Shown here piece after piece: positions 1-64,000 of a stretch of 64,000 nucleotides of DNA (position 1 is its first letter; every line of letters begins with the position of its first letter). The notes under the pieces are model-generated. The model was not told the DNA's origin and made no database searches. It was given only the letters and a program-made list of their open reading frames with translations. The stretch spans positions 5,122,155-5,186,154 of the forward strand of contig OX422184.1 of assembly GCA_949130485.1 (NCBI GenBank), written 5' to 3'. A program made the position numbers and the translations under genes. Source of the stretch: Agelas oroides. Its lineage: Eukaryota; Porifera; Demospongiae; Agelasida; Agelasidae.

Positions 1-1661
1 ATGGGCGCTGGCTGGCTGGCTGCTTCTGGAACTAACTGCAGGAAAGGAGGGAGATCACCACATGACAATGCATCCGCTGCATTGTTGACCACTCCTGGGA
101 TGTGAGTTGCTCGAATATGCACCTGGAAGTGCGCCACCATAAAGAACAAGCACCGCAGTAGGTGCATCAGTGTATTGTCCTGGGACCGGCCAGAGTTGAC
201 CACTGCCACTACTGCCATGTTGTCACAGTGGCATTCCACTAGCCGTCCCCCCCAGTGCTCTCCCCATATCGCTACCGCAAGGAGAATTGGGAGAAGCTCT
301 TTTGGAGAGATAGGCCACTCTATAGATGGACCTTCCCATTTCCACTGCAACCACCATGATCCCCAATGGGCTCCGCAGCCCCAGGAGCCAGAGGCGTCAG
401 TCTCCAGTGGGATGGCTGGCATTGAAACTTTTGGAACCATGGAAACTCCATTCCACCTCTCCATAAAAATGAACCACCAGTTCAGGTCTGAACGAGTAGA
501 AGAGCTCAGGCGAATCCACCGATCCCGTGTCTGAACCGTTGACACCAGTTCGATCAGGCGGCGGACAAATGTACGGCCGGGGCGCACCACTGTTGCTGCA
601 TGCTGCAAGTGTCCTAAGAGAGACTCAAGGTCTCTCTTCTTGCACGCCTTCTTGCCCAGCCAGTCACTTACCAAGGACCGCGTGTGATGTAACTTGTCTT
701 CCGGTAATCTTATCACCATTTGATTGGTATCAAGTTCAAACCCCAGAAATACCAGCACTGCCGCTGGGCCCGCACACTTTTTCTGAGCTACTGGAACCCC
801 CAACCGCTGGCATGTTGCCAGCATAATCTTGAGGTTGGTTTGGCACTCAGGACTCTCTGGAGAGCCCACCGTAATGAAGTCATCCAAATAGTGTGCCACC
901 CAGGACACTCCTCTCCTCAGGAATGACCATTGTAGTGCGTCAGCCACCGCCGAGAAGATCTTTGGGGCAGATCTCAAACCAAATGGGAGTCGAGTGTCAA
1001 AGAAGATGCTGCCCTTCCACTGCATACCCAAGAGTGGCCTATCTGCCGGGTGCACTGGGACATTGCGGTAAGCACTATCGATGTCCATCTTGGCCAGCAG
1101 AGCTCCTTGACCTGCTTTAGATATCTGTTGGACGACTTCATCCAGCCTCAGGTAGTGCAATGAGCACAGCTCTGGTTCGATTCCTCCATTGACACTACGT
1201 CCTTCCGGGCTTGAGAGGTCCACTATCAGCCTCCACTTTCCTTGCTGGTTGGACTTTGGGATCACTCCAATTGGGCTAACTTGGGTACCACATGGGACTG
1301 AGGAGGGATGGATTGGGCCCACTATCCGGCCTAGCACCACATCTTTGTCAAGGTAGGCTTGAACCACCTCTCCATTCTTGGAAGCAGAGCCCATGTTTGA
1401 TGTTGCTGGCCTACAAGTGTACCTCCCATAGTCGAACCCAATGTGGAAGCCGTGGGAGATGCCCTTGAGGATGTAGTCTCGGAACTCTCAGTCCGGGTGA
1501 CCTGCCAGCTCAATGGCCCACTCCTTTGGCACCAGAGGGGATGCCACCATCTGGAGCCAGTCAGGGACCTCTGCTCTGCTGACCCTCCGGGCAAACTCAC
1601 GGAGGTGTGCCATGTATGGGTAGGTGCAACCTCCTACATTGCAGATGGAATCGGCTTCATG
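1..1661 (-). pseudogene. DIRS/Ngaro-like retrotransposon RT-RNase H (pol), partial, one stop
   Basis: The minus-strand frame reads through a reverse transcriptase and RNase H of the tyrosine-recombinase retrotransposon type. Visible motifs in order: GKWRLIVDLSSP, LAKMDIDSAYRNVPVHP, the catalytic HYLDDF at about 899-880, FLGFELDT, CKKRDLESLLGHLQHA, VVRPGRTFVRRL, then RNase H with ETDASGSWGCGAHW and CDNMAVV. These are classic DIRS/Ngaro signatures. The frame is open to base 1, so the recombinase part would lie off the left edge. An in-frame TGA at 1488-1490 interrupts the region just before RT, and another stop at 1662-1664 bounds it upstream, so the copy looks inactive. The true start codon is not identifiable. 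The family call is strong; DIRS versus Ngaro cannot be decided without the downstream ORF. Confidence 0.85.
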
Positions 1662-1943
1662 TCAACCGTTAGTTTCATATTCGTGACCCCCCATGCACCT
1701 ATCTCCCTTGCCACTATTGGCTTGCTGCACCCAGTTGGATAACCTTGATGCCCTTTCCTACACGCCACCTGCGTTTTGAGCCCTACCCCAATCCAGCTGC
1801 TGCAAGATCGGATGGCACTGCCCACCACATTTCTTACTACACCCTCGCCCAATTTTAATATGGCATACTTTAGCACATGGATGAGTGACCTAACATGGTA
1901 TATGCAAAAATGGCCTAGCGGTCCAGTTCCTGACTTCAGTGTA

Positions 1944-3023
1944 CTACTGTAAGTACTTTGGTGGAAGAGGGCATCCAAGCTGCCCGTGGGCTTCCAACAC
2001 CCCACAGTTGGAGCAGCAGTGTGTAAACATGCATTCCTCTCCATAGGGGCAGCCCCGTGGTGCCTTGTTAAAGAGGCGACATGTTCCTCCTTTCTTGGGC
2101 TTTTTGGTGGCTGGTGGCTTGCCACCCACTGGGGCCTTGCCTGAAGTGCTATCGATTGGTCTCTTACCCTTCCCTAGGGTCACTGCTGGTTCTGTGCGGT
2201 CTTGTGCCAAGGACGGTGCCAGAAGTGGTGGCCTGTTAGTCTCAACCTGCGGGATTGCAGCAATCTCCGCCAGATCAAATGGGTCCTGGCTTGTGCTTGG
2301 GCCAGGAAGGCAGGAGACATACTGCCAAGGGTCACCCTCTGTCCACACACGGTCTTCTCGAGCTGCCATCTCCATGCGAAATTGTATGTCATACTCCAGC
2401 CATGCTGCACTTTTAGGGGCTTTCTGATGTAGCTTCAGGACGGTATGAAGGTGAGCCACCATGCACTGAACCATGTTGCTCCGCTGCTTAGCCATCACAG
2501 TGATGTATAGGGTGAAGCACCTCATCCAGGTTATGATGTCCAGGACTCGTCGCTGAATCTTTTGACTGTGGATTGCCTGAAACTGATTGAATGCCCCGAC
2601 CAGGCTTTCCTGCAGTGACGGTGCTGGCTTTCCCTGCTCTGCCAAGCGAAGAGACCGTGGGGCTGGCAGAAATTCCTCCATGTCAATGTACTCCAGGTTC
2701 CAGATCCTATCAACAAGTTTCACCGGGAGAGTGGGGAGGCCCTTCGCGACCAGATAGCGAGGCGGTTTGGTGTCCCCTTTTTCTCTTGAGTCTCCCCCCA
2801 ATGGGAGGGACGTAAGAAGGGGAATAATCGAGGCAAGGGATCCCACACCACTGTCTGGTTGCTTGTCGCTACCGCTGGTTGAGAATTCCGATAGGCCCAG
2901 ATTGTGGATCACGTCTGCTGGTGGAAGTGTTCCCAGTTGTCTCGTACCTACACAATGTGGGTAGTGACTGGTCAGGCTGCGCCCTGGGTGTATGCTGTCA
3001 CCCCCCATTGCGGCAACACCCAT
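1944..3023 (-). CDS. Gag-like ORF1 of the DIRS/Ngaro-like element (CCCH zinc knuckle)
   Basis: This is a 359-residue minus-strand ORF upstream of the RT frame. It has a Pro/Gly-rich N-terminal third, a helical middle (about residues 90-230) and a basic linker GKRPIDSTSGK...KKPKKGG. The C-terminus is Cys-rich: CRLFNKAPRGCPYGEECMF, then THCCSNC. Such a C-terminal Cys/His cluster is typical of ORF1 in DIRS/Ngaro elements of invertebrates and probably binds nucleic acid. The ORF ends in TAG at 1944-1946, and about 280 bp of non-open sequence separates it from the recognisable RT frame. The start chosen is the first ATG after a tandemly duplicated 5' segment; a further upstream coding segment at 3441-3609 may also belong to it. 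Confidence 0.7.
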   Translation of the reverse strand: MGVAAMGGDSIHPGRSLTSHYPHCVGTRQLGTLPPADVIHNLGLSEFSTSGSDKQPDSGVGSLASIIPLLTSLPLGGDSREKGDTKPPRYLVAKGLPTLPVKLVDRIWNLEYIDMEEFLPAPRSLRLAEQGKPAPSLQESLVGAFNQFQAIHSQKIQRRVLDIITWMRCFTLYITVMAKQRSNMVQCMVAHLHTVLKLHQKAPKSAAWLEYDIQFRMEMAAREDRVWTEGDPWQYVSCLPGPSTSQDPFDLAEIAAIPQVETNRPPLLAPSLAQDRTEPAVTLGKGKRPIDSTSGKAPVGGKPPATKKPKKGGTCRLFNKAPRGCPYGEECMFTHCCSNCGVLEAHGQLGCPLPPKYLQ

Positions 3024-3440
3024 TGCCCGGAGCCTGCTAAGTGCTTCCTAACTCAGCCCTCTCTCTGACAGGTACCTGGGGTGAGTCCTGGGCCCCCTTT
3101 TTGGCCCCCTGCACCCCTTACCTAGCACTTCTTTGGTATATATATATTTCCTGACGCAGACCCGCTGTCTGTCGCCAGAACCTCCTGCCCCTCCCTGTAC
3201 CATCTCACCCAGGCTGTGCCCTGGGTGTATGCTGCCACCTGCCCTTGCAGCGACGCACATTGCCAGGAGCCTGCTAAGTGCTGCCTAACTCAGCCCTCTC
3301 TCTGACAGGTACCTGGGGTGAATCCTGGGGCCCCCCTGCACCCCTTACCTGGCACTTATTTGGTATATATATATATATTTCCTGACGCGGACCCGCTGAC
3401 CGTCGCCAGTACCTGCCTGCCCCTCCCTGTACCATCTCAC
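2975..3440. repeat. Tandem duplication, about 237-bp unit, at the 5' side of the retroelement
   Basis: Two imperfect copies lie head to tail. Copy 1 begins GGCTGCGCCCTGGGTGTATG at 2975 and copy 2 begins GGCTGTGCCCTGGGTGTATG at 3212. Each contains a (TA)n run, a GGTACCTGGGGTGA segment and a Cys-poor coding-like stretch. On the element's sense strand both copies carry a splice-donor-like GGTGAGATGG. It could be a 5' repeat of the element or a local duplication. Confidence 0.7.
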
Positions 3441-3609
3441 CTGGAGGGTCTCTCTCTGCGTTCTCGTCCTCCCTTTCGCTGGTCGTGCCGCCTTTAGCTC
3501 GGTCGGTGAGGGCCTTGTCTAGCAGTCCCTGAAATACCCCCGCCATTGCCTTCAGCTGGGCTTCAGAGAGACACTCCTCGGTACCGGCGGACTCGTCGGG
3601 ACTCGCCAT
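3441..3609 (-). CDS. Possible upstream coding segment of the retroelement ORF1
   Basis: An open minus-strand segment of about 56 residues begins MASPDESAGTEECLSEAQ and has an acidic, helical composition unlike the surrounding non-coding DNA. It ends at CCAG|GTGAGATGG, a good splice donor. No acceptor that keeps frame with the ORF starting at 3023 was found, so a spliced gag N-terminus is only a possibility. It may equally be a separate short ORF. Confidence 0.3.
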
Positions 3610-3799
3610 CGCGCTTTGCTGTTCGGAGACGAGGAGGGATAGTAGCCGCTCGCAGCCTGCGGGAAACTAGCAATAGAGAAGGCGGTTGATTGCGAAGCAT
3701 GTGGTCTCCAGAGAACTACGCATGCGCATCTAGCATGCTGCCCTGCCCCCTTGCCCCACCTACTCTCCCAGTCTCGCATGTTAACTTGGTTTAACTCCA

Positions 3800-3873
3800 T
3801 TAAACCGTATTGTTACCAGGCTCTTTCCTCCCGCGCGCGGAAAGAGGAAATGAGCCTGGGGACGAGGCTAGTC
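3800..3873. mobile_element. Solo terminal repeat of the TAGCCTCG (9-bp TSD) transposon family
   Basis: On the minus strand the sequence begins TAGCCTCGTCCCCAGGC and folds back on an inner GCCTGGTAAC about 50 bases later. This is the compound hairpin end seen in complete copies at 18, 31, 38, 44, 48 and 49 kb. No matching opposite end was found. Confidence 0.55.
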
Positions 3874-5684
3874 GCCCTTCGCCGCGCTTTCACGCTCTAG
3901 CACGATCGCGTTGAGACAGCTTCGGTTCCCCCACCTGGGCCCGTTTGCGAGTGTGCAATGACCGTGCACACGTGCCGACGGCTTTCGCCGCGCCATTCAC
4001 ATGGACACGAATAGCCCTTTTCGCCGTAAGCAAAAGTATATGCATGGAACGCAATGATTGTCCGTTACGTTGCATCCGGAGCACATTTAGGCCGCGCCCA
4101 ACGCCCCCTTTACATAGGTTTCAATGTACAATTTCGCTACATTCGAACCATCGCGCAGCGCGCTGTCGTGCCGAATATCGCAATACAGCGAATATCATGC
4201 GAAATTTCGATCTCTCGCTTGTCGCGTGCAAGTTGTCCCGTCTCTCAGTGGTCTTCCTATGCGGAGCTATAGCGCCTCAAAGTTGACTCAGAACGTAAAA
4301 CGAAAAGGCCTATTAGCCTCGTACCCAGGCTCTTCCCCGTTTTTCTGGGGAGGAGCCTGGGTACGTGACTACACACGAATCTCGTTGTGGAGACTTTACG
4401 AGAGCTCATGCGAAAGAAATTGCGGGTTTACCCCAAATTTGGATGTTAACCCTCTCTTTACATAATTTAACTTAAACCACTGCTATTAAATTCAAATCTA
4501 ATGGGATACGTGAAGATTTTTCACAAAGCACAGAAACAGATCTATAATCCGGTACAATTAAGGTGGCAGGGAACCCTGTGTTTTCAAGGTCAACAAACCT
4601 GGAATCCAAGCCCATAGAACTCTTTGTCTTGGTAAAATTTTAGCGCACAGTCCGTTTTAGGAGTCTCAAACCGTTCACTGTCCGTAAAATTGGGGATTTC
4701 CCCCATTTCCTGTCGCATTGGCATCCAATAATCAGTTTATAATTAAGTTAGTTAAGATGTGGCCTGGCGGTACCCTTCATGTGGTGGTCGGAACTTTGAA
4801 GATAAGCTTAGATCGACTTAAAAATAAAAAAAATAAAATAAAAAATAAAAAAAAGAAGGAGTTTAGTAGAGTGCTGTTGTGTCAGTAGCTGTGAGTAGTA
4901 CGTAGTGCCTGCTTGTGAAAGCAAGCTTGTGTCTAGAAGCAGCAGAAAGGCCACAGTGGCCAAGACTGTACTCATTGGGCAGGCCCAGGTCTTGCGATCG
5001 TATGCCTAGCCTAGTTGGTGACCGTGGCCAGGTGCTTCGAGTGCTGGGCTGGGCTTTAACTAGAATACGCAATTTATCGTTGGTGCTACACTCTGGTACC
5101 CAAGGGAGCTGAACGGTGGTTGTGTGTGTAACAGAGCCGTGAGTTGTTTAGCGACATAAGGGGGAGAGGTGGGGCTAGTAATGCTTACTTGCACTCGTGA
5201 ATGAGCCCCTCCCGTAGACAAGCTGTGAATTTTTTGAAACGTGCATTCATTTTGGTGCAGTCAAAGTTGTCCATTCCAAGAGTAGTGACAAGCATGAGTC
5301 TAGCCTGACTTTGGGAGTAGCTCTGAACAAAAGCTGGCACAGACTGATTTGAGATACATTGGTGGTTAGGACGCTACCTACAGTGAGCGTGTAGATGCGT
5401 CCATCGAGTGGCAATTTTGGTTCATGAATATATTAATGAGCTACTAAAAACCTTTTTTAAAATTAGGGAAAGCAAGATTGCCCTAAACCAAACCCTAACA
5501 CTGAAACTAGGAGTAACACTGGTCCTGACTGTAACCCAGGTTTATGTTTTCGTTAACCTCTGCCGAGTGACTTCCCCCGCCACCTTAAGTCTGGTCTTGA
5601 TAGCACCCTGCGTTCATGCGCTACGGGCGCTTAAATCTCACCAATTTCAGAGGCTCTTAGCTGGACGAAGCTTTTACAGCGTTC
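3874..5684. other. Intergenic stretch without a recognisable gene
   Basis: No ORF here resembles a known protein and no convincing exon was seen. It holds a short hairpin of the TAGCCTCG family at 4316-4366 (CCTCGTACCCAGGC paired with GCCTGGGTACGTG), an A-rich low-complexity patch at 4819-4860, and CpG-rich sequence at 3880-4290. Confidence 0.5.
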
Positions 5685-5689
5685 TCACA

Positions 5690-5829
5690 TACCGACGGTA
5701 GCAGTAACAGCGATATCGACAGCTGTGTGGACTCTTGACCACCTAAAATACACAGTACTGTTCTCTTCTGTTGGGCCCTCTAAGACGTGGTAAAGGTTCT
5801 CCTGGGAAGACAGAGTTCCTGATCCATGG
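5690..5829 (-). CDS. Distal cytoplasmic-tail segment of the Ig receptor, separated by a transposon
   Basis: The minus-strand reading SSQENLYHVLEGP followed by TEENSTVYF lies immediately beyond the transposon at 5830-6330. If one copy of the 5-bp target duplication CATGG and the transposon are ignored, this frame is continuous with the tail exon at 6331-6653. It therefore appears to be the original C-terminal part of the receptor tail, with Tyr-containing motifs. In the present sequence the insertion changes frame and the segment is not translated from the upstream exon. The C-terminal limit is uncertain. Confidence 0.5.
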
Positions 5830-6330
5830 CAGGGGCGGATCCGGGGGGGGGGGGGGTGCATGGGGGGCCCATGCCACCCCACCCCCCCTTCGGGACTGAG
5901 CAAGTGCTAAACGCGGAGGTTTACCGCGCGCTTTGCGCACGTAGCTACTCCGACACTGTCGACACAGCGCACATTTCTATATGAATCACTGCTTCATGTC
6001 CTGCAAACATAAAGCACTCAAATCTGCAGCTCCCAAGAGACAGTTCTGTGGCAGTGCCTCATATACAAAGGCTAATTCCAAAGGGAAGGGGCTCCGAGAA
6101 ACGACCATACGATGAATCGCCTAAGTTACAGTCCAGTTGCCATAAATTTTGCGTGGTTATGGTAGTCTCCGATGGCCTGATCAGAAGCACTCTCATATGG
6201 TCTAAATTTTTAATTTTCCTACAACACTGTGCGTTATACGCGCGCAACAAAAAACTGCGCGCTCCGCATGGCCGCACCAACCCCACTCTATGTGTGCCCC
6301 CCTCTTCTTCAACCTCTAGATCCGCCCCTG
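5830..6330. mobile_element. Non-autonomous DNA transposon, CAGGGGCGGATC ends, 5-bp TSD
   Basis: The element starts CAGGGGCGGATCC and ends with GATCCGCCCCTG, inverted. It is flanked by a direct CATGG at 5825-5829 and 6331-6335. It has no coding capacity. The ends and 5-bp duplications match the copies at 9270-10018 and 12261-12888. A 5-bp duplication with CAG...CTG ends suggests an hAT5-like or related superfamily (inference). It sits inside a coding exon of the Ig receptor. Confidence 0.8.
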
Positions 6331-6653
6331 CATGGTGCTTTTCTTGCTCTGTAATTGAGATTGAATCATAATCATATCCCTCAGACCTTGCTTCCTTCTT
6401 TCTACTTCCCTGTCTAGTGTTATCAAGACGCTCATATTGATACATCATATGGATGCATTTTCTCTTTAGGGGACTTAGTAGATGTTTGTGACTCAGCCAG
6501 ATAGGCTGGAAGCTGATGGGGTCCAGAAGATTACCCCCGTCAACCTGGTCAATATCCTCATATATATCTTTTCTTTTGTGCATTCCTTGTTTGGATGTTT
6601 TTGCTTCTACATATTTGGTGTTTTCCACTGACACTGCTGGATGCTGCTGAAGC
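6331..6653 (-). CDS. Ig receptor cytoplasmic-tail exon (proximal part)
   Basis: A splice acceptor TTTTTCTCAG precedes the exon on the minus strand. The frame reads LQQHPAVSVENTKYVEAKTS, then KRKDIYEDIDQVDGGN, and near its end SEGYDYDSISITEQEKHH. Repeated Tyr residues in acidic context (YEDI, YDYDSI) fit an intracellular signalling tail. The exon runs straight into the transposon at 6330 and would be read through into about 85 unrelated residues ending in a stop. No family beyond Ig-type receptor is recognised. Confidence 0.55.
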
Positions 6654-6855
6654 CTGAGAAAAAGAGCAAGTATAATATTGCAAAATCAAGAAAGTGGTTA
6701 GTCAGAAATTACCTCACTCAGTTAATTCAGAGGACTTGACACCCTTTTAATCAGCAACAATGCTAAACATGTTGGTATTAGTAATGGATCATAACCATGG
6801 ATCAATTCGATACAGTGGTAATCAGGTTTGACTCCAAAGAACAGCTCCTACACAA

Positions 6856-7438
6856 AGACAGAATGTATTCTCTCTCACCTTTCCTTTTCCTCTTTCGCAT
6901 TTTTATACTGAGATGTGAACCAGTACAATGACAACAACCACTAGGAGTGCCACTAGAGCTCCAAGCCCAGCTCTTAGGTACACAAAACAAGAAGCTCCTC
7001 CCAGTGTGCAGCTAGGTGCATCTGAGGGTAGAGTAGAGCTAGTACTGGAGGCATTTTGAGTCTGGACTGGGCTGTGTGTCTGGACTGGACCGTGTGTTAC
7101 AGTATTTACTGATTCAGAGATAGCTGCCAATACACTTTTTGGAGTGCTTTGATCAAGCAGGGTGGTTGATGCCAGTATTGGTGTAATCTGTCCTGCACAT
7201 TTGGGATCAGTCTGTGATGAACCTGCTCCACATATTCCTGGACCACTAATGCTCAGTACTCTCCAAGCCTCTGTAAACTCAAGGGGGGTGCCCCATCAAT
7301 GACAATACGGCACCAGTAAGAACCACTGTCACCTTCACTATAGTTCAACTCCAATGCATTCCGGTAAAGTTGATCACCTTCAGTGCAGTTTTCATATCTA
7401 GAGTTAGAACGACTCTGTTTTGACTCTTCTATACAGCA
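6856..7438 (-). CDS. Ig-like ectodomain, stalk and transmembrane segment of a receptor (frame breaks)
   Basis: Read on the minus strand from an acceptor at about 7439, the segment gives the end of an Ig-like domain (LELNYSEGDSGSYWCRIVI: the DSGSYWC F-strand motif). A Ser/Thr/Pro-rich stalk follows, then a hydrophobic span ALVALLVVVVIVL, then a possible basic juxtamembrane stretch ending at a donor near 6855. Two frame problems are visible: a one-base shift at the C-run around 7282-7288, right after the Ig motif, and another just after the membrane span near 6925. They could be sequence errors or decay. The first Ig cysteine and the signal peptide are not in the adjacent sequence; upstream DNA is transposon-derived. 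Confidence 0.5.
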
Positions 7439-7454
7439 TATTTCAGACCCGGAG

Positions 7455-7600
7455 CAAGCTAAATTTAAGTGGTGCGGCCAGAGCATGTGCACAATGCGCG
7501 CGAAGCGCACGTCTGCTAGGGGGGTGTGGGGGTATCCCCCCCCCACAGAAAATTTTTGGAATTTTAGACGTTCTGAGATCGATTCTGGTGCATTTTGGGA
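7455..7600. mobile_element. Fragment of the GGCGGATC / 5-bp TSD transposon family
   Basis: The run GGGGTGTGGGGGTATCCCCC, followed by ACAGAAAATTTTTGGAATTT and a TTCTGAGA segment, closely parallels the interior of the complete copy at 12261-12888. Terminal inverted repeats are missing. Confidence 0.45.
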
Positions 7601-8147
7601 CACTTGTCTATCTTGGCAAGGTACATGTTATAAATTGACTATAGTATATACATGTGAAAAGGTTTGCAAATACAGTACAATTATAAACAGCGACCGACAC
7701 ATTACTGAAATTTGCAGCTGCAAGTCGTTACGCTACACATGTTGTGCGCGCGCGCAGAACCACGCCCTACTCTCGATCTCATACGGTACCCGCACCGCAG
7801 TGCAGGACTCCAAGCCTGTGGACGATACCACGGACGATCTGTTGTCGCTAGCGCGCGCTGTAGCGAGTCGCCGCGTTATTACTGTACTTCGATGACTTTC
7901 TCTGCCGTGCCGTAAAGCACTGATCGAAGCCTACAAGGAACTTTTTTTTTTTTGCTTGAGTGAAAAAGTGGTCCGGCCAAAACCGAACGGCCGGACCGCT
8001 TCCGCCGGCTCTGATACACATATCTGGAAGCATATGTCTTTCGCACACAGCTTGGAACAGATGTGCCGAAATCTGCCGTCTGACACGGCTCTTTTGTTGT
8101 ACGACGGTCGCATAATAGATTAAATGCACTGGCAAATTTTTCTTCTC

Positions 8148-8863
8148 AGGTCACCTTCTCGAATTCTCTGACACTGTTACCCACCTTGGTCACATTTTAC
8201 ACTGTTCACTTGATGACAGTGATGACATCAAGAGAGCCACACTTGAAATGTGTAAAAAAGCCAATATTATCCTAAGTACCTTTTCTTCGTGTGATCCGCA
8301 TGTCAAGACGGTCCTCTTTAACTCACACTGCTTGTCGTTGTATGGTGGTGCTCTCTGGGACATTACTTGCAGACAGCTTACTTCCTTGGAGGTTGCCTTC
8401 AATAATATTCTCAGGCGAATTTGGAGGGTCCCAAGAAACTGCCACACTCGAATTCTGCATAAAATTGCACATCTTGATAGTGTTCTCAATCGACTTATAC
8501 GTTTATCTGACCGTTTTTCAAGAAAGACCTGCGAGTCGAATTCATATTTGCTTCATGACTCCTTTACCCTATTCAACACCAATGTGTTTACTCCAGTTGG
8601 CAGCAATCGCTACTGTGCTCACAAATATGTGAAATTGTACTTTGAGGAAGACCTTATTTGTGCCGACTTTGCAAGATACCTGCGCATCAGTGACTCCAGT
8701 GTAAGAGATTTGGACATTGAGTCAATGATACAAATTATTTGTTGTAACTAATTATCTTCACTTAATTATTTTAGTGTCTTCCTTTACCTTTACTTCTACC
8801 CTCCTGTACACCTAAATTTGGTGTGTTTATCGAAAATTATTATTATTATTATTATTATTATTA
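8148..8863 (+). mobile_element. 5'-truncated non-LTR retrotransposon (LINE) 3' end with (ATT)n tail
   Basis: The plus frame reads FSDTVTHLGHILHCSLDDSD, then DIKRATLEMCKKANIILSTF, CDPHVKTVLFNSHCLSLYGG and WRVPRNCHTRILHKIAH. This is the C-terminal part of a LINE reverse-transcriptase protein, downstream of the catalytic core. The core itself (YADD region) is missing, as expected of 5' truncation. The frame ends at 8751, and a simple (ATT)n tail at about 8834-8863 marks the 3' end. Clade (CR1/L2-like or another) is not determinable from this part alone. Confidence 0.75.
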
Positions 8864-9269
8864 TAACTCCGATTATCATAACGGATAATACTGGAAGATG
8901 GAACGTACGAGCACTACCTCACTTCCTCTAGATATCGGATCGTGACCGACCAATCGTAAGTTCACTCTTAATTAATAGGGTTAAATATGTGATTGGTTGG
9001 TTACGCAGCATAATCAATCAATCATCATCGAATGACCCCAAGGGGGGAACGGTACAAAGAGATGATTATAATGAGCACAGCAGGAACATGCATTGGGCAT
9101 GTGTACACACAAGAAAAACACACAGACATAAAAAGCACATGTCAAACACATGCACAAAATAAAACAAAGTTCACAGAACAATGACTCAATGAGGAAAGTT
9201 CTGTAGAAGCTGCACCGTCCCCAATGACCACCAAAGAGGCTACCCATCCCACCATGACAAGATGGCTGC

Positions 9270-10018
9270 CAGTGGCGGATCTATAACTTTAGAAAGGGGG
9301 ATTCAGTCGCCGGCGCGCGAAGCGCGTCGGAAAATTTTTTGGGTTGCCACGCCCACTTTCGGTCACGTGAACGCATTCATACAATAAAGGAAGGCCGAAC
9401 CGAGGGGTCCGTCACAAAAGAAATCTCATACACTGTCCGACAGTGTTGTTTTAGTTAACTATAACTTTAACTAAATACATTTTAGTATGGCCTTTTTAAA
9501 ATTTAGTTAACCAAAACTAAAACTAACTAAAAATTTTTGCTAAGCTGGGAACTATAACTAAAATATCTAAGAACATACAAGAAGAAACCTGTCGGCAGAA
9601 ATCCAAACTGAAATCCAGAAATCCAAACTGAAATCCAGAAATCCACTGTGAAATCCAGAAATCCAAACTGAAATCCAGAAATCCAAACTGAAATCCAGAA
9701 ATCCACTGTGAAATCCAGAAATCCACTCTGAAATCCGAAATCCACGTGAAATCCAGTGGATTTCGAAATCTCGTACGCCGAGGCGCGCCGTGGCGGACCC
9801 CTCGGGCCGAACTGAATATCTCGAAGCAACTCTACAAACGTCTGGAGATCAGTAAGGAATTGACACGTGAGTGTGTAACTGTGCCTGGTTGTTGTTGCTG
9901 CATGCCACTGCTGCATAATCATTTGGTGGACTCGTGCAGTTATGTATGCAAAATACATTACTAGCCGCCAAAGGGGGGTGCATTTGCACCCCCCTTACCC
10001 CCCCTAAATCCGCCACTG
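9270..10018. mobile_element. Non-autonomous DNA transposon, CAGTGGCGGAT ends, 5-bp TSD
   Basis: It begins CAGTGGCGGATC and ends ATCCGCCACTG. The flanks are GCTGC at 9265-9269 and GCTGC at 10019-10023. The interior contains a 20-bp tandem repeat block (9598-9760) and no gene. Confidence 0.8.
9598..9760. repeat. 20-bp tandem repeat inside the transposon
   Basis: About eight units of the type AAATCCAGAAATCCAAACTG (variant ...CCACTGTG) follow each other. They produce artefactual Phe/Trp/Ile-rich ORFs on the minus strand. Confidence 0.85.
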
Positions 10019-10364
10019 GCTGCCATAGTAAAGTCACGAGACTTGAAACACCACGATACAAAGCCACAGTCCACAGCACCGTCGGCAACAGGCACCGTAA
10101 AGGGGCTACCCATCCCACCATGACTCAGCGGACAGTCGAAAGAGACCAGAGACGAACCACGTGTGACCATCTAGCAGTGACCGAAGACCGCCTCACAACA
10201 GACGAAACACCACACCAGGACAAGAAGACGGCAGACATATCTTGAACTAACCCAATCATCGGCGCATGCGCAATATGAGGTACTAAAGATTTGTGCACGT
10301 GAGCTTGGTTCTAATAAGCGCGCTATACAGGAATTCAGAGAGAGGCAGCTATAAATCATCACTC

Positions 10365-10785
10365 ATGGGAATCGATATTGTTACGTGGCGAGCTCGAGTT
10401 GGGCTCTTCCATATCTACCACCCTGTCAGGGTCAAGTGGAGAAGCGACTTTCATCGGCCTGGGGCGGCCAGATGGGGAGTAGGAGAAGTTATGAATAGCA
10501 CTCCTATGGTACTTCAAGGTTGCTTGGCTGTCGTCGCTCTATCGCTGATTTTGGAGCACACCTTCCGAAGTAGGGCAGCCCTCCTAAAAAAGAGAGATGG
10601 ATGTGGAAAGTTACGCTGCCCTAAGCTAAACAAGTTTGGAGCTTGCTCTATCATACGTATCATTGGAGAAAAAGGATGTGTGCTTGGTAGTACTTCAGTG
10701 TGCGTGAAAGTCGCTGCAGTAGTGCTGGCTTTACTGCTGATGGCAGGAGATGTTGAGAAGAATCCTGGACCGGAAACAAAGGAAG
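10365..10785 (+). CDS. Exon 1: hydrophobic leader with 2A motif
   Basis: The frame from ATG 10365 (or ATG 10491, MNSTPMVLQGCLAVVALSLI) carries a Cys/Lys-rich middle and a second hydrophobic run VKVAAVVLALLLMA that leads directly into GDVEKNPGP and then ETKE. The exon ends G|GTAAGT in phase 1. Signal-like hydrophobic 2A leaders are described for sea urchin and sponge NLR-type proteins; 2A motifs also occur at the start of some LINE proteins. A LINE-derived exon is therefore an alternative origin, but the in-phase strong donor and the downstream exons favour a host gene. Confidence 0.72.
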
Positions 10786-13700
10786 GTAAGTGTAGCATTT
10801 TTTGGCCTAATGAACTTTAGTTGGAGAGGTTGAGACACAGGGATCCAGTCAGAGAATCGGATAGCAGAGTAGAAGGATGTGGATGATTTTGTGCACCCAT
10901 CTCACCATGTGACTCAAATTAAGAGACCGTCTGTCAGTCTAGCAGGCACACACCACACAGTCTTTCACGTCAATCACGACCTGGTTAATCTCGTCAACAT
11001 TTTTAACTTCTTAAGGGATAGATCCTCTTCATCACTAATCATGGGTGGCATGCGAAAACCACTTGAGACTCTATTTAAGAGTCTTCGAGAGGAGCTCAAG
11101 TAATGCATGCAGCATTCAGTATGGGTATTGATGGCAGATTGATTACGTGAGCTACATGTATGTACATTTTCAATCCATATCCTTATACTCTACTCTTAAT
11201 TTATAATGGGATTTTAATTTTTGTAAGTCAAAACTACATCCCAAGATGCTCATAGGACTTATAATTTAATGCTGCATATGTACCGTAACTATATAGTACT
11301 CCAGAATTTAGTTCTACTTAGCGAAAAAAGCTTTATCATAGGTTGCAAGTGGAAAGCGCTGGAGTATGGAAACGGAAGTACGGAAGTGAGAAGAAAAGCC
11401 ACTTATCGGTGTCTAGTGCCTTACTGACTCATGACTGTGCCTTGTAGCCAAAGGGTGACTGTCTCTAAGCGATGTGAGAGCCTAGTACTGACACATCAGA
11501 CTTCAGCGAGTACTAACATGGTTGATTAACTTCAGCATCACACAAGAGTGTAGTCTTGTCGTGGTCTGATTTGCTAGTGTCTCTGAAGTAGTTTCGTAAC
11601 TGGTTGAGCCATTGGCGAACATTTTCGACGAGGAACTATGACAACACTTGCATATGCATCACCGTCACGAGAACATCAGCAGCACAGAGCCCACATGGTT
11701 GGCCCTCTCACCGTAAGTCTTGGTTTGGGTCTGGCCACACTCACTGGCAGCATGGATATATGACACGGAACCGTGTCCGTTCCGTGTCATATATCTATTC
11801 TGGCAGTCACTAGCATTGTGATAGTGATGCTCGCTGCAGTCCTAGAGCCCAAGATCAGGCTCTCACATCACTGGGAGACAGTCAGTCTTTGACTACAAGG
11901 CCTCAACACACACACTTGGAGTCAGTAAGGCAATAAACACCGATAGGCGGCTTTTCTTCTTACTTCTGCACTTTGGTTCCGCACTTCAGCGTTTTCCATG
12001 CACTTGCCCTGAAAGGAGAACTTCAGCATAAGTCTACTTAAAAACCTTGTAGCAACTCCAGAAGGGATTTCCCCACTTATGTATGTGCTGTTCCTATATA
12101 TGCTACACTATACAGTGCACTAGCCACCAACTCCTTAGTTCTGCTACAATCTTGTCTTGAGTGCAATATATTTTTATCCCACCAAGGGGTGTGCCTGAAA
12201 TTGTTTTGACTACCATTGAAAGCTTAGCCAATGAATATTTACTCCATAAAGGTATAGAGCCAGGGGCGGATCCAGAGATGGAAGAGGGGGATGCACTTAG
12301 TGGAGGTTGCTGCGCATGTAGTGTGTAGTTGGCTGTGAACGTAGCACATGGCATTATTGGGGGGTCTGGGGGCATTCTCCCCAGAAACATTTGAGCTTCT
12401 GAGAGTGCTTTTGAGATTAAAAACTACTAAAACGACACAAAATATATGCGTCTTTAGCTTAAATATCCATGTGTGCCCACTATAATTTCCAGTGGCCAGG
12501 ATATACTGCTTGCAAAATTTGCAACCACAGTATTTTTTTGTCTTTTGAGAATTCAGTAGATGATCAGAACAGTTGAATATCTCTGTGTGGTTGTTGTTGC
12601 TCTTGTCCACAAGCTACATGGCTTATGGTTCACTAAATACCTACTGTTGACTTTTCAAACAGAATGAAGTCCCAGATCTTTTGTTGCTTTGTGGTAGCGT
12701 AGTTGTGTCTTGCACGAGTCTTTGTTGGGACCTCGTGTAGGGGAATATAGACATTTGCGCTGTGTCTCAGTACTTTAGCTACGTGTGCTAAGCACGTAGC
12801 TGGTAATCAAAGAATACTGTCATGGTTTGAGTTAGTGGGTGTAGGTGGCACGTGCACCCTCTGCCCTAGTCTCCTGGATCCACCCCTGAGAGCTATCAAA
12901 TTTCTAAAAGCAAGCTCTAGAACAATGTGAGCTAGTGTACAATGCAACAAGAAAATACACAAGCGAAATGAACTTGTGGATAGTTGCATTTATAACTAGA
13001 GGTGCTCAGCAGAGCATATATACAACAATTGACTACTTTAGTAAATGTACTGTGATATACAGTGCGTAAAATTCTGATTTATTTGTTTAGAAGTCATGCT
13101 TTTCATCTCAGACAACCCAAAATTTGGGCAACTGACACATGGGCACACACAGACCGACTAATTGCTCAAGCTTGTGTACACGTGTGCATTTACTCCTGTT
13201 CACCATGGGCACAAGTGGTTATGAAAGGCATCAACAAAGTCTGATTACTGTTTTCTTTCATTCTGAAATATCAACCAAATGAGTCGCATGCAAGTGAAAT
13301 GGCAACATAACAATGCATTCGATACAGTGTGTACTAATTTGTGTGCTATAAGTTTGGGCTGACAGCTGCTGATCGGATGTACAGCCAGGCTTCATACTTC
13401 AGTATCTTGTAGTCTAAGACCTTCTGGTCCACGGCTATAATAGTAGCAGAGTTTCCTAGAAACCATCCTCTCTTAGAATTTTTTCATCTTAAATGAGTGT
13501 ATGGTTCAGGCTATGTATGCAGATGATGTGTATACTAGAACATTGTGGGGGCGAGCCTGAGCAAGCTGATACAGGCTGTCTCCTGGCAAACTGAAATGGG
13601 TGCCAGGAGAAGGCTTCTATGCATGTCCCTGTGTAGTCTGTCCCCTGCCCAGGGGAAGGCTTGTCTGTCCTCTGTGTAGTCTGTCCCCTGGTACTGGGTG

Positions 13701-16700
13701 CCAGGGGAAGGCTTGTTTGTCTACATGTTGTCTGTCTCCTGGTGTTCTTAGAGAGGCTCCTTGCAGAATCCAGGGGAAGGCATGTCAGTGGAGTTTGTCT
13801 CATGTATGGGGTAGGACAGCTACAGTCAGTGTGGATATGCATGGACTAAGCTTTACACTAAAATCATGAGCTGAATTTCTGGCGTCTATAAGTGCTGTTT
13901 GCGCATGGCCCTTACCTCGGAAGCAACCTCAACGACCATGATCGAAATTTGTACTGCCTGTGGGCAGCCTGCTGTTCATGATCTGTAGCACACAGCACAT
14001 ACAAACAAGGAGTAAGTTACCATGTGTATTTCAACTTCAGTCGTCTCAGCTCCGGGTCACCGACGCTGCACTCTGGCAGTAGCCCTTCACCTACCAAGTG
14101 CATGAGCTCAATATTGAAATTTAAATGCGCTCATTTAAAAATTTACGGTATATGGCCGCAAGCAAGCAAGCAAGCAAACATACACATGCACGTGCGCAAT
14201 GCAGTCCCGCTAGTGTGGGGCTCGCTCAGGCTCGCCCCAATAACAAACTGGCAGTTTAAGATTAGCAGACTAGTGTCTATGCCAGCTCTTTTGTTGTCTT
14301 ATGGAAGTTTGAGGCAAAATGATGGATGGTAATTATGTATCCAAATTCTTTCATAGTTCAATTAACTGTATTGTGAGCTTATTTTCTTGTTTGATATCAA
14401 TCTGAGTTACAGTTAGACCTAACCACAACCCTAGAACTTAGTAGTGGTTCCAAGCATGTAACATGCCAGCTGGAATCCGTCCGCGCCATTCCTACATAGA
14501 GAGTCTACCGACTCTCTGATAAATTCTGTGCACAATGACTAGTCAAACCACTATAAGAGGTGTCTCTTGAACAAGAATTTTTGATCAAAGCATATATTAA
14601 GCACTGATTAGTTTTGAGTCTAAAGTACACTCCAAGATACAGACGTAGAAGTTAGCTTTATCAAAGCAACGTTCGCTGCCACTTAGCTACAAGACATTAT
14701 TTTCAAAACAAGCTTTACCCTCAGGGGAGGAGCCAGACATTGGTTTTTCTGTCCCAAATTATGGGTTTGCTGCTCCTGTTGACCTAGTTTCCGTTTACTT
14801 TCATGAAGCCGATGTTTAACACTGTTAATTGTTTCATTGCAGAACTCAGTGATGGTGTGCCACAGGCACGGCTTGACAGTGCAGATTGTGGCATGTGGGT
14901 CAGCCACAATGATGGCAGGATACTTTCAAATTTTGAACAGTCCTCTCAAAGCAGCAAGTCTGGATCTGCACCTAGCCAAACTAATATCGAGACCTTCTTT
15001 GAGCCCAAGTCTGGTTGTCTACCTGCTCCTGGGCCTCCGCCACGTGGAGATGGGTCTAATCTAAGGCCAAAGAAGCAGAAGAAGCAGAAAAAGCATTCTG
15101 TGAGTAACCAACTGTGGGGGTTAATCTCTGAAAGTAAACGGAAACTAGGTCAACAGGAGCAGTCATGCAAGTTGGTATAGAACAGCAGAAGCATATTTAA
15201 ACAGTGGCTATGTCAAAATGTTCTGGCATTGGTCAGCTATCAGCTGAGCTGAAGTACACGTGGACTTGTGATCATTGTGAACTGCTAGTGTAAATGTAGA
15301 ACATTATGGGGTGAACTTGAGCAAGCACAGAACAACACTGTGTGGCTAGCTCAGTATGGCTTCACCAGTGCTTTACCAGATTATAGCAGTCTCATTTCTT
15401 GGATGTGACCATACAAGACTAACTCCAGCATGCATGTCTGTAGCTCACAGAGCAGGATTTAAGTCTGCCTGCCTGATGACAATAGTTTGCTGTATAGCTA
15501 TTTGATTGACCATCCCAAGAGTCCAGAAACGAGGTTAGCTGACTGCAACACAAGACTAAGTCTGTTCTCCTGCTGTTGTCTGTATACATAATGTTATGCA
15601 TAGACCTTACTTACACGAGTAGCATAGGCATCGAAGTCACCATGCATGCTAAATACACTGCTTTCAACTTAGACAATCCATTTATTGAATCTGCCGCCTT
15701 CAGCGTTCTGTAATAGCTTGGTTTGCTACACTGTTGCCAGCCCTCACACAGTCGATACTCATGCCCCAGCTTCCCCTCTTGAATGTCTCCTGTAGCCAGT
15801 AAGTCCTGTCTTCACTCACGCTATTCGTTTTTGGAAACACTCAATCTCATGTGCTGGCTGTACCGTGAGGCCAATAGTAGCATGCAGAGTGAAAATCTTA
15901 CTTATGCACACTTACCCCTTATTCTGCCAGGCTTATGTATTATCTCTAGCTCCAAGGTTGAAGTTGAACAAAAATGCTGTACCCTACCATAACATTACAT
16001 AATGTGGTGCTGTACCTTACCATAACATCACATAATGTGGTGCTGTAACTTACCATAACATTACATAATGTGGTGCTGTACCCTACCATAACATTACATA
16101 ATGTGGTGCTGTACCCTACCATAACATCACATAATGTGGTGCTGTACCTTACCATAACATTACATAATGTGGTGCTGTACCTTACCATAACATTACATAA
16201 TGTGGTGCTGTACCTTACCATAACATTACATAATGTGGTGCTGTACCTTACCATAACATTACATAATGGGTCTTGGGTGCTTCTATTCATTACAAGTTGG
16301 AACAAAAATGCAACCAAACATGACATGGAGTTGTTTTTGCCACCATCAGTTTATATATTGCCAGAAATGCAACGACATGGATTTCGCACTCTTTGGAAAC
16401 GTCTATTACATTTCCATTAGACATTCTTCACGTTTTACTATGGGAGCCTATGGCAGCTCAAACTCTGACTAAAGTAACTGGCTTACGTTGTACGTAAATG
16501 TGTTGTTAATGATATATTCACCTTCTGCTATCTCTCTACTAGCCACAGATATCTACAGTGGTAATTATCTCCGAAGAGGCACAGAATTTGCCATTCCTGA
16601 TGATATTTCTACATCCACGCACACACTGAAGTGACATAAAATTGACAGTTCAAATTTTCTGAAGTAAAATAAACACTTTTGCAGTTCATTTTTTAATTGT

Positions 16701-19700
16701 TTTTTTATGTTGTCTGCTGGCTGTCACGTTTTTACAGATTCTGTTCACAGAATTTGCCAAATCGGTACAAAATAGGCACAAATGTGTGCACTAACGTATA
16801 CAATTACAGATAATTGCACATACCGTACAATGTAAACTTCCACATTTTAATTATAACTCTGTACGCTTACGGAAATAACGTCCAAATTTCTGGTAGTGTA
16901 TATATTTCATGTTTAGAAATCATTAAATTACCAAAAATTAAGCACCCGGTGCGGAAATTAGCACACCAAAAGCATGCTTATAATCATTGGGTGCTTATAT
17001 CTATGGGGTGCTAATAAACACATGTAATGTTATTGTAAGGTACAGTCGTAGGGTATTAGGCCTAGAGTTTCTCTTTCTGCTAATTTTATTGGTTTTCTAG
17101 AACCAAAGATACAGTCAACACTTGATCGGTCATTGCCAACCCCTGCCCACCAAAGTAAACCGCTTGAATCCCCGAGAGGTTTTGCAACTTTCTACATATG
17201 GGTGTATCAAGAGACTTTGTGTTTGTGTTAGTTTTTATCCTGTTTCAATAGCTTTGTTACAGTCATTAATAGTGGTGAAAGTTAGCTGCTATGTTCGAAA
17301 AGCCGAATCAGCAATTCACTTCAGTTTGCGTGGTGACAAGTGCCTTTTAATGTTGGGTACCTACTTTTGTATGGGTGCTTATAAACGCAATGGGGATGTT
17401 GTGATTTAAATATATATTCATGGGGTGCTTATTTTGTGTGGGTGCCTATTATCCCAATCTTACGGTATGTCTTTTATATCAAAGAGACCAAAACTGACAA
17501 ACAGACTAACGCCATTTGTGCATGTGCACATAATTTAACAATTAAGATAGTAATAAAACTGCTTTAAAACTACCATTGCTATATAAGTGTACCTATAGCC
17601 TTGTCTTAGTATTGCTGTCACTAGGGTATGTGTCTTCTTTGTTTTTGGACATTTCTATGTTATAATAATTTACTTTTGCAGAGACAAAAATCTGCTCGAA
17701 AAGTGAGAAACCCTGCTGCTATCCAGGATACCCAGAATGCATCAACTGCTGGAGGTAAGATCATAACATGCATCTTCACAGGGTGCTCCCTTTTCTTGCA
17801 TAGCCAAATCTCCTTTGAAGTAGTTGTCTAAAAATGATGCTGCATCTCCAAGGCTTGGAGGTTGTAGGTAGATAGCTATCCTTAGAGCAACAGCCTTACT
17901 AGAGGACACATATACCATAGAGTATATGCCCCATGTTCTAGAGACATTAGAATGTAGTGAAGGTGGGCACTATGTATGTAAACTGGATGATTAGACATTC
18001 AGTATCTGTCTACATTAATGTGATGTGCAAGCAAACTGTCCTTAGGTCTAGATCTCAACACTAATCCCCCGTGTTCTGTGTTCATATCTTTTTGAGAAGT
18101 AGAAACAAAGATGAAGTCAGCAATTGATCGATGGTTGGTGTGACCCCACCTACCAATCTATAGGGCTTGGAACTAACATGTCCTCAAAAGTTGTTGCTGA
18201 TTTGTGGGTATGTATAATGAGAGGTCCTAGCAACAGGACTATTTACTCCGTGCGTTCATGGTTTATTTGAATCCAGAGGGTAAATTATATAATACTGGCG
18301 AAATTTAGTCAATACATTTACACAGTTATATTGCTGAGTCAGCAGTTGGTGGCTAAGTGTAGATGGACCCTAACCTCATTCCCAGGCTCTCCCTAAAGAG
18401 GTGGAGATCTAGCCTCGTTCCCAGGCCCCGTCCGAAAAATCGGGAAAGGGGCCTGGTAGCACTTCCGTGTATTTTCTGTCGCTAATGTAAACGTCATCAA
18501 ACACGTGCTACGGTAGGACACGCCTTGTTGCAACCGTTGATGTCAGCTGACTATCATGCAAATGCATGCAAGATGAAGCAAGAGCGAGTTGAACAAGTGA
18601 TGCTGTAGTATGCTATCTTCTGTGTTTATCTATCCAGCTTGGATGCACACTGTCTATACACAAATTCCGACAGATTGTTTCAGTTGATCGGGACCCAAGC
18701 CAGTGCCAACAGACGATCGGGGAGTTTGTCTCAATAACCCGTATGGGTAAACAGTGCTCTCCGTCCACCGATCTCCCGTAAGCGCGATACCACTGCTGCA
18801 CGTATGTAGGAGACACAGACGATGCTACTCTACCATATTGCATAGTCAGCACTTTTGGCCTCGTGCGTATGTGACAGGATCACGTTCCGTGTGATTTCAA
18901 TCCACAATCTGATTGGCTTCTCAAAATTTTGAGAGGTAATGGTGGACAGAAAATACACAGAAACGCTACCAGGCCCCTTTCCCGATTTTTCGTACGGGGC
19001 CTGGGAATGAGGCTAGTGGAGATCTTGGTACATTTTATCACATGCATGACGTCAAGGGTAGACACAACTTAATTATGCAAGGGTAGACTAAGCTGGGTGC
19101 CCATGCATGCACATTCAGGCACAAGCATTTTCAGGACTATTACAGTCTTCTTCTCGGGTAGATATGGCTTTAGTGTGTTACCTTCATACAGTCGGCAACG
19201 TATAGTTGCCCACGTAGAACTAGTGAGTCATGTTGACAACTCAGTCAACAACGATGCTAGCCTGCAACATACAACACATCGCAAAACTTCTTGCCATTCA
19301 GCCTGTCAGGTGCCGTGTCCAACACACTGAGAATGTATACTACACCAACCTACCTTGCTGATTAAGCCAGCAGTTTTTGTGCCATCGTAGCTATGCTTGT
19401 ACTTGCCTTGATCACGAGCTCTGAACTACGTACGCGGGTTTCCGTGTGTGACCATGTGCTATTTGTTCGTGTCTACCTCGTGTCTACCCTTGATGTCATG
19501 TACATGATAAAATGTGCCAGGCTCTCCCACTCCTCCGAGGCTAGACGGACCCTTAATACATTACTTCTCAACACTGTGCAAGATTTTGAGTGAAAATAAA
19601 GGGATGGGCCCTTGTTATGTGGTTGGTGCTTGATATGTACTCAATGGTAAAAACAGATTCCATAGGTGTTGAAAAGCTATCAGATTGTACTTATATGTGT

Positions 19701-22700
19701 TTGAGATCGATAGAATTTCTATTTCATGAGTGCTCTCTTGTATTCCATAGCATATTCTGTGTTTTGCATTGTCAAATGTGCATTGTGTTGTGCCTTTATC
19801 AAAACAGGAAACACCAGCAGTTGCAGGTACAACTGCAATCATTAATTATAGCCTTAAATTTTGCCTCATTGTTTTGTGAAAGTACTATAGCTGAAAACAG
19901 CAGTTGTATGCATGTTCATGGTTTAATATATTGTGGCTGCATATCTGTTATGTTTAGAGCAAGGACAACAACCTGCTGGGACACAAGATTCAATTGTAAT
20001 GCAGGAAGCTACTGCATCAACCAGTGAATCAACAAACATGAGTCAGGATGAACAAAAACAGGTGCGAAAACGTCCGTGTGGCACATGTGAATCTTGCCAA
20101 AGAGAGGACTGTGGAGAGTGCAAACATTGCAAGTGAGTCTTAGCAGTAATGTCATTGACTACTCTGCAAATACATACGTAGTAATCCAGTGGCCTTTTTT
20201 TTATAGGGACAAATCAAAATTTGGAGGAGAAAACAAGCTAAAGCAACGTTGTTTGTAAGTTGACCATTTCAATATCTAAAGCATCATATTTTGATAATAT
20301 AGTAGGTGTGTCAACCATTATCTACCACATTTCATTCTCTAGAAGTCCTTGTTTAAATTATGGATGCCTTCTATGGTCCATATTTCACTTCTTCTGGGAG
20401 CTACAGTGCTCCAAAGCAAAAGAGCAAAACTTTCAATTTTGGAAACTTTTAGCTGCAGAGCTTGACACACACATCAAATGTGTTTACATAAAAGGACTGA
20501 CTCAGCACTTGTTATGCTTCCCCTAAATTAATTAAATGTCACCCTATGTCTCCTTAGCAATATGGCTGCCAACAGTCATCCCATTCAGAAAAAGTGTTTA
20601 GCATAGTTTAGCCATGTTTCTTGAAGTTAATTGTCCAGATGGGGTGTGAAAGTAGTCTTTACTTGGATGAGGGTAGTCAACAGGCTCCACTTCCTAGCAT
20701 TGTCAGGAAGATCTATAAAAACTGATTTTTGAGAGGCAACAGTGTTTAGCATAGTATAGCCACAAAACTCCCAGTTAACAGGATTTACTGGAAAGATGGA
20801 TTTGAGATAGGTTAAAGTTTTGTTTCAAGTACTTTTCTTGGAAGAAGCTTCCTGGAAGGTATGAGAGCCTTTTGCTTGAAAACTGTACCATTTTAGTGAG
20901 ATGTCATGGGTGGGTGTTCCTTTCATGATGTCATTAACCACAACGCGTACCAAGGTGAACTGTATATGGCATGCTGTCTTCATTGATCCTGGTTCACTGG
21001 CTGTATGCATGAGCAAAATATGAAATCTTACAGTTTCTCGTGGTAGAGCGCACATTACTGACATTGTTTGTGATGTCACAGATGTGCACGACAATGCCAT
21101 AAAAACATCAGCCAGCTAGAATTCGAACCAAGTATTAGCTAGAACTTGATTAACTAGGCTTTATGGACAATGTAGCAAGTCAACTACAACTGGTTCTTCT
21201 CAGAGCCAACTCACAACTTCCTTGATCACCCTCGAAACTAGGAAGCGAGTCCTCGGAGTAAAACAGCACATTATCTGTGATGTCACAACAGCTCTTAAGA
21301 ATGGCAAGTATATAGAGAAGCTAAAACTTGCAGCACAGGCCGTGTACGTGCAAATAAAGATGAAGGATTTACTTTATGATTTGAAGTATTTCAAAAGTTT
21401 TACTCTCTTGCCTTGGAGCACTGTAGCAGTGGAAACTTGAGCCAAAGGTTCTTTTTTGTGGTTCATGACCTTGACCACGTCCATTCACTAGTAAGCGTTC
21501 AATTGTTGGGACTCTCCAACCAGTGAATGCTCCTTCTAAAACTGTCTATAGTGCCCAAATAGAGCCCCTAAAAGGCAGAGGAGTGGTTTCTATGGCTGTT
21601 TGTGCTAAAAAAAAAAGAGAGAAACGGCCCAGCCAGTGCCGACCAGGACCTTCTCAGCCTGCCAAGACAGCTGCCATATTGTGCACGGCATGTTGTGACT
21701 ATGCCCACCCACCTCCCCTACCCCACCCTGTTTGCTAGCACAAAATCTATCTTTCAAAATGGATTGCGCCAACTGATAACGTGCGGCCAAAGTGGCATGG
21801 CGTGTACATGCGTCATTGGTATTTAAAGGGTTAAGGAGTGTCAACAATGTAATCAGCACACCTTTTTGCATTATAAGGTAGCCACTAGCTATAGCTAGCC
21901 CTCCGGCTTTTTTGTTGCTTGTTGTACTGGGAACAAGGCTAATAAACATGCAGTTTAGACTTCGCGTATGCCCATATCCAAGTACCGTACACGTTCAAAT
22001 TGTTGTGGGAATAATATGCACTCCACACTAACGCACATAGTGCTTGTCATTTCAATTTCACGAACACAGACCTATACCAGCGACAAAGGGGAAAACTTAT
22101 CCACCGAGAAATGTTCAGCGTATGCGGTAGTTGACTTTACAAAAATCGTGCATTGTGCAGCTGAAACTTGTGGAGAATAAAACAGCTTTGGTCCCTATCA
22201 GATACACAAACGCCATGTTATTGATGCGTATAAAACTGCCTCCCCCCCCCTTCCCTTTCCCAAGCTACTGAGCCACATTCATGTGACCAGCGTTTCAGCC
22301 GTTCAATCTTGGCATGTCTGCCATGAGAGTACATTCAACTATTTTGGACAATTTTACAGATGGGGCCACACTTACTAAATTGCCGGACGCAAAGCCACTT
22401 AAGTTGGTTGGTTGTTATTCTCCTCATGTAAAAAGTCCTTTGTAAGGCAATTTGGTGCAAAAGGAAACTTCCACTTATATATAACTAAGTCTCTTCAGAT
22501 TCATAGGTTCTGTACAGCACTAATCACATCAGTTCAAAGTTCACAGAGAGTTATCTTTGTATATCCATAGCTAATAAACTATTCCATAACCTTAAAGTAG
22601 CAGGCTTCTGGGGAGAAGCTTGGCAATGAAGCTTCCTTAAAGAAGTTTGGGGACTTGTCTAAGTAGCTAACTGGGGGAAGGATGAATAAGCTGACTTATT

Positions 22701-25700
22701 ATATTGTACACTGCTGTATAGGTGGTTGCTAACATTATTCATGTACAATAAATCTACTACAAACCCACAACTTCCTGCTAGTGATGTGACAGTGATGGTG
22801 TATTAACTATGCCAGAGTGCAATGACTCACAGATATTGCACTGTGTATTGATTTTGTTTACCAGCACTCTTGAATATGGATACAAGTGTTGTGGGTGTCC
22901 TTAAAACGCTTTTCAAAGATATTGACTGGCAGGGATTACAAGACCAATGTTTTTTTTAACCTTTTCCCAACATTGGTGCATGGAAGTAGCTGGTAACAAG
23001 CTGTGTGGCTAGTGGAGTTCAGTTTGCCGGGCTCAACATATTAGCTCACTTGTTGTCCTTCTGGAGATTACTGGGCATGTAAGTAGTACTAATTACCAGC
23101 CATCAGAATCCTTACTTCAGTATGTTTCTAAATAGTGATGATATTTTTTTCATTTATCACAGAAAAAGAACATGTTTAAATCCAGTATTTGCTCAAGTAA
23201 GGAGATCAACAAGTGCAGGTTTGTTAAATGTTTCCTTTTAGCCTTATTTTACAGAGTCAAGCAAAGGCACTATACAGACACTTATGACTAGAGATGAACT
23301 TTTTGTTTGTGTGTTCAATTCAAAGATGATCTCAGTGACAGGTGAGTTTAGTCTAGAAGGTTGCCCTTGAGATTCAAGTGTGTATTCAGGCATGAATTTA
23401 CTCAACGCTTTTTTCATCTTGAATAGCAAGACATGCCTTCGTGCAATAGCTAGGCAGCCTTTTTGTTGGGGAGCAACAAGGTGTGAGCATACACATACAA
23501 AACCAGATTATCAAACAGGATCATCTCATTTCGCCTACTCTTGTTTTGCCTACTAATAAACAATTTGTGTCATTTCGCCTACTCAACAAATAACTGCAGA
23601 AAACAACAAGCAGTTGCAGAAACGTTTACAGATAGAGCACTACAATGGGGGAGAAATCTAGGTGCAGCACTGCAAGAACAAGTTGGTTGTTTTAACCACA
23701 GAGGGGTTACCATGGTTACAGACAAACTGGAGAGACAGTGGCTATGAGAGGTTTGCTTTGCTACTCAGGACTAATTGCATAAGGCAACCCAATAGGCAGC
23801 TGTCCACTTCCTCTTACAACCACAATACACTAGCTGACAACCCTCAGAACACTTGTGAAGGAGTCATTACAATCGCAAGCAGGTGATTCCCTCACAGATG
23901 TTCTGAGGGTTGTCAGCTAGTGTATTGTGGTTGTAAGAGGAAGTGGACAGCTCCATATTGGGTTGCCTTATGCAATTAGTCTTCAATAGCAAAGCTAACC
24001 TCTCATAGCCACTGTCTCTCCAGTTTGTCTGTAACCATGGTAACCCCTCTGTGGTTAAAACAACCAACTCATTTTTGCAGTGAGTTCTTGTACCTTCTCT
24101 TTCGGGAAAGTAAAAGTCCACTGATATAAAATGTGAGCTTTGTCAGTAGAAATTCACTTCATCCTCTGATGTAGTTACTCCGGCCACCACTACAACCAAC
24201 ACCTGCTCTCTGCACTCCTACAATGTTCTATTTTTAATGATTATTCTTCCATCTCTCCCACTTCAGCTGATCACAAACTTATATCCTTACTAAAGCTACA
24301 TGTGTAGTGTACCAAATGTATATTGATTCATTCCTAGTTTGAGTAGGCGAAATGACACAAATTGGTCTTTTGTAGCTAGGCGAAATGAGCCTAAACCAAC
24401 ATGCTTGACATAGCACCACTTTTCTAGGCTTGTTGGTAAACGAGACCTTTATTCACAGACTAAGTGAAGCATGTCAATAAAAAAAATGCAGCTACATACA
24501 TGTACCTTCTTCTGGCCTGTGTATTCATTCTGTCATCATTATGTCATGCTTAGTTCTTTTTGGTTGAATACTGTAAAATTTTGTACAAAAGGAACATTTT
24601 TACATGTACAAATTGGTTAGAGAATGTAAATTACTGAATACCATAAACTCTGGTTATTAATTAGTGCACCTTGCTATTAGGCACATATTTTATTTATTAG
24701 GTGCATGTTTCCTTAATGGTATACGGCATCATTTATTAAGTGCATGTGCATTAAATAGAGTACACTATGAGTGGCAAGAGATCGAGTGAAAACCTAGTCT
24801 CCTGACAGACCGCATTCCAAACAAGGTCTGGTACGAGACTAATGAAAACCATGGCATCAAGAGAATGCAGCACACTCAATAAGTCAAACAAAGAAGGTTT
24901 TTTCCTGTTCCGGCTCTGCATACCATGCCAATACCTGTTGGACGTGGCTTTACTGGCATCTCTTATTTATAGTGCATATCCTCTACTAGGTGCAGGTTTG
25001 CACTCATAAGCGCATGTGCTTATTAACCAGAGTCTACAGTATTGAAGGTGTACAAATATATAGAGGATTTGTATGGAAGGAAAAATGGCATGTGAATTTC
25101 AGATTAGAGAGGTTGTAACTGCCGAATGAGCATGTTTCTAAGGTGTACATGCCACAAGTTACACAAGAACGCCAGTAACACTAAGACCTCAAGCAATCAC
25201 AAACCTTAAGCTTGAATCGCAAATCTCCGATTCATGTGGACGGATGAATGGGTAAAGACAAAGTGTACACAAGATTCACAAAACGTTTGCACCAAACTGC
25301 TTTTCTCTACCTGATAATTCCCTCAATTTTAGTACCTCAGCTAAAATAGAAACTTAAACCCTCTCCAAGGCTCCACCCCCAGTCCGACAACAACATTAAT
25401 ACACACACAAAACAAGTGAAAACTTTACATATGGATTTGTCCTGGGACCACTTCAATTCCTGTCTACAGGCCAAAAACACACAGTTGACCCCCAAAAACA
25501 ACAATTTTGGCTATGTTGGCTTTCTAGAAAAATCCGACACACCTCCACTCAAACCAACCAAAACTGAGCCCAGTTTCAGAAACCTCAACTCACCCCCTAC
25601 AAAATTTAGGTATGCTTTTTCTCACTCACCTCCAGGCCAGGGAGTTACGTCCACAAACCTACTCCCTGTCATTGCACCTAGAATGGAGCCAAGTTACACA

Positions 25701-28700
25701 CATTCCCTCTAGCATAGAAGCCTGAACAGTCAGCTTTCTATAGTACCTTTGCCAGACAACTGTTTGATGACACCCATCTTCCAGGATGGCTCTCTGCCTT
25801 TCCAGCACACTCACAAACGTTTAAGCCCACTCCAGCAAGCTTTACACACACAAATAGCCAACTATCACATTTAATGAGCTAGAAAGTCTTTTTAGTGTTT
25901 AAGTGTTGGAGGATTTCTTCAAAGTTCCACCCAGCCACATGAAAATGCCGCCAGACCAATACAAAGGGCCACATGCCACGTCAAAGGGACACGCTCCCTT
26001 GTTGATTCCGGTTGCCACCATGGGAAAATGTACCCAAGCCAATGAATTTCAATAGCGCCATCATGGTCACCTGACCTCATTAATTATTTATGATCAGAAT
26101 CTGCCCGATTCTTGATTCAAGGTTGTCCTACCTTAATTGCAGCCATACTGCTTGTAGAGGACTTGCTTGATGTTAATTGTGCAAGGCTTCACGAGACAGT
26201 TCGTAGGTGGATAGGACTCGTGCATATTTTGACACCGTCCCTGGCCGTACGATTTACACCAACCTTCAAAATAGGGTTTCATTCACAGAATGCCAGAAAT
26301 GCCATCTCACTGCACTTGCACCTAAACACATTTCCACTGTGTATGAATAATACTTTCATTTTTACATGTACAAATCAATTAGGGTACGTAAATTGCCATT
26401 GTATATCCCAGGAAAGGTGTAGGAATTAATAGGGGATACGAATTATTAGAAATTTCACCGTAACTTGAATTTATCTCGTCATATTACAGACAGTAATAAG
26501 TAGTTTCTACCTTTGAGCTGCATACTTATAGGCAGTAGCATTAAAAGGAAAGTCCACAAGACTTATCCTCAAATGTTTATATCTGTCTTACCTATTCAAG
26601 GTCTGGTGATGACTAATTACTTGTGTGTCAGTTTTTTTTTAACACTCAACATCCGTTTTCTGTTTGACAGTTGGGGTCTTACACTTCTTGAGTTTGTGGT
26701 CTTACACTTCTTGAGTTTGTGGTCAGGCTGTTCTGTTTTTAGACAAATGCTGAAGCTGATAGTTTTGTATAGGTCAAGGAAATGAAACTTTGTCAAAGCA
26801 AAACTGGTATGGCTTAAAATATATGGAAGTATGATGTGCATTATTTCTGTCTGAAATTATATCTAGTGTGTAAATTCTTTAGGGACAAACAGAATATTTG
26901 AAAAAGCAATGAAAGAGGGTTATGTTACCATCTATGCAACAAAATGTGCTATCACTGGCCCTCCTGGTTCAGGTAAGTCGAACCTTCGATCACTTATTCT
27001 CAATGAGGAATGTCCTGCAATACGCCAAAGCACTGCTGTTGCAACTGAAGCCACACAAGCAACACCAGATTTTATTCCATCTATTCAAGAAGATATGGTG
27101 GTAGCTGGTCAGAATGATGGAAAATGGAAGATAGTAGACAATGATGAGATGAAGCGGTTAGTGGCCAGTTGGGTGAAGGCACCAAAGTATCAGATGGATG
27201 GGGAAGATGACGTGCAGGCCAAAAGTACTAGTAGCAACAGTGAAGAAGTTGTAATGCAGCCAAAATTGAATGAAACTGCAGGGCAAGTTAGCCACAAGCC
27301 CACTGTTCCTATTAAACTATGCATACCAACAGAAATTCGACATTTACTAAGCATTTCACATCACAAATCAGATTGCTTACATGAAATGCGTTTTGTCTAC
27401 CTTGTTGATACTGGAGGGCAACCTCAGTTCCAAGAAGTATTGCCAATGTTTGTTCGGAATGCTTCTGTTAATGTGTTTGTTTTCAAGCTTTCCGAGAAGC
27501 TCAGTGATTGTCCAACATTTACGTATTACATTGGTGGGGAGCCATACTGTGAACCAAAAGAGATGCAACTTACCAACAAGGCGATTATTGAACATGCTGC
27601 ACGTTCTGTGTTCTCTTGTGGTCAAACACGACAGATAAAACATGTCAGAGAAAAACCAACCCAACCAGCTGTTGTCTTGGCTGGTACATTCAAGGACCAA
27701 TTAGATAGTTCTGAAATGCTGGAAGAGAAACAAGAGATTCTATTGGAGTGTCTTGGCCCATATATTAAAAAGGATGGTGTTATCGGTGCTTCGAGAAAGA
27801 TGATGATATTTGACATTGATGGAAGTGAGGTAGGGTGGTCCAAAAATGACAGTATCCTTTCTAACCTACGTAACGAAGTGATCATAAGAAGTAAATCCAT
27901 GAAGATTGATGTGCCAATTCGGTGGTTTTTGTTTCAACTTGAACTGAAAGATTATGCCAAGCGAAACAAGTTGGATTTTGTTACGCTCAATGTCTGTTAT
28001 CAAATTGGGCAGCAGTTAAAAATGCCTCCTGAAGATGTTGATCAAGTTCTCCTGTTCCTCGATGAAGTAAACATCATTCTCTACTACCCAGACGTTCTTC
28101 GTGACGTGGTGTTCTGCAATCCACAGTTTCTTCTTAGAAAGGTTACAGAAATTATTGTGGCCAGTTTTGACTGTCTTGTTTTGGCTGGTGACAAGTTAGG
28201 ATCATACAAAATGTTTCAAAAAGAAGGTATCTTCACTTCTCAGTTGATAACTGCAGCAGCATTTCAAGCAGGATATAATGAGGACTTTTCACAAAACGAT
28301 TTGCTGTTGCTGCTAGAGGAGCTACTCATTATAGCAAAGGTTGGAGAAGACCGCTATTTTATGCCTTGTGTGTTGCCACTGGAACAACCAACTTCCGATG
28401 CTAGGCACAAACTTCGTTCTGACTCAGACTTTGCACCACTTGTTTTTTCATTTCCTAGTGGATACTCCCCCCGTGGAATTTATTGTGCCTTAATTGTGTA
28501 CTTGACCTCACAAGTTGAATCCCACACCTGGACTATCACACCAAACTGTGACCTTGTGCGAAAAAGGAACTTGATTGAATTCGACATTCAAACTTGTACC
28601 AGTGACGCTATAGGTACTGTAGTCATTGAAGATACGCTTTCTTATTTTGTAGTTTATGCCTTTGGCTGTGAAGCTAACTTTTGCCAAGAAATTCGACGTA

Positions 28701-29414
28701 CTGTGTGTACTGCAATGTTACATGCAACAGAAAGGCTTTATTATGATCACAGCAAAGTCGAATATAAGGTTGGTTTCTTCTGTGATGGTTTGTGTGGGAT
28801 TAAACCCGAACATGCTGCAGTGCAAATGGATGGAAAGGTAAAGTGCACCAGGAATCTGCGGAAAAAAGGAAAGCCACTGACTGAGGAACAGCAGCCTTGG
28901 TTTGATGCTACCACTTCGAGTTTACATGCAAAAGGTACGCATATTTTTTCCTATTAGTTAGCTTTTGCATGGTACTCATTAGTAGTATGTCATTTTTTGC
29001 AAATGTCCCATAGACAATGTCCCAACATCATGCAAGAAACCATCCCTTGGGCAGCTAATGAATGATGTTGCAGTGAAAGTTAATCCAAGATCATGGAAAA
29101 ACATTGCTACTCAATTAGAGCTACATGCAATTGATATTGACCGTATAAATCAGGAAGAGCAAGGAAAGGTGGATGACCGCTTCATAGAAGTCTTTAGTTT
29201 GTGGGAAAGGAGAGCTATTCGACCATATACATGGGCTACCATGATTGCTGCATTGGAAGCTGACTGTGTTGGGGAAAATCGTGTTGCCATTGAACTGAAG
29301 ACGAAATACCAGACTGCATCTAACCTATCTGCTGTATCCAGCTTGGGAAAGCATCCAAGAGATGACTCAGATACACCTACTGATCCACCACAAAAGCAAC
29401 AAAGGCAAACCTAA
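10365..29414 (+). CDS. 2A-leader / CXXC finger / Roc-COR-like GTPase / death-domain protein (8-exon gene model)
   Basis: The exons are 10365-10785, 14843-15099, 17682-17754, 19958-20132, 20207-20254, 23163-23218, 26883-28934 and 29014-29414. Every junction is GT-AG and every phase agrees, giving 3483 coding bases, 1160 residues and a TAA stop. Domains in order: hydrophobic leader ending in GDVEKNPGP (residues about 128-136), a low-complexity linker with a Lys-rich cluster (about 215-225), a CXXC zinc finger (about 290-340), a P-loop GTPase with GPPGSGKS (about 369-376) and DTGGQ (about 518), a COR-like region, and a C-terminal death-like domain. The 2A motif is predicted to cause ribosome skipping, releasing the leader from a product of about 1025 residues. 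ROCO-type GTPases and death domains act in immune or cell-death signalling in other animals; the CXXC finger would add CpG-DNA binding. ATG 10365 is the first in frame; ATG 10491 is an alternative giving a shorter leader. The exon 6 donor (GTTTGT) is weak, so additional exons there are possible. Confidence 0.72.
10746..10772 (+). other. 2A ribosome-skipping sequence (GDVEKNPGP)
   Basis: The nine codons encode the complete 2A consensus D-V/I-E-x-N-P-G-P with a preceding Gly. Peptide-bond formation is expected to fail between Gly (10767-10769) and Pro (10770-10772). The upstream residues are strongly hydrophobic, as in dual-targeting 2A leaders. Confidence 0.9.
12261..12888. mobile_element. Non-autonomous DNA transposon, CAGGGGCGGATCC ends, 5-bp TSD
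   Basis: It starts CAGGGGCGGATCC and ends GGATCCACCCCTG. Direct AGAGC repeats lie at 12256-12260 and 12889-12893. The interior has no gene and resembles the fragment at 7455-7600. Confidence 0.8.
13543..14243. mobile_element. Possible transposon with GGGGCGAGC / GCTCGCCCC ends
   Basis: The left end TTGTGGGGGCGAGCCTGAGC is mirrored on the right by GCTCAGGCTCGCCCCAATAA. The same end motif recurs near 15307, 33220, 39092, 40030-40055 and 60690. Target duplications were not resolved, so boundaries are approximate. Confidence 0.35.
14771..15161. repeat. Perfect 33-bp inverted repeat flanking exon 2
   Basis: The arms 14771-14803 and 15129-15161 are exact reverse complements (left arm begins TGCTCCTGTTGACCTAG). 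They lie in the introns on either side of exon 2, 325 bases apart. In the pre-mRNA they would form a 33-bp stem looping out the exon with both of its splice sites. Confidence 0.95.
14843..15099 (+). CDS. Exon 2: linker with Lys-rich, NLS-like cluster
   Basis: The acceptor is TTTCATTGCAG and the donor TCT|GTGAGT. In the phase set by exon 1 it reads ELSDGVPQARLDSADCG, later SQTNIETFFEPKSGCLPAPG, and ends RPKKQKKQKKHS. The Lys/Gln cluster could act as a nuclear localisation signal, which would suit the following CXXC finger (inference). No domain is recognised. Confidence 0.65.
15974..16268. repeat. 33-bp tandem repeat (intron 2)
   Basis: About nine units of the type ATAATGTGGTGCTGTACC + TTACCATAACATTAC repeat with period 33. 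A period divisible by three keeps frames open on both strands and creates artefact ORFs. Confidence 0.9.
17682..17754 (+). CDS. Exon 3: short linker exon
   Basis: This is a 73-bp exon between TACTTTTGCAG and GTAAGA. It reads RQKSARKVRNPAAIQDTQNA then STAG in the phase left by exon 2, and ends in phase 1. The sequence is basic, low in complexity and has no recognised domain. Confidence 0.6.
18371..19543. mobile_element. TAGCCTCG-family transposon, outer copy of a nested pair
   Basis: The ends TAACCTCATTCCCAGGC and (inverted) TAGCCTCGGAGGAGTGGGAG are flanked by GATGGACCC (18362-18370) and GACGGACCC (19544-19552), a 9-bp duplication with one mismatch. The element is interrupted by a second family member at 18410-19015. 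It lies in intron 3. Confidence 0.75.
18410..19015. mobile_element. TAGCCTCG-family transposon inserted into another copy
   Basis: The terminal repeats extend more than 60 bases (TAGCCTCGTTCCCAGGC on both ends, inverted). Each contains an inner GCCTGGTAGC that folds back on CCAGGCCCC. The 9-bp duplication GTGGAGATC is exact at 18401-18409 and 19016-19024, so this copy arrived after the outer one. Confidence 0.88.
19958..20132 (+). CDS. Exon 4: Gln-rich linker and first half of the CXXC zinc finger
   Basis: The acceptor is TTATGTTTAG and the donor AA|GTGAGT. After EQGQQPAGTQDSIVMQEATA the frame reads KRPCGTCESCQREDCGECK and HCK. This is the first CXXCXXC cluster and the conserved DCG of CXXC-type zinc fingers (as in DNMT1, MLL, CFP1). 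It supplies six of the eight zinc-ligand cysteines. Confidence 0.8.
20207..20254 (+). CDS. Exon 5: core of the CXXC finger (KFGG motif)
   Basis: This 48-bp exon lies between CTTTTTTTTATAG and GTAAGT. It reads DKSKFGGENKLKQRC, containing the diagnostic KFGG and KQxC of CXXC domains, whose loop contacts CpG DNA in characterised members. Phases on both sides agree with exons 4 and 6. Confidence 0.82.
20255..23162. other. Intron 5 of the 2A-CXXC-GTPase gene
   Basis: ORFs here do not resemble exons. A short GTTTAGCATAG-type segment recurs at about 20598 and 20742. No complete transposon was delimited. Confidence 0.4.
23163..23218 (+). CDS. Exon 6: end of the CXXC finger
   Basis: A strong acceptor (T-rich tract, TTTATCACAG) opens an exon reading LKRTCLNPVFAQVRRSTSA. 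Joined to exon 5 it completes KQRCLKRTC, the final C-x4-C with the usual Arg before the last Cys, which is why it is preferred over an alternative acceptor near 20343. The donor GCAG|GTTTGT is weak. It ends in phase 1, matching exon 7. Confidence 0.7.
23525..24392. mobile_element. Inverted-repeat element with CTCATTTCGCCTA ends, carrying a nested element
   Basis: The left end has CTCATTTCGCCTACTC, then TTTGTGTCATTTCGCCTACT. The right end is the reverse complement of the same pair, with GGCTCATTTCGCCTAG outermost. A second inverted-repeat element (23663-24089) lies inside it. Confidence 0.65.
23663..24089. mobile_element. Long inverted-repeat element (CACTGCAAGAACAAGTTGG ends)
   Basis: The arms of about 200 bases are nearly perfect reverse complements. 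They contain TGGTTGTTTTAACCACAGAG and GTTACCATGGTTACAGACAA and meet near 23885. A second copy lies at 31815-32243 and a partial copy near 34255-34360. Confidence 0.85.
24637..25045. mobile_element. Putative short transposon with ACTCTGGTTAATTA-type ends
   Basis: ATAAACTCTGGTTATTAATT at the left is mirrored by CTTATTAACCAGAGTCTAC at the right. No gene is inside. Boundaries are approximate. Confidence 0.45.
26200..26470. repeat. Dispersed repeat shared with 63060-63295
   Basis: Both places carry CCCTGGC(T/C)GTACGAT, a TTTTTAC(A/G)TGTA(C/T)(A/G)AATCAAT segment and a closing ACGAATTATTAGAAATTTCA-like end, in the same order and orientation. The family is not recognised. Confidence 0.5.
26883..28934 (+). 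CDS. Exon 7: Roc/COR-like P-loop GTPase core
   Basis: This 684-residue exon opens after AAATTCTTTAG. Visible GTPase motifs are ITGPPGSGKSNL (P-loop), YLVDTGGQPQFQEVLP (switch II-like DxxGQ) and VLAGTFKDQLD (G4-like). Then follows IDVPIRWFLFQLEL with DVDQVLLFLDEVNIILYYPD and VVFCNPQFLLRKVTEI, which fits the winged-helix COR region of ROCO-type proteins. The last about 150 residues are a beta-rich region without an assigned family. The segment between P-loop and switch II carries an acidic insert (about exon residues 60-140). It ends AAAG|GTACGC in phase 1. The assignment rests on motif order, not on a search. Confidence 0.8.
29014..29414 (+). CDS. Exon 8: C-terminal death-fold domain
   Basis: The acceptor is GTCCCATAG and the stop TAA is at 29412-29414. 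The domain reads LGQLMNDVAVKVNPRSWKN, IATQLELHAIDIDRINQEEQ, VFSLWERRAIRPYTWATMI and AALEADCVGENRVAIELK. This is the six-helix pattern of death domains: Trp after the first helix, I-D-x-I before helix 3, LxxW near helix 4, and TW...L near helix 5. A short polar tail rich in Pro/Asp/Gln follows. Death domains recruit partners by homotypic contacts. No AATAAA was seen immediately downstream. Confidence 0.78.
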
Positions 29415-29591
29415 GTACATACTCTATGTGGGATATATGTATTGTATAGTTGTTATTGTGTTGTAACATATTTACTGCAACTATGTGTGTGCACCATAGT
29501 ACTGTGAGTAGGTGGTAATTGTTTATGCATTTGTAACAGTTAAACTGGGTTGAAGTTGCTGTTTGTATAATATCCTGTAGTTATAAACAAC

Positions 29592-30245
29592 AAGAATATG
29601 TAGGCTTACTTGTAGCGCCTACCATTATCCTGAGGATAACCATCATAGTTACATTCATAAAGAGAGACTCGACATCAAAATTTACTATCCATTCCCAGGC
29701 TTTCTCTTCAAAAAACAAGGGGAGGAGGGAGCCTGGCAATAAGACTACCATCAGTGACCCTTGTGTGTCACCGATGGCAAGTTTTGATGTGGAATCTTCA
29801 CAATGACAATCATCAAACAGAAACTGGAGCAGGATATGGAACCCCTAGACAGAACAACCCTCAATGTTGACACAATACTGCGATTGCTAGAAATCTGCCT
29901 ACAAACTCTATAATACTAACAACAGCAAGGGAATGCAATGGTGTCTTCATTATCCTCAATTGTAGCAAACCTGTTCATAAAGTTTTTTTTAAAACTTTGC
30001 CACAGCGACAATGACGAACAGACCAAGCCTTTGGCTGCACTATGTTAATGACACCTATTATCACGGGATACATGGGGAAGAGGCACTATGGTCATTTCTG
30101 CAATGCACTTGAACGCCTGCAACCCACTACCTGGTTACTATGGAGACAGAAACCAACAACAGACTTCCGAGGCTTTCTGGATGTACTCATGATATGAGAT
30201 CAGGAGACCCAGATGTTGAAGATAGACGTCTATACGATGGCTCCA
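29592..30245 (+). pseudogene. Decayed Penelope-like reverse transcriptase
   Basis: On the plus strand fragments read SFDVES (about 29775), QQQGNAMVSSLSSIVANLF (about 29925), then LWLHYVNDTYY with HGEEALWSFLQ and METETNN (about 30030-30160). This motif order (SFDVxSLF, GSxxSPxxAN, RYVDDTF, ExExN) is that of Penelope-like elements. Frameshifts and stops separate the pieces. A FDVESLFMNV fragment on the minus strand at about 29640-29690 implies a local inversion, with a TAGCCTCG-type hairpin (29692-29740) between the two. Confidence 0.6.
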
Positions 30246-31002
30246 CATAAAAAAATAAAAATAAAAAAAACAGACACATTTTGTTGCATAGATAAGCTAC
30301 TGAAAGTGTGCACACATAAATACTAACCTTGCCACCACAAACAACAACAATGAAATTCCTCAGAAACCGTAATGGCTTTCACTATTGAACAGGAGCATCA
30401 TCATCTCAAATTACACCCTATGGATCATGCAATGAAGGTAAAAAGAAAGGCAACCAGTTGTATTAGCATAATCCATCACCAAAAGAGGTAAATGAGCAAT
30501 AGTCAGAGCTCTAGTGTGCATTGAGTTACATTCACCACACTGACCCCGCAACATTCTCTCGAGTGCCATTTGCTGTAACCAACAGTTGTTGCTTCCATAC
30601 TTTCTACAACAGTCAGAAAGTCAGACCACACTGACAGGTTTTTGCTCCTACCACAACCCATGAAGTCAAGAGAGGGGAGTCATCAAGACACACACTGAAA
30701 CCAGACTGTTTGTGAGTGAAGACTCACAAATTAAAGAACAAAAGCACTTGTTCAAGGTGTTCAACAAACCTATCCAGATTTATATGTAGGGTGATGTGAG
30801 TGCAAGAGTGACCCCCCAGGGACACGAAGTATGACATGAATCCTCATTAGCCACCTACATCAATGGGATTGCAGAATGAATATAAACTAGGCCTTTAACC
30901 CTGATCTAAACGAATCTGGGTTTGTAATCTGGATTGTACGTTATCAATTAACGATGTGGATTATTGGATAGTGCGCTAATCAGATTTAATGCTGTTCACC
31001 AA

Positions 31003-31455
31003 TAGCCTCGTCCCCAGGCCCCACCCAAAAAATAGGAAAGGGCCGGGGCCTGGTGTCACTTGCAAAAATTCCCGTATGTGCTGTGTCAGCAGTCTTCGTT
31101 TGGAGTAGAGGAATTACGTTCGTCCATTACCAATTACTAAATTCTTGACACATGAAAGTAGTAGACTCGTTCCAAGACCATTTGAAAATGGAAACGAGGC
31201 AAGCAGACTTTTCATAAACCTCGGATTTCAGAAACGTAGAGCATAGTTACGCTAGGCTACTACTCTTGCCTCACAGGATTTGTCTGTAGTCGCTCCGTAG
31301 CAAGATCTGTTCATCTACTCTGTAATGCTATCGTCAACAGTAGCTGGCTACCACGTGATCATGTAAGGTAAGTATAATTGCTGACTCAGCACATACGAGA
31401 AAGTTTGCAAGTGACCCTTTCCCGATTTTTTGGGTGGGGCCTGGGGACGAGGCTA
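31003..31455. mobile_element. TAGCCTCG-family transposon with exact 9-bp TSD
   Basis: The ends TAGCCTCGTCCCCAGGCCCC are inverted, with GTTCACCAA duplicated at 30994-31002 and 31456-31464. The terminal repeats are about 90 bases and contain the inner fold-back GCCTGGTG. There is no gene. Confidence 0.9.
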
Positions 31456-31814
31456 GTTCACCAAAGTCTGCTTGTGTAACAATTTAACTTTAAACAAGTG
31501 GACTTTGCATATAGCATTTGTGCAGTTTCACAAGTGACCTGAAAACCTCTGCAGGAGTGGCACGTGTTGCTACAATAATAACAGTTGTGCTAGTAAAATT
31601 ATTCATGATTATTTAATATCACGTTAAAGTGGCCAAGCCTTCTCAATTTATGCAGTGCCTCCGCTTTCAAGATGATAATCCCATTTGCGCATTCAGACTT
31701 TCAGAGTATGTATGTGCGTGCTGAGAGAAAATGAAAAGTGTCCTTGGTGTGAATTTAAACTGACTTGGTGATGTAGAAATGTGGGAGCAACACGTTGAAA
31801 ACCATGCATGCATG

Positions 31815-32243
31815 CACTGCAAAAACAGGTTAGTTGTTTTAACCACAGAGTGGTTACCATGGTTGCAGACAAGCTGAAGAGGTAGTAGTTATGAGAGGTT
31901 TGCTGTTGGTGTAGAAGACGTACTGCATAAGCCACCCCAATAGGCAGCTGCCCACTTCCTATTAAAACCACAATACACTGACAACCCTCAGAACATTTGT
32001 GAAGGAGTCATCACAAATGCACTTCAAAGTTGCAGTAAGGTACTTTCATGCTTTTAATATAACCAGGTGAGGGAATCACAGATGTTATGAGGGTTTTCGA
32101 TGAACTGGGCAGCTGCCTCTTGTGTTGCCTTATGCAATTACTCTCTAATTACCAAAAGGGAACCTCTCATAACCACTGTCTCTCCAGTTTGTCTGCAACC
32201 AGGGTAACCACTCTGTGGTTAAACAAGTTGTTCTTGCAGTGCA
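31815..32243. mobile_element. Second copy of the long inverted-repeat element
   Basis: The arms match 23663-24089: TGTTTTAACCACAGAGTGGT at the left and its reverse complement near 32200, with CACTGCA at both ends. The arms have diverged more than in the first copy. Confidence 0.75.
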
Positions 32244-32339
32244 TAGTTACCTGTATGGAGATGAAGCATGGGAAGCAGTTTACTTATACGCTTGCAACCA
32301 AAATTAATGTACCTACAGCCTTGTATGTTTAAAAGCTCC

Positions 32340-34900
32340 TGGCATATGCCAAAATCAAACTTACCCATCAGATATATTGGTTCAGGAAAGTAGTTGTGAC
32401 CAGTAGCATGTACAACAGGTGCTCCATCTCCAGTAGACTCTAGTTGATGAAGGGATAGTAATCCACATTACTGGCTATATGTATAAATTATGTACTTATA
32501 ACAACGAACAATAATTGGCTGTTCTTGTGCAGAGTTGTTGTAATGAAATTCACTTAATTGTGGTGGGGATAATACCCACCAAACATTCTTCATGCAAGTG
32601 GGCTGTATTACTGTATGGACAGATTAGATAGTTCTGCATGGACACCCACAATGAAGTTCCGGCTACTACTACTATAATGAATGTGATTATAGAGTACATT
32701 GCATGTGATGTTTGTACAGATGGCATTGCTGTCAAGCTAGAAAGACTATAACCTCCGGTGCCTACTGTTCATGTGAATTATGGGACAGCAGGTAAGTATG
32801 CCCTCAAGCAAGGACCATCACACAGTAGGTGCTAGGTTTGTCAAATAGGGTGCTCTAAAACCGAGTCTGCTTGATTTGGACTGGCAGGCTTGCTTTTCCA
32901 AATTTTCCCTTGCAGCTTCGAATGATTTTTTTTCACAAAGCTGCCAGACAAACAGAAAGCCTGGGTTAGGGGCAGCGTTTGGACTCTGTTTCAATGCCAG
33001 TTACCATGTACATAAACCTTGTCCTCACATAAATATACAGCAATGCCTTTTTTGTGCACTCTATAATGGATGAAAGGTGCCCTAAATCCTGTAGTATGTA
33101 TTTTCCTTATCTATACATGGGCTCAGCTCTGAGTATCTACTGCATGAACACACCTCACCCGCTTATCAGTTTACCAAAACCACAATGGGCTACAACTATG
33201 CAGATGATTTAACATTATGGGGCAAGCTAGTGTGGCAGTTCAGTGAACACTGACAGACAATGATGGTTTCGGCCAATCACATACTTTTAAAAAGTAGACA
33301 AAGTCACAAAATAAGTGAAGGTCTTGACGCTACTGAAGTAGGGTTGTAAAGGGATGTTCTGCTGTGTGCTTTTGCCTCTTCACTCCCTCTACTACAACAC
33401 TAGTAATTTAGAGTTCCTCCTTCAAGAAGTTCCACGCAACTGAGGACTAAACTGTGTATGCTTATCAAACTGAACCTTACGTTCGCCCCACTGCTATGTG
33501 TGCATGCTCACTTAAATGGGAGTCATCATGTTGAGTGTGGCAGTATCATAGCCAAATTCAGGCTCACCTGGGAAAGTCACAGATTACATTGTCACTGAGT
33601 ATCTGTGCATGCACACATTTCATTCTCACTGTAACTAGTTGTCTGCCCCTCAGTCCCTGCATGGCATCAGCACTGAAACTCCAGCTATGCCAGTGGCATC
33701 ATATTAGAGTTGTAGCTATTAACACATGTATCTCACATTTAAACAACTGTATTATAAACAAATCATTTCTTGATTGCTTGTGTCCATTTTTTGCCTGATG
33801 CACTACTTAGCATGTCTTGACAATCACATTCTTTACCCCAGTGTATTTTTTGTACTTCAGTTCTCTACAATGTCTATCTTCATTGTACGAAGCTGGCCAG
33901 TTTATGTGCTGCTGCATACCATACAGATCTAGATTGTTTCTTCAGGGCTGCATGAAGCGCTCTGGCTAATCAGGCCATGGGCGGACCAATGTTTTTAGAA
34001 GTTTGCTGATACCAAACTATGAAGCCCACCAATATTGTACCGAACCATCAGGCCCACCCTCAAATGGAACAGTTTGGTCTACCATGTGGCTTTCTGAGAT
34101 CTGATTGATTAGTTACTGTGTACACTAAGTTACTATGTACAGGTGGCAGGCTGCATGTGCACTGTATGGCCGCAGCAATGTAAAGTTGCTCATATGTGGT
34201 AAGGACATTAGGCCATAGGTTGCTAATGAAAGTGCAACTGGATATAGGTGCACACTGCAAAACACTTGGGTTACTTCAACCACATTTTTAGGTTGCCTCA
34301 GTTTGTCAGCGTGACTAAGGAATGCTACCAAATAGGTTTTTCTTGAAAGTTCACTGAGGACCTTTTTCACATTATATAATTAGCTAGTATCTTTTTTTCA
34401 GAAGACCTACTTGGCTACATTCCTGGGATAACCATGCAACCAATTAGGAACTCTCCAGGGGCAGATGTATAAGATCAAAGAAATTATTAACAACAAACCT
34501 CACTCATTTATTGGCTTTCTGAAAGGAGATACTAATTTAACAAAAGAGGGAAGTTTCTCAACTACACTCTGGTTTAAATTGTAACTATAAATTTCAACTC
34601 CCACATTTCCCATCCCACCCCATGCACCCCTACCTCTACATCTAAAGAAAAGAAGAAAAAAAGATGTAGGGATGGCATGCCAAAAAGTACACAAACAAGG
34701 AAGGGAGGATATAAGAGTGAAGGTAAATATACATAGCAATAACCATCCCTACATCTTTCACAATAGAGTGAAGAATGTGGAACCTGCAGTGTTTTAGCTC
34801 ATGAATTTGCTCTCACAAGTACCAGGTAGCACTCGATCTGTGGCTGAGGGGCTGAATGAGTTGTCGAGAATAGTACTGAATGCACAGCTCCCAAAACTTT
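32340..34900. other. Intergenic, repeat-rich, no gene recognised
   Basis: The ORFs are short and low-scoring. A partial copy of the CACTGCAA inverted-repeat element lies at about 34250-34360, and a GGGGCAAGC-type repeat end near 33219. Nothing else was identified. Confidence 0.45.
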
Positions 34901-34914
34901 AATATAACCTTGTT

Positions 34915-35101
34915 CCCAGGCCACTCCCAGATTTTATCTCGCAGTTGTGGAGAAAGATATATTCACCTTAGATGCATGCTTTGTATATTTACCTTCACTC
35001 TTATATCCCAGGCCACTCCCAGATTTATCTCACAGCTGTGGAGAAAAATCTTTCTCCACAGCTGTGAGATAAAATCTGGGAGTGGCCTGGGAATGAGGCT
35101 A
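34915..35101. mobile_element. Short TAGCCTCG-family transposon
   Basis: The ends are TAACCTTGTTCCCAGGCC and (inverted) TAGCCTCATTCCCAGGCC. The flanks ACTTTAATA and ACTTCAATA are a 9-bp duplication with one mismatch. Most of the 187 bases is inverted repeat. It ends about 190 bases before the iPLA2-like gene. Confidence 0.8.
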
Positions 35102-35292
35102 ACTTCAATACATGTATACAAACAGTGCTAAACAGCTACATGTGCTATTCCCAGTTAATCGTGATAATTCCCCCCAAGAGGCGTGACCGGAACTTCGCTT
35201 CAAAATTCTTGACCTATACTAAATATAGCTAAAGACCCTGGCCCTAGCTAGTCACTTTTTGGTCCTACTATACTGAGGAATATACCTCAAAA

Positions 35293-36620
35293 ATGGCTGA
35301 TGACCGACAGAAAGCGGCGGATGGAGAAAAGTTGATCTATCTTGTTTGGAAAGGAGACATTTCCGATGCTACGACAGCGCTTGCTGAGGGAACCAATCCA
35401 GATTTCCGCTATTCGGAAAATGGTAGTGATCGGTTACCTTATTGTGTGGAAGATGATACATCGCTGCACATTGCTGCAAGGAATGGAAACATCACGCTGG
35501 TGAAACTGCTCATCGTCTTTGATGCGGACCTCAATCTTAAAAATCGGAATGGAGAAACACCCCTTGATGTAGCAATAGATGATTGTAAAAAGATCATTGA
35601 AAAGATTTTGACACTACGCAAGCATCTCACCGAAACGAGGGCTCGCAAAATTGCAAAGCCGCCACCTAAGCGGGACGATGACAACGTGTTTCTACTCAGC
35701 CTAGATGGTGGTGGCATTCGAGGGCTGGTGTTTATTCAGGCTGTCATCGAGTTGGACAAACGACGTGAACAGCTGTATCCAGGATCAAAGCCTTTTCTTT
35801 CCTATTTCAACTGGATCGTTGGAAACAGCACTGGAGGGCTCTCAGCCCTCGCTATTGCTACCGGTTCGCGGGCCGCCAGATGTATTTCAAACTGAAAAAC
35901 GAAGTTTTGAAGGGGCTCCCCCCATTTCACATCTCGGAAGTCTTGCAAGATACATTTGGAAGTGAGAAAACCATGTCTACAATCAAAGATTATAACGTTG
36001 CTGTGTTGACGACACTTGCAGACACTAATCCCCCGAAGCTTCGTTTCATGCGCAATTACGGGGATTCCTGTGACGAACAATTGGGTCCTGGCAAACGACG
36101 CATTTGGGAGGCTGCGCAAGCTACTTCAGCTGCTGTGCCCTACTTCAATCCATTCGAGGATTTCATTGACGGTGGTTTCATTGCAAATAACCCAACTGTA
36201 GATGCGCTTGTTGACATAAGAAAGCACTTCAAAGAACAGCAACGAGAGAAGAATCTCCGAGTCAAGACCGTGATTTCACTTGGTTGCGGATACATCCACC
36301 CGGCGCCATTTGAAGTACCTCAACAGAATTGGATTCAGAAAATGTTAGACTTGCCTAATGGAGTGGCTATCATAAAGGTTCTAGAGTTATTAGTAGGTCA
36401 AATAATCCAACCACCTCAAGAAGTGGTCGAACGTGGTGAGATGGTCGCAGAAGTCCTCGGTGCAAAATATTTTCGCATCAACCCAATAATCGAGCAAATC
36501 AGTTTCGTAGAATCTGATGATACGAAGTTAATCGACATGGTGTACACATCAATGTTGTACATGCTAGAAAACTATACTGAACAAATGGACCCTGTCTTGG
36601 AAGCCGTTATGGAAAACTGA
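35293..36620 (+). pseudogene. Ankyrin-patatin phospholipase, iPLA2 (PLA2G6)-like, intronless, frameshifted
   Basis: The first frame (35293-35895) starts at a good ATG (CAAAAATGG). It has an ankyrin repeat (DTSLHIAARNGNITLVKLLI) and then the patatin motifs LSLDGGGIRGL (oxyanion) and GNSTGG (nucleophile Ser of GxSxG). The second frame (from about 35880 to 36620) continues MYFKLKNEVLKGLPPF, AQATSAAVPYFNPFEDF, IDGGFIANNPTVDA (catalytic Asp of DGG/A) and ends at TGA. iPLA2-type enzymes hydrolyse the sn-2 acyl chain of phospholipids. The two frames join at about 35870-35882, where a few residues normally lying between GxSxG and MYF(K/R)LK appear lost, which suggests a small out-of-frame deletion or a sequence error. 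The lack of introns suggests a retrocopy. It encodes fewer ankyrin repeats than vertebrate PLA2G6. Confidence 0.8.
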
Positions 36621-36969
36621 CTGTACTAATTGTTTTTAAAATTTCCTGTATAGTGTAAGGCTAGTACGAAAGTATGAAGACAATTTATAAGTTGTAGCAA
36701 GCAATTTTTTTTGCCCCATCCTCTCCTTTCCAATGACCGCCAGCCCGCCGGATAACATGCTTCCCTCTATACAGCTAGCTGCTCTATTTATGTGACGTCA
36801 TCACCTTCCAGAATACCAAGGAAAACGGAAAGTAGGGAGCGTGCATATAAACGCCCACTATTGTATGATCAACTTTCCATCTTTGTGAAATTTTTAAAAT
36901 AGCTACATTTGTTTAAAAGGCATGCATCTTTTAGAACCTTGCATGGCGGGTGACTACCCAAGTTAGCAT

Positions 36970-37056
36970 GCCAAAATCAGTTCAAAGTTCAGTTCAAAGT
37001 TTGACTGTGGTCACTGAAGTATTAGAGAAAAAGAAGCGAAAGAAAAGTGCAAAGTA
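36970..37056 (+). CDS. Short basic ORF (28 codons)
   Basis: ATG to TAG encodes a peptide ending EKKKRKKSAK, preceded by Ser/Val/Gln repeats. It could be a terminal exon with an NLS-like end or chance. No acceptor was assigned and there is no homology call. Confidence 0.15.
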
Positions 37057-37353
37057 GGACTGCGGTTGTTCTGACACTGCACTTGCCTAAACCTAATAGT
37101 TGGGTGCCTAGATCATTATTCTTGACATGTAAGCTATGCAAAATCACTCAGTGCACTACCATGCACCATCAAGTTACGAATAAGTGGAGGTGGAAACCTT
37201 CTACGACGAAAAATGCATGGGTCCCTGCCCAACACATCTTCATCCAGAAAAATGATATTATTGTTAACATTTCAGACTCTAGCCTTGGACAAACAAGGCT
37301 CCAATTTTCTCTCCCATATTGTCATCATTCACGAAGCTACTAAACTATCGCTG

Positions 37354-37460
37354 AACTTCCGTTAAGGGTGGGGCTCATACGCGCTTCGTAACTCATTAGA
37401 TATTCACGCATCTACGAAGCATGTACGAGCCCCGCCCTTAACGAAAGTTCAGCGATACGT
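37354..37460. mobile_element. Foldback element core (CGCTGAACTTCCGTTAAGGG palindrome)
   Basis: The inverted arms CGCTGAACTTCCGTTAAGGG and CCCTTAACGAAAGTTCAGCG enclose GTGGGGCTCATACGCGCTTC and its complement. The right flank (ATCGAAATACGCGATGGAAT, then GGGACTGCCACGTATAT) matches the copies at 57, 59 and 61 kb. The left outer part is missing. Confidence 0.75.
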
Positions 37461-38370
37461 TTGAGCGCAGCGATGCGATCGAAATACGCGATGGAATAAT
37501 CTACACGGGACTGCCACGTATATAATTAAACCCCCCGTAGTAAACTGTGGCCTGATTATACTTAGTAGTGTTTCATAGTAGTGTAGTAATCTAGTGAAAG
37601 ACTTCAAGGTCTCCTCATCAAAGAGCTTGTATAGGTGTAGTGAAGCCCAACCTTATTAAATGCACACATGATCTGAAACGGTAGCTAAAACAAGGTAAGG
37701 AACTGCATGAGCCCACTAAATTTATCCCATGTTGTCTGGTCACTGTATCTGTCACTGTTCGTGGGACACCGAACTCCCATATTGCCTAAACCTTGAACAA
37801 TTCCTTGCACTTGAACTTGTTTTCTCCTCATATCTTGTCTGAGGTAGCTAGACAACTGGGCCATCTTCAACCAGCAATTTCGAGATTTAGCTAGCAGTCA
37901 ACCACACTCCTTGTAGTTTCTCAAAAACTGCTGGCAGCTGCTAGATGTATATCATTTATTTGAACGCAGTTGAGACTAGCCTCGTCCCCAGGCTCCGACA
38001 ACCCAGGTATGTCAGCAAAACCTTAATAAATTCACCCAATAACTTCTCCAACTCCTGTGTACACTACATATATAGCTGCTCTCACATAATGTAGACCTTC
38101 TATCTTGCTGTTGTGTGGAGGAGGAGGAGGAGGAGGAGGAGGAGGCTTCAATCATTGCTCAAGCAGCGAAACTGGTATGAACAATTCACAGGTTCAACAA
38201 ACTTCAAGAATGCTTACAGGCTGCAGCTGCCAAATGTGAAGTACATAGAACTAGCTTGCTGACTGATGCAATGTCTTTCTCATTTCCTTGTTCCTACTTT
38301 CCTGTATGGAACAGGATTGGAATCTCATGTCATTGTTATCTATGGGTATACCTGGGGAAAAACTGCATGG
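37461..38370. other. Non-coding stretch
   Basis: It contains a (GGA)n run at about 38118-38146 and a solo TAGCCTCGTCCCCAGGC end at 37977-37995. No gene was recognised. Confidence 0.45.
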
Positions 38371-38379
38371 GGACAGACC

Positions 38380-39020
38380 TAGCCTCGTACCCAGGCCACG
38401 TGGGAGGAGGGAGAAGTGGCCTGGTATCCACTGTTTGCGCATGCGCGAACGATTCCGGAAATCTTCCGCAAACGAGTCCGATTATGGACAAGTTACACGT
38501 GGTTATTATGCGGAGAAATAACCCAACTAGATATACGGCTTGCAGTATGGCAGCTGTGTTTATGCGGCGATGGCTTCCGTTATCAGAGACACAAGGGTGA
38601 CACGACAAGGACTACGCTACAACCACCACCAGTTCCACCGTCACTGTGCTTGTAGTTGAAAACAAACGGCAAAGTCTCGTAGCAGATGGACTTACCAAAT
38701 CCCGTGGGTAGCCACAGGACTACGTCTTTACCATCGTAGATACATTTGATCGCATGCAGCTGGTCTGCTTTCAACGCGAAATCTCTCTTTCCAATGCAAC
38801 AAAGAGCGAACTTGAGCGCTTTATCAAAGTCCTCGCTTTTACCTGCCATGTTCGCGGGATAAGCTCGAGACGGACGTGCTTCGGAGCTATACGGTAAAGA
38901 TTAACGGTTCGTAAACGATGGTATACGATACCCCATGAAATCGTGGGGGGTTTCGCGCATGCGCAAACAGTGGATACCAGGCCACTTTTCCCTCCTCCAC
39001 GTGGCCTGGGTACGAGGCTA
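38380..39020. mobile_element. TAGCCTCG-family transposon carrying a helicase gene fragment
   Basis: The terminal repeats TAGCCTCGTACCCAGGCCAC are inverted at both ends and extend about 70 bases through ACTGTTTGCGCATGCGC. The 9-bp duplication GGACAGACC is exact at 38371-38379 and 39021-39029. The interior encodes the N-terminus of a RecQ-like helicase on the minus strand. Confidence 0.92.
38583..38849 (-). pseudogene. RecQ-like DEAD/DEAH helicase N-terminal fragment inside a transposon
   Basis: The 88-residue frame starts MAGKSEDFDKALKFAL, has a RecQ motif 0-like FALKADQLHAIKCI, Walker A LPTGFGKS, and motif Ia VVLVVSPL, then runs out. A full RecQ helicase core needs about 350 further residues, so only the first exon-sized part is present. 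It starts about 170 bases inside the right terminal repeat and reads inward, consistent with a first gene of an autonomous parent element whose middle has been deleted. Confidence 0.75.
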
Positions 39021-39179
39021 GGACAGACCACAAAAGCTATAAATGCCCTGGCACTAAAATTGACTAAATACTAGGGGAATGCAGTGCATTGTGGGGCGAG
39101 CGTGAATGAGTTACATGATGCATTAGAGTTTCATAGGACTACATTTACCCACTTGTATACACTAAGTCTCACATAACAA

Positions 39180-39258
39180 TAGGCTCGTTCCCAGGTCTTC
39201 TCCACCTCCAGCTGTAGCCTGTAACAGTAGAGGCGGGAAATGCCCAGGGGTGAGGCTA
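39180..39258. mobile_element. Miniature or degenerate TAGCCTCG-family copy
   Basis: TAGGCTCGTTCCCAGGTCTT at the left and TGCCCAGGGGTGAGGCTA at the right are inverted. The flanks do not show a clear 9-bp duplication. Confidence 0.45.
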
Positions 39259-40377
39259 GGGTATCAAATGTATGCCGGTGTTCATGCAGCAATATAGCTT
39301 GGGTATAGCTGTGTGGTTGGGTTCATTGTACACACTCTGTGTCGTTACAGTGGGGTAGTAGCTACAGCTGTAGGCAACAAATTTAGTCTCCAAGCAATTG
39401 GCCTGAAGAGTTGCAAGTCAAGGGTGAGGGTTCAACAGCTTAGTACGATCAAGTATATTCCATTGGTTTCCTGTGACTTAACATTTCGGCACTGTCTCCT
39501 CAAGTGCATGTCTATATAGTGGATATTTGCTGAGCCCATAGAGCTGTGGAATCAGGATTCTCTCAGCTATGGAGTATGGAGCCAGGTCTTTTTTGATGTA
39601 GTCTATATTGTCAGCTCATTTCCTGAGCACAATTACTGGTTGTGGTATGGAAGTTTCACAAGCTCTTCTCTAGCTGTTGCTCATATTTGATCGAGTCACG
39701 CAGGCCTCCGTGATTCGAATTCTCACAAGCTGATCGCTCTGTACACTGAGCACTCCCCGCTGGTGGCAGAGTCACGAAGTACGCCGTCAATAATCAGTCT
39801 CGGTCTCGCTAGTAGTGCCTCCCTTTCCTCGCCGTTTTCAAATCCCTGTTGCGTTGATTCCCACTGTTCAGCCTTTCTAGTCTTGCCTCTTGGGCAAGCA
39901 GTAATACATGAACCCAATATGCAATGCGGAAATATTGCATCGCGCACAAATAGGGCAGAATGCATATACGGAATACGCACGTACCATATATATAAATAAA
40001 TAGACAATTTTCCGTTTTCACCACAAGTGTGGGGCTCGCTGCGCTCGCCCCAATAATTTAGCCCTCAGTTGTAAAGTGTTACTACACAAATAGACATTAG
40101 CTGTAGACACGCAGCATTGGTACCATGCACAGATACAAAAGGTTGTGAAAATCCTCATAAGAATCTAATTAGGTATCAGCTACTAATGAGTAGGGGGAAC
40201 TCTCCTCCTTAATAAGGTTCTTTGAGAGGTTGTAGTTGGAATGTTGATGGTGTCTTACCGTATTAGTTAACAAAAAATCTCACACAACAAAGTTTAACTT
40301 AGGTCTTTAGTGTCTAGAAATAAACACACCAAGAGTAGTAGCTACACTAAAATGGAGGAAAACTGGCAGTCTGACTA

Positions 40378-40446
40378 GGGATCAAGTCCAGGGCCCCTGG
40401 CTTGGACTGCGCTCTGATGTATACCACTGAGCCACAAACATGCACT
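40378..40446 (-). repeat. tRNA-derived SINE head
   Basis: On the minus strand GTGGCTCAGTGGTATACATC resembles a tRNA A box, and GGACTTGATCCC, about 40 bases on, a B box. The tRNA acceptor and T arms are not complete, so this is not a functional tRNA gene. The SINE body probably continues toward 40260. Confidence 0.5.
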
Positions 40447-40689
40447 ATACAACTTGACTGCCTGGAGTCCAGGCTTTCTGTTCTAGATTGTCTCACAGAC
40501 CCTGCAACTATCAACCATCATCATGCACTCCATGTTTTGTATACAATCATGCTGCAGAGATAGTAAACTGCATATTGTCTGTACAAAGCGATAAGGCACC
40601 AAAATTTATTATAGTATGCAACATTTCCTTAGCTACCATGAATAATTGCAAACTTATACTATAAATTTTGTGACTTCATAATGTATAAG

Positions 40690-40752
40690 CTCAAATACAA
40701 AACAGTGGTGACGTCAGGATTGCCAGAATTGTGCTGTTTCAGCACTACAAAC
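40690..40752 (-). repeat. Partial duplicate of the RIPOR-like last exon
   Basis: GTGCTGTTTCAGCACTAC and AACAGTGGTGACG mirror GTGCTGTTTCAGCACTAC and AACAGTGGTGGCG of the terminal exon at 41299-41345. The intervening bases have diverged and the frame is lost. Confidence 0.4.
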
Positions 40753-41291
40753 AACAATTACATAACTACATGGTGTAGCCGTCACATGACTGTAAAGGTA
40801 GCCAAAAGTATGCCTTGGTGCATGTGGTTAATCTCATAGAAACAGATTTATGTAGATCTTCTCCAATTTCTTGATATGCAAAACCAACATAACCCTCACA
40901 AAGAAGGCAGTCTTCCATAGTTTCTAAGTTGTACACCACTATATCTTCTTGTAAAGTTGCATGTCCACCAAACTTCACGTACACCATTTGGAGATGTGCA
41001 TAGCTATAAGTAGGGTTGCAATAGACCATTATCCATTGTTACATAATTATTCAATTCCTTGCACACTTGTGCATCTCAGTATAAGTGTACAACTTGCACA
41101 CTTTGTCTTGCTGTCCTTTGTGAACTCAATCTCCTTACTACAGGTATTCCCTTGTCTTTAAACAGTAATAATGACAATGTTATCATGACATAATAATATA
41201 TACTGAAAAAAGAACACAGAACCTTAATGTGTTGAATTTGCAAATATAACAACATAATGAATGTATAAGCCTAAACATTTGGTACACACAA

Positions 41292-41297
41292 TTTATT
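41292..41297 (-). promoter_or_regulatory. AATAAA polyadenylation signal overlapping the stop codon
   Basis: On the minus strand the end of the RIPOR-like frame reads GTTTAATAAATTG. The TAA stop (41298-41296) overlaps an AATAAA hexamer by two bases. If used, the 3' UTR would be only tens of bases long. Confidence 0.45.
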
Positions 41298-41456
41298 AAA
41301 CAGTGGTGGCGACAGTGTCAGAGTTAAGTGCTGTTTCAGCACTACGAGTTCTTTGTAATGGTGAGTGCTTATTTGTCTGCAACTGTGGTGTAAGCATTGA
41401 CTTGATACTGGCCTTCTTTACAAAACCAGATCTTTCCACAGAAGGGTCTGGTTCAC
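41296..41456 (-). CDS. RIPOR-like exon 23 (terminal)
   Basis: The acceptor is GTTATTACAG. It reads [20 protein letters not shown], later [13 protein letters not shown], and ends TVATTV stop. The tail is polar and basic, with no domain. Confidence 0.7.
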
Positions 41457-44400
41457 CTGTAATAACAGTAGATAATAATTCACTTACCAGTAACGAATAC
41501 AACTAACTGGGATAACAGTGCATACCAGCTTTCAGAATTGTGTTAGCAACATTATACTTATGGACAATCAATGAACCACACCTCCCTAAAAAAAGATAAG
41601 CCTAGATATTATTATCCAGTCACCCACTGTGCAGGGACGACATGGAGAGGGAGACTGCTATCTCACGCAAGAAATGCATGGTGGCTGGTCTTATCCATAT
41701 GTTACGTAGAGTCTCTTCGGTCTATTCATTTTTACTAAGTTATGCATACTACCCACTGAACTAGTTTATTCTTGCTATAATATATAAACCACAAAAGATC
41801 CTGGGACTTGGCTATATACCTCTATTTATTATCCCATATTGCTATGCATCTGTCACAACCTGTCAGCTATGGATCCTTACCCAGTGCTACTAGTGCCTTG
41901 CAAGCAGCAGCTCTCACTGGACTAAAGTCTCCTTTTGCCAAGTACCTCAACTGAGTTACAGCAGAACTGGCCTGCATGGGTATAAAATGGAAGTCTATAA
42001 TGAATATATTGGACTCTACAACTATAGTATGGTAACGATAGAAATAATGAAAGATAGTCTAAGGTGGCTACAGGCCAACAAACAAACAAACAAACCAACA
42101 AAACAAACCAACCAACCAACAAACAAACAAACAAAAAAAGCACTTGCATTGCAAGTAATGCAAGAAGAGACCTAGAATGAGTACTTTGCCCACATAACTC
42201 CTGTGATAAGCTTTTGTACATGACCACCATTTGTCACCTTCATCCCCAACACTAGTTCAAGGTTCTTTTGCTCAACATGGGATCATGGACAAAAATACTA
42301 ACCGATAAGTAAAATATTTTCTGACTGGGTGTACCAAGTTATGAAATTCAAATGAATGAATTCTGGCTTCAAGTGAGACATGGCACTTACACCAAGACAG
42401 CAAAGAGCCAGACATGCTCCTGTCCTGACAACTTGGTCGGTGTGTTCTAATAGTTCAACATAGAACTGTACAGCCTGCAGAATGGAACAGATACATGTGG
42501 TAGAATACGCCAATATTACAACAAGTGTATGCATATGTAAGATTTAAATCAGCTTTCCAGGCTGACTTATTAATGGCTACTTGGCTACAAAAAGTGAATA
42601 AAGTAGTGTATGGTACGTAATGGTGTGTGGTTATATCGTATAGCCGGAAATGTTGGCGGTCTTTAAATTTGGCGGTTTGGCCCCAAACTGAGTGTAAAAA
42701 AAAAAATTTAAATTTGGCGGTAGCACACCTCGCAGCGTATTACATCATCATAAACATTGCGCGCGCGTTTATCAGGGAGCGTTGCCGTCCTCTCGCTTGA
42801 GGTACTTGAACTAAGCCATGAGTTCACAAATTTATAACTGGCAGTGTGCTAGTGCTGAGCTAGCTATATGTACAGCCCGTGTAGAGGGGCACCGGGTAGG
42901 GCCAAGAGTGCTACTGCATGCATTACGTCATTACGCGTTGTGGGCGAAAATAATATTGGTGGATTTTAATTTGGCGGTTTCAACCCCGACCACCAAACCG
43001 CCATATTTAATTCCCCGTCAAATTTTCCGACGATATGGTATTACTTGTACTCCAGCCAAACCCACAACTGGGAGAATCACGATACAACATTTCGTGGAAA
43101 ACTGATACTTCTGCGTACCTTGGAATGCCACGGGCTATTGCCAGCAAACTTCTGCAAATACAGCCCTAAAGAAGAAAAGATACACAGCTTATAGATTGAT
43201 ATAATCAAGGGCAACCACAAGAAAGTGCACAGCCCTTATCTTACTAACTTACCCCATCCCTTATCTTTTGCAAATCCTTTAGTCAAGCTACAAAGTATAG
43301 GGGTACCTGCAAATTCGTGCCATCTGCTGTTGGGATCAGCCAGGATGTACGCTGCAGCCATCAGTGCCCCACAATTGTACCCATTCTCACTGAGATGAGA
43401 AGCCTACAAGACACACAAGGGACTCATAAAGATGTTGCATGCAAATCTGAGACACTCTGAGCATAGAGTGGGTTCCATGCATCAGAGACCCTTCTTGGAA
43501 AAATGACCAGTCAACAGTGGAAGTACGTAACGTTGATGGTTTGATATGAACATATATTCCATATGCATCAGAGACCCTTCTTGGAAAAATGACCAGTCAA
43601 CAGTGCAAGTACGTAATGTTGATGGTTTGATATGAACATATGTTCCATATGCATCAGAGACCCTTCTTGGAAAGAGCAGTGTAATGACCAGTCAACAGTG
43701 CAAGTACGTAATGTTGATGGTTTGATATGAACATATATTCCATATGCATCAGAGACCCTTCTTGGAAAAATGACCAGTCAACAGTGCAAGTACGTAATGT
43801 TGATGGTTTGATATGAACATATGTTCCATATGCATCAGAGACCCTTCTTAGAAAGAGCAGTGTAATGACCAGTCAACAGCGCAAGTACGTAATGTTGATG
43901 GTTTGAGATGAACATGTGAATGCAACATCAGTAATGTGAAGTCGAACTGTGTCATGTCAGGAGCAAATGTCAGTTCACAGAACTGTACATTCATGTACAT
44001 GCACTATTACTAGCCTCGTTCCCAGGCGCTCGAAAAATCGGAGAGAGCGCCTGGTACACACTGTTTGAGCATGCGCGGCTCCCCAGGTTTTTCTGGGGAA
44101 CTTAGAAACTTCCGTAAAATCTACTCCGTTACACTAACCTCGGTTTGTCAGTCGATTTCTCCGGTGTGAAAGATGCCTGCCATTGACCATGCTCTGTCGA
44201 AACGATGACGAGGAAGCGATGAAAACACTCAGCTCTTCGCTTGCAAAAATTATTCGCCCATTAGCATTTTTGACTTTAAAACCCCCCGAATGTATCTCAC
44301 AGAGAGCATAACTCTGCACTATAGCTTATCAGCAGGTAAACTGAAATAGACTGTTTTGTTAGTGCATGGTTAGTGTAACGGATAGTATGCAGGTTACCAA

Positions 44401-47400
44401 GGAGACTTCGCGCATGCGCGAACAGTGTGTACCAGGCGCTCCCTCTGATTTTTCGAGCACCTGGGAATGAGGCTAGCACTATCACATAATGTGATAAACT
44501 ATATACTAGTACTTAATTGACCTGTAATAAATCTGTTATACGTAAGTGTAGTTACTAGTTACCTACATAAACTGCATCTACTGTTATAGTTTTGGCAAGC
44601 ACCTTGTTCACCCAAACAGCAGGCCACCACCGTAAATGTGGTTGGAAATTTTTTGCAGGTACAATGAAAAATGCCAAATCTAAGTTTCCAAAACTTTTTG
44701 CTATAGTGCACATCAGCTATCCCATAATAAACATCAGATATACCGGGTACCATTACAACTGCAAAAATTAAGCTCTTGTGAAAGCCATTGACCATACCAT
44801 ATTGGAGAGTCAAGTAACTTATTATACACTTAAGTCACTTATTATGTACTAACTTACTATTCTCTGTCTTGTTTCAAAATCCCCAGATAGGAGACCTTCT
44901 GTTATTCTCACTGTAGTCAAAGAAGAAATCAACACTTCTAGACTTGTACTTTTAATGGAAGCAACGCTGTTGAGTTTGAGAAATCAACAGTTCCCCAGGA
45001 CAAATAGCACACATTCCAATGTTACATGGCTTTCTTTGACATGCTGTTGCATGTTTGTGTACACTTGCAACATAAAACTTTTCACCATACACAGAACAAA
45101 CACAATCGTATTGATGACTTTCTTTGACAAACCCAATTATATGCAGACACACATCAACTTCAGTTATTCCAGTAGTGTGAACTACCAACTCACATTCTTG
45201 TGCAACTTCTCTCATGCACTTCAAAATCCCATTGCTGTGATAGAAAGTAAGTGTATGGAGGATGCACTCATCAAAACATTCTTTACACGTTTTGTAAACA
45301 TTACACCATTATGCAAGCAGTTTAAAGTAAAAGCACTAAACCGCTTTACATACCCATGTGAAAAACATGCTTGCTTTTAAACATTGTGTAGCCATTACTA
45401 AGATGTACAAGTGGTTCGGGTAGGTCCAAATCCATAAGTGGCACATAGTTCACAATTTCAGAGATGAAACGCTATTTTCCTCACTTAGAAACATACAGGT
45501 ATATAGCAGTATATAGCCATGCCCATTTTAATTTGGCATGTACAGAAAGTTTGACCACTCACACAATTCTCTTTGACAGCAACTCACCTTCCTTGGGTGA
45601 GGAAATAGGCTGCATACTGAAACACAGTGATGACCATCTGGTTGTCTGTTGGCTCCCAGTCGTCTGCATCCAGATCTAAGATCCGGCCCAGTAACTCAGT
45701 GAACACTGTGATGGGAGGAATCATTTTTTTACTTACTAAGTTCTGAAACATTTTGCAAGCCAGTGGAGGATTTTGCTAGAAAAAAGACTAGAAGTCACTT
45801 CATTCCTAACTTGGTGCAAAAGAAGAGAAGGAAAATTGGCCTCCTTTCAGTTCATTGCACATGCCAGGCCCTTTTTCCTCCTCTTCATTTAGGCCCAGAA
45901 ATAGCACTACCCTCACGTGTTTGAGCCTACCCCCCAATGTCTGCATTCAACAACACAATATAAAGTTCTCTTGGGGGAGGGGGGGAGGGGGGCAAACTGT
46001 ACTTATTAAAAGTTTATGGTAGTCTGAACCTCAAACAACCGATCTCTCGGCCAAAGATTGTGCGGGTACGTTATATGAGGGTATTCGAGAACAACTTCAT
46101 AACTTTATGCAACCTTTTGGTTTCTTCAGGCATACAATGCTGGACACTCTGTACAAAACAAACAATTTACTGAGACTTTCCTACATAGCTACAGTTGTCC
46201 TCAGGGGATTACAAACAAGCTGGGAAGAAATCACGCAGCACCACACTGCATGGGAGATTAGAAGCTCTTACCTCTGTTGGCAACCTTTGGGAAGTCCTTC
46301 CAAAGGCTATGTCCAAACCTCTCATCCAGCCCAACGGCAAACTGCTCATAACTCACTGACAGCAACTGAAATCAAAGCATGAAGTTATAAAAAGCATGAC
46401 ATTTAGATCAATATAACAGTAAGTGACATACAGATCTGATAGCATTGAACAATGTGGGTGTGTTTTTGGTGTAGCATGGGGACTTAATTGGTCAGTTTTT
46501 TTTTCTTTTTCAGACAAGCACTGCAATCTGCAACTCTTGCTTACGTCATTCTTGGCCACTGATTTCCAGAACCTCATGAGCTGATCATTCGCTGCCAGTT
46601 CAGGTAGGACTGAAAAAAAAAGTAAAAACGTAATAAACGTCATCTCCTACATACATTCGATACCCTATGGTGTAAACTGGCTGAAACCTACAGTACACTA
46701 ACGTACGTACACCATACTATGCAATAAGTACACCCTCATAATGTAGTGTTCACAACATCTGCACAGATGTTGCGATATTGCAATGCCAAAGTTAATGTCT
46801 ACACAAAATGTATCTACTAATCAATCCAACATGGGTCTAGTTGACTCTGCAAGGACCACATGACATACTGTGCTCAATCTTGGTTGGTGCAGACTGCTCT
46901 GCAGCGATGTTGAGTAGCTCAGCAATGATTTCAGCTTCTTGCTGCAGTTTCCTCAGTCCAGTAATGAGCTTGCACCTCAGAGGACCAGCCGACTGCAGGT
47001 GCTGTAAAAGAGAAGATACAAACCTTCAACCTAGAGTCAGACACGTTAAGATTGGATTCTCTCTTGAAATGACCATCTACAACTAATGAACAGATGACAA
47101 GCTTTGACTTGGTGATCAATACACTCTGATGCCCACACTAGAAGAGCACACAGACCCAAACATTAGGGTATAGATACTTTGATGGTGCAAAACATGAACC
47201 CATGAATGAACCCACACACCTGTCCATAGCCTTGTCTGAATCATGCTTGCAGAAAAAAGTTTGTGCTACTGCAAGTCACAAACAATGCAGAGGCATGGCA
47301 ATGAAGTTACTGGTTTGTCCATTCACTTGTTTACAATACAGCTTTCTCCACTTCCAGACTGGCTAAAAATAGGTGATGTGGGTAGCCTCTGGCCTGTAAC

Positions 47401-50400
47401 TTCAGTTAAGTTTCAGGATGGGCCCTTGCATAGGAACCATTCAAGCACTGACTCTGTGCAAGCATCCACCCCCAATTCTTGGTGCTTGTCGAGTTGTAGT
47501 GCCCATGGGTGCTTGCTTGGGGCAATACGGTGTTTGATGCTCATGCAACTCCAAGCAAGCCCCAACCTTTATTTAAGGGCAGCCTATTTTCCGTTTAGCC
47601 CTTCAACTACAATTGTAAAGTGGTAACTACTTGAGAGCAGCATCTAAATGTGATCATGTGGCATATTGCAAGAACAATCAACGAACCACATCTCCCAGCA
47701 GGCCAGGTTCACCTACCATGTAGGACATGTTTTATTCAAGCAGTGCTGAAGTGACTAAAAGATGCTATCTCTTGTAAAAAAAGCCAGTCAGCTAAACGGC
47801 TGGCCTTATCACTAAAGAGGGGTAGTAATGTCTTGAAGTAGTTCACTTTGTGCAGCTGCCTTCTTCATGAAGGCAAAAAAAAAAAAAAAAACCTTTGATG
47901 TGATTATAATATTTACAACTGCTGACAACCCACCTGTAGCAGGGATTCACAGTGGATGAGATGCTGTACCAGAGCTATGTCCACACTCCCAACCCCAGTG
48001 GTTCCTCTCTCCTGGCTATAAGTGCTGGCTGTCCCCGTACTGTTGCTCCCTTCATCCCCTCCTCCCTCGTGGTAACCACTGCTGAAGACTTCATCTTGTT
48101 GGCTGTCGATGCTCTCCTGATGAAAATCTGAGTCCATGCTTGAAAATTTATTGCTGGGGGTGGAGCTTCTTGGAGGCATCACATCACCAACAAAGAAGGA
48201 AGGAGGGAAGTCTGCAGAAGATAGTAACATAAGCATGTGCATCATGTACAATGAACAATCAACGAACCATATCCCCTAGGCCTAGATATTATGCACAGTT
48301 ATACCCACTGCACAGGACGCGTTTCGGTCAACACCAGGCCTCATCAGCTGCGTTGGGGTGACCATGGCATTGCACGTATATACCTTGTAGCTGGAAATAT
48401 AGGCAGCAATTAAATTAGGCAGAAAAGGGGAAGTTGGATTGATGTGAGAGTGGCAATTTAACTGACCGATATGCTGTAGTAGTAAGATGCTGCATGTATG
48501 TTACTACTAATAAAGATATTAGACACACTTGTACTAGCTTCGTTCCTGGGCCTTCTAACACAGCTAACGCAGTGGAAGGCCTAGTAAAACTCCTACGTAG
48601 AAAGATGTCTGGTAGACGTCTGGAGGCGTGGCATTTCGGGTTTTTGTCAAGTAGGGCGCTACAATAGCTCGCTCACAATGAGTGGACAATCAATATAGAG
48701 CAGTCTTGGTGATGCTCGTGTTCAGAAAGCCATCTCACAACCATGCCATGTGCAGAAGTCTGAAGCCAAAAAGTGAGAATAGTGTTTTCAACCTCCACTT
48801 TTAGTTGCGCTGTGTTGACTTGTGTCACCAGGAACTTGTGTCACTTCGGTACAGCTGTGGGCAGCTTTCTGAACACAAGGAGCGTCACCAAGACTACTCA
48901 ACATCGATTGTCCGGTCATTGTGAGCAAACTATTGCAGCGCTCTTTGGCAAAAACCAAAAGTGCCACGCCTCCAGACATCTACTTGACGTCGTTCTACAT
49001 AGGAGTTTTACCAGGTCTTCCACCACATTAGCTGTGTTAGAAGGCCCCGGAACGAAGCTACACTTTTACTAAATCTCTCTCTAGGCTTCTTCTGACAGTG
49101 AAAGGGCATGCTGAACATACAGTGTAGGTGTGTTAAGCTCCATGGCACAAAATTACTAGTTGGTGGAATTATTTTGGCAGTTAATTCTACCATAAATTCC
49201 TCCTCAAACACACACACAGACAGACACACATCTACACACACACACACATGTACATACTTTCATGGTCCTCAGGGTATGAAGCTCGAGAGAATCTTGGTGA
49301 GAGGGGGGTTTCCTCACAGCTTAGGAAGTTGAAGGAGTCCATGGCCTGGCTCTCACTCAGTGTCATTGATGGTGACTTGATCAGGGTACCACCCTGTTTG
49401 GGATGAAGGAAGGAGGAAGGGAGGGAGGGAGGGAGGGAGGGAGGGAGGGAGGAATGGAGGGAGGGAGGGAGGGAGGGAGAATGGGAGGGAGGGAGGGAGG
49501 GAGGGAGGGAGGGAGGGAGGGAGGGAGGGAGGGAGGGAGGGAGGGAGGGAGGGAGGGAGGGAAAGAGGGAGGAAGGGGGGTGGGAGGGAGGAAGAGAAAG
49601 ATTATTAAGTGCGCAGGTGTGCAATGAAAGTGTGCAGGATTTAGTTGAAGACATAGAAACAAGGTTCAACTTCTCCAATTTTTCACTAATTAATGTGCAC
49701 TATAACTGGCCAGCTCAGTGTTGAATCTTTTACCTTGAGGGCAGCTTCTAGTCTGGACAGCTGGCGTTCCAGACCTCGCAACTCTGGGTATTGGTCTGAT
49801 TGTGCATATAATGAAAGGAAGAGAATGTCATCTGAATGGTGTATAGCCTCGTTCCCAGGCGCGGTGGAGGGGGAGGAGAGAGCGCCTGGTACACACTGTT
49901 TGTGCATGCGCTTAATCGCCACGGAATTCCGTGGCGACCGTGTTCGTATGTGTAAGTACGTATACTGGTGACGTCATAAACTCGCCGCGTTGATGTGCCA
50001 GTTGGTGTTCTGTTCGAGTGAGTTTCTTATCGCGCTGTTCTAGGCCTTCTGGTAGCTAGGTACCTCGAGATGAAGCTCAAAAAAGAACAGGTTGCCTCCA
50101 ATGAGTGCGTTTACCGAGGAAACGTACCTTTATGCGGTTATCCACCGATTCCGGTAAGTCGATTCCTGTCACTGCCTACCAGACATTTCTCGTTGTATCC
50201 GACAGTATAAAACTAGGCAGAGCATGTAGCAGCGATGTTTATAGCGTCCTAAGAACAAAAGCTGAAGTAGTTTTTATGACGGTTTATGCTATTCACGTGA
50301 ACCGTTGATCGTCATATTAGTACACGCCCCTAATTCTACCACGTGCCCTTTGCTATAAGTGCATGTGCGAACAGTGTGTACCAGGCGCTCTCTCCTCCCC

Positions 50401-53400
50401 CTCCTCCGCGCCTGGGAACGAGGCTAAATGGTGTAGTACGCACTAGTGTATGCTCCACTGCAAATGACTACACATTTCCACTATGACCATCAACAACTAT
50501 ACCCATCTCATTCTCAGACCTTTGTGGAAAAAAATTGGTAGGCTTGAGTTGAAGTCTAACCTAGGATGAGTGGTTACGGCATGTGTTTGTGATTTGTACA
50601 CTTCACCTTAACAAACTACAGACTAGTATTATGTTACATGGTAGTGGACTTGCAACACTTCAAAACTGATGCCGATGTTACTCATATTCAGTGCTTTTAA
50701 AAATGAATTCCAACAATAAACTTACAATACCTCGCATTAATGCACCCTGGCAACTTAGGCGACAACTTAAAACAATCATGCTTTCTATGGTACCTCTCGG
50801 CTCCTCGATTGCAAAAGTGACAGCCTCCATCATTGTGTTGAGTGAGACAGCATCCTCGGGGAATCGGGAGTAGCCCTGTCTCCGGTAGTACCCACTACCA
50901 GAGCTCTGATTGGATCCCAGGCTACCTTGGGGGCTCCTTTTCACCTGCTGGGACAGGAGAACACCTGAGTTACATCTGATGCTTGTAACTTGGCTGTTTC
51001 ATGTACCGTATAGCAGGAAACTTTCGTGAATTGGTGGAAAATTAGATTTTTCCATGGAGAAAACTTTCGCGGATTGCTCGCTGGTGCCACCAAAAGACGC
51101 CAAGCCACCAAATTTTATGGAGAAAACTTCTGCGACACAAAACCTTGAAATTGGCAAACGTTTTCACCCTCGAAAGTATATGGTATGTTTTCTTTGAAAT
51201 CTTCAGCAAGATTAGAGCTTTTCTTTTAAGCTGCTTCATGTAACTTTTTATTGCATCTCCACAATTTATTTGCCATCTTTTTGAAATTGGTCTCAATATA
51301 CGTACATGGTCCTGTTCCCTGTGTGGAGACAGCTTACAACTACAGTAAGTTCAGCTGCAGCTCCTCTGTCATCCCTTTGTCACACTTACAAAAAGTGATC
51401 ACACTTATTGTTGTGTGTTTACATAGCCTCATAGCCAGCCAGCCAGGAGGAAAAGTGGCCTGGTATCCACTGTTTGTGCATGCACGAAAAACCTATGATT
51501 TATGGGGTATTGTATACCATCATCAACAAACCATTAACTTTCTCCATTACACTCACCCTGTGAGGGAGTTGAAAGATGCCTGCCACCAACCACACTTCGT
51601 GGAAATGGTAATAAACTCTTTGCTTTCCGGAATAATTCACGCATTCATCCATTGCAGTTAAACACTATGGCACATGAAGGACGCTATCTTACCCTTTGAA
51701 GTTCACCGATTTGCTTCGAACGAGACGATGCAGGCTGTTACCGTCAAAGCGATGTCTATTTAATGGTGTCATAGGGAGCATGACCCTGCACTGCGGCCTT
51801 GCAGCAGGTAAACTAAAATTAGCTGCAATTTTAGCGAAGCGGAGTAGTATGCAGCATAAGACAAGCACATGCATGCTCTAAGCAAGTGTTATGTGAAATC
51901 CTCTGCAGATCGTGTGCTTAATAAACAATAACTAACATGTGCTTAACAAAGAGGTTCCCCACTTAACAACCAGGGTTAGCTGTTGCCATGACAACCTACA
52001 CCCACCTGTCCGCTCCCTGTGGAGCCAGTCTCTTGTTTCTCTAGCAGTTGCTTGACTTCAGGAGACGGTTTTCTGCCGTCCAAGTTTGACACAATGATAG
52101 ACTGCCTGTCTAGAAACACAAAGTCTGCTTCATCGTCCTTTCGTTTCTTAGCATGGCGTTTGTGAGTGACGTTCTTTGTCTTGACTTCTGTTCTTTCATA
52201 GCTGTTTCTGTGTGGCTCAGTGTCTTCAGGCTGTGTGTGTGTGATGCATACATGCAGATACAGTGAGTGTATATGTGTGTTGGGGAAGATAGTGTAGGGG
52301 CAGGACAGGTGCATGTACAGTGAGTGCATAACCATAAGAATGAACGGCTTGAGTAAGAGTGTCTAATTAATTCCGGGATGGGTGCATGTACAGTGAGTGG
52401 ACATGTAGGAAGTGAATGTGTTGGGAAGATAGTTTAGGGGTGTCCCGGGTGCATGTACAGTGAGTGCATAACCATAAGAACGGGCGGCTTGAGTAAGAGT
52501 GTGTAACTCTGGGACAGGTGCATGTGCATGTGAGTGAACACGCAGGAAGGGGGAAGATGCCTACATACAATGTTCCAAAAAATGCACTCTTACGTAAATG
52601 TAAACTGCTGTCCTTCTTGGAAAATGGAACATGACTGGTAAGCTTTTGTCATGTGACCAAACACGAAAATCAAGATTCACATCTATAGTTTATTGTATTC
52701 TGAATCTCAAACCATAATTTCTCAAGTCAATGATTATGCAGATATGTTAGGCATGGGGTGAGAACAGTAGTTTGAGTGTCCAGCACTGTACGCCTAAGAA
52801 AGGTCCTTTAGAACTGAAACGTTAATTGTGGTTGTTTTGTGCACTCAAAGATCGTTTTGATTATTCGCTGGTGTTATACTAACCACACAAAAAACATACA
52901 GTGCTATCATAAGCACACAGACACATACGGTATGCCGCTTTAAAAACAATGCTGTCGTTTGGAATGTTTTTCTGTACATGCTTTTGTGGCACAGCTGCAA
53001 ATTGGAAGACTTCTTCTTTTGTGAAGCAAAGAACTTCTTCCGAAGTAGAAGGCTTCTTCTAAAGACACAGAAGACCTCCTTCGTACGCATGTACTTATCT
53101 GACAATAATATGAAAAGCTCCTGAAGCTTTGCTTCAGTCTTTCAGAACTTCATTTGAGCCTTCTGAAGGTTTGTTTATGCATTACAGAACCACGTTTGTG
53201 GTGCAGTCATGACACAGTGATGGAAATGGTTTCCGAAATGCAGTGTGATTTTGTTAATTTAATTTCCTGACATTTTTCTCACCTGCAGTGCGAGATACAA
53301 AATGAAGAAATCACGCAAAAGACGCATACTGTACACTCATAATCCCCACACTTACAAACACACATATGTACACACACACACACACACCTCAGTGATAATT

Positions 53401-56400
53401 CTGATCTGATGGATGACAGTATCGACATTAAGACCAGTAATGAGTTGGTCAGTGGGGTACAAGTGAAGTCGCTCCACATTCCCACAGCTGGATGGTCGGC
53501 TGGCGAGCTTGGAGCTTTGCCCCCCCACCAGACAGTGAATGGTATGTAGACCCAGCTCACTGAGGAAGTCATCACCCAGGGTGGGGCTGGAGGAGACATG
53601 AGGGAGAAGGAGGAGGACATTATGAGAGGTTGGGTGAGGGATAGTGTGAGGGGGTAGAGGGGACAGTGTAAGAAGGTAGGGAAGGGCAATATGACAGAGT
53701 GGGAGAGGAATGTGAGAGGGTGGAGGGAGGGCAGTAGACAGAGTGGGGGGGGGGGGGGAAGGATGAGAAGGGGGAGAGAGGGCAGTAGACAGAGTGGAGG
53801 GAGGGGGGAGGGTGGAGGAAGGGTGGAGAGAGGGCAGTAGACAGAGTGGGGGGGGAAGGGTGAGAAGGGGGAAAGAGGGCAGTAGACAGAGTGGAGGGAG
53901 GGGGGAGGGTGGAGGAAGGGTGAGAAGGCAGTAGACAGAGTGGGCGGGGGGGAAGGGTGAGAGGGTGGAGGGAGGCAGTAGACAGAGTGGGGGGGGGGGG
54001 GGAAGGGTGAGAGGGTGGAGAGAGGGCAGTAGACAGAGTAGGGGGGGGGAAGGGTGAGAGGGTGGAGGGAGGCAGTAGACAGAGTGGGGGGGAAGGGTGA
54101 GAGGGTGGAGGGAGGCAGTAGACAGAGTGGGGGGGGAAGGGTGAGAGGGTGGAGGGAGGCAGTAGACAGAGTGGGGGGGGAAGGGTGAGAGGGTGGAGGG
54201 AGGCAGTAGACAGAGTAGGGGGGGGAAGGGTGAGAGGGTGGAGAGAGGCAGTAGACAGAGTAGGGGGGGGAAGGGTGAGAGGGTGGAGAGAGGCAGTAGA
54301 CAGAGTAGGGGGGGAAGGGTGAGAGGGTGGAGGGAGGCAGTAGACAGAGTAGGGGGGGAAGGGTGAGAGGGTGGAGGGAGGCAGTAGACAGAGTAGGGGG
54401 GGGAAGGGTGAGAGGGTGGAGGGAGGCAGTAGACAGAGTAGGGGGGGGAAGGGTGAGAGGGTGGAGAGAGGCAGTAGACAGAGTAGGGGGGGGGGAAGGG
54501 TGAGAGGGTGGAGAGAGGCAGTAGACAGAGTAGGGGGGGGGGAAGGGTGAGAGGGTGGAGGGAGGCAGTAGACAGAGTAGGGGGGTGAAGGGTGAGAGGG
54601 TGGAGAGAGGGCAGTAGACAGAGTAGGGGGGGGGAAGGGTGAGAGGGTGGAGGGAGGCAGTAGACAGAGTGGGAAAGGAGAAAGTACATATGAGTGGAGA
54701 GAGTGAGAGGGAGGTACACTGTGACAGTGAAGGGAGAGGGACCGGAAGGAATTGTAAATTGATTGATTTCTACCAGCCTGAGCAAAATTGCTTGTAAACA
54801 CAAACTTGCATGCTGGTAATTGTGTAGTACAGCTCTCGCTGACAAGCAAGCATACTCATACCTATGCTTTCAAACTATTGTAGTGTGAAATAACTGTGCA
54901 CAAGATGATTCACTTAACTTACTCTGCATGAGAGACACAAATGTACAGCAGCAAAGAAAGCTGTCTTGACCTTAATTTACGAGGCCATGTAAACCTTTAA
55001 CTGCCTCGTGTCAACATGAAGGCTCACGTACAGTCGTGTTGAGTTGCATGCAAACAGTTATCGTGCACAACCTCACATGGTACACAGCAACTATGCAAAG
55101 GAAATGTTTGTGCGCACGATTGCACAAGGACAGTGGCTTCCATGCCTGTTATGCTCAGGAATGCTTTCATCATTACAAGTGTGCTATCTACATAATTATA
55201 CAGCTGAGTGATGTAGCGTGAGGCAAGTAATTGTGTAGTGCAATTTATTTCATTTTTACTTACGTCCATCTGACGTCCATGTTGAGCTTCACGGAGCTGG
55301 AGGGAAAGCTGAATGTCACATTCTAGGAGAGAGAATGGAAATAGGGAGAGGAGTCAGTCTGCTAGAATGATAAGAATGGGTGGGTTTAGTCTTGGTCCTG
55401 GGCTCCGTCCTTATGTGGGAGCAAGGCTAGGGTGGGTGGAGTCAAGTATCTAGGCAACCAAATGATGTCAACAGATGACATGCTTGGAAGGAAAGGTTGC
55501 ATTCGCCAACAATGCTGTAATGGCTTAGTTTTGAGTTTCTCAATTCTCTGACATGCTAGCTCAGTGTAGACAGCTTTTTTTAAGAATTTACACATGCACT
55601 GCCTTGCCTCATGCATATCTGTATATGCACACAGGGCTGAAATCAGCCTCTTTTCATTAGCTTTGTACCCACGCTCTTTGTTGTAGTAAGAGGCTGGATA
55701 CAAACATCACTGTCAAGAGCAGTAGATCAAACAGTGGAGAAGTTTGTCTCGGCTAGCAAAATTGAAGTCAGTCAACTCATAAAGCCAAGGATGCTCACAA
55801 GTCAAAGAATGTGGACAGCTCACGACAACCAACGATGAGGAAATTTATTTCCAAGCACTCACAAGTGGAAAGAAGGAGAAGAGTTCTCTGGTGAGACATT
55901 TCATGCTGCCAATGTTCACATTGCCTTGAATCTTCTTCACCTCCACCACCTTCACAAATAGTTCATCCACCACCTTGCCTAGGAAGACAATCTGGAGGAA
56001 AAGGGGATGGAGAGGAGGGGAGGGGAGGGGAGGGGAGGGGAGGGGAGGGGAGGGGAGGGGAGGGGAGGGGAGGGGAGGGGAGGGGAGGGGAGGGGAGGGG
56101 AGGGGAGGAGAAGAGGGAGGAGAAGGGAGGAGAGGTATGAGGAGATGGGAAGGGGAGGAGAGGGGAGGGGAGGGGAGGGGAGGGGAGGGGAGGGGAGGGG
56201 AGGGGAGGGGAGGGGAGGGGAGGGGAGGGGAAGAGGGAGGAGAAGGGAGGAGAGGGATGAGGAGAGATGGGGAGAGAGGAGAGGAAGGGGAGGGGAAGAG
56301 GGAGAAGGGAGGAGAGGGATGAGGAGAGATAGGGAGAGAGGAGAGGAAGGGGAGGGGAGGAGAAGAGGGAGGAGAAGGGAGGAGAGGTATGAGGAGATGG

Positions 56401-57794
56401 GAAGGGGAGGAGAGGGGAGGGGAGGGGAAGAGGGAGGAGAAGGGAGGAGAGGGATGAAGAGAGATGGGGGAGGGAAGGGGGAAGAAGAGAAGGGAATTAA
56501 TGATTGAAATGAATGAAGTTCATAAGACTATAATGTCAAATACCAATGTAAAAGTTTTTACACCACACTCACCGCACACACCCATTCATACTCACCCACT
56601 CACCCATTCACCCACCCACTCACCCACCCACTCACCCACCCACTCACCCACTCACCCACACCCACTCACATCCTCATCCTGCCACATCTGCTGTTGCCTG
56701 CTGATCTTACACCTCGCCTTCCACTTCTGGCTGCTCAGTTTCAGCTGGGTCTCAAACATATCCCCATTGCCCTGACGACCCAAACCAACAAGACCTGAAG
56801 AGGTGGATTGATAAAATGATCACACAAATGGTCAAATAGAGTGCATACATCAGCAATCAAATGGTCCTTGAAAATGTCACTCCCTTTTTGCAACAAAAGC
56901 ACCCTCTTACAGCTTGTAGGGGCTCAATTTCTACGTAGCAATATAGGCAGTTTTCAGTCAAGATTGGCTTGAATTCACTGGTTGAGAGCCCTTACAATTG
57001 AATGTTTGCTAATGAGTGGGTGTGGTTCAGGTCACGAATCTGCACAGAATGGCTGAAAGTACCTTTGGCTCAAGTTTCAAACGTTATATCCATGTAGAGG
57101 TTGGGATGCAACATGTTAATTCTATGCACAAGCTTAATAACTGACTTCTACAGACGGTAATTCAGCATGTGATTGGATAACGTGTGGCAGTTCTGTGTAG
57201 AAATTGAACATTATTCCGTTGCGTATTTCGATCGCATCGCCACGTTTGAAGTGCCACACTGCTGAGCTTCCATTAAGGGCGGGGCTCATACAGGCTTCGT
57301 AGATGTGTGAATATCTACATATGAGCCCCGCCCTTAATGGAAGTTCAGCGGTATGGTGCTTCGAACGTCGCAATGCAATCGAAATATGCGACGGAATAAT
57401 CTTTGATTTGTACATGGGACTGCCACATACACGAACAGACATTCCATGTCACTTGGACCTCACCATTAATGTGGACCTTGAACACTCCCAGTTTAGTCTC
57501 CAGTTCATCCTCTATGTCACACAGGTCCTGTGTGTCAAGGGAGTTAGTAAGTTAGCAGTAAGAGTGAGAATGCCAACATCAAATATCCTTCACACACTCA
57601 GCAGTAAACAACTCATAACAGCATTAACCCTGTTCCCAGGCTTTCCGACTCTGGAATGAGAATGTGTGGTTGAACAAAATGTTGCCTCTTTGTTCTGAAA
57701 ATCCTGGCACTTTTCTGATTACATCATGCTCACATGGGAAAGGATACCAGGCCCTCCCTGCCTTCATGTACACATGTATGCACGCACGCACACA

Positions 57795-57826
<32 letters not shown>

Positions 57827-57837
57827 CCCACCCACCC

Positions 57838-57873
<36 letters not shown>

Positions 57874-57874
57874 C

Positions 57875-57919
<45 letters not shown>

Positions 57920-60900
57920 ATACACACACACACACACACACCCACCCACCTCCAACAGTTCTCTCTGCTCCATCCTAGCCTCTTGCAGCTTCTCCTTGGC
58001 TGCCTTGGATGACTGGCTGGCCAGAGCCTGGGCAATGTTGAAGGCTCCATCACGTAACTTGAGCTTCAAAATATACTCGTCCTGCATCTCCTCAATCTAA
58101 AGTACAGACACAGTCAAACAGTGTAGTGCGAGCCTCTTCAATATACTGTACACACAACTGTGATTTTATATGACTCTTTTCAGACATTCACCATTCAAGG
58201 TCACTATCATGTAGTCTCATTCCCAGGCCTTCCTTGGCTCCAGTTTTTGATCGCTATGCGAAAACAGAAAAGGAAGGCCTGGGAGATCTCATCATGTTTA
58301 ATGACGTCGATATTTGCTTTGGTAGACCGAGGGGAGGGAGAGGGTCCCAGACTGAAAGAACACATTTCATTGCATTTTGCACACGTGTTCTTTGTCCTGA
58401 GCAAGCAGCAAGATCTAGACAACTTGTACATACGATAGTCACAATGTACTACTCTGTTTTGGAGTGAACTAGCTAGTGTTTACAAGAAACCTTGTGGGGT
58501 AGGTGCTCTACCAGGCACCTCTAGTTTTCAACGTTTCAACCACCTCATGAATTATTAATAGAAAGTGACTGACTGTACAAGCAACCTACCCTGTCCTTGT
58601 GGACTTCCAGTGTGCTGTGAAACCAAGGATACACATGTGATGATCAATTCTATGCTCATTTCTGTATGTACATGTACTGAAGCAGTGATAGGAATCTTCA
58701 TGAAAGAATAAACAAGATGTTGATGTTTACCTAAACACAAAGGCAAACAAGTAAACAAATCATATTTTGTTATCATCAACACTCACCGAATCTTCCTCTC
58801 AAGGGACTTGATTTGCTATTGGGTTAAAAACAGTAGAAGAGCAGAATAAAAGTGGTCCAATTTGAGATGGGGGGAGGGGAGGGGGTTCTTTTACATTTAC
58901 ACAAACAATCAATGAGCCACATTTCCCTGCTAGAGGGTACGTCTAGATGTTATGCAGAATCACCCGCTGCACATCTGAAGTCCAGAACTGTGGTAGAGCG
59001 CTCGAACAGATGGTCCAGTGTGTTGTTTTTGCAGTTGGCCCCCTCCCCCCTACATCATCCACCTTGCGTCCACCTGACATCATTCACGTGATAAGTGTTC
59101 CCAGGCCTTCCCCATTTTTCGCTGCTCTTCCGCTTTCGTGTATTATACTAAACGCAAACCAAAGAACAAAAATGGGGGAAGCTTGAGAATGAGGCTAGTT
59201 AATATTACACAAAGTCACCCACTCCTGCAAGAAAGGCAATCAGGTGGCTGCCCTTATCAGTGAACCTTGATCCAAGGCATTACCATGATGGTATGTAGCT
59301 CATAACATGTTTACACAATGAGCAGAGTAGGAATGAGAGGGCCATTGACCCACGCATGTTGAAGAAAAAAAATCCACCATTTCCGTATGCAGATAAACCA
59401 TATGTAGATTTCCCGTGTAGAAATCAAAGATTTTTCCGTTGTGTATTTCGATCGCTGTGCTTGAAGCACCATTCACTGAACTTCCGTTAAGGGCGTGGCT
59501 CAGACATGCTTCGTAGATGCATGAATATCTAATGAGTCTACGAAGCGCATATGAGCCCTACCCTTAACGGAAGTTCAGCGATACAGCACTTTGAACACAG
59601 CGATGCAATCGAAATACGCAACAGAATAATCTTCAATTTCTACACGGGACTGCCACATATGTAGATTTAAGCAAGCATACATCAAATGATGTTGCAGCTA
59701 AGGTGTGTGGGTGTGAACACAGTGAGGTGTGTGTTACTGTACCAAACATGGCACCAGTGTATGGGGTATTAGATTACAAGATGACACCGCATTCCACCTG
59801 TGTCTATTGTTTGTGTAGGAGCCTGGGAGCAAGGTTAGACAGTTGTGTAAATAAAACATTAGAAACAACAGACCAAACAGAAAATAAATACAAGTTAGGA
59901 CAATGTTGTTAGAAAGGTTTGGCTGAGTCCCAGGTGGAATAAGATTGGGCATCAGTTGAACCATGAAGGAGCTAGGAACACTTATAACATGCCTTACAGG
60001 TGAGGGCATAGGATATACGTCTTGTTCATGAATAGTGGACTACCGCAGTGAAGTTTATAAATATCCGTGTAACATTTTAAATAGTCAATTTGTCGACTTG
60101 ACTGTGGTGGTCCACTATTTCACAAACACGTTAGATCCTCCGCAGTACTGGGGGTATCGGTCTGTCAATGTCGCTGACCATACGCAGTGAGACTACGATG
60201 TAGAAAGTGGCCAGCTATCCACTACTGTAACAGTTTGGCAGTAGATCTTCCCAAACAAACTCTCTTGTGTGCGAATATTACTAGTTTTATCATACGTCTA
60301 ACTCACACTAATGTATGGGAGTCAATGGGGAAGCCTTGCAGCTGCAAGCAGTTTATAAAAAGCCGTATTTTTTACAACAAGTCACGCGAGAATCCGTATC
60401 AGGTACTACAAGTCATGTGTGTGCGTCTGAACCTGTAATGAAATTGAAGGTTCGTATGTTAAAATCATTATCACCATAGTACCAAGCTATACCGGAAAAA
60501 ATATCACTCGTTTGTTGCCATTGGCATTGTTACTCGTGCTGCACACTCGTAACAATACAGACGGCAACAAAGTTGTGATATTTTCCGGTATAGCTTTGTA
60601 CTATGGTGATACTTATATAGTAACATCACATTCGCTTTATTACGGACTATGTCACAACCACTGAGTTTGCATACATGACAGTCTCCCACTAATGTAGGGC
60701 TTGCTCAGGATCACCCCCATCTAAATTGGAGTACCATTAAATTAGGATGTGATTTCTACACAAGTATGGTGGGATTGAGTTAATGTAACTGGGCCTGCTA
60801 TCTCAGGCAGCCAAAGCATGCAACCAGTATATTGAGTTACGTGTAGTTTATTGGCACAATTAAAACAGCATGTGTTTGAGAGTAGCCCTAAAATGGTGTC

Positions 60901-62405
60901 AATGGGAAGCTTCAACTGTTTGCATCTACTGAAGGTTTCTGTGTTCACTGGGCGTGTGTTACTCAATCAAAAAGACATTTCTTCTTACTTCCTAAAAGGA
61001 CAGGTTCCTGACCACATTAATCCAATAAGCAAATCCCATAGAAAACTGCCCAATTGAGTTAATACTCAAAGCTGTGAGGTGCCATAATCCACAGATTTTG
61101 CCAGGTTTCTGTGAGTAGCTATATAGCAATTTTTACTCTTACAGCTATTCTTTATGCATGTGGCAGTCCCAGGTAGAAATCACATGTTTACAATTCCATT
61201 GATTTCGATTGCATTATCATGATTGAAGCACTGAGTAGCTTAACTTTAGTTCATACATAATGCATAGATATGTTCATCAATATCTGATTCATCTATGTAC
61301 AAAGGATGTAGGAGCCCCACCATTGACAGAAGTTCAGCAGTACCGTGCTTTAGACACAGCTAGCTGTGCTTTAAAACATCACAACCAATATCTAGCCTCG
61401 TTCTGAGGCCTTCCCACCATCCAGTTTTTGATTGCTTCCAGTCAAGACCATTTTATCACATGAATGACATCAATGTCTAACTAGGTAGACAAAGTTGGGG
61501 GGGGGAGGGGATTGCTGATCGAAAGAACAAGTTGGAAGCCCTTCCTTGTAGTGTCTGTCCAAGTGCTGGAGTTACGAACGTTCGCGAAGCTTACGGAAAA
61601 CTTACCGCTTGTTGTTCGGAACAAAGAATGCGTGCACGAAATGCAATCGGTGATCCCTCCCTACATAGGTAGACATTGACGTCATTCACGTGATAAAATG
61701 GACCAGGCCTTCCCCCTTCATTTTAGCATACTGTAAGCAATCAAAAACTGGACAGTAGGCCTGGGAATGAGGCTAATCAACATCCACAATAGAATAACGT
61801 TTGATTTCTAGATTTCTACGCAGGACTTTCACATATACCATAAAGCAGTGAAGCCGTGTGCGATCACACATCATGAATAAAACCATATTTTTGTATTCTG
61901 AGGTATGTAAGATCAGTCCATATCCTCTAACATCCTTCCTACCCTAGTCACAGACAGCTGAATCATTCTGTCACAGAGGAGTAATCGCTTATACCGACAA
62001 CTATTCTCCCACGTCAAGTGACAGCTGTGTAGTACACAGTGCTATGTGTAACTATGGAATGTACAGCTGATAATTAGAACGAAAAGTACAAATTGAAAGA
62101 TCAGGTTATGCATACGAACAAAGGACAGCTGCACGAAGAGATGGTGCTTTCAAGGAGCTTCTATTGACCTTTTGGATAAGGCCAGCCACCTGTCAGTGAC
62201 TGCATTTTATGCATGAGATAGCACCCCCCATCCCCTGGTCAGCCCAGTGCAGCTAACGAGGTCTGGTATTGGCCAAAATGTGCTCTGCGCAGTGGGTGAC
62301 TTTGCATAACATTTAGGCCTATTTTAGGGAGATGTGGTTCACTGATTGTACATACATACTTAACTATACACACTTGCTTACCTTTTCCAGTTCCATGTAG
62401 TAATT
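41296..62405 (-). CDS. RIPOR/FAM65-family protein, 23 exons, N-terminus not identified
   Basis: Exons in transcript order: 62382-62405, 58787-58815, 58590-58614, 57950-58096, 57464-57527, 56670-56794, 55863-55991, 55264-55322, 53388-53586, 52006-52230, 50794-50947, 49734-49795, 49258-49393, 47934-48211, 46869-47001, 46545-46609, 46272-46365, 45588-45705, 43307-43389, 43119-43165, 42391-42474, 41881-41971, 41296-41456. All junctions are GT-AG and all phases agree, giving 843 residues and TAA. The N-terminal helical region ([18 protein letters not shown], then LKLRDGAFN), the GLVGLGR and WKARCKI region and the [11 protein letters not shown] strand follow vertebrate RIPOR1-3 in order. The C-terminus has armadillo/HEAT-like helices. 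RIPOR proteins bind Rho GTPases and influence cell polarity and migration. The start and first exons were not found and probably lie beyond the right edge. Confidence 0.82.
41563..41690. repeat. Dispersed repeat (ACAATCAATGAACCAC family)
   Basis: ACAATCAATGAACCACACC, GCCTAGATATTATTATCCAG and TCACCCACTGTGCAGGGA recur with variation at 47676-47840, 48250-48330 and 58904-58980, and inverted at 62160-62355. The family is unknown; possibly a SINE or short transposon. Confidence 0.5.
41881..41971 (-). CDS. RIPOR-like exon 22 (armadillo/HEAT-like repeat)
   Basis: Between CCATGCAG and GTAAGG it reads [20 protein letters not shown] and [10 protein letters not shown]. The pattern PxVRxAAxxAL is typical of HEAT/armadillo helices. 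Confidence 0.72.
42078..42136. repeat. (AAAC)n / (AACC)n low-complexity run in a RIPOR-like intron
   Basis: Tetranucleotide AAAC and AACC units form a near-continuous tract. Confidence 0.85.
42391..42474 (-). CDS. RIPOR-like exon 21 (armadillo/HEAT-like repeat)
   Basis: Between TTCTGCAG and GTAAGT it reads [20 protein letters not shown] and CLALCCLG, an alpha-helical repeat with VVRxGACLAL. Confidence 0.78.
42648..43030. mobile_element. Short transposon with GGCGGTTTGG-type ends
   Basis: TTTAAATTTGGCGGTTTGG near the left end is mirrored by CCAAACCGCCATATTTAA near the right. It is intronic, without a gene, and the boundaries are approximate. Confidence 0.5.
43119..43389 (-). CDS. RIPOR-like exons 19 and 20
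   Basis: Exon 19 (43307-43389) starts at the acceptor TTCTCATCTCAG and reads [20 protein letters not shown] then SRWHEFA. Exon 20 (43119-43165) reads [16 protein letters not shown]. The alternative upstream acceptor (TTGTAG) for exon 19 breaks the phase. Confidence 0.72.
43479..43915. repeat. 86/95-bp tandem repeat, five units
   Basis: Units start GCATCAGAGACCCTTCTTGG at 43479, 43565, 43651, 43746 and 43832. Units 3 and 5 carry a 9-base longer variant (GAAAGAGCAGTGTAATGACC instead of GAAAAATGACC). It lies in the intron between exons 18 and 19. Confidence 0.9.
44011..44475. mobile_element. TAGCCTCG-family transposon (intronic)
   Basis: The ends TAGCCTCGTTCCCAGGCGCT are inverted. The flanks GCACTATTAC and GCACTATCAC differ by one base. 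The terminal repeats run through ACTGTTTGAGCATGCGCG. The interior resembles the truncated copy at 51424. Confidence 0.8.
45588..45705 (-). CDS. RIPOR-like exon 18
   Basis: Between TCCCATCACAG and GTGAGT it reads [20 protein letters not shown] and [19 protein letters not shown], helical and acidic. It ends in phase 2. Confidence 0.75.
46272..46609 (-). CDS. RIPOR-like exons 16 and 17
   Basis: Exon 16 (46545-46609) reads [20 protein letters not shown] then ND. Exon 17 (46272-46365) reads [18 protein letters not shown] and [13 protein letters not shown]. Both have clear GT-AG borders and phases. Confidence 0.72.
46869..47001 (-). CDS. RIPOR-like exon 15
   Basis: Between TTTTACAG and GTATGT it reads [38 protein letters not shown] and PTKIEH, a long amphipathic helix. 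Confidence 0.73.
47934..48211 (-). CDS. RIPOR-like exon 14 (Ser-rich)
   Basis: Between ATCTTCTGCAG and GTGGGT it reads [39 protein letters not shown] and, at the end, [18 protein letters not shown] Ser/Gly/Asp-rich disordered part precedes a conserved helix. Confidence 0.75.
48535..49060. mobile_element. TAGCTTCG variant of the TAGCCTCG family (intronic)
   Basis: The ends TAGCTTCGTTCCTGGGCCTT are inverted. The flanks CACTTGTAC (48526-48534) and CACTTTTAC (49061-49069) differ by one base. The inverted ends exceed 90 bases. Confidence 0.82.
49258..49393 (-). CDS. RIPOR-like exon 13
   Basis: Between CCCAAACAG and GTATGT it reads [20 protein letters not shown], later [19 protein letters not shown], Ser/Pro-rich. 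A GT repeat follows the donor directly. Confidence 0.7.
49403..49590. repeat. (GGGA)n / (GGAA)n purine tract
   Basis: Near-pure GGGA tetranucleotides, interrupted twice. On the RIPOR-like sense strand this is a pyrimidine (TCCC)n tract, 10 bases upstream of the acceptor side of exon 13. Confidence 0.95.
49734..49795 (-). CDS. RIPOR-like exon 12
   Basis: It reads [20 protein letters not shown] then K between CACAATCAG and GTAAAA, a coiled-coil-like helix. Confidence 0.7.
49844..50426. mobile_element. TAGCCTCG-family transposon with exact 9-bp TSD, next to exon 12
   Basis: The ends TAGCCTCGTTCCCAGGCGCG are inverted, with AATGGTGTA duplicated at 49835-49843 and 50427-50435. It begins only 48 bases from exon 12 on the acceptor side. 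The interior contains an unassigned ORF-like start near 50070. Confidence 0.9.
50794..50947 (-). CDS. RIPOR-like exon 11
   Basis: It reads [20 protein letters not shown] and, later, [20 protein letters not shown], then R. The acceptor is a tandem CAGCAG, so a one-residue alternative is possible. The donor is GTACCA. Confidence 0.7.
51004..51183. mobile_element. Short transposon with TACCGTATAGCAGGAAA-type ends
   Basis: TACCGTATAGCAGGAAACTT at the left and CTCGAAAGTATATGGTATG at the right are imperfect inverted ends. It is intronic, with no gene. Confidence 0.45.
51424..51890. mobile_element. One-ended TAGCCTCG-family copy
   Basis: The left end TAGCCTCATAGCCAGCC... continues through GTGGCCTGGTATCCACTGTT and GGGGTATTGTATACCATC, matching the sub-terminal part of the helicase-carrying copy near 38.9 kb. 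The later part matches 44.2-44.3 kb. No right end was found. Confidence 0.6.
52006..52230 (-). CDS. RIPOR-like exon 10
   Basis: The 75-residue exon between CACACACACAG and GTGGGT reads [40 protein letters not shown] and [18 protein letters not shown]. It has a Lys/Arg cluster followed by an acidic helix. Confidence 0.75.
52560..53385. other. RIPOR-like intron 9, no exon seen
   Basis: It contains GAAGACTTCTTCTTT and repeated GAAGTTCTTCC-like segments near 53005-53075, and a CA run at 53365-53387 that abuts the exon 9 donor. Confidence 0.4.
53388..53586 (-). CDS. RIPOR-like exon 9
   Basis: Between CTCCTCCAG and GTGTGT it reads [40 protein letters not shown] and [14 protein letters not shown]. 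The donor continues directly into a (GT)n run. Confidence 0.75.
53715..54672. repeat. G-rich minisatellite, about 43-46-bp units, about 20 copies
   Basis: Units follow GGCAGTAGACAGAGTGGGGG plus GAAGGGTGAGAGGGTGGAGG, varying mainly in the G-run length. It lies in the intron between RIPOR-like exons 8 and 9. The opposite strand gives long artefact Pro/Ser/Leu ORFs. Confidence 0.95.
55264..55322 (-). CDS. RIPOR-like exon 8
   Basis: It reads [19 protein letters not shown] (then T with the next exon), corresponding to the vertebrate strand VDINDLGTIKLNLEITW. It is bounded by CTCCTAG and GTAAGT, phase 2. Confidence 0.75.
55863..55991 (-). CDS. RIPOR-like exon 7
   Basis: It reads [20 protein letters not shown], then [20 protein letters not shown] and FPL. 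This matches the FLPLI...IKVTELK...LVGSVSCETKELF pattern of RIPOR proteins, probably a C2-like beta domain. Confidence 0.8.
55992..56500. repeat. (GGGGA)n purine tract with GGAGAA interruptions
   Basis: Pentanucleotide GGGGA blocks alternate with longer GGAGAAGGGAGGAGAGG-type units. On the RIPOR-like sense strand it is pyrimidine-only. Positive ORFs of Glu/Gly/Arg are artefacts. Confidence 0.95.
56575..56669 (-). repeat. (CACCCACT)n repeat: arrayed splice-donor-like GTGAGTGG
   Basis: On the transcript strand the intron begins GTGAGTGGGTGTGGGTGAG and continues with at least eight further GGTGAGTGGGT units. Each contains a donor-like GTGAGT, immediately after exon 6. Confidence 0.85.
56670..56794 (-). 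CDS. RIPOR-like exon 6
   Basis: It reads [20 protein letters not shown], then [22 protein letters not shown]. It parallels vertebrate GLAGFAR...GDQYEIFMKYGRQRWKLRG..I.GN.QSWDGE. Confidence 0.82.
57170..57432. mobile_element. Foldback element (complete inverted arms)
   Basis: The arms run from GTGTGGCAGTTCTGTGTAGA to GGGACTGCCACATAC. They contain TATTCCGTTGCGTATTTCGA and GCGGGGCTCATACAGGCTTC with their complements. The two arms of about 120 bases make the whole element foldable. Confidence 0.85.
57464..57527 (-). CDS. RIPOR-like exon 5
   Basis: It reads [20 protein letters not shown] then N, matching the vertebrate C-x-IE-x-ELE-x-LLGEFSIKM segment. The borders are GACACACAG and GTGAGG. Confidence 0.8.
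57777..57949. repeat. (CACG)n, (CACC)n and (CA)n repeats next to exon 4
   Basis: The tract ends exactly at the exon 4 donor, which on the transcript strand reads GAG|GTGGGTGGGTGTGTGTG. Confidence 0.95.
57950..58096 (-). CDS. RIPOR-like exon 4 (coiled coil)
   Basis: It reads [40 protein letters not shown] and RMEQRELLE. It aligns with the LQRRLRDGA...S..AR..L.E..R segment of vertebrate RIPOR N-termini. The exact 49 codons fit both phases. Confidence 0.85.
58212..58283. mobile_element. Solo hairpin end of the TAGCCTCG family
   Basis: TAGTCTCATTCCCAGGCCTT folds onto GAAGGCCTGGGA, with CCAGTTTTTGATCGCTATGC in the loop. The loop resembles the element at 61393-61775. Confidence 0.55.
58590..58815 (-). 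CDS. RIPOR-like exons 2 and 3
   Basis: Exon 2 (58787-58815) reads QIKSLERKI and exon 3 (58590-58614) TLEVHKDR. Together with exon 1 they match the vertebrate YYDLDKQIK..ER.IR.LE.H sequence. They are very short exons but phase-consistent. Confidence 0.7.
59098..59200. mobile_element. Miniature TAGCCTCG-family copy
   Basis: GTTCCCAGGCCTTCCCCATT and the mirrored AATGGGGGAAGCTTGAGAAT, closing with GAGGCTA, form an element of about 100 bases. The outer left bases are diverged. Confidence 0.5.
59398..59662. mobile_element. Foldback element (complete)
   Basis: It runs from CCCGTGTAGAAATCAAAGAT to CTACACGGGACTGCCACATA. It carries the palindrome CTGAACTTCCGTTAAGGGCG and its complement, and TTTCGATCGC mirrored by GCGATGCAATCGAAATA. 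Confidence 0.85.
60468..60616. mobile_element. Hairpin element (TATCACCATAGTAC arms)
   Basis: TATCACCATAGTACCAAGCT then ATACCGGAAAAAATATCAC is mirrored as GTGATATTTTCCGGTATAGC, giving arms of about 50 bases around a loop of about 45. Confidence 0.8.
61145..61850. mobile_element. Degenerate foldback element split by a TAGCCTCG-family insertion
   Basis: The left part (TGTGGCAGTCCCAGGTAGAA, later GGAGCCCCACCATTGACAGA) and the right part (AATAGAATAACGTTTGATTT to CAGGACTTTCACATA) fit the foldback family. The insertion at 61393-61775 lies in the right arm. Confidence 0.65.
61393..61775. mobile_element. TAGCCTCG-family transposon inside a foldback element
   Basis: The ends TAGCCTCGTTCTGAGGCCTT and (inverted) TAGCCTCATTCCCAGGCCTA carry CCAGTTTTTGATTGCTT. 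The flanks ACCAATATC and ATCAACATC agree at seven of nine positions. Confidence 0.7.
62382..62405 (-). CDS. RIPOR-like exon 1 of those seen
   Basis: A 24-bp exon reads NYYMELEK between TCTCCTACAG and GTAAGC. It is accepted because it extends the family match (YYDLDKQIK) in phase. Further upstream exons were not found in the 1.6 kb to the edge. Confidence 0.6.
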
Positions 62406-63969
62406 CTGTAGGAGAAAGAAACATGAATGATGAATGATGGTCAGATCCAATTACTGCAGGCTGAATGAGTGTCTGGAAAATGCAGGACAACAAACCACAG
62501 ACTAAAATGTGAAAGTGTCGAGATGATGGTCGCAGTGCCAGACAGCCTGGCTGTTGTAATCTATGGCATTACTGTTAGGCAGTGAGATTGTGGTTTGGGG
62601 GCAAGGTTAATATTACTATTGGGATATTCCTTGTTCGTGAATCATGTTTTTAGCCCACTTGTAATCTGTGATCTGACAATTTTTTTATTCCGCATTTTCC
62701 AGTCACTGGCTCTAATCTTGACTTATTGTTGGCCGACTGAAAGGAAGACACCTTGCTCATCTGTTTTAATTAGTAGGGTGTCCACCTTAGAGCAGCTTCA
62801 CTGCACAATACGTACCCAAGTCCACCCAGCTCTCCATCGCTTGCAGTATGATAAAGCGGAAGAGGGCGTGGTATCTTTTCTCACGTGAGTGACATTAGGA
62901 TGGTAGAAATGGTGTGTCTCAGAACAGCACAAAGAGGGAAGGTACTAGGTAACACTGTCTAGCTAGTGAGGGGAAACTGCCATACACACCCAAGCATTGA
63001 GTGTGTTGATCAATATGCAAGGCATGAGGCGATACTAGACCTACGTAGCAGGTAAACATGGACGGAACATCAGTGAATTTTGCCATCATCCCTGGCTGTA
63101 CGATCGACACTAAGAAGTCTGGACGTCAGAAATTCCATCTCACCGTATATACTTGCGTTTTTGCTGTACAAACAATAAAATAACAATTTTGTTTTTACGT
63201 GTATGAATCAATCAGAGGACATCTTTTTTCTCCCAGAAAAGGGGGTGTACGAATTAATACGTAGCGTGTAAGAATTATTAGAAATTTATGGTATCTGAAT
63301 CTGAACATGCTCTCAGAAATTACTATACTTACAACTAACACATACTTTTAGTTAACTCCCCAACACAGTGGATTGAGAACCACATTGGCCATAGTAGCTT
63401 TGGTCGCGACACTTAAATTAATATTTGTGGCCCTCTTTTAGCCACACAGCCATTTCAAATGCAGTTACATGAGTACATTCCACGGAAATTTTCCACTTAA
63501 TATAGTATACTGCCTGGTGAGATGGTCTTGGTACAATGTACTTTGTCCACTAGTGCAAGCGACGAAAACCTCAAAATCTCTTGTAGCCTCATTCCCAGAC
63601 CTTCCCACCATCCCCAGTTTTCGATCCCTTGTGATATACGCAAAAGATGAGTTGAAGCGTTTGTGACTGGGATCAAGAGTTTTGATCAGCAAAAAGTGTG
63701 CTTGATCACTTGACCATTCCTTTCTTGATCACTTGATTGCTTGATTTACAGTGGTTCAAAGGTCAAATTGAAGGTGTATGTTCTTGATCTGTTGATTTTG
63801 CAGTTCGGAGGTCACCTTGATTCCTTGATTGGCTCTCAAAAAGGGCTTTGATTCCTTGATTCAATTTTGATCCCGGTTGCAAATGCTTCAACATGGGACA
63901 TATAAGTGACTACCCCTCGTTATACAAAAGCTTTACTTTGCTATCTAAAGATATAATGTGTCAATCCTG
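62406..63969. other. Stretch without a recognised gene
   Basis: It contains the dispersed repeat shared with 26200-26470 (63060-63295) and a one-sided TAGCCTCATTCCCAGACC end at 63584. If the RIPOR-like gene continues, this is intron. Confidence 0.45.
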
Positions 63970-64000
63970 GATAGAACTCGAATATTATTCCGTCACGTAT
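63970..64000. mobile_element. Start of a further foldback copy, cut by the window edge
   Basis: TAGAACTCGAATATTATTCC and GTCACGTAT match the outer arm of the copies at 57 and 59 kb (AGAAATTGAACATTATTCC). Confidence 0.5.

Follow-up and report, generated by a model that had tools for sequence, protein, structure and literature searches.

A sponge gene predicted to join a 2A leader and a CXXC finger to a Roc-COR GTPase and a Death domain

Introduction

ROCO proteins have been divided into three groups, according to the portion of PMC6337361 available to us. The group 3 protein DAPK1 resembles in part the product of the sponge gene described here, which lies in a 64,000-nucleotide stretch of the Agelas oroides genome (hereafter, the window): in both, Roc-COR is followed by a Death domain, without LRR. 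However, the N-terminal kinase and ankyrin repeats of DAPK1 have no Pfam match in the 1160-aa window product, which carries a 2A leader, a PIP-like motif and a CXXC finger instead. Placozoan ROCO proteins, which carry CARD, Death, LRR or TPR domains, likewise join ROCO modules to death folds in an early animal; unlike the features of the window product, CXXC, PIP motif and 2A are not mentioned for them in the part of PMC11378527 at hand. Sea-urchin NLRs place a hydrophobic 2A sequence at the N terminus of a Death-domain signalling protein, where such sequences have both recoding and signal-sequence roles (PMC4981915, accessible sections); their leader is 26 aa long, against 135 aa in the window gene, and their NACHT and LRR are absent among the Pfam matches of the window product. 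Cellular genes with StopGo are described as rare in the accessible part of PMC12846837, the main text of which has no mention of sponge, Porifera or Amphimedon, and a search for publications on 2A-like sequences together with Amphimedon found none.

The chromatin readers form the other set of relatives. A PIP-type motif and a basic stretch are also present in the N-terminal region of DNMT1, and the fingers of DNMT1 and KDM2B are CpG readers. The CXXC finger of the window product is nearest in the PDB to that of DNMT1, but RFTS, BAH and methyltransferase domains are missing from its Pfam matches; with KDM2A/B, CFP1 and MLL it shares the KFGG type of CXXC, without an attached chromatin enzyme among those matches. 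Among the matches listed, our literature search found no published protein with a 2A, CXXC, ROCO and Death combination, in agreement with the earlier note on this DNA, which knew of no described protein with that domain order.

Results

The gene occupies positions 10365-29414 of the window on the plus strand, where eight exons join in phase into an uninterrupted 1160-aa frame ending in TAA, as determined by a splice and translation check. All seven introns start with GT and end with AG, which bears out the eight exons and agreeing phases proposed earlier, and the three junctions singled out at that time (10785/14843, 20254/23163 and 23218/26883) were all reproduced when the exons were spliced at the sequence level. 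Exon 1 (10365..10785) encodes the leader, with the 2A motif DVEKNPGP (at 10749; break before the final P) at its end, and the first residues past the break. Exon 2 (14843..15099) encodes a PIP-box-like QTNIETFF followed by a proline-rich stretch and the basic KKQKKQKKHS, and the 73-nt exon 3 (17682..17754), located by a splice-site scan, adds the basic RQKSARKVR to this NLS-like stretch. The CXXC finger is spread over three exons: a linker and cysteines one to six in exon 4 (19958..20132); KFGG, KQ and the seventh cysteine in exon 5 (20207..20254); and the last cysteine with a short linker in exon 6 (23163..23218). Exon 7 (26883..28934) encodes the Roc-COR GTPase, with the P-loop GPPGSGKS and the switch II motif DTGGQ, and exon 8 (29014..29414) the Death domain, a tail and the stop codon.

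A rival GT donor follows position 23196 in exon 6, with a score slightly above that of the donor at 23218 (6.0 vs 5.6). An exon ending at 23196 breaks the frame, with 42 stops, so that 23218 is the usable donor of the two and the previously given exon 6 border holds; no GT stands directly after 23197. Direct splicing of exon 2 to an acceptor at 20005 would be in phase, but this site is weaker (3.47 vs 4.53) and its use skips exon 3.

A collinear second copy lies 67 kb upstream of the window gene (C2:5065868-5081030). All eight exons are preserved there, every one of the seven introns has its GT and AG, and the frame stays open over 1154 residues; exon 3 is identical in the two copies at 73 of 73 bases, with GT/AG borders in both. 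This intact copy marks the predicted gene model as more than chance. Ka/Ks between the copies is 0.38 over the whole frame and 0.30 for Roc-COR; the value of 0.25 for CXXC rests on two changes. Higher ratios were obtained for the leader (0.62), exon 2 (0.56) and the Death domain (0.61), for which constraint is weak. Ks is only 0 to 0.11 in exons 1-6 and 0.20-0.41 in exons 7-8; the 5′ half of the two copies has probably been homogenised, and the second copy is thus not an independent witness for that half.

The leader contains hydrophobic stretches at residues 45-63 and 112-130, and its 2A motif matches the D(V/I)ExNPGP consensus, which upholds the earlier assignment of a 2A leader. Its family has at least 83 matches in the genome; D-V-E-x-N-P-G-P was present in all 12 of these loci that were examined (L009-L020). 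The GTPase family comprises at least 79 match rows, a lower bound because 64 of 222 candidates were scored. The two ends of the predicted protein, as judged from sequence matches, each belong to a large separate family, a feature absent from the earlier reading, and inspection by eye of the matches listed shows the two families meeting only in the window gene and its copy. The window gene points to 2A leaders as swappable exons ahead of signalling proteins.

Exon 2 has two matches in the host genome, the window gene and its copy. The pattern QxxIxxFF, which we take to be the PCNA-binding PIP box, occurs in all eight exon-2 sequences compared (window gene, copy and six from other assemblies), and the x positions vary among them while the motif residues stay fixed. 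The motif, first spotted by eye, arises in 0.05% of exon-2 shuffles, and a PDB sequence search with the PIP stretch returned two weak, unrelated matches. The PCNA-type motif and basic stretch of exon 2 are new here, absent from the earlier reading; they and the NLS-like stretch running into exon 3 are motifs only.

The finger was recognised by Pfam in the joined product (zf-CXXC, 44.6 bits, residues 284-329, profile 2-48 of 48) and has all eight cysteines, KFGG and KQ, as expected of the complete CpG-binding type first described for it. Its nearest PDB matches are DNMT1 (47.4 bits) and KDM2B (47.2 bits), with alignments also to CFP1. There are at least 91 CXXC matches in the genome, and the best among those listed outside the two copies is L004 (64%). 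Pfam places an OTU domain beside the finger in both L004 and L007, the two loci examined, and a SWIM domain near it that is above the cut-off in L007 and below it in L004. Among the matches listed, inspected by eye, CXXC and GTPase lie on the same strand within 20 kb only in the window and the copy; at three C8 places they are 18-25 kb apart on opposite strands. Linkage of CXXC or exon 2 to the GTPase was not seen in other assemblies, where the CXXC and exon-2 relatives sit on contigs no longer than 2,282 bases.

In the joined product the Death domain (24.2 bits, residues 1043-1110) exceeds its curated Pfam cut-off of 22.6, as it does on the last open frame alone (28.5 bits). Roc (18.2 bits, cut-off 27) and COR-A (30.7 bits, cut-off 35.3, profile 1-143 of 143) fall below theirs. 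Of the modules named in the earlier note, CXXC and Death are therefore recognised outright, whereas Roc and COR are rescued by the modelled fold: the prediction for the GTPase exon, although of modest confidence (pLDDT 64), matches the Roc-COR of LRRK1, of Roco and of LRRK2, the last being linked to Parkinson's. A Roc GTPase domain with COR directly behind it, the arrangement that defines ROCO proteins, is thus predicted. A PDB sequence search with the GTPase gave weak Rab-type matches only. GxxxxGKS and DTGGQ are present in 11 of 11 aligned GTPases; the G4 motif is TFKD in ten and MFKD in P0011, not NKxD. COR-A is listed by Pfam for the window product and P0011, and not for P0004, P0006 or P0009. 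GTPase relatives in other assemblies match at 66-89%. Death domains lie downstream at several other loci of the family in this genome, and upstream neighbours vary (KH, SAM/Pointed, FN3); the KH (RNA-binding) neighbour at one locus, together with the Death domains, makes nucleic-acid modules on ROCO-Death proteins plausible.

Discussion

The multi-domain architecture predicted from these data is well supported. One might still divide the locus into two adjacent genes, with exons 1-3 encoding a short 2A-led protein and a separate CXXC-ROCO-Death gene beginning close to the ATG at 19999, which is kept in both copies; the introns, moreover, are long. We judge this division improbable, since the exon 3 donor is strong and in the phase required by exon 4, the duplicated unit defined by BLAST blocks begins 85 bases ahead of the first ATG and ends 3 bases past the stop, and a leader relative and a GTPase relative in other assemblies are each found on a contig of 549,787 bases. 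Phase, intact second copy and equal-sized contigs likewise back the one-gene reading and domain order put forward earlier. It is very improbable that chance or artefact assembled exons of unrelated origin, the CXXC exons having been left by a CXXC-carrying transposon. The many genomic CXXC matches (at least 91), the OTU (L004, L007) and SWIM domains beside the finger, as in DNA transposons, and the standing of L004 as closest outside finger would suit that account, and the finger may have had a transposon origin long ago. We reject a recent capture, however: two in-phase introns split the finger, it is intact in both copies, and an exon-4 relative from another assembly, P0115, conserves its first half and linker at 80%.

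Two further accounts accept one gene and differ over its purpose. The product could be a chromatin or cell-cycle regulator whose PIP motif and CXXC finger recruit its ROCO switch, in the manner of DNMT1, to unmethylated CpG DNA as it replicates, with the Death domain serving assembly; the set of PIP motif, basic stretch and CXXC resembles the DNMT1 N terminus, and the finger is level in the PDB between DNMT1 and KDM2B. We think this rather unlikely, because the large, varied GTPase family and the clustered 2A leaders, downstream of which we noted by eye death-like sequence in three of five members and ankyrin repeats in four of five, look more like immune repertoires. The same large receptor-like families, with upstream neighbours as varied as those of integrated-domain receptors, would agree with a decoy, in which a DNMT1-like PIP-CXXC segment lures microbial or viral factors that attack the host's proteins for replication or methylation, and disturbance of this bait sets off ROCO-Death signalling; but the PIP-type residues are fixed in all eight sequences as though functional, and we hold little belief in a decoy.

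The reading that we prefer, and to which we give about an even chance, is that of a single gene for a 2A-led ROCO-Death protein, which would act in the nucleus as a receptor anchored to unmethylated CpG and to DNA under replication. The anatomy fits the sensor or effector suggested at the outset, acting on unmethylated CpG and signalling through a death fold. Most ribosomes would release the membrane-seeking leader at the 2A skip, and the downstream protein would begin free in the cytosol, to be carried into the nucleus by the basic stretch. There the CXXC finger would read unmethylated CpG and the PIP-like motif grip PCNA, and together they would retain the protein on DNA that is replicating or unmethylated, whether viral, microbial or host DNA whose maintenance has failed. 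A GTP-driven change of the Roc-COR dimer could then expose the Death domain, which would recruit death-fold partners. Where the 2A skip fails, as in a minority of products, the fused leader would keep the protein at membranes. We propose only tentatively that the PIP-box hold on the clamp and CXXC reading couple death-domain signalling to the methylation state of DNA in replication, and that the 2A leader partitions the protein between membrane and nucleus. TLR9, cGAS and AIM2 provide the known routes of DNA sensing; if our preferred reading is true, the gene would represent a distinct route, a germline-encoded CpG sensor in which a chromatin reader is combined with an LRRK2-like GTPase switch.

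Methylation in sponges varies widely among species and is incompletely coupled to CpG depletion, according to the available part of PMC7385117; CpG depletion in the window is therefore no proof of heavy methylation. With a CpG observed/expected ratio of 0.46 and a TpG excess of 1.30 in the window, unmethylated CpG could be informative.

Gene Model and Second Copy

An earlier note had proposed an eight-exon gene with GT–AG borders and agreeing phases at 10365–29414 of the forward strand. All seven introns carry GT and AG, the joined exons give one open frame of 1160 residues, and the three junctions singled out there (10785/14843, 20254/23163 and 23218/26883) were reproduced. At exon 6, a rival GT after 23196 scores slightly higher but breaks the frame, which leaves 23218 as the usable one of these two donors. 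Exon 3 (17682–17754), unnamed in that note, was recovered by a splice-site scan demanding a phase match and an open frame, and is identical at 73/73 bases between the window gene and a second copy. At the sequence level, the gene model is real.

The second copy is collinear and lies ~67 kb upstream, at 5065868–5081030 of contig C2. BLAST blocks place the start of the duplicated unit 85 bases before the window gene's first ATG and its end 3 bases past the stop; intron 1 is mostly unaligned and intron 6 partly so. The copy retains GT and AG at 7/7 introns and an intact open frame of 1154 residues; a ~33-base minisatellite within intron 2 (window about 15975–16271) is also present in both.

Between the two genes, the whole frame has a Ka/Ks of 0.38, Roc-COR has 0.30 and COR alone 0.25; the CXXC finger gives 0.25, a value resting on two changes. 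Constraint is weak in the leader (0.62), exon 2 (0.56) and the Death domain (0.61). Ks ranges from 0 to 0.11 across exons 1–6 and from 0.20 to 0.41 across exons 7–8, and because of this difference the 5' half looks homogenised between the copies. The abrupt shift in divergence suggests gene conversion of the 5' half, for which the two copies are non-independent witnesses. A tree built from 11 GTPase proteins groups P0002, from another assembly, with the window gene and P0005 with its second copy, each pair at 100/100 support; the duplication therefore seems to predate the split that separated this genome from the source of these two proteins.

Exon 2 and the CXXC Finger

Exon 2 (14843–15099) carries QTNIETFF in the window gene and QTSIANFF in the copy, which fits the canonical pattern of a PIP box. 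Next comes PAPGPPPRGDGSNLRPKKQKKQKKHS, and then RQKSARKVR, contributed by exon 3. A protein search returned nine sequences. Eight contain exon 2, namely those of the window gene and its copy plus six on other contigs, and one, P0115, is related to the CXXC exons. The Q, I, F and F are invariant in 8/8 exon-2 sequences while the spaced residues vary. The strict pattern arose in 0.05% of 100,000 exon 2 shuffles, the motif having been noticed by eye before this test. The acceptor context FIA(E/K/D)(L/I) is found in 7/8, the eighth beginning within the exon, and all eight continue beyond the donor as SVSNQL or PVSKYV. Within the genome, exon 2 occurs twice, in the window gene and its copy. The PIP-like box and the NLS-like basic stretch after it are identified at the level of motifs.

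The CXXC finger is split across exons 4, 5 and 6 (19958–20132, 20207–20254 and 23163–23218), with its eight cysteines, KFGG and KQ all present. Among PDB entries it matches DNMT1 best (47.4 bits), with KDM2B scoring practically the same (47.2 bits). The PIP motif, basic stretch and CXXC finger together resemble the DNMT1 N terminus, but RFTS, BAH and methyltransferase domains are absent from the Pfam matches of the window product.

There are 91 CXXC matches genome-wide. At two of these loci (L004 and L007, assigned by Pfam; L003, L005 and L008 were judged by eye), OTU protease ORFs adjoin the finger; SWIM passes the cut-off in L007 and falls short of it in L004. The CXXC loci with OTU/SWIM suggest a MULE-like transposon family bearing CpG-type fingers.

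Leader and GTPase Families

The leader and GTPase ends are members of separate large families. The leader search gave 83 matches among 144 scored, mostly on contigs C1 and C3, and D-V-E-x-N-P-G-P is kept in 12/12 leader loci read (L009–L020). Downstream sequence was read by eye for five other leaders (two on C3, within L026–L029, and L048, L049 and L050): ankyrin repeats follow all except L050, and death-like sequence follows three (one C3 gene, L048 and L049). The C3 death-like exon scores 21.2 bits in Pfam, just below the 22.6 cut-off, and in L048 and L049 a single open frame holds both the leader and the sequence judged by eye to be death-like. Large clusters of 2A-led genes lie at C1:1.5–7.3 Mb and C3:0.3–0.8 Mb, possibly representing an undescribed receptor family. 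In sea-urchin NLRs, recoding and signal-sequence roles are described for an N-terminal 2A, with partitioned products (PMC4981915).

The GTPase search yielded at least 79 match rows (64 scored of 222 candidates), at ~30% identity outside the window/copy pair. Among ten loci read with their flanks (L032–L041), downstream ORFs contain a Death domain above the Pfam cut-off in four (L033, L034, L036 and L039), and a match in L035 falls short of it (13.6 bits). Judged by eye, L040 and L041 carry ORFs closely resembling the one in L039. In L032 a sub-threshold ZU5 match takes the place of the Death domain, and no downstream Death domain was seen in L037 or L038. Upstream, Pfam identifies SAM/Pointed in L037, FN3 in L038 and KH in L032, in ORFs that may belong to the same genes. 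In L032 (129–3562), the KH RNA-binding domains lie just upstream of the Roc-COR ORF, possibly marking an RNA-reading ROCO. Three places on contig C8 (near 4.87, 4.97 and 5.11 Mb) have GTPase and opposite-strand CXXC matches 18–25 kb apart, perhaps through repeated segmental duplication.

In other assemblies, 7991 candidates were scored and 14 proteins returned: the window's own (P0001), the copy's (P0003), three CXXC-only matches, eight relatives at 66–89% identity (P0002 and P0004–P0010) and P0011 at 38%. Leader relatives numbered 95, with P0015, P0017–P0020 and P0075 at 86–88%, P0016 at 71% and the rest at or below 57%. A contig of 549,787 bases is reported for both P0017 (leader) and P0004 (GTPase), and from this equal size we infer that they share one contig. 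Linkage of exon 2 or CXXC to the GTPase was not found elsewhere, the relatives' contigs being at most 2,282 bases.

Proposed Function

The composition and order of the window gene and the conservation of its key motifs are established as read from the genome. CXXC fingers of the KFGG type recognise unmethylated CpG, PCNA is the binding partner of PIP boxes, and Death domains recruit partners. The window product may act in the nucleus, sensing DNA that is unmethylated or replicating. The ratio of observed to expected CpG is 0.464 for the window and 0.435 for the other stretches analysed. Methylation levels differ among sponges and are incompletely coupled to CpG depletion (PMC7385117).

A Death domain on a ROCO is already known from DAPK1 and from placozoan ROCOs, and the window gene is a variant of this arrangement; the CXXC, PIP and 2A additions to ROCO-Death were not found among the papers listed in the literature searches.

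Elsewhere in the window, ankyrin and patatin-like phospholipase ORFs lie downstream of the gene (35248–36617, forward strand), and a retroelement with reverse-transcriptase-like and zinc-knuckle-like ORFs, recognised by eye, occupies 3–3047 of the minus strand.
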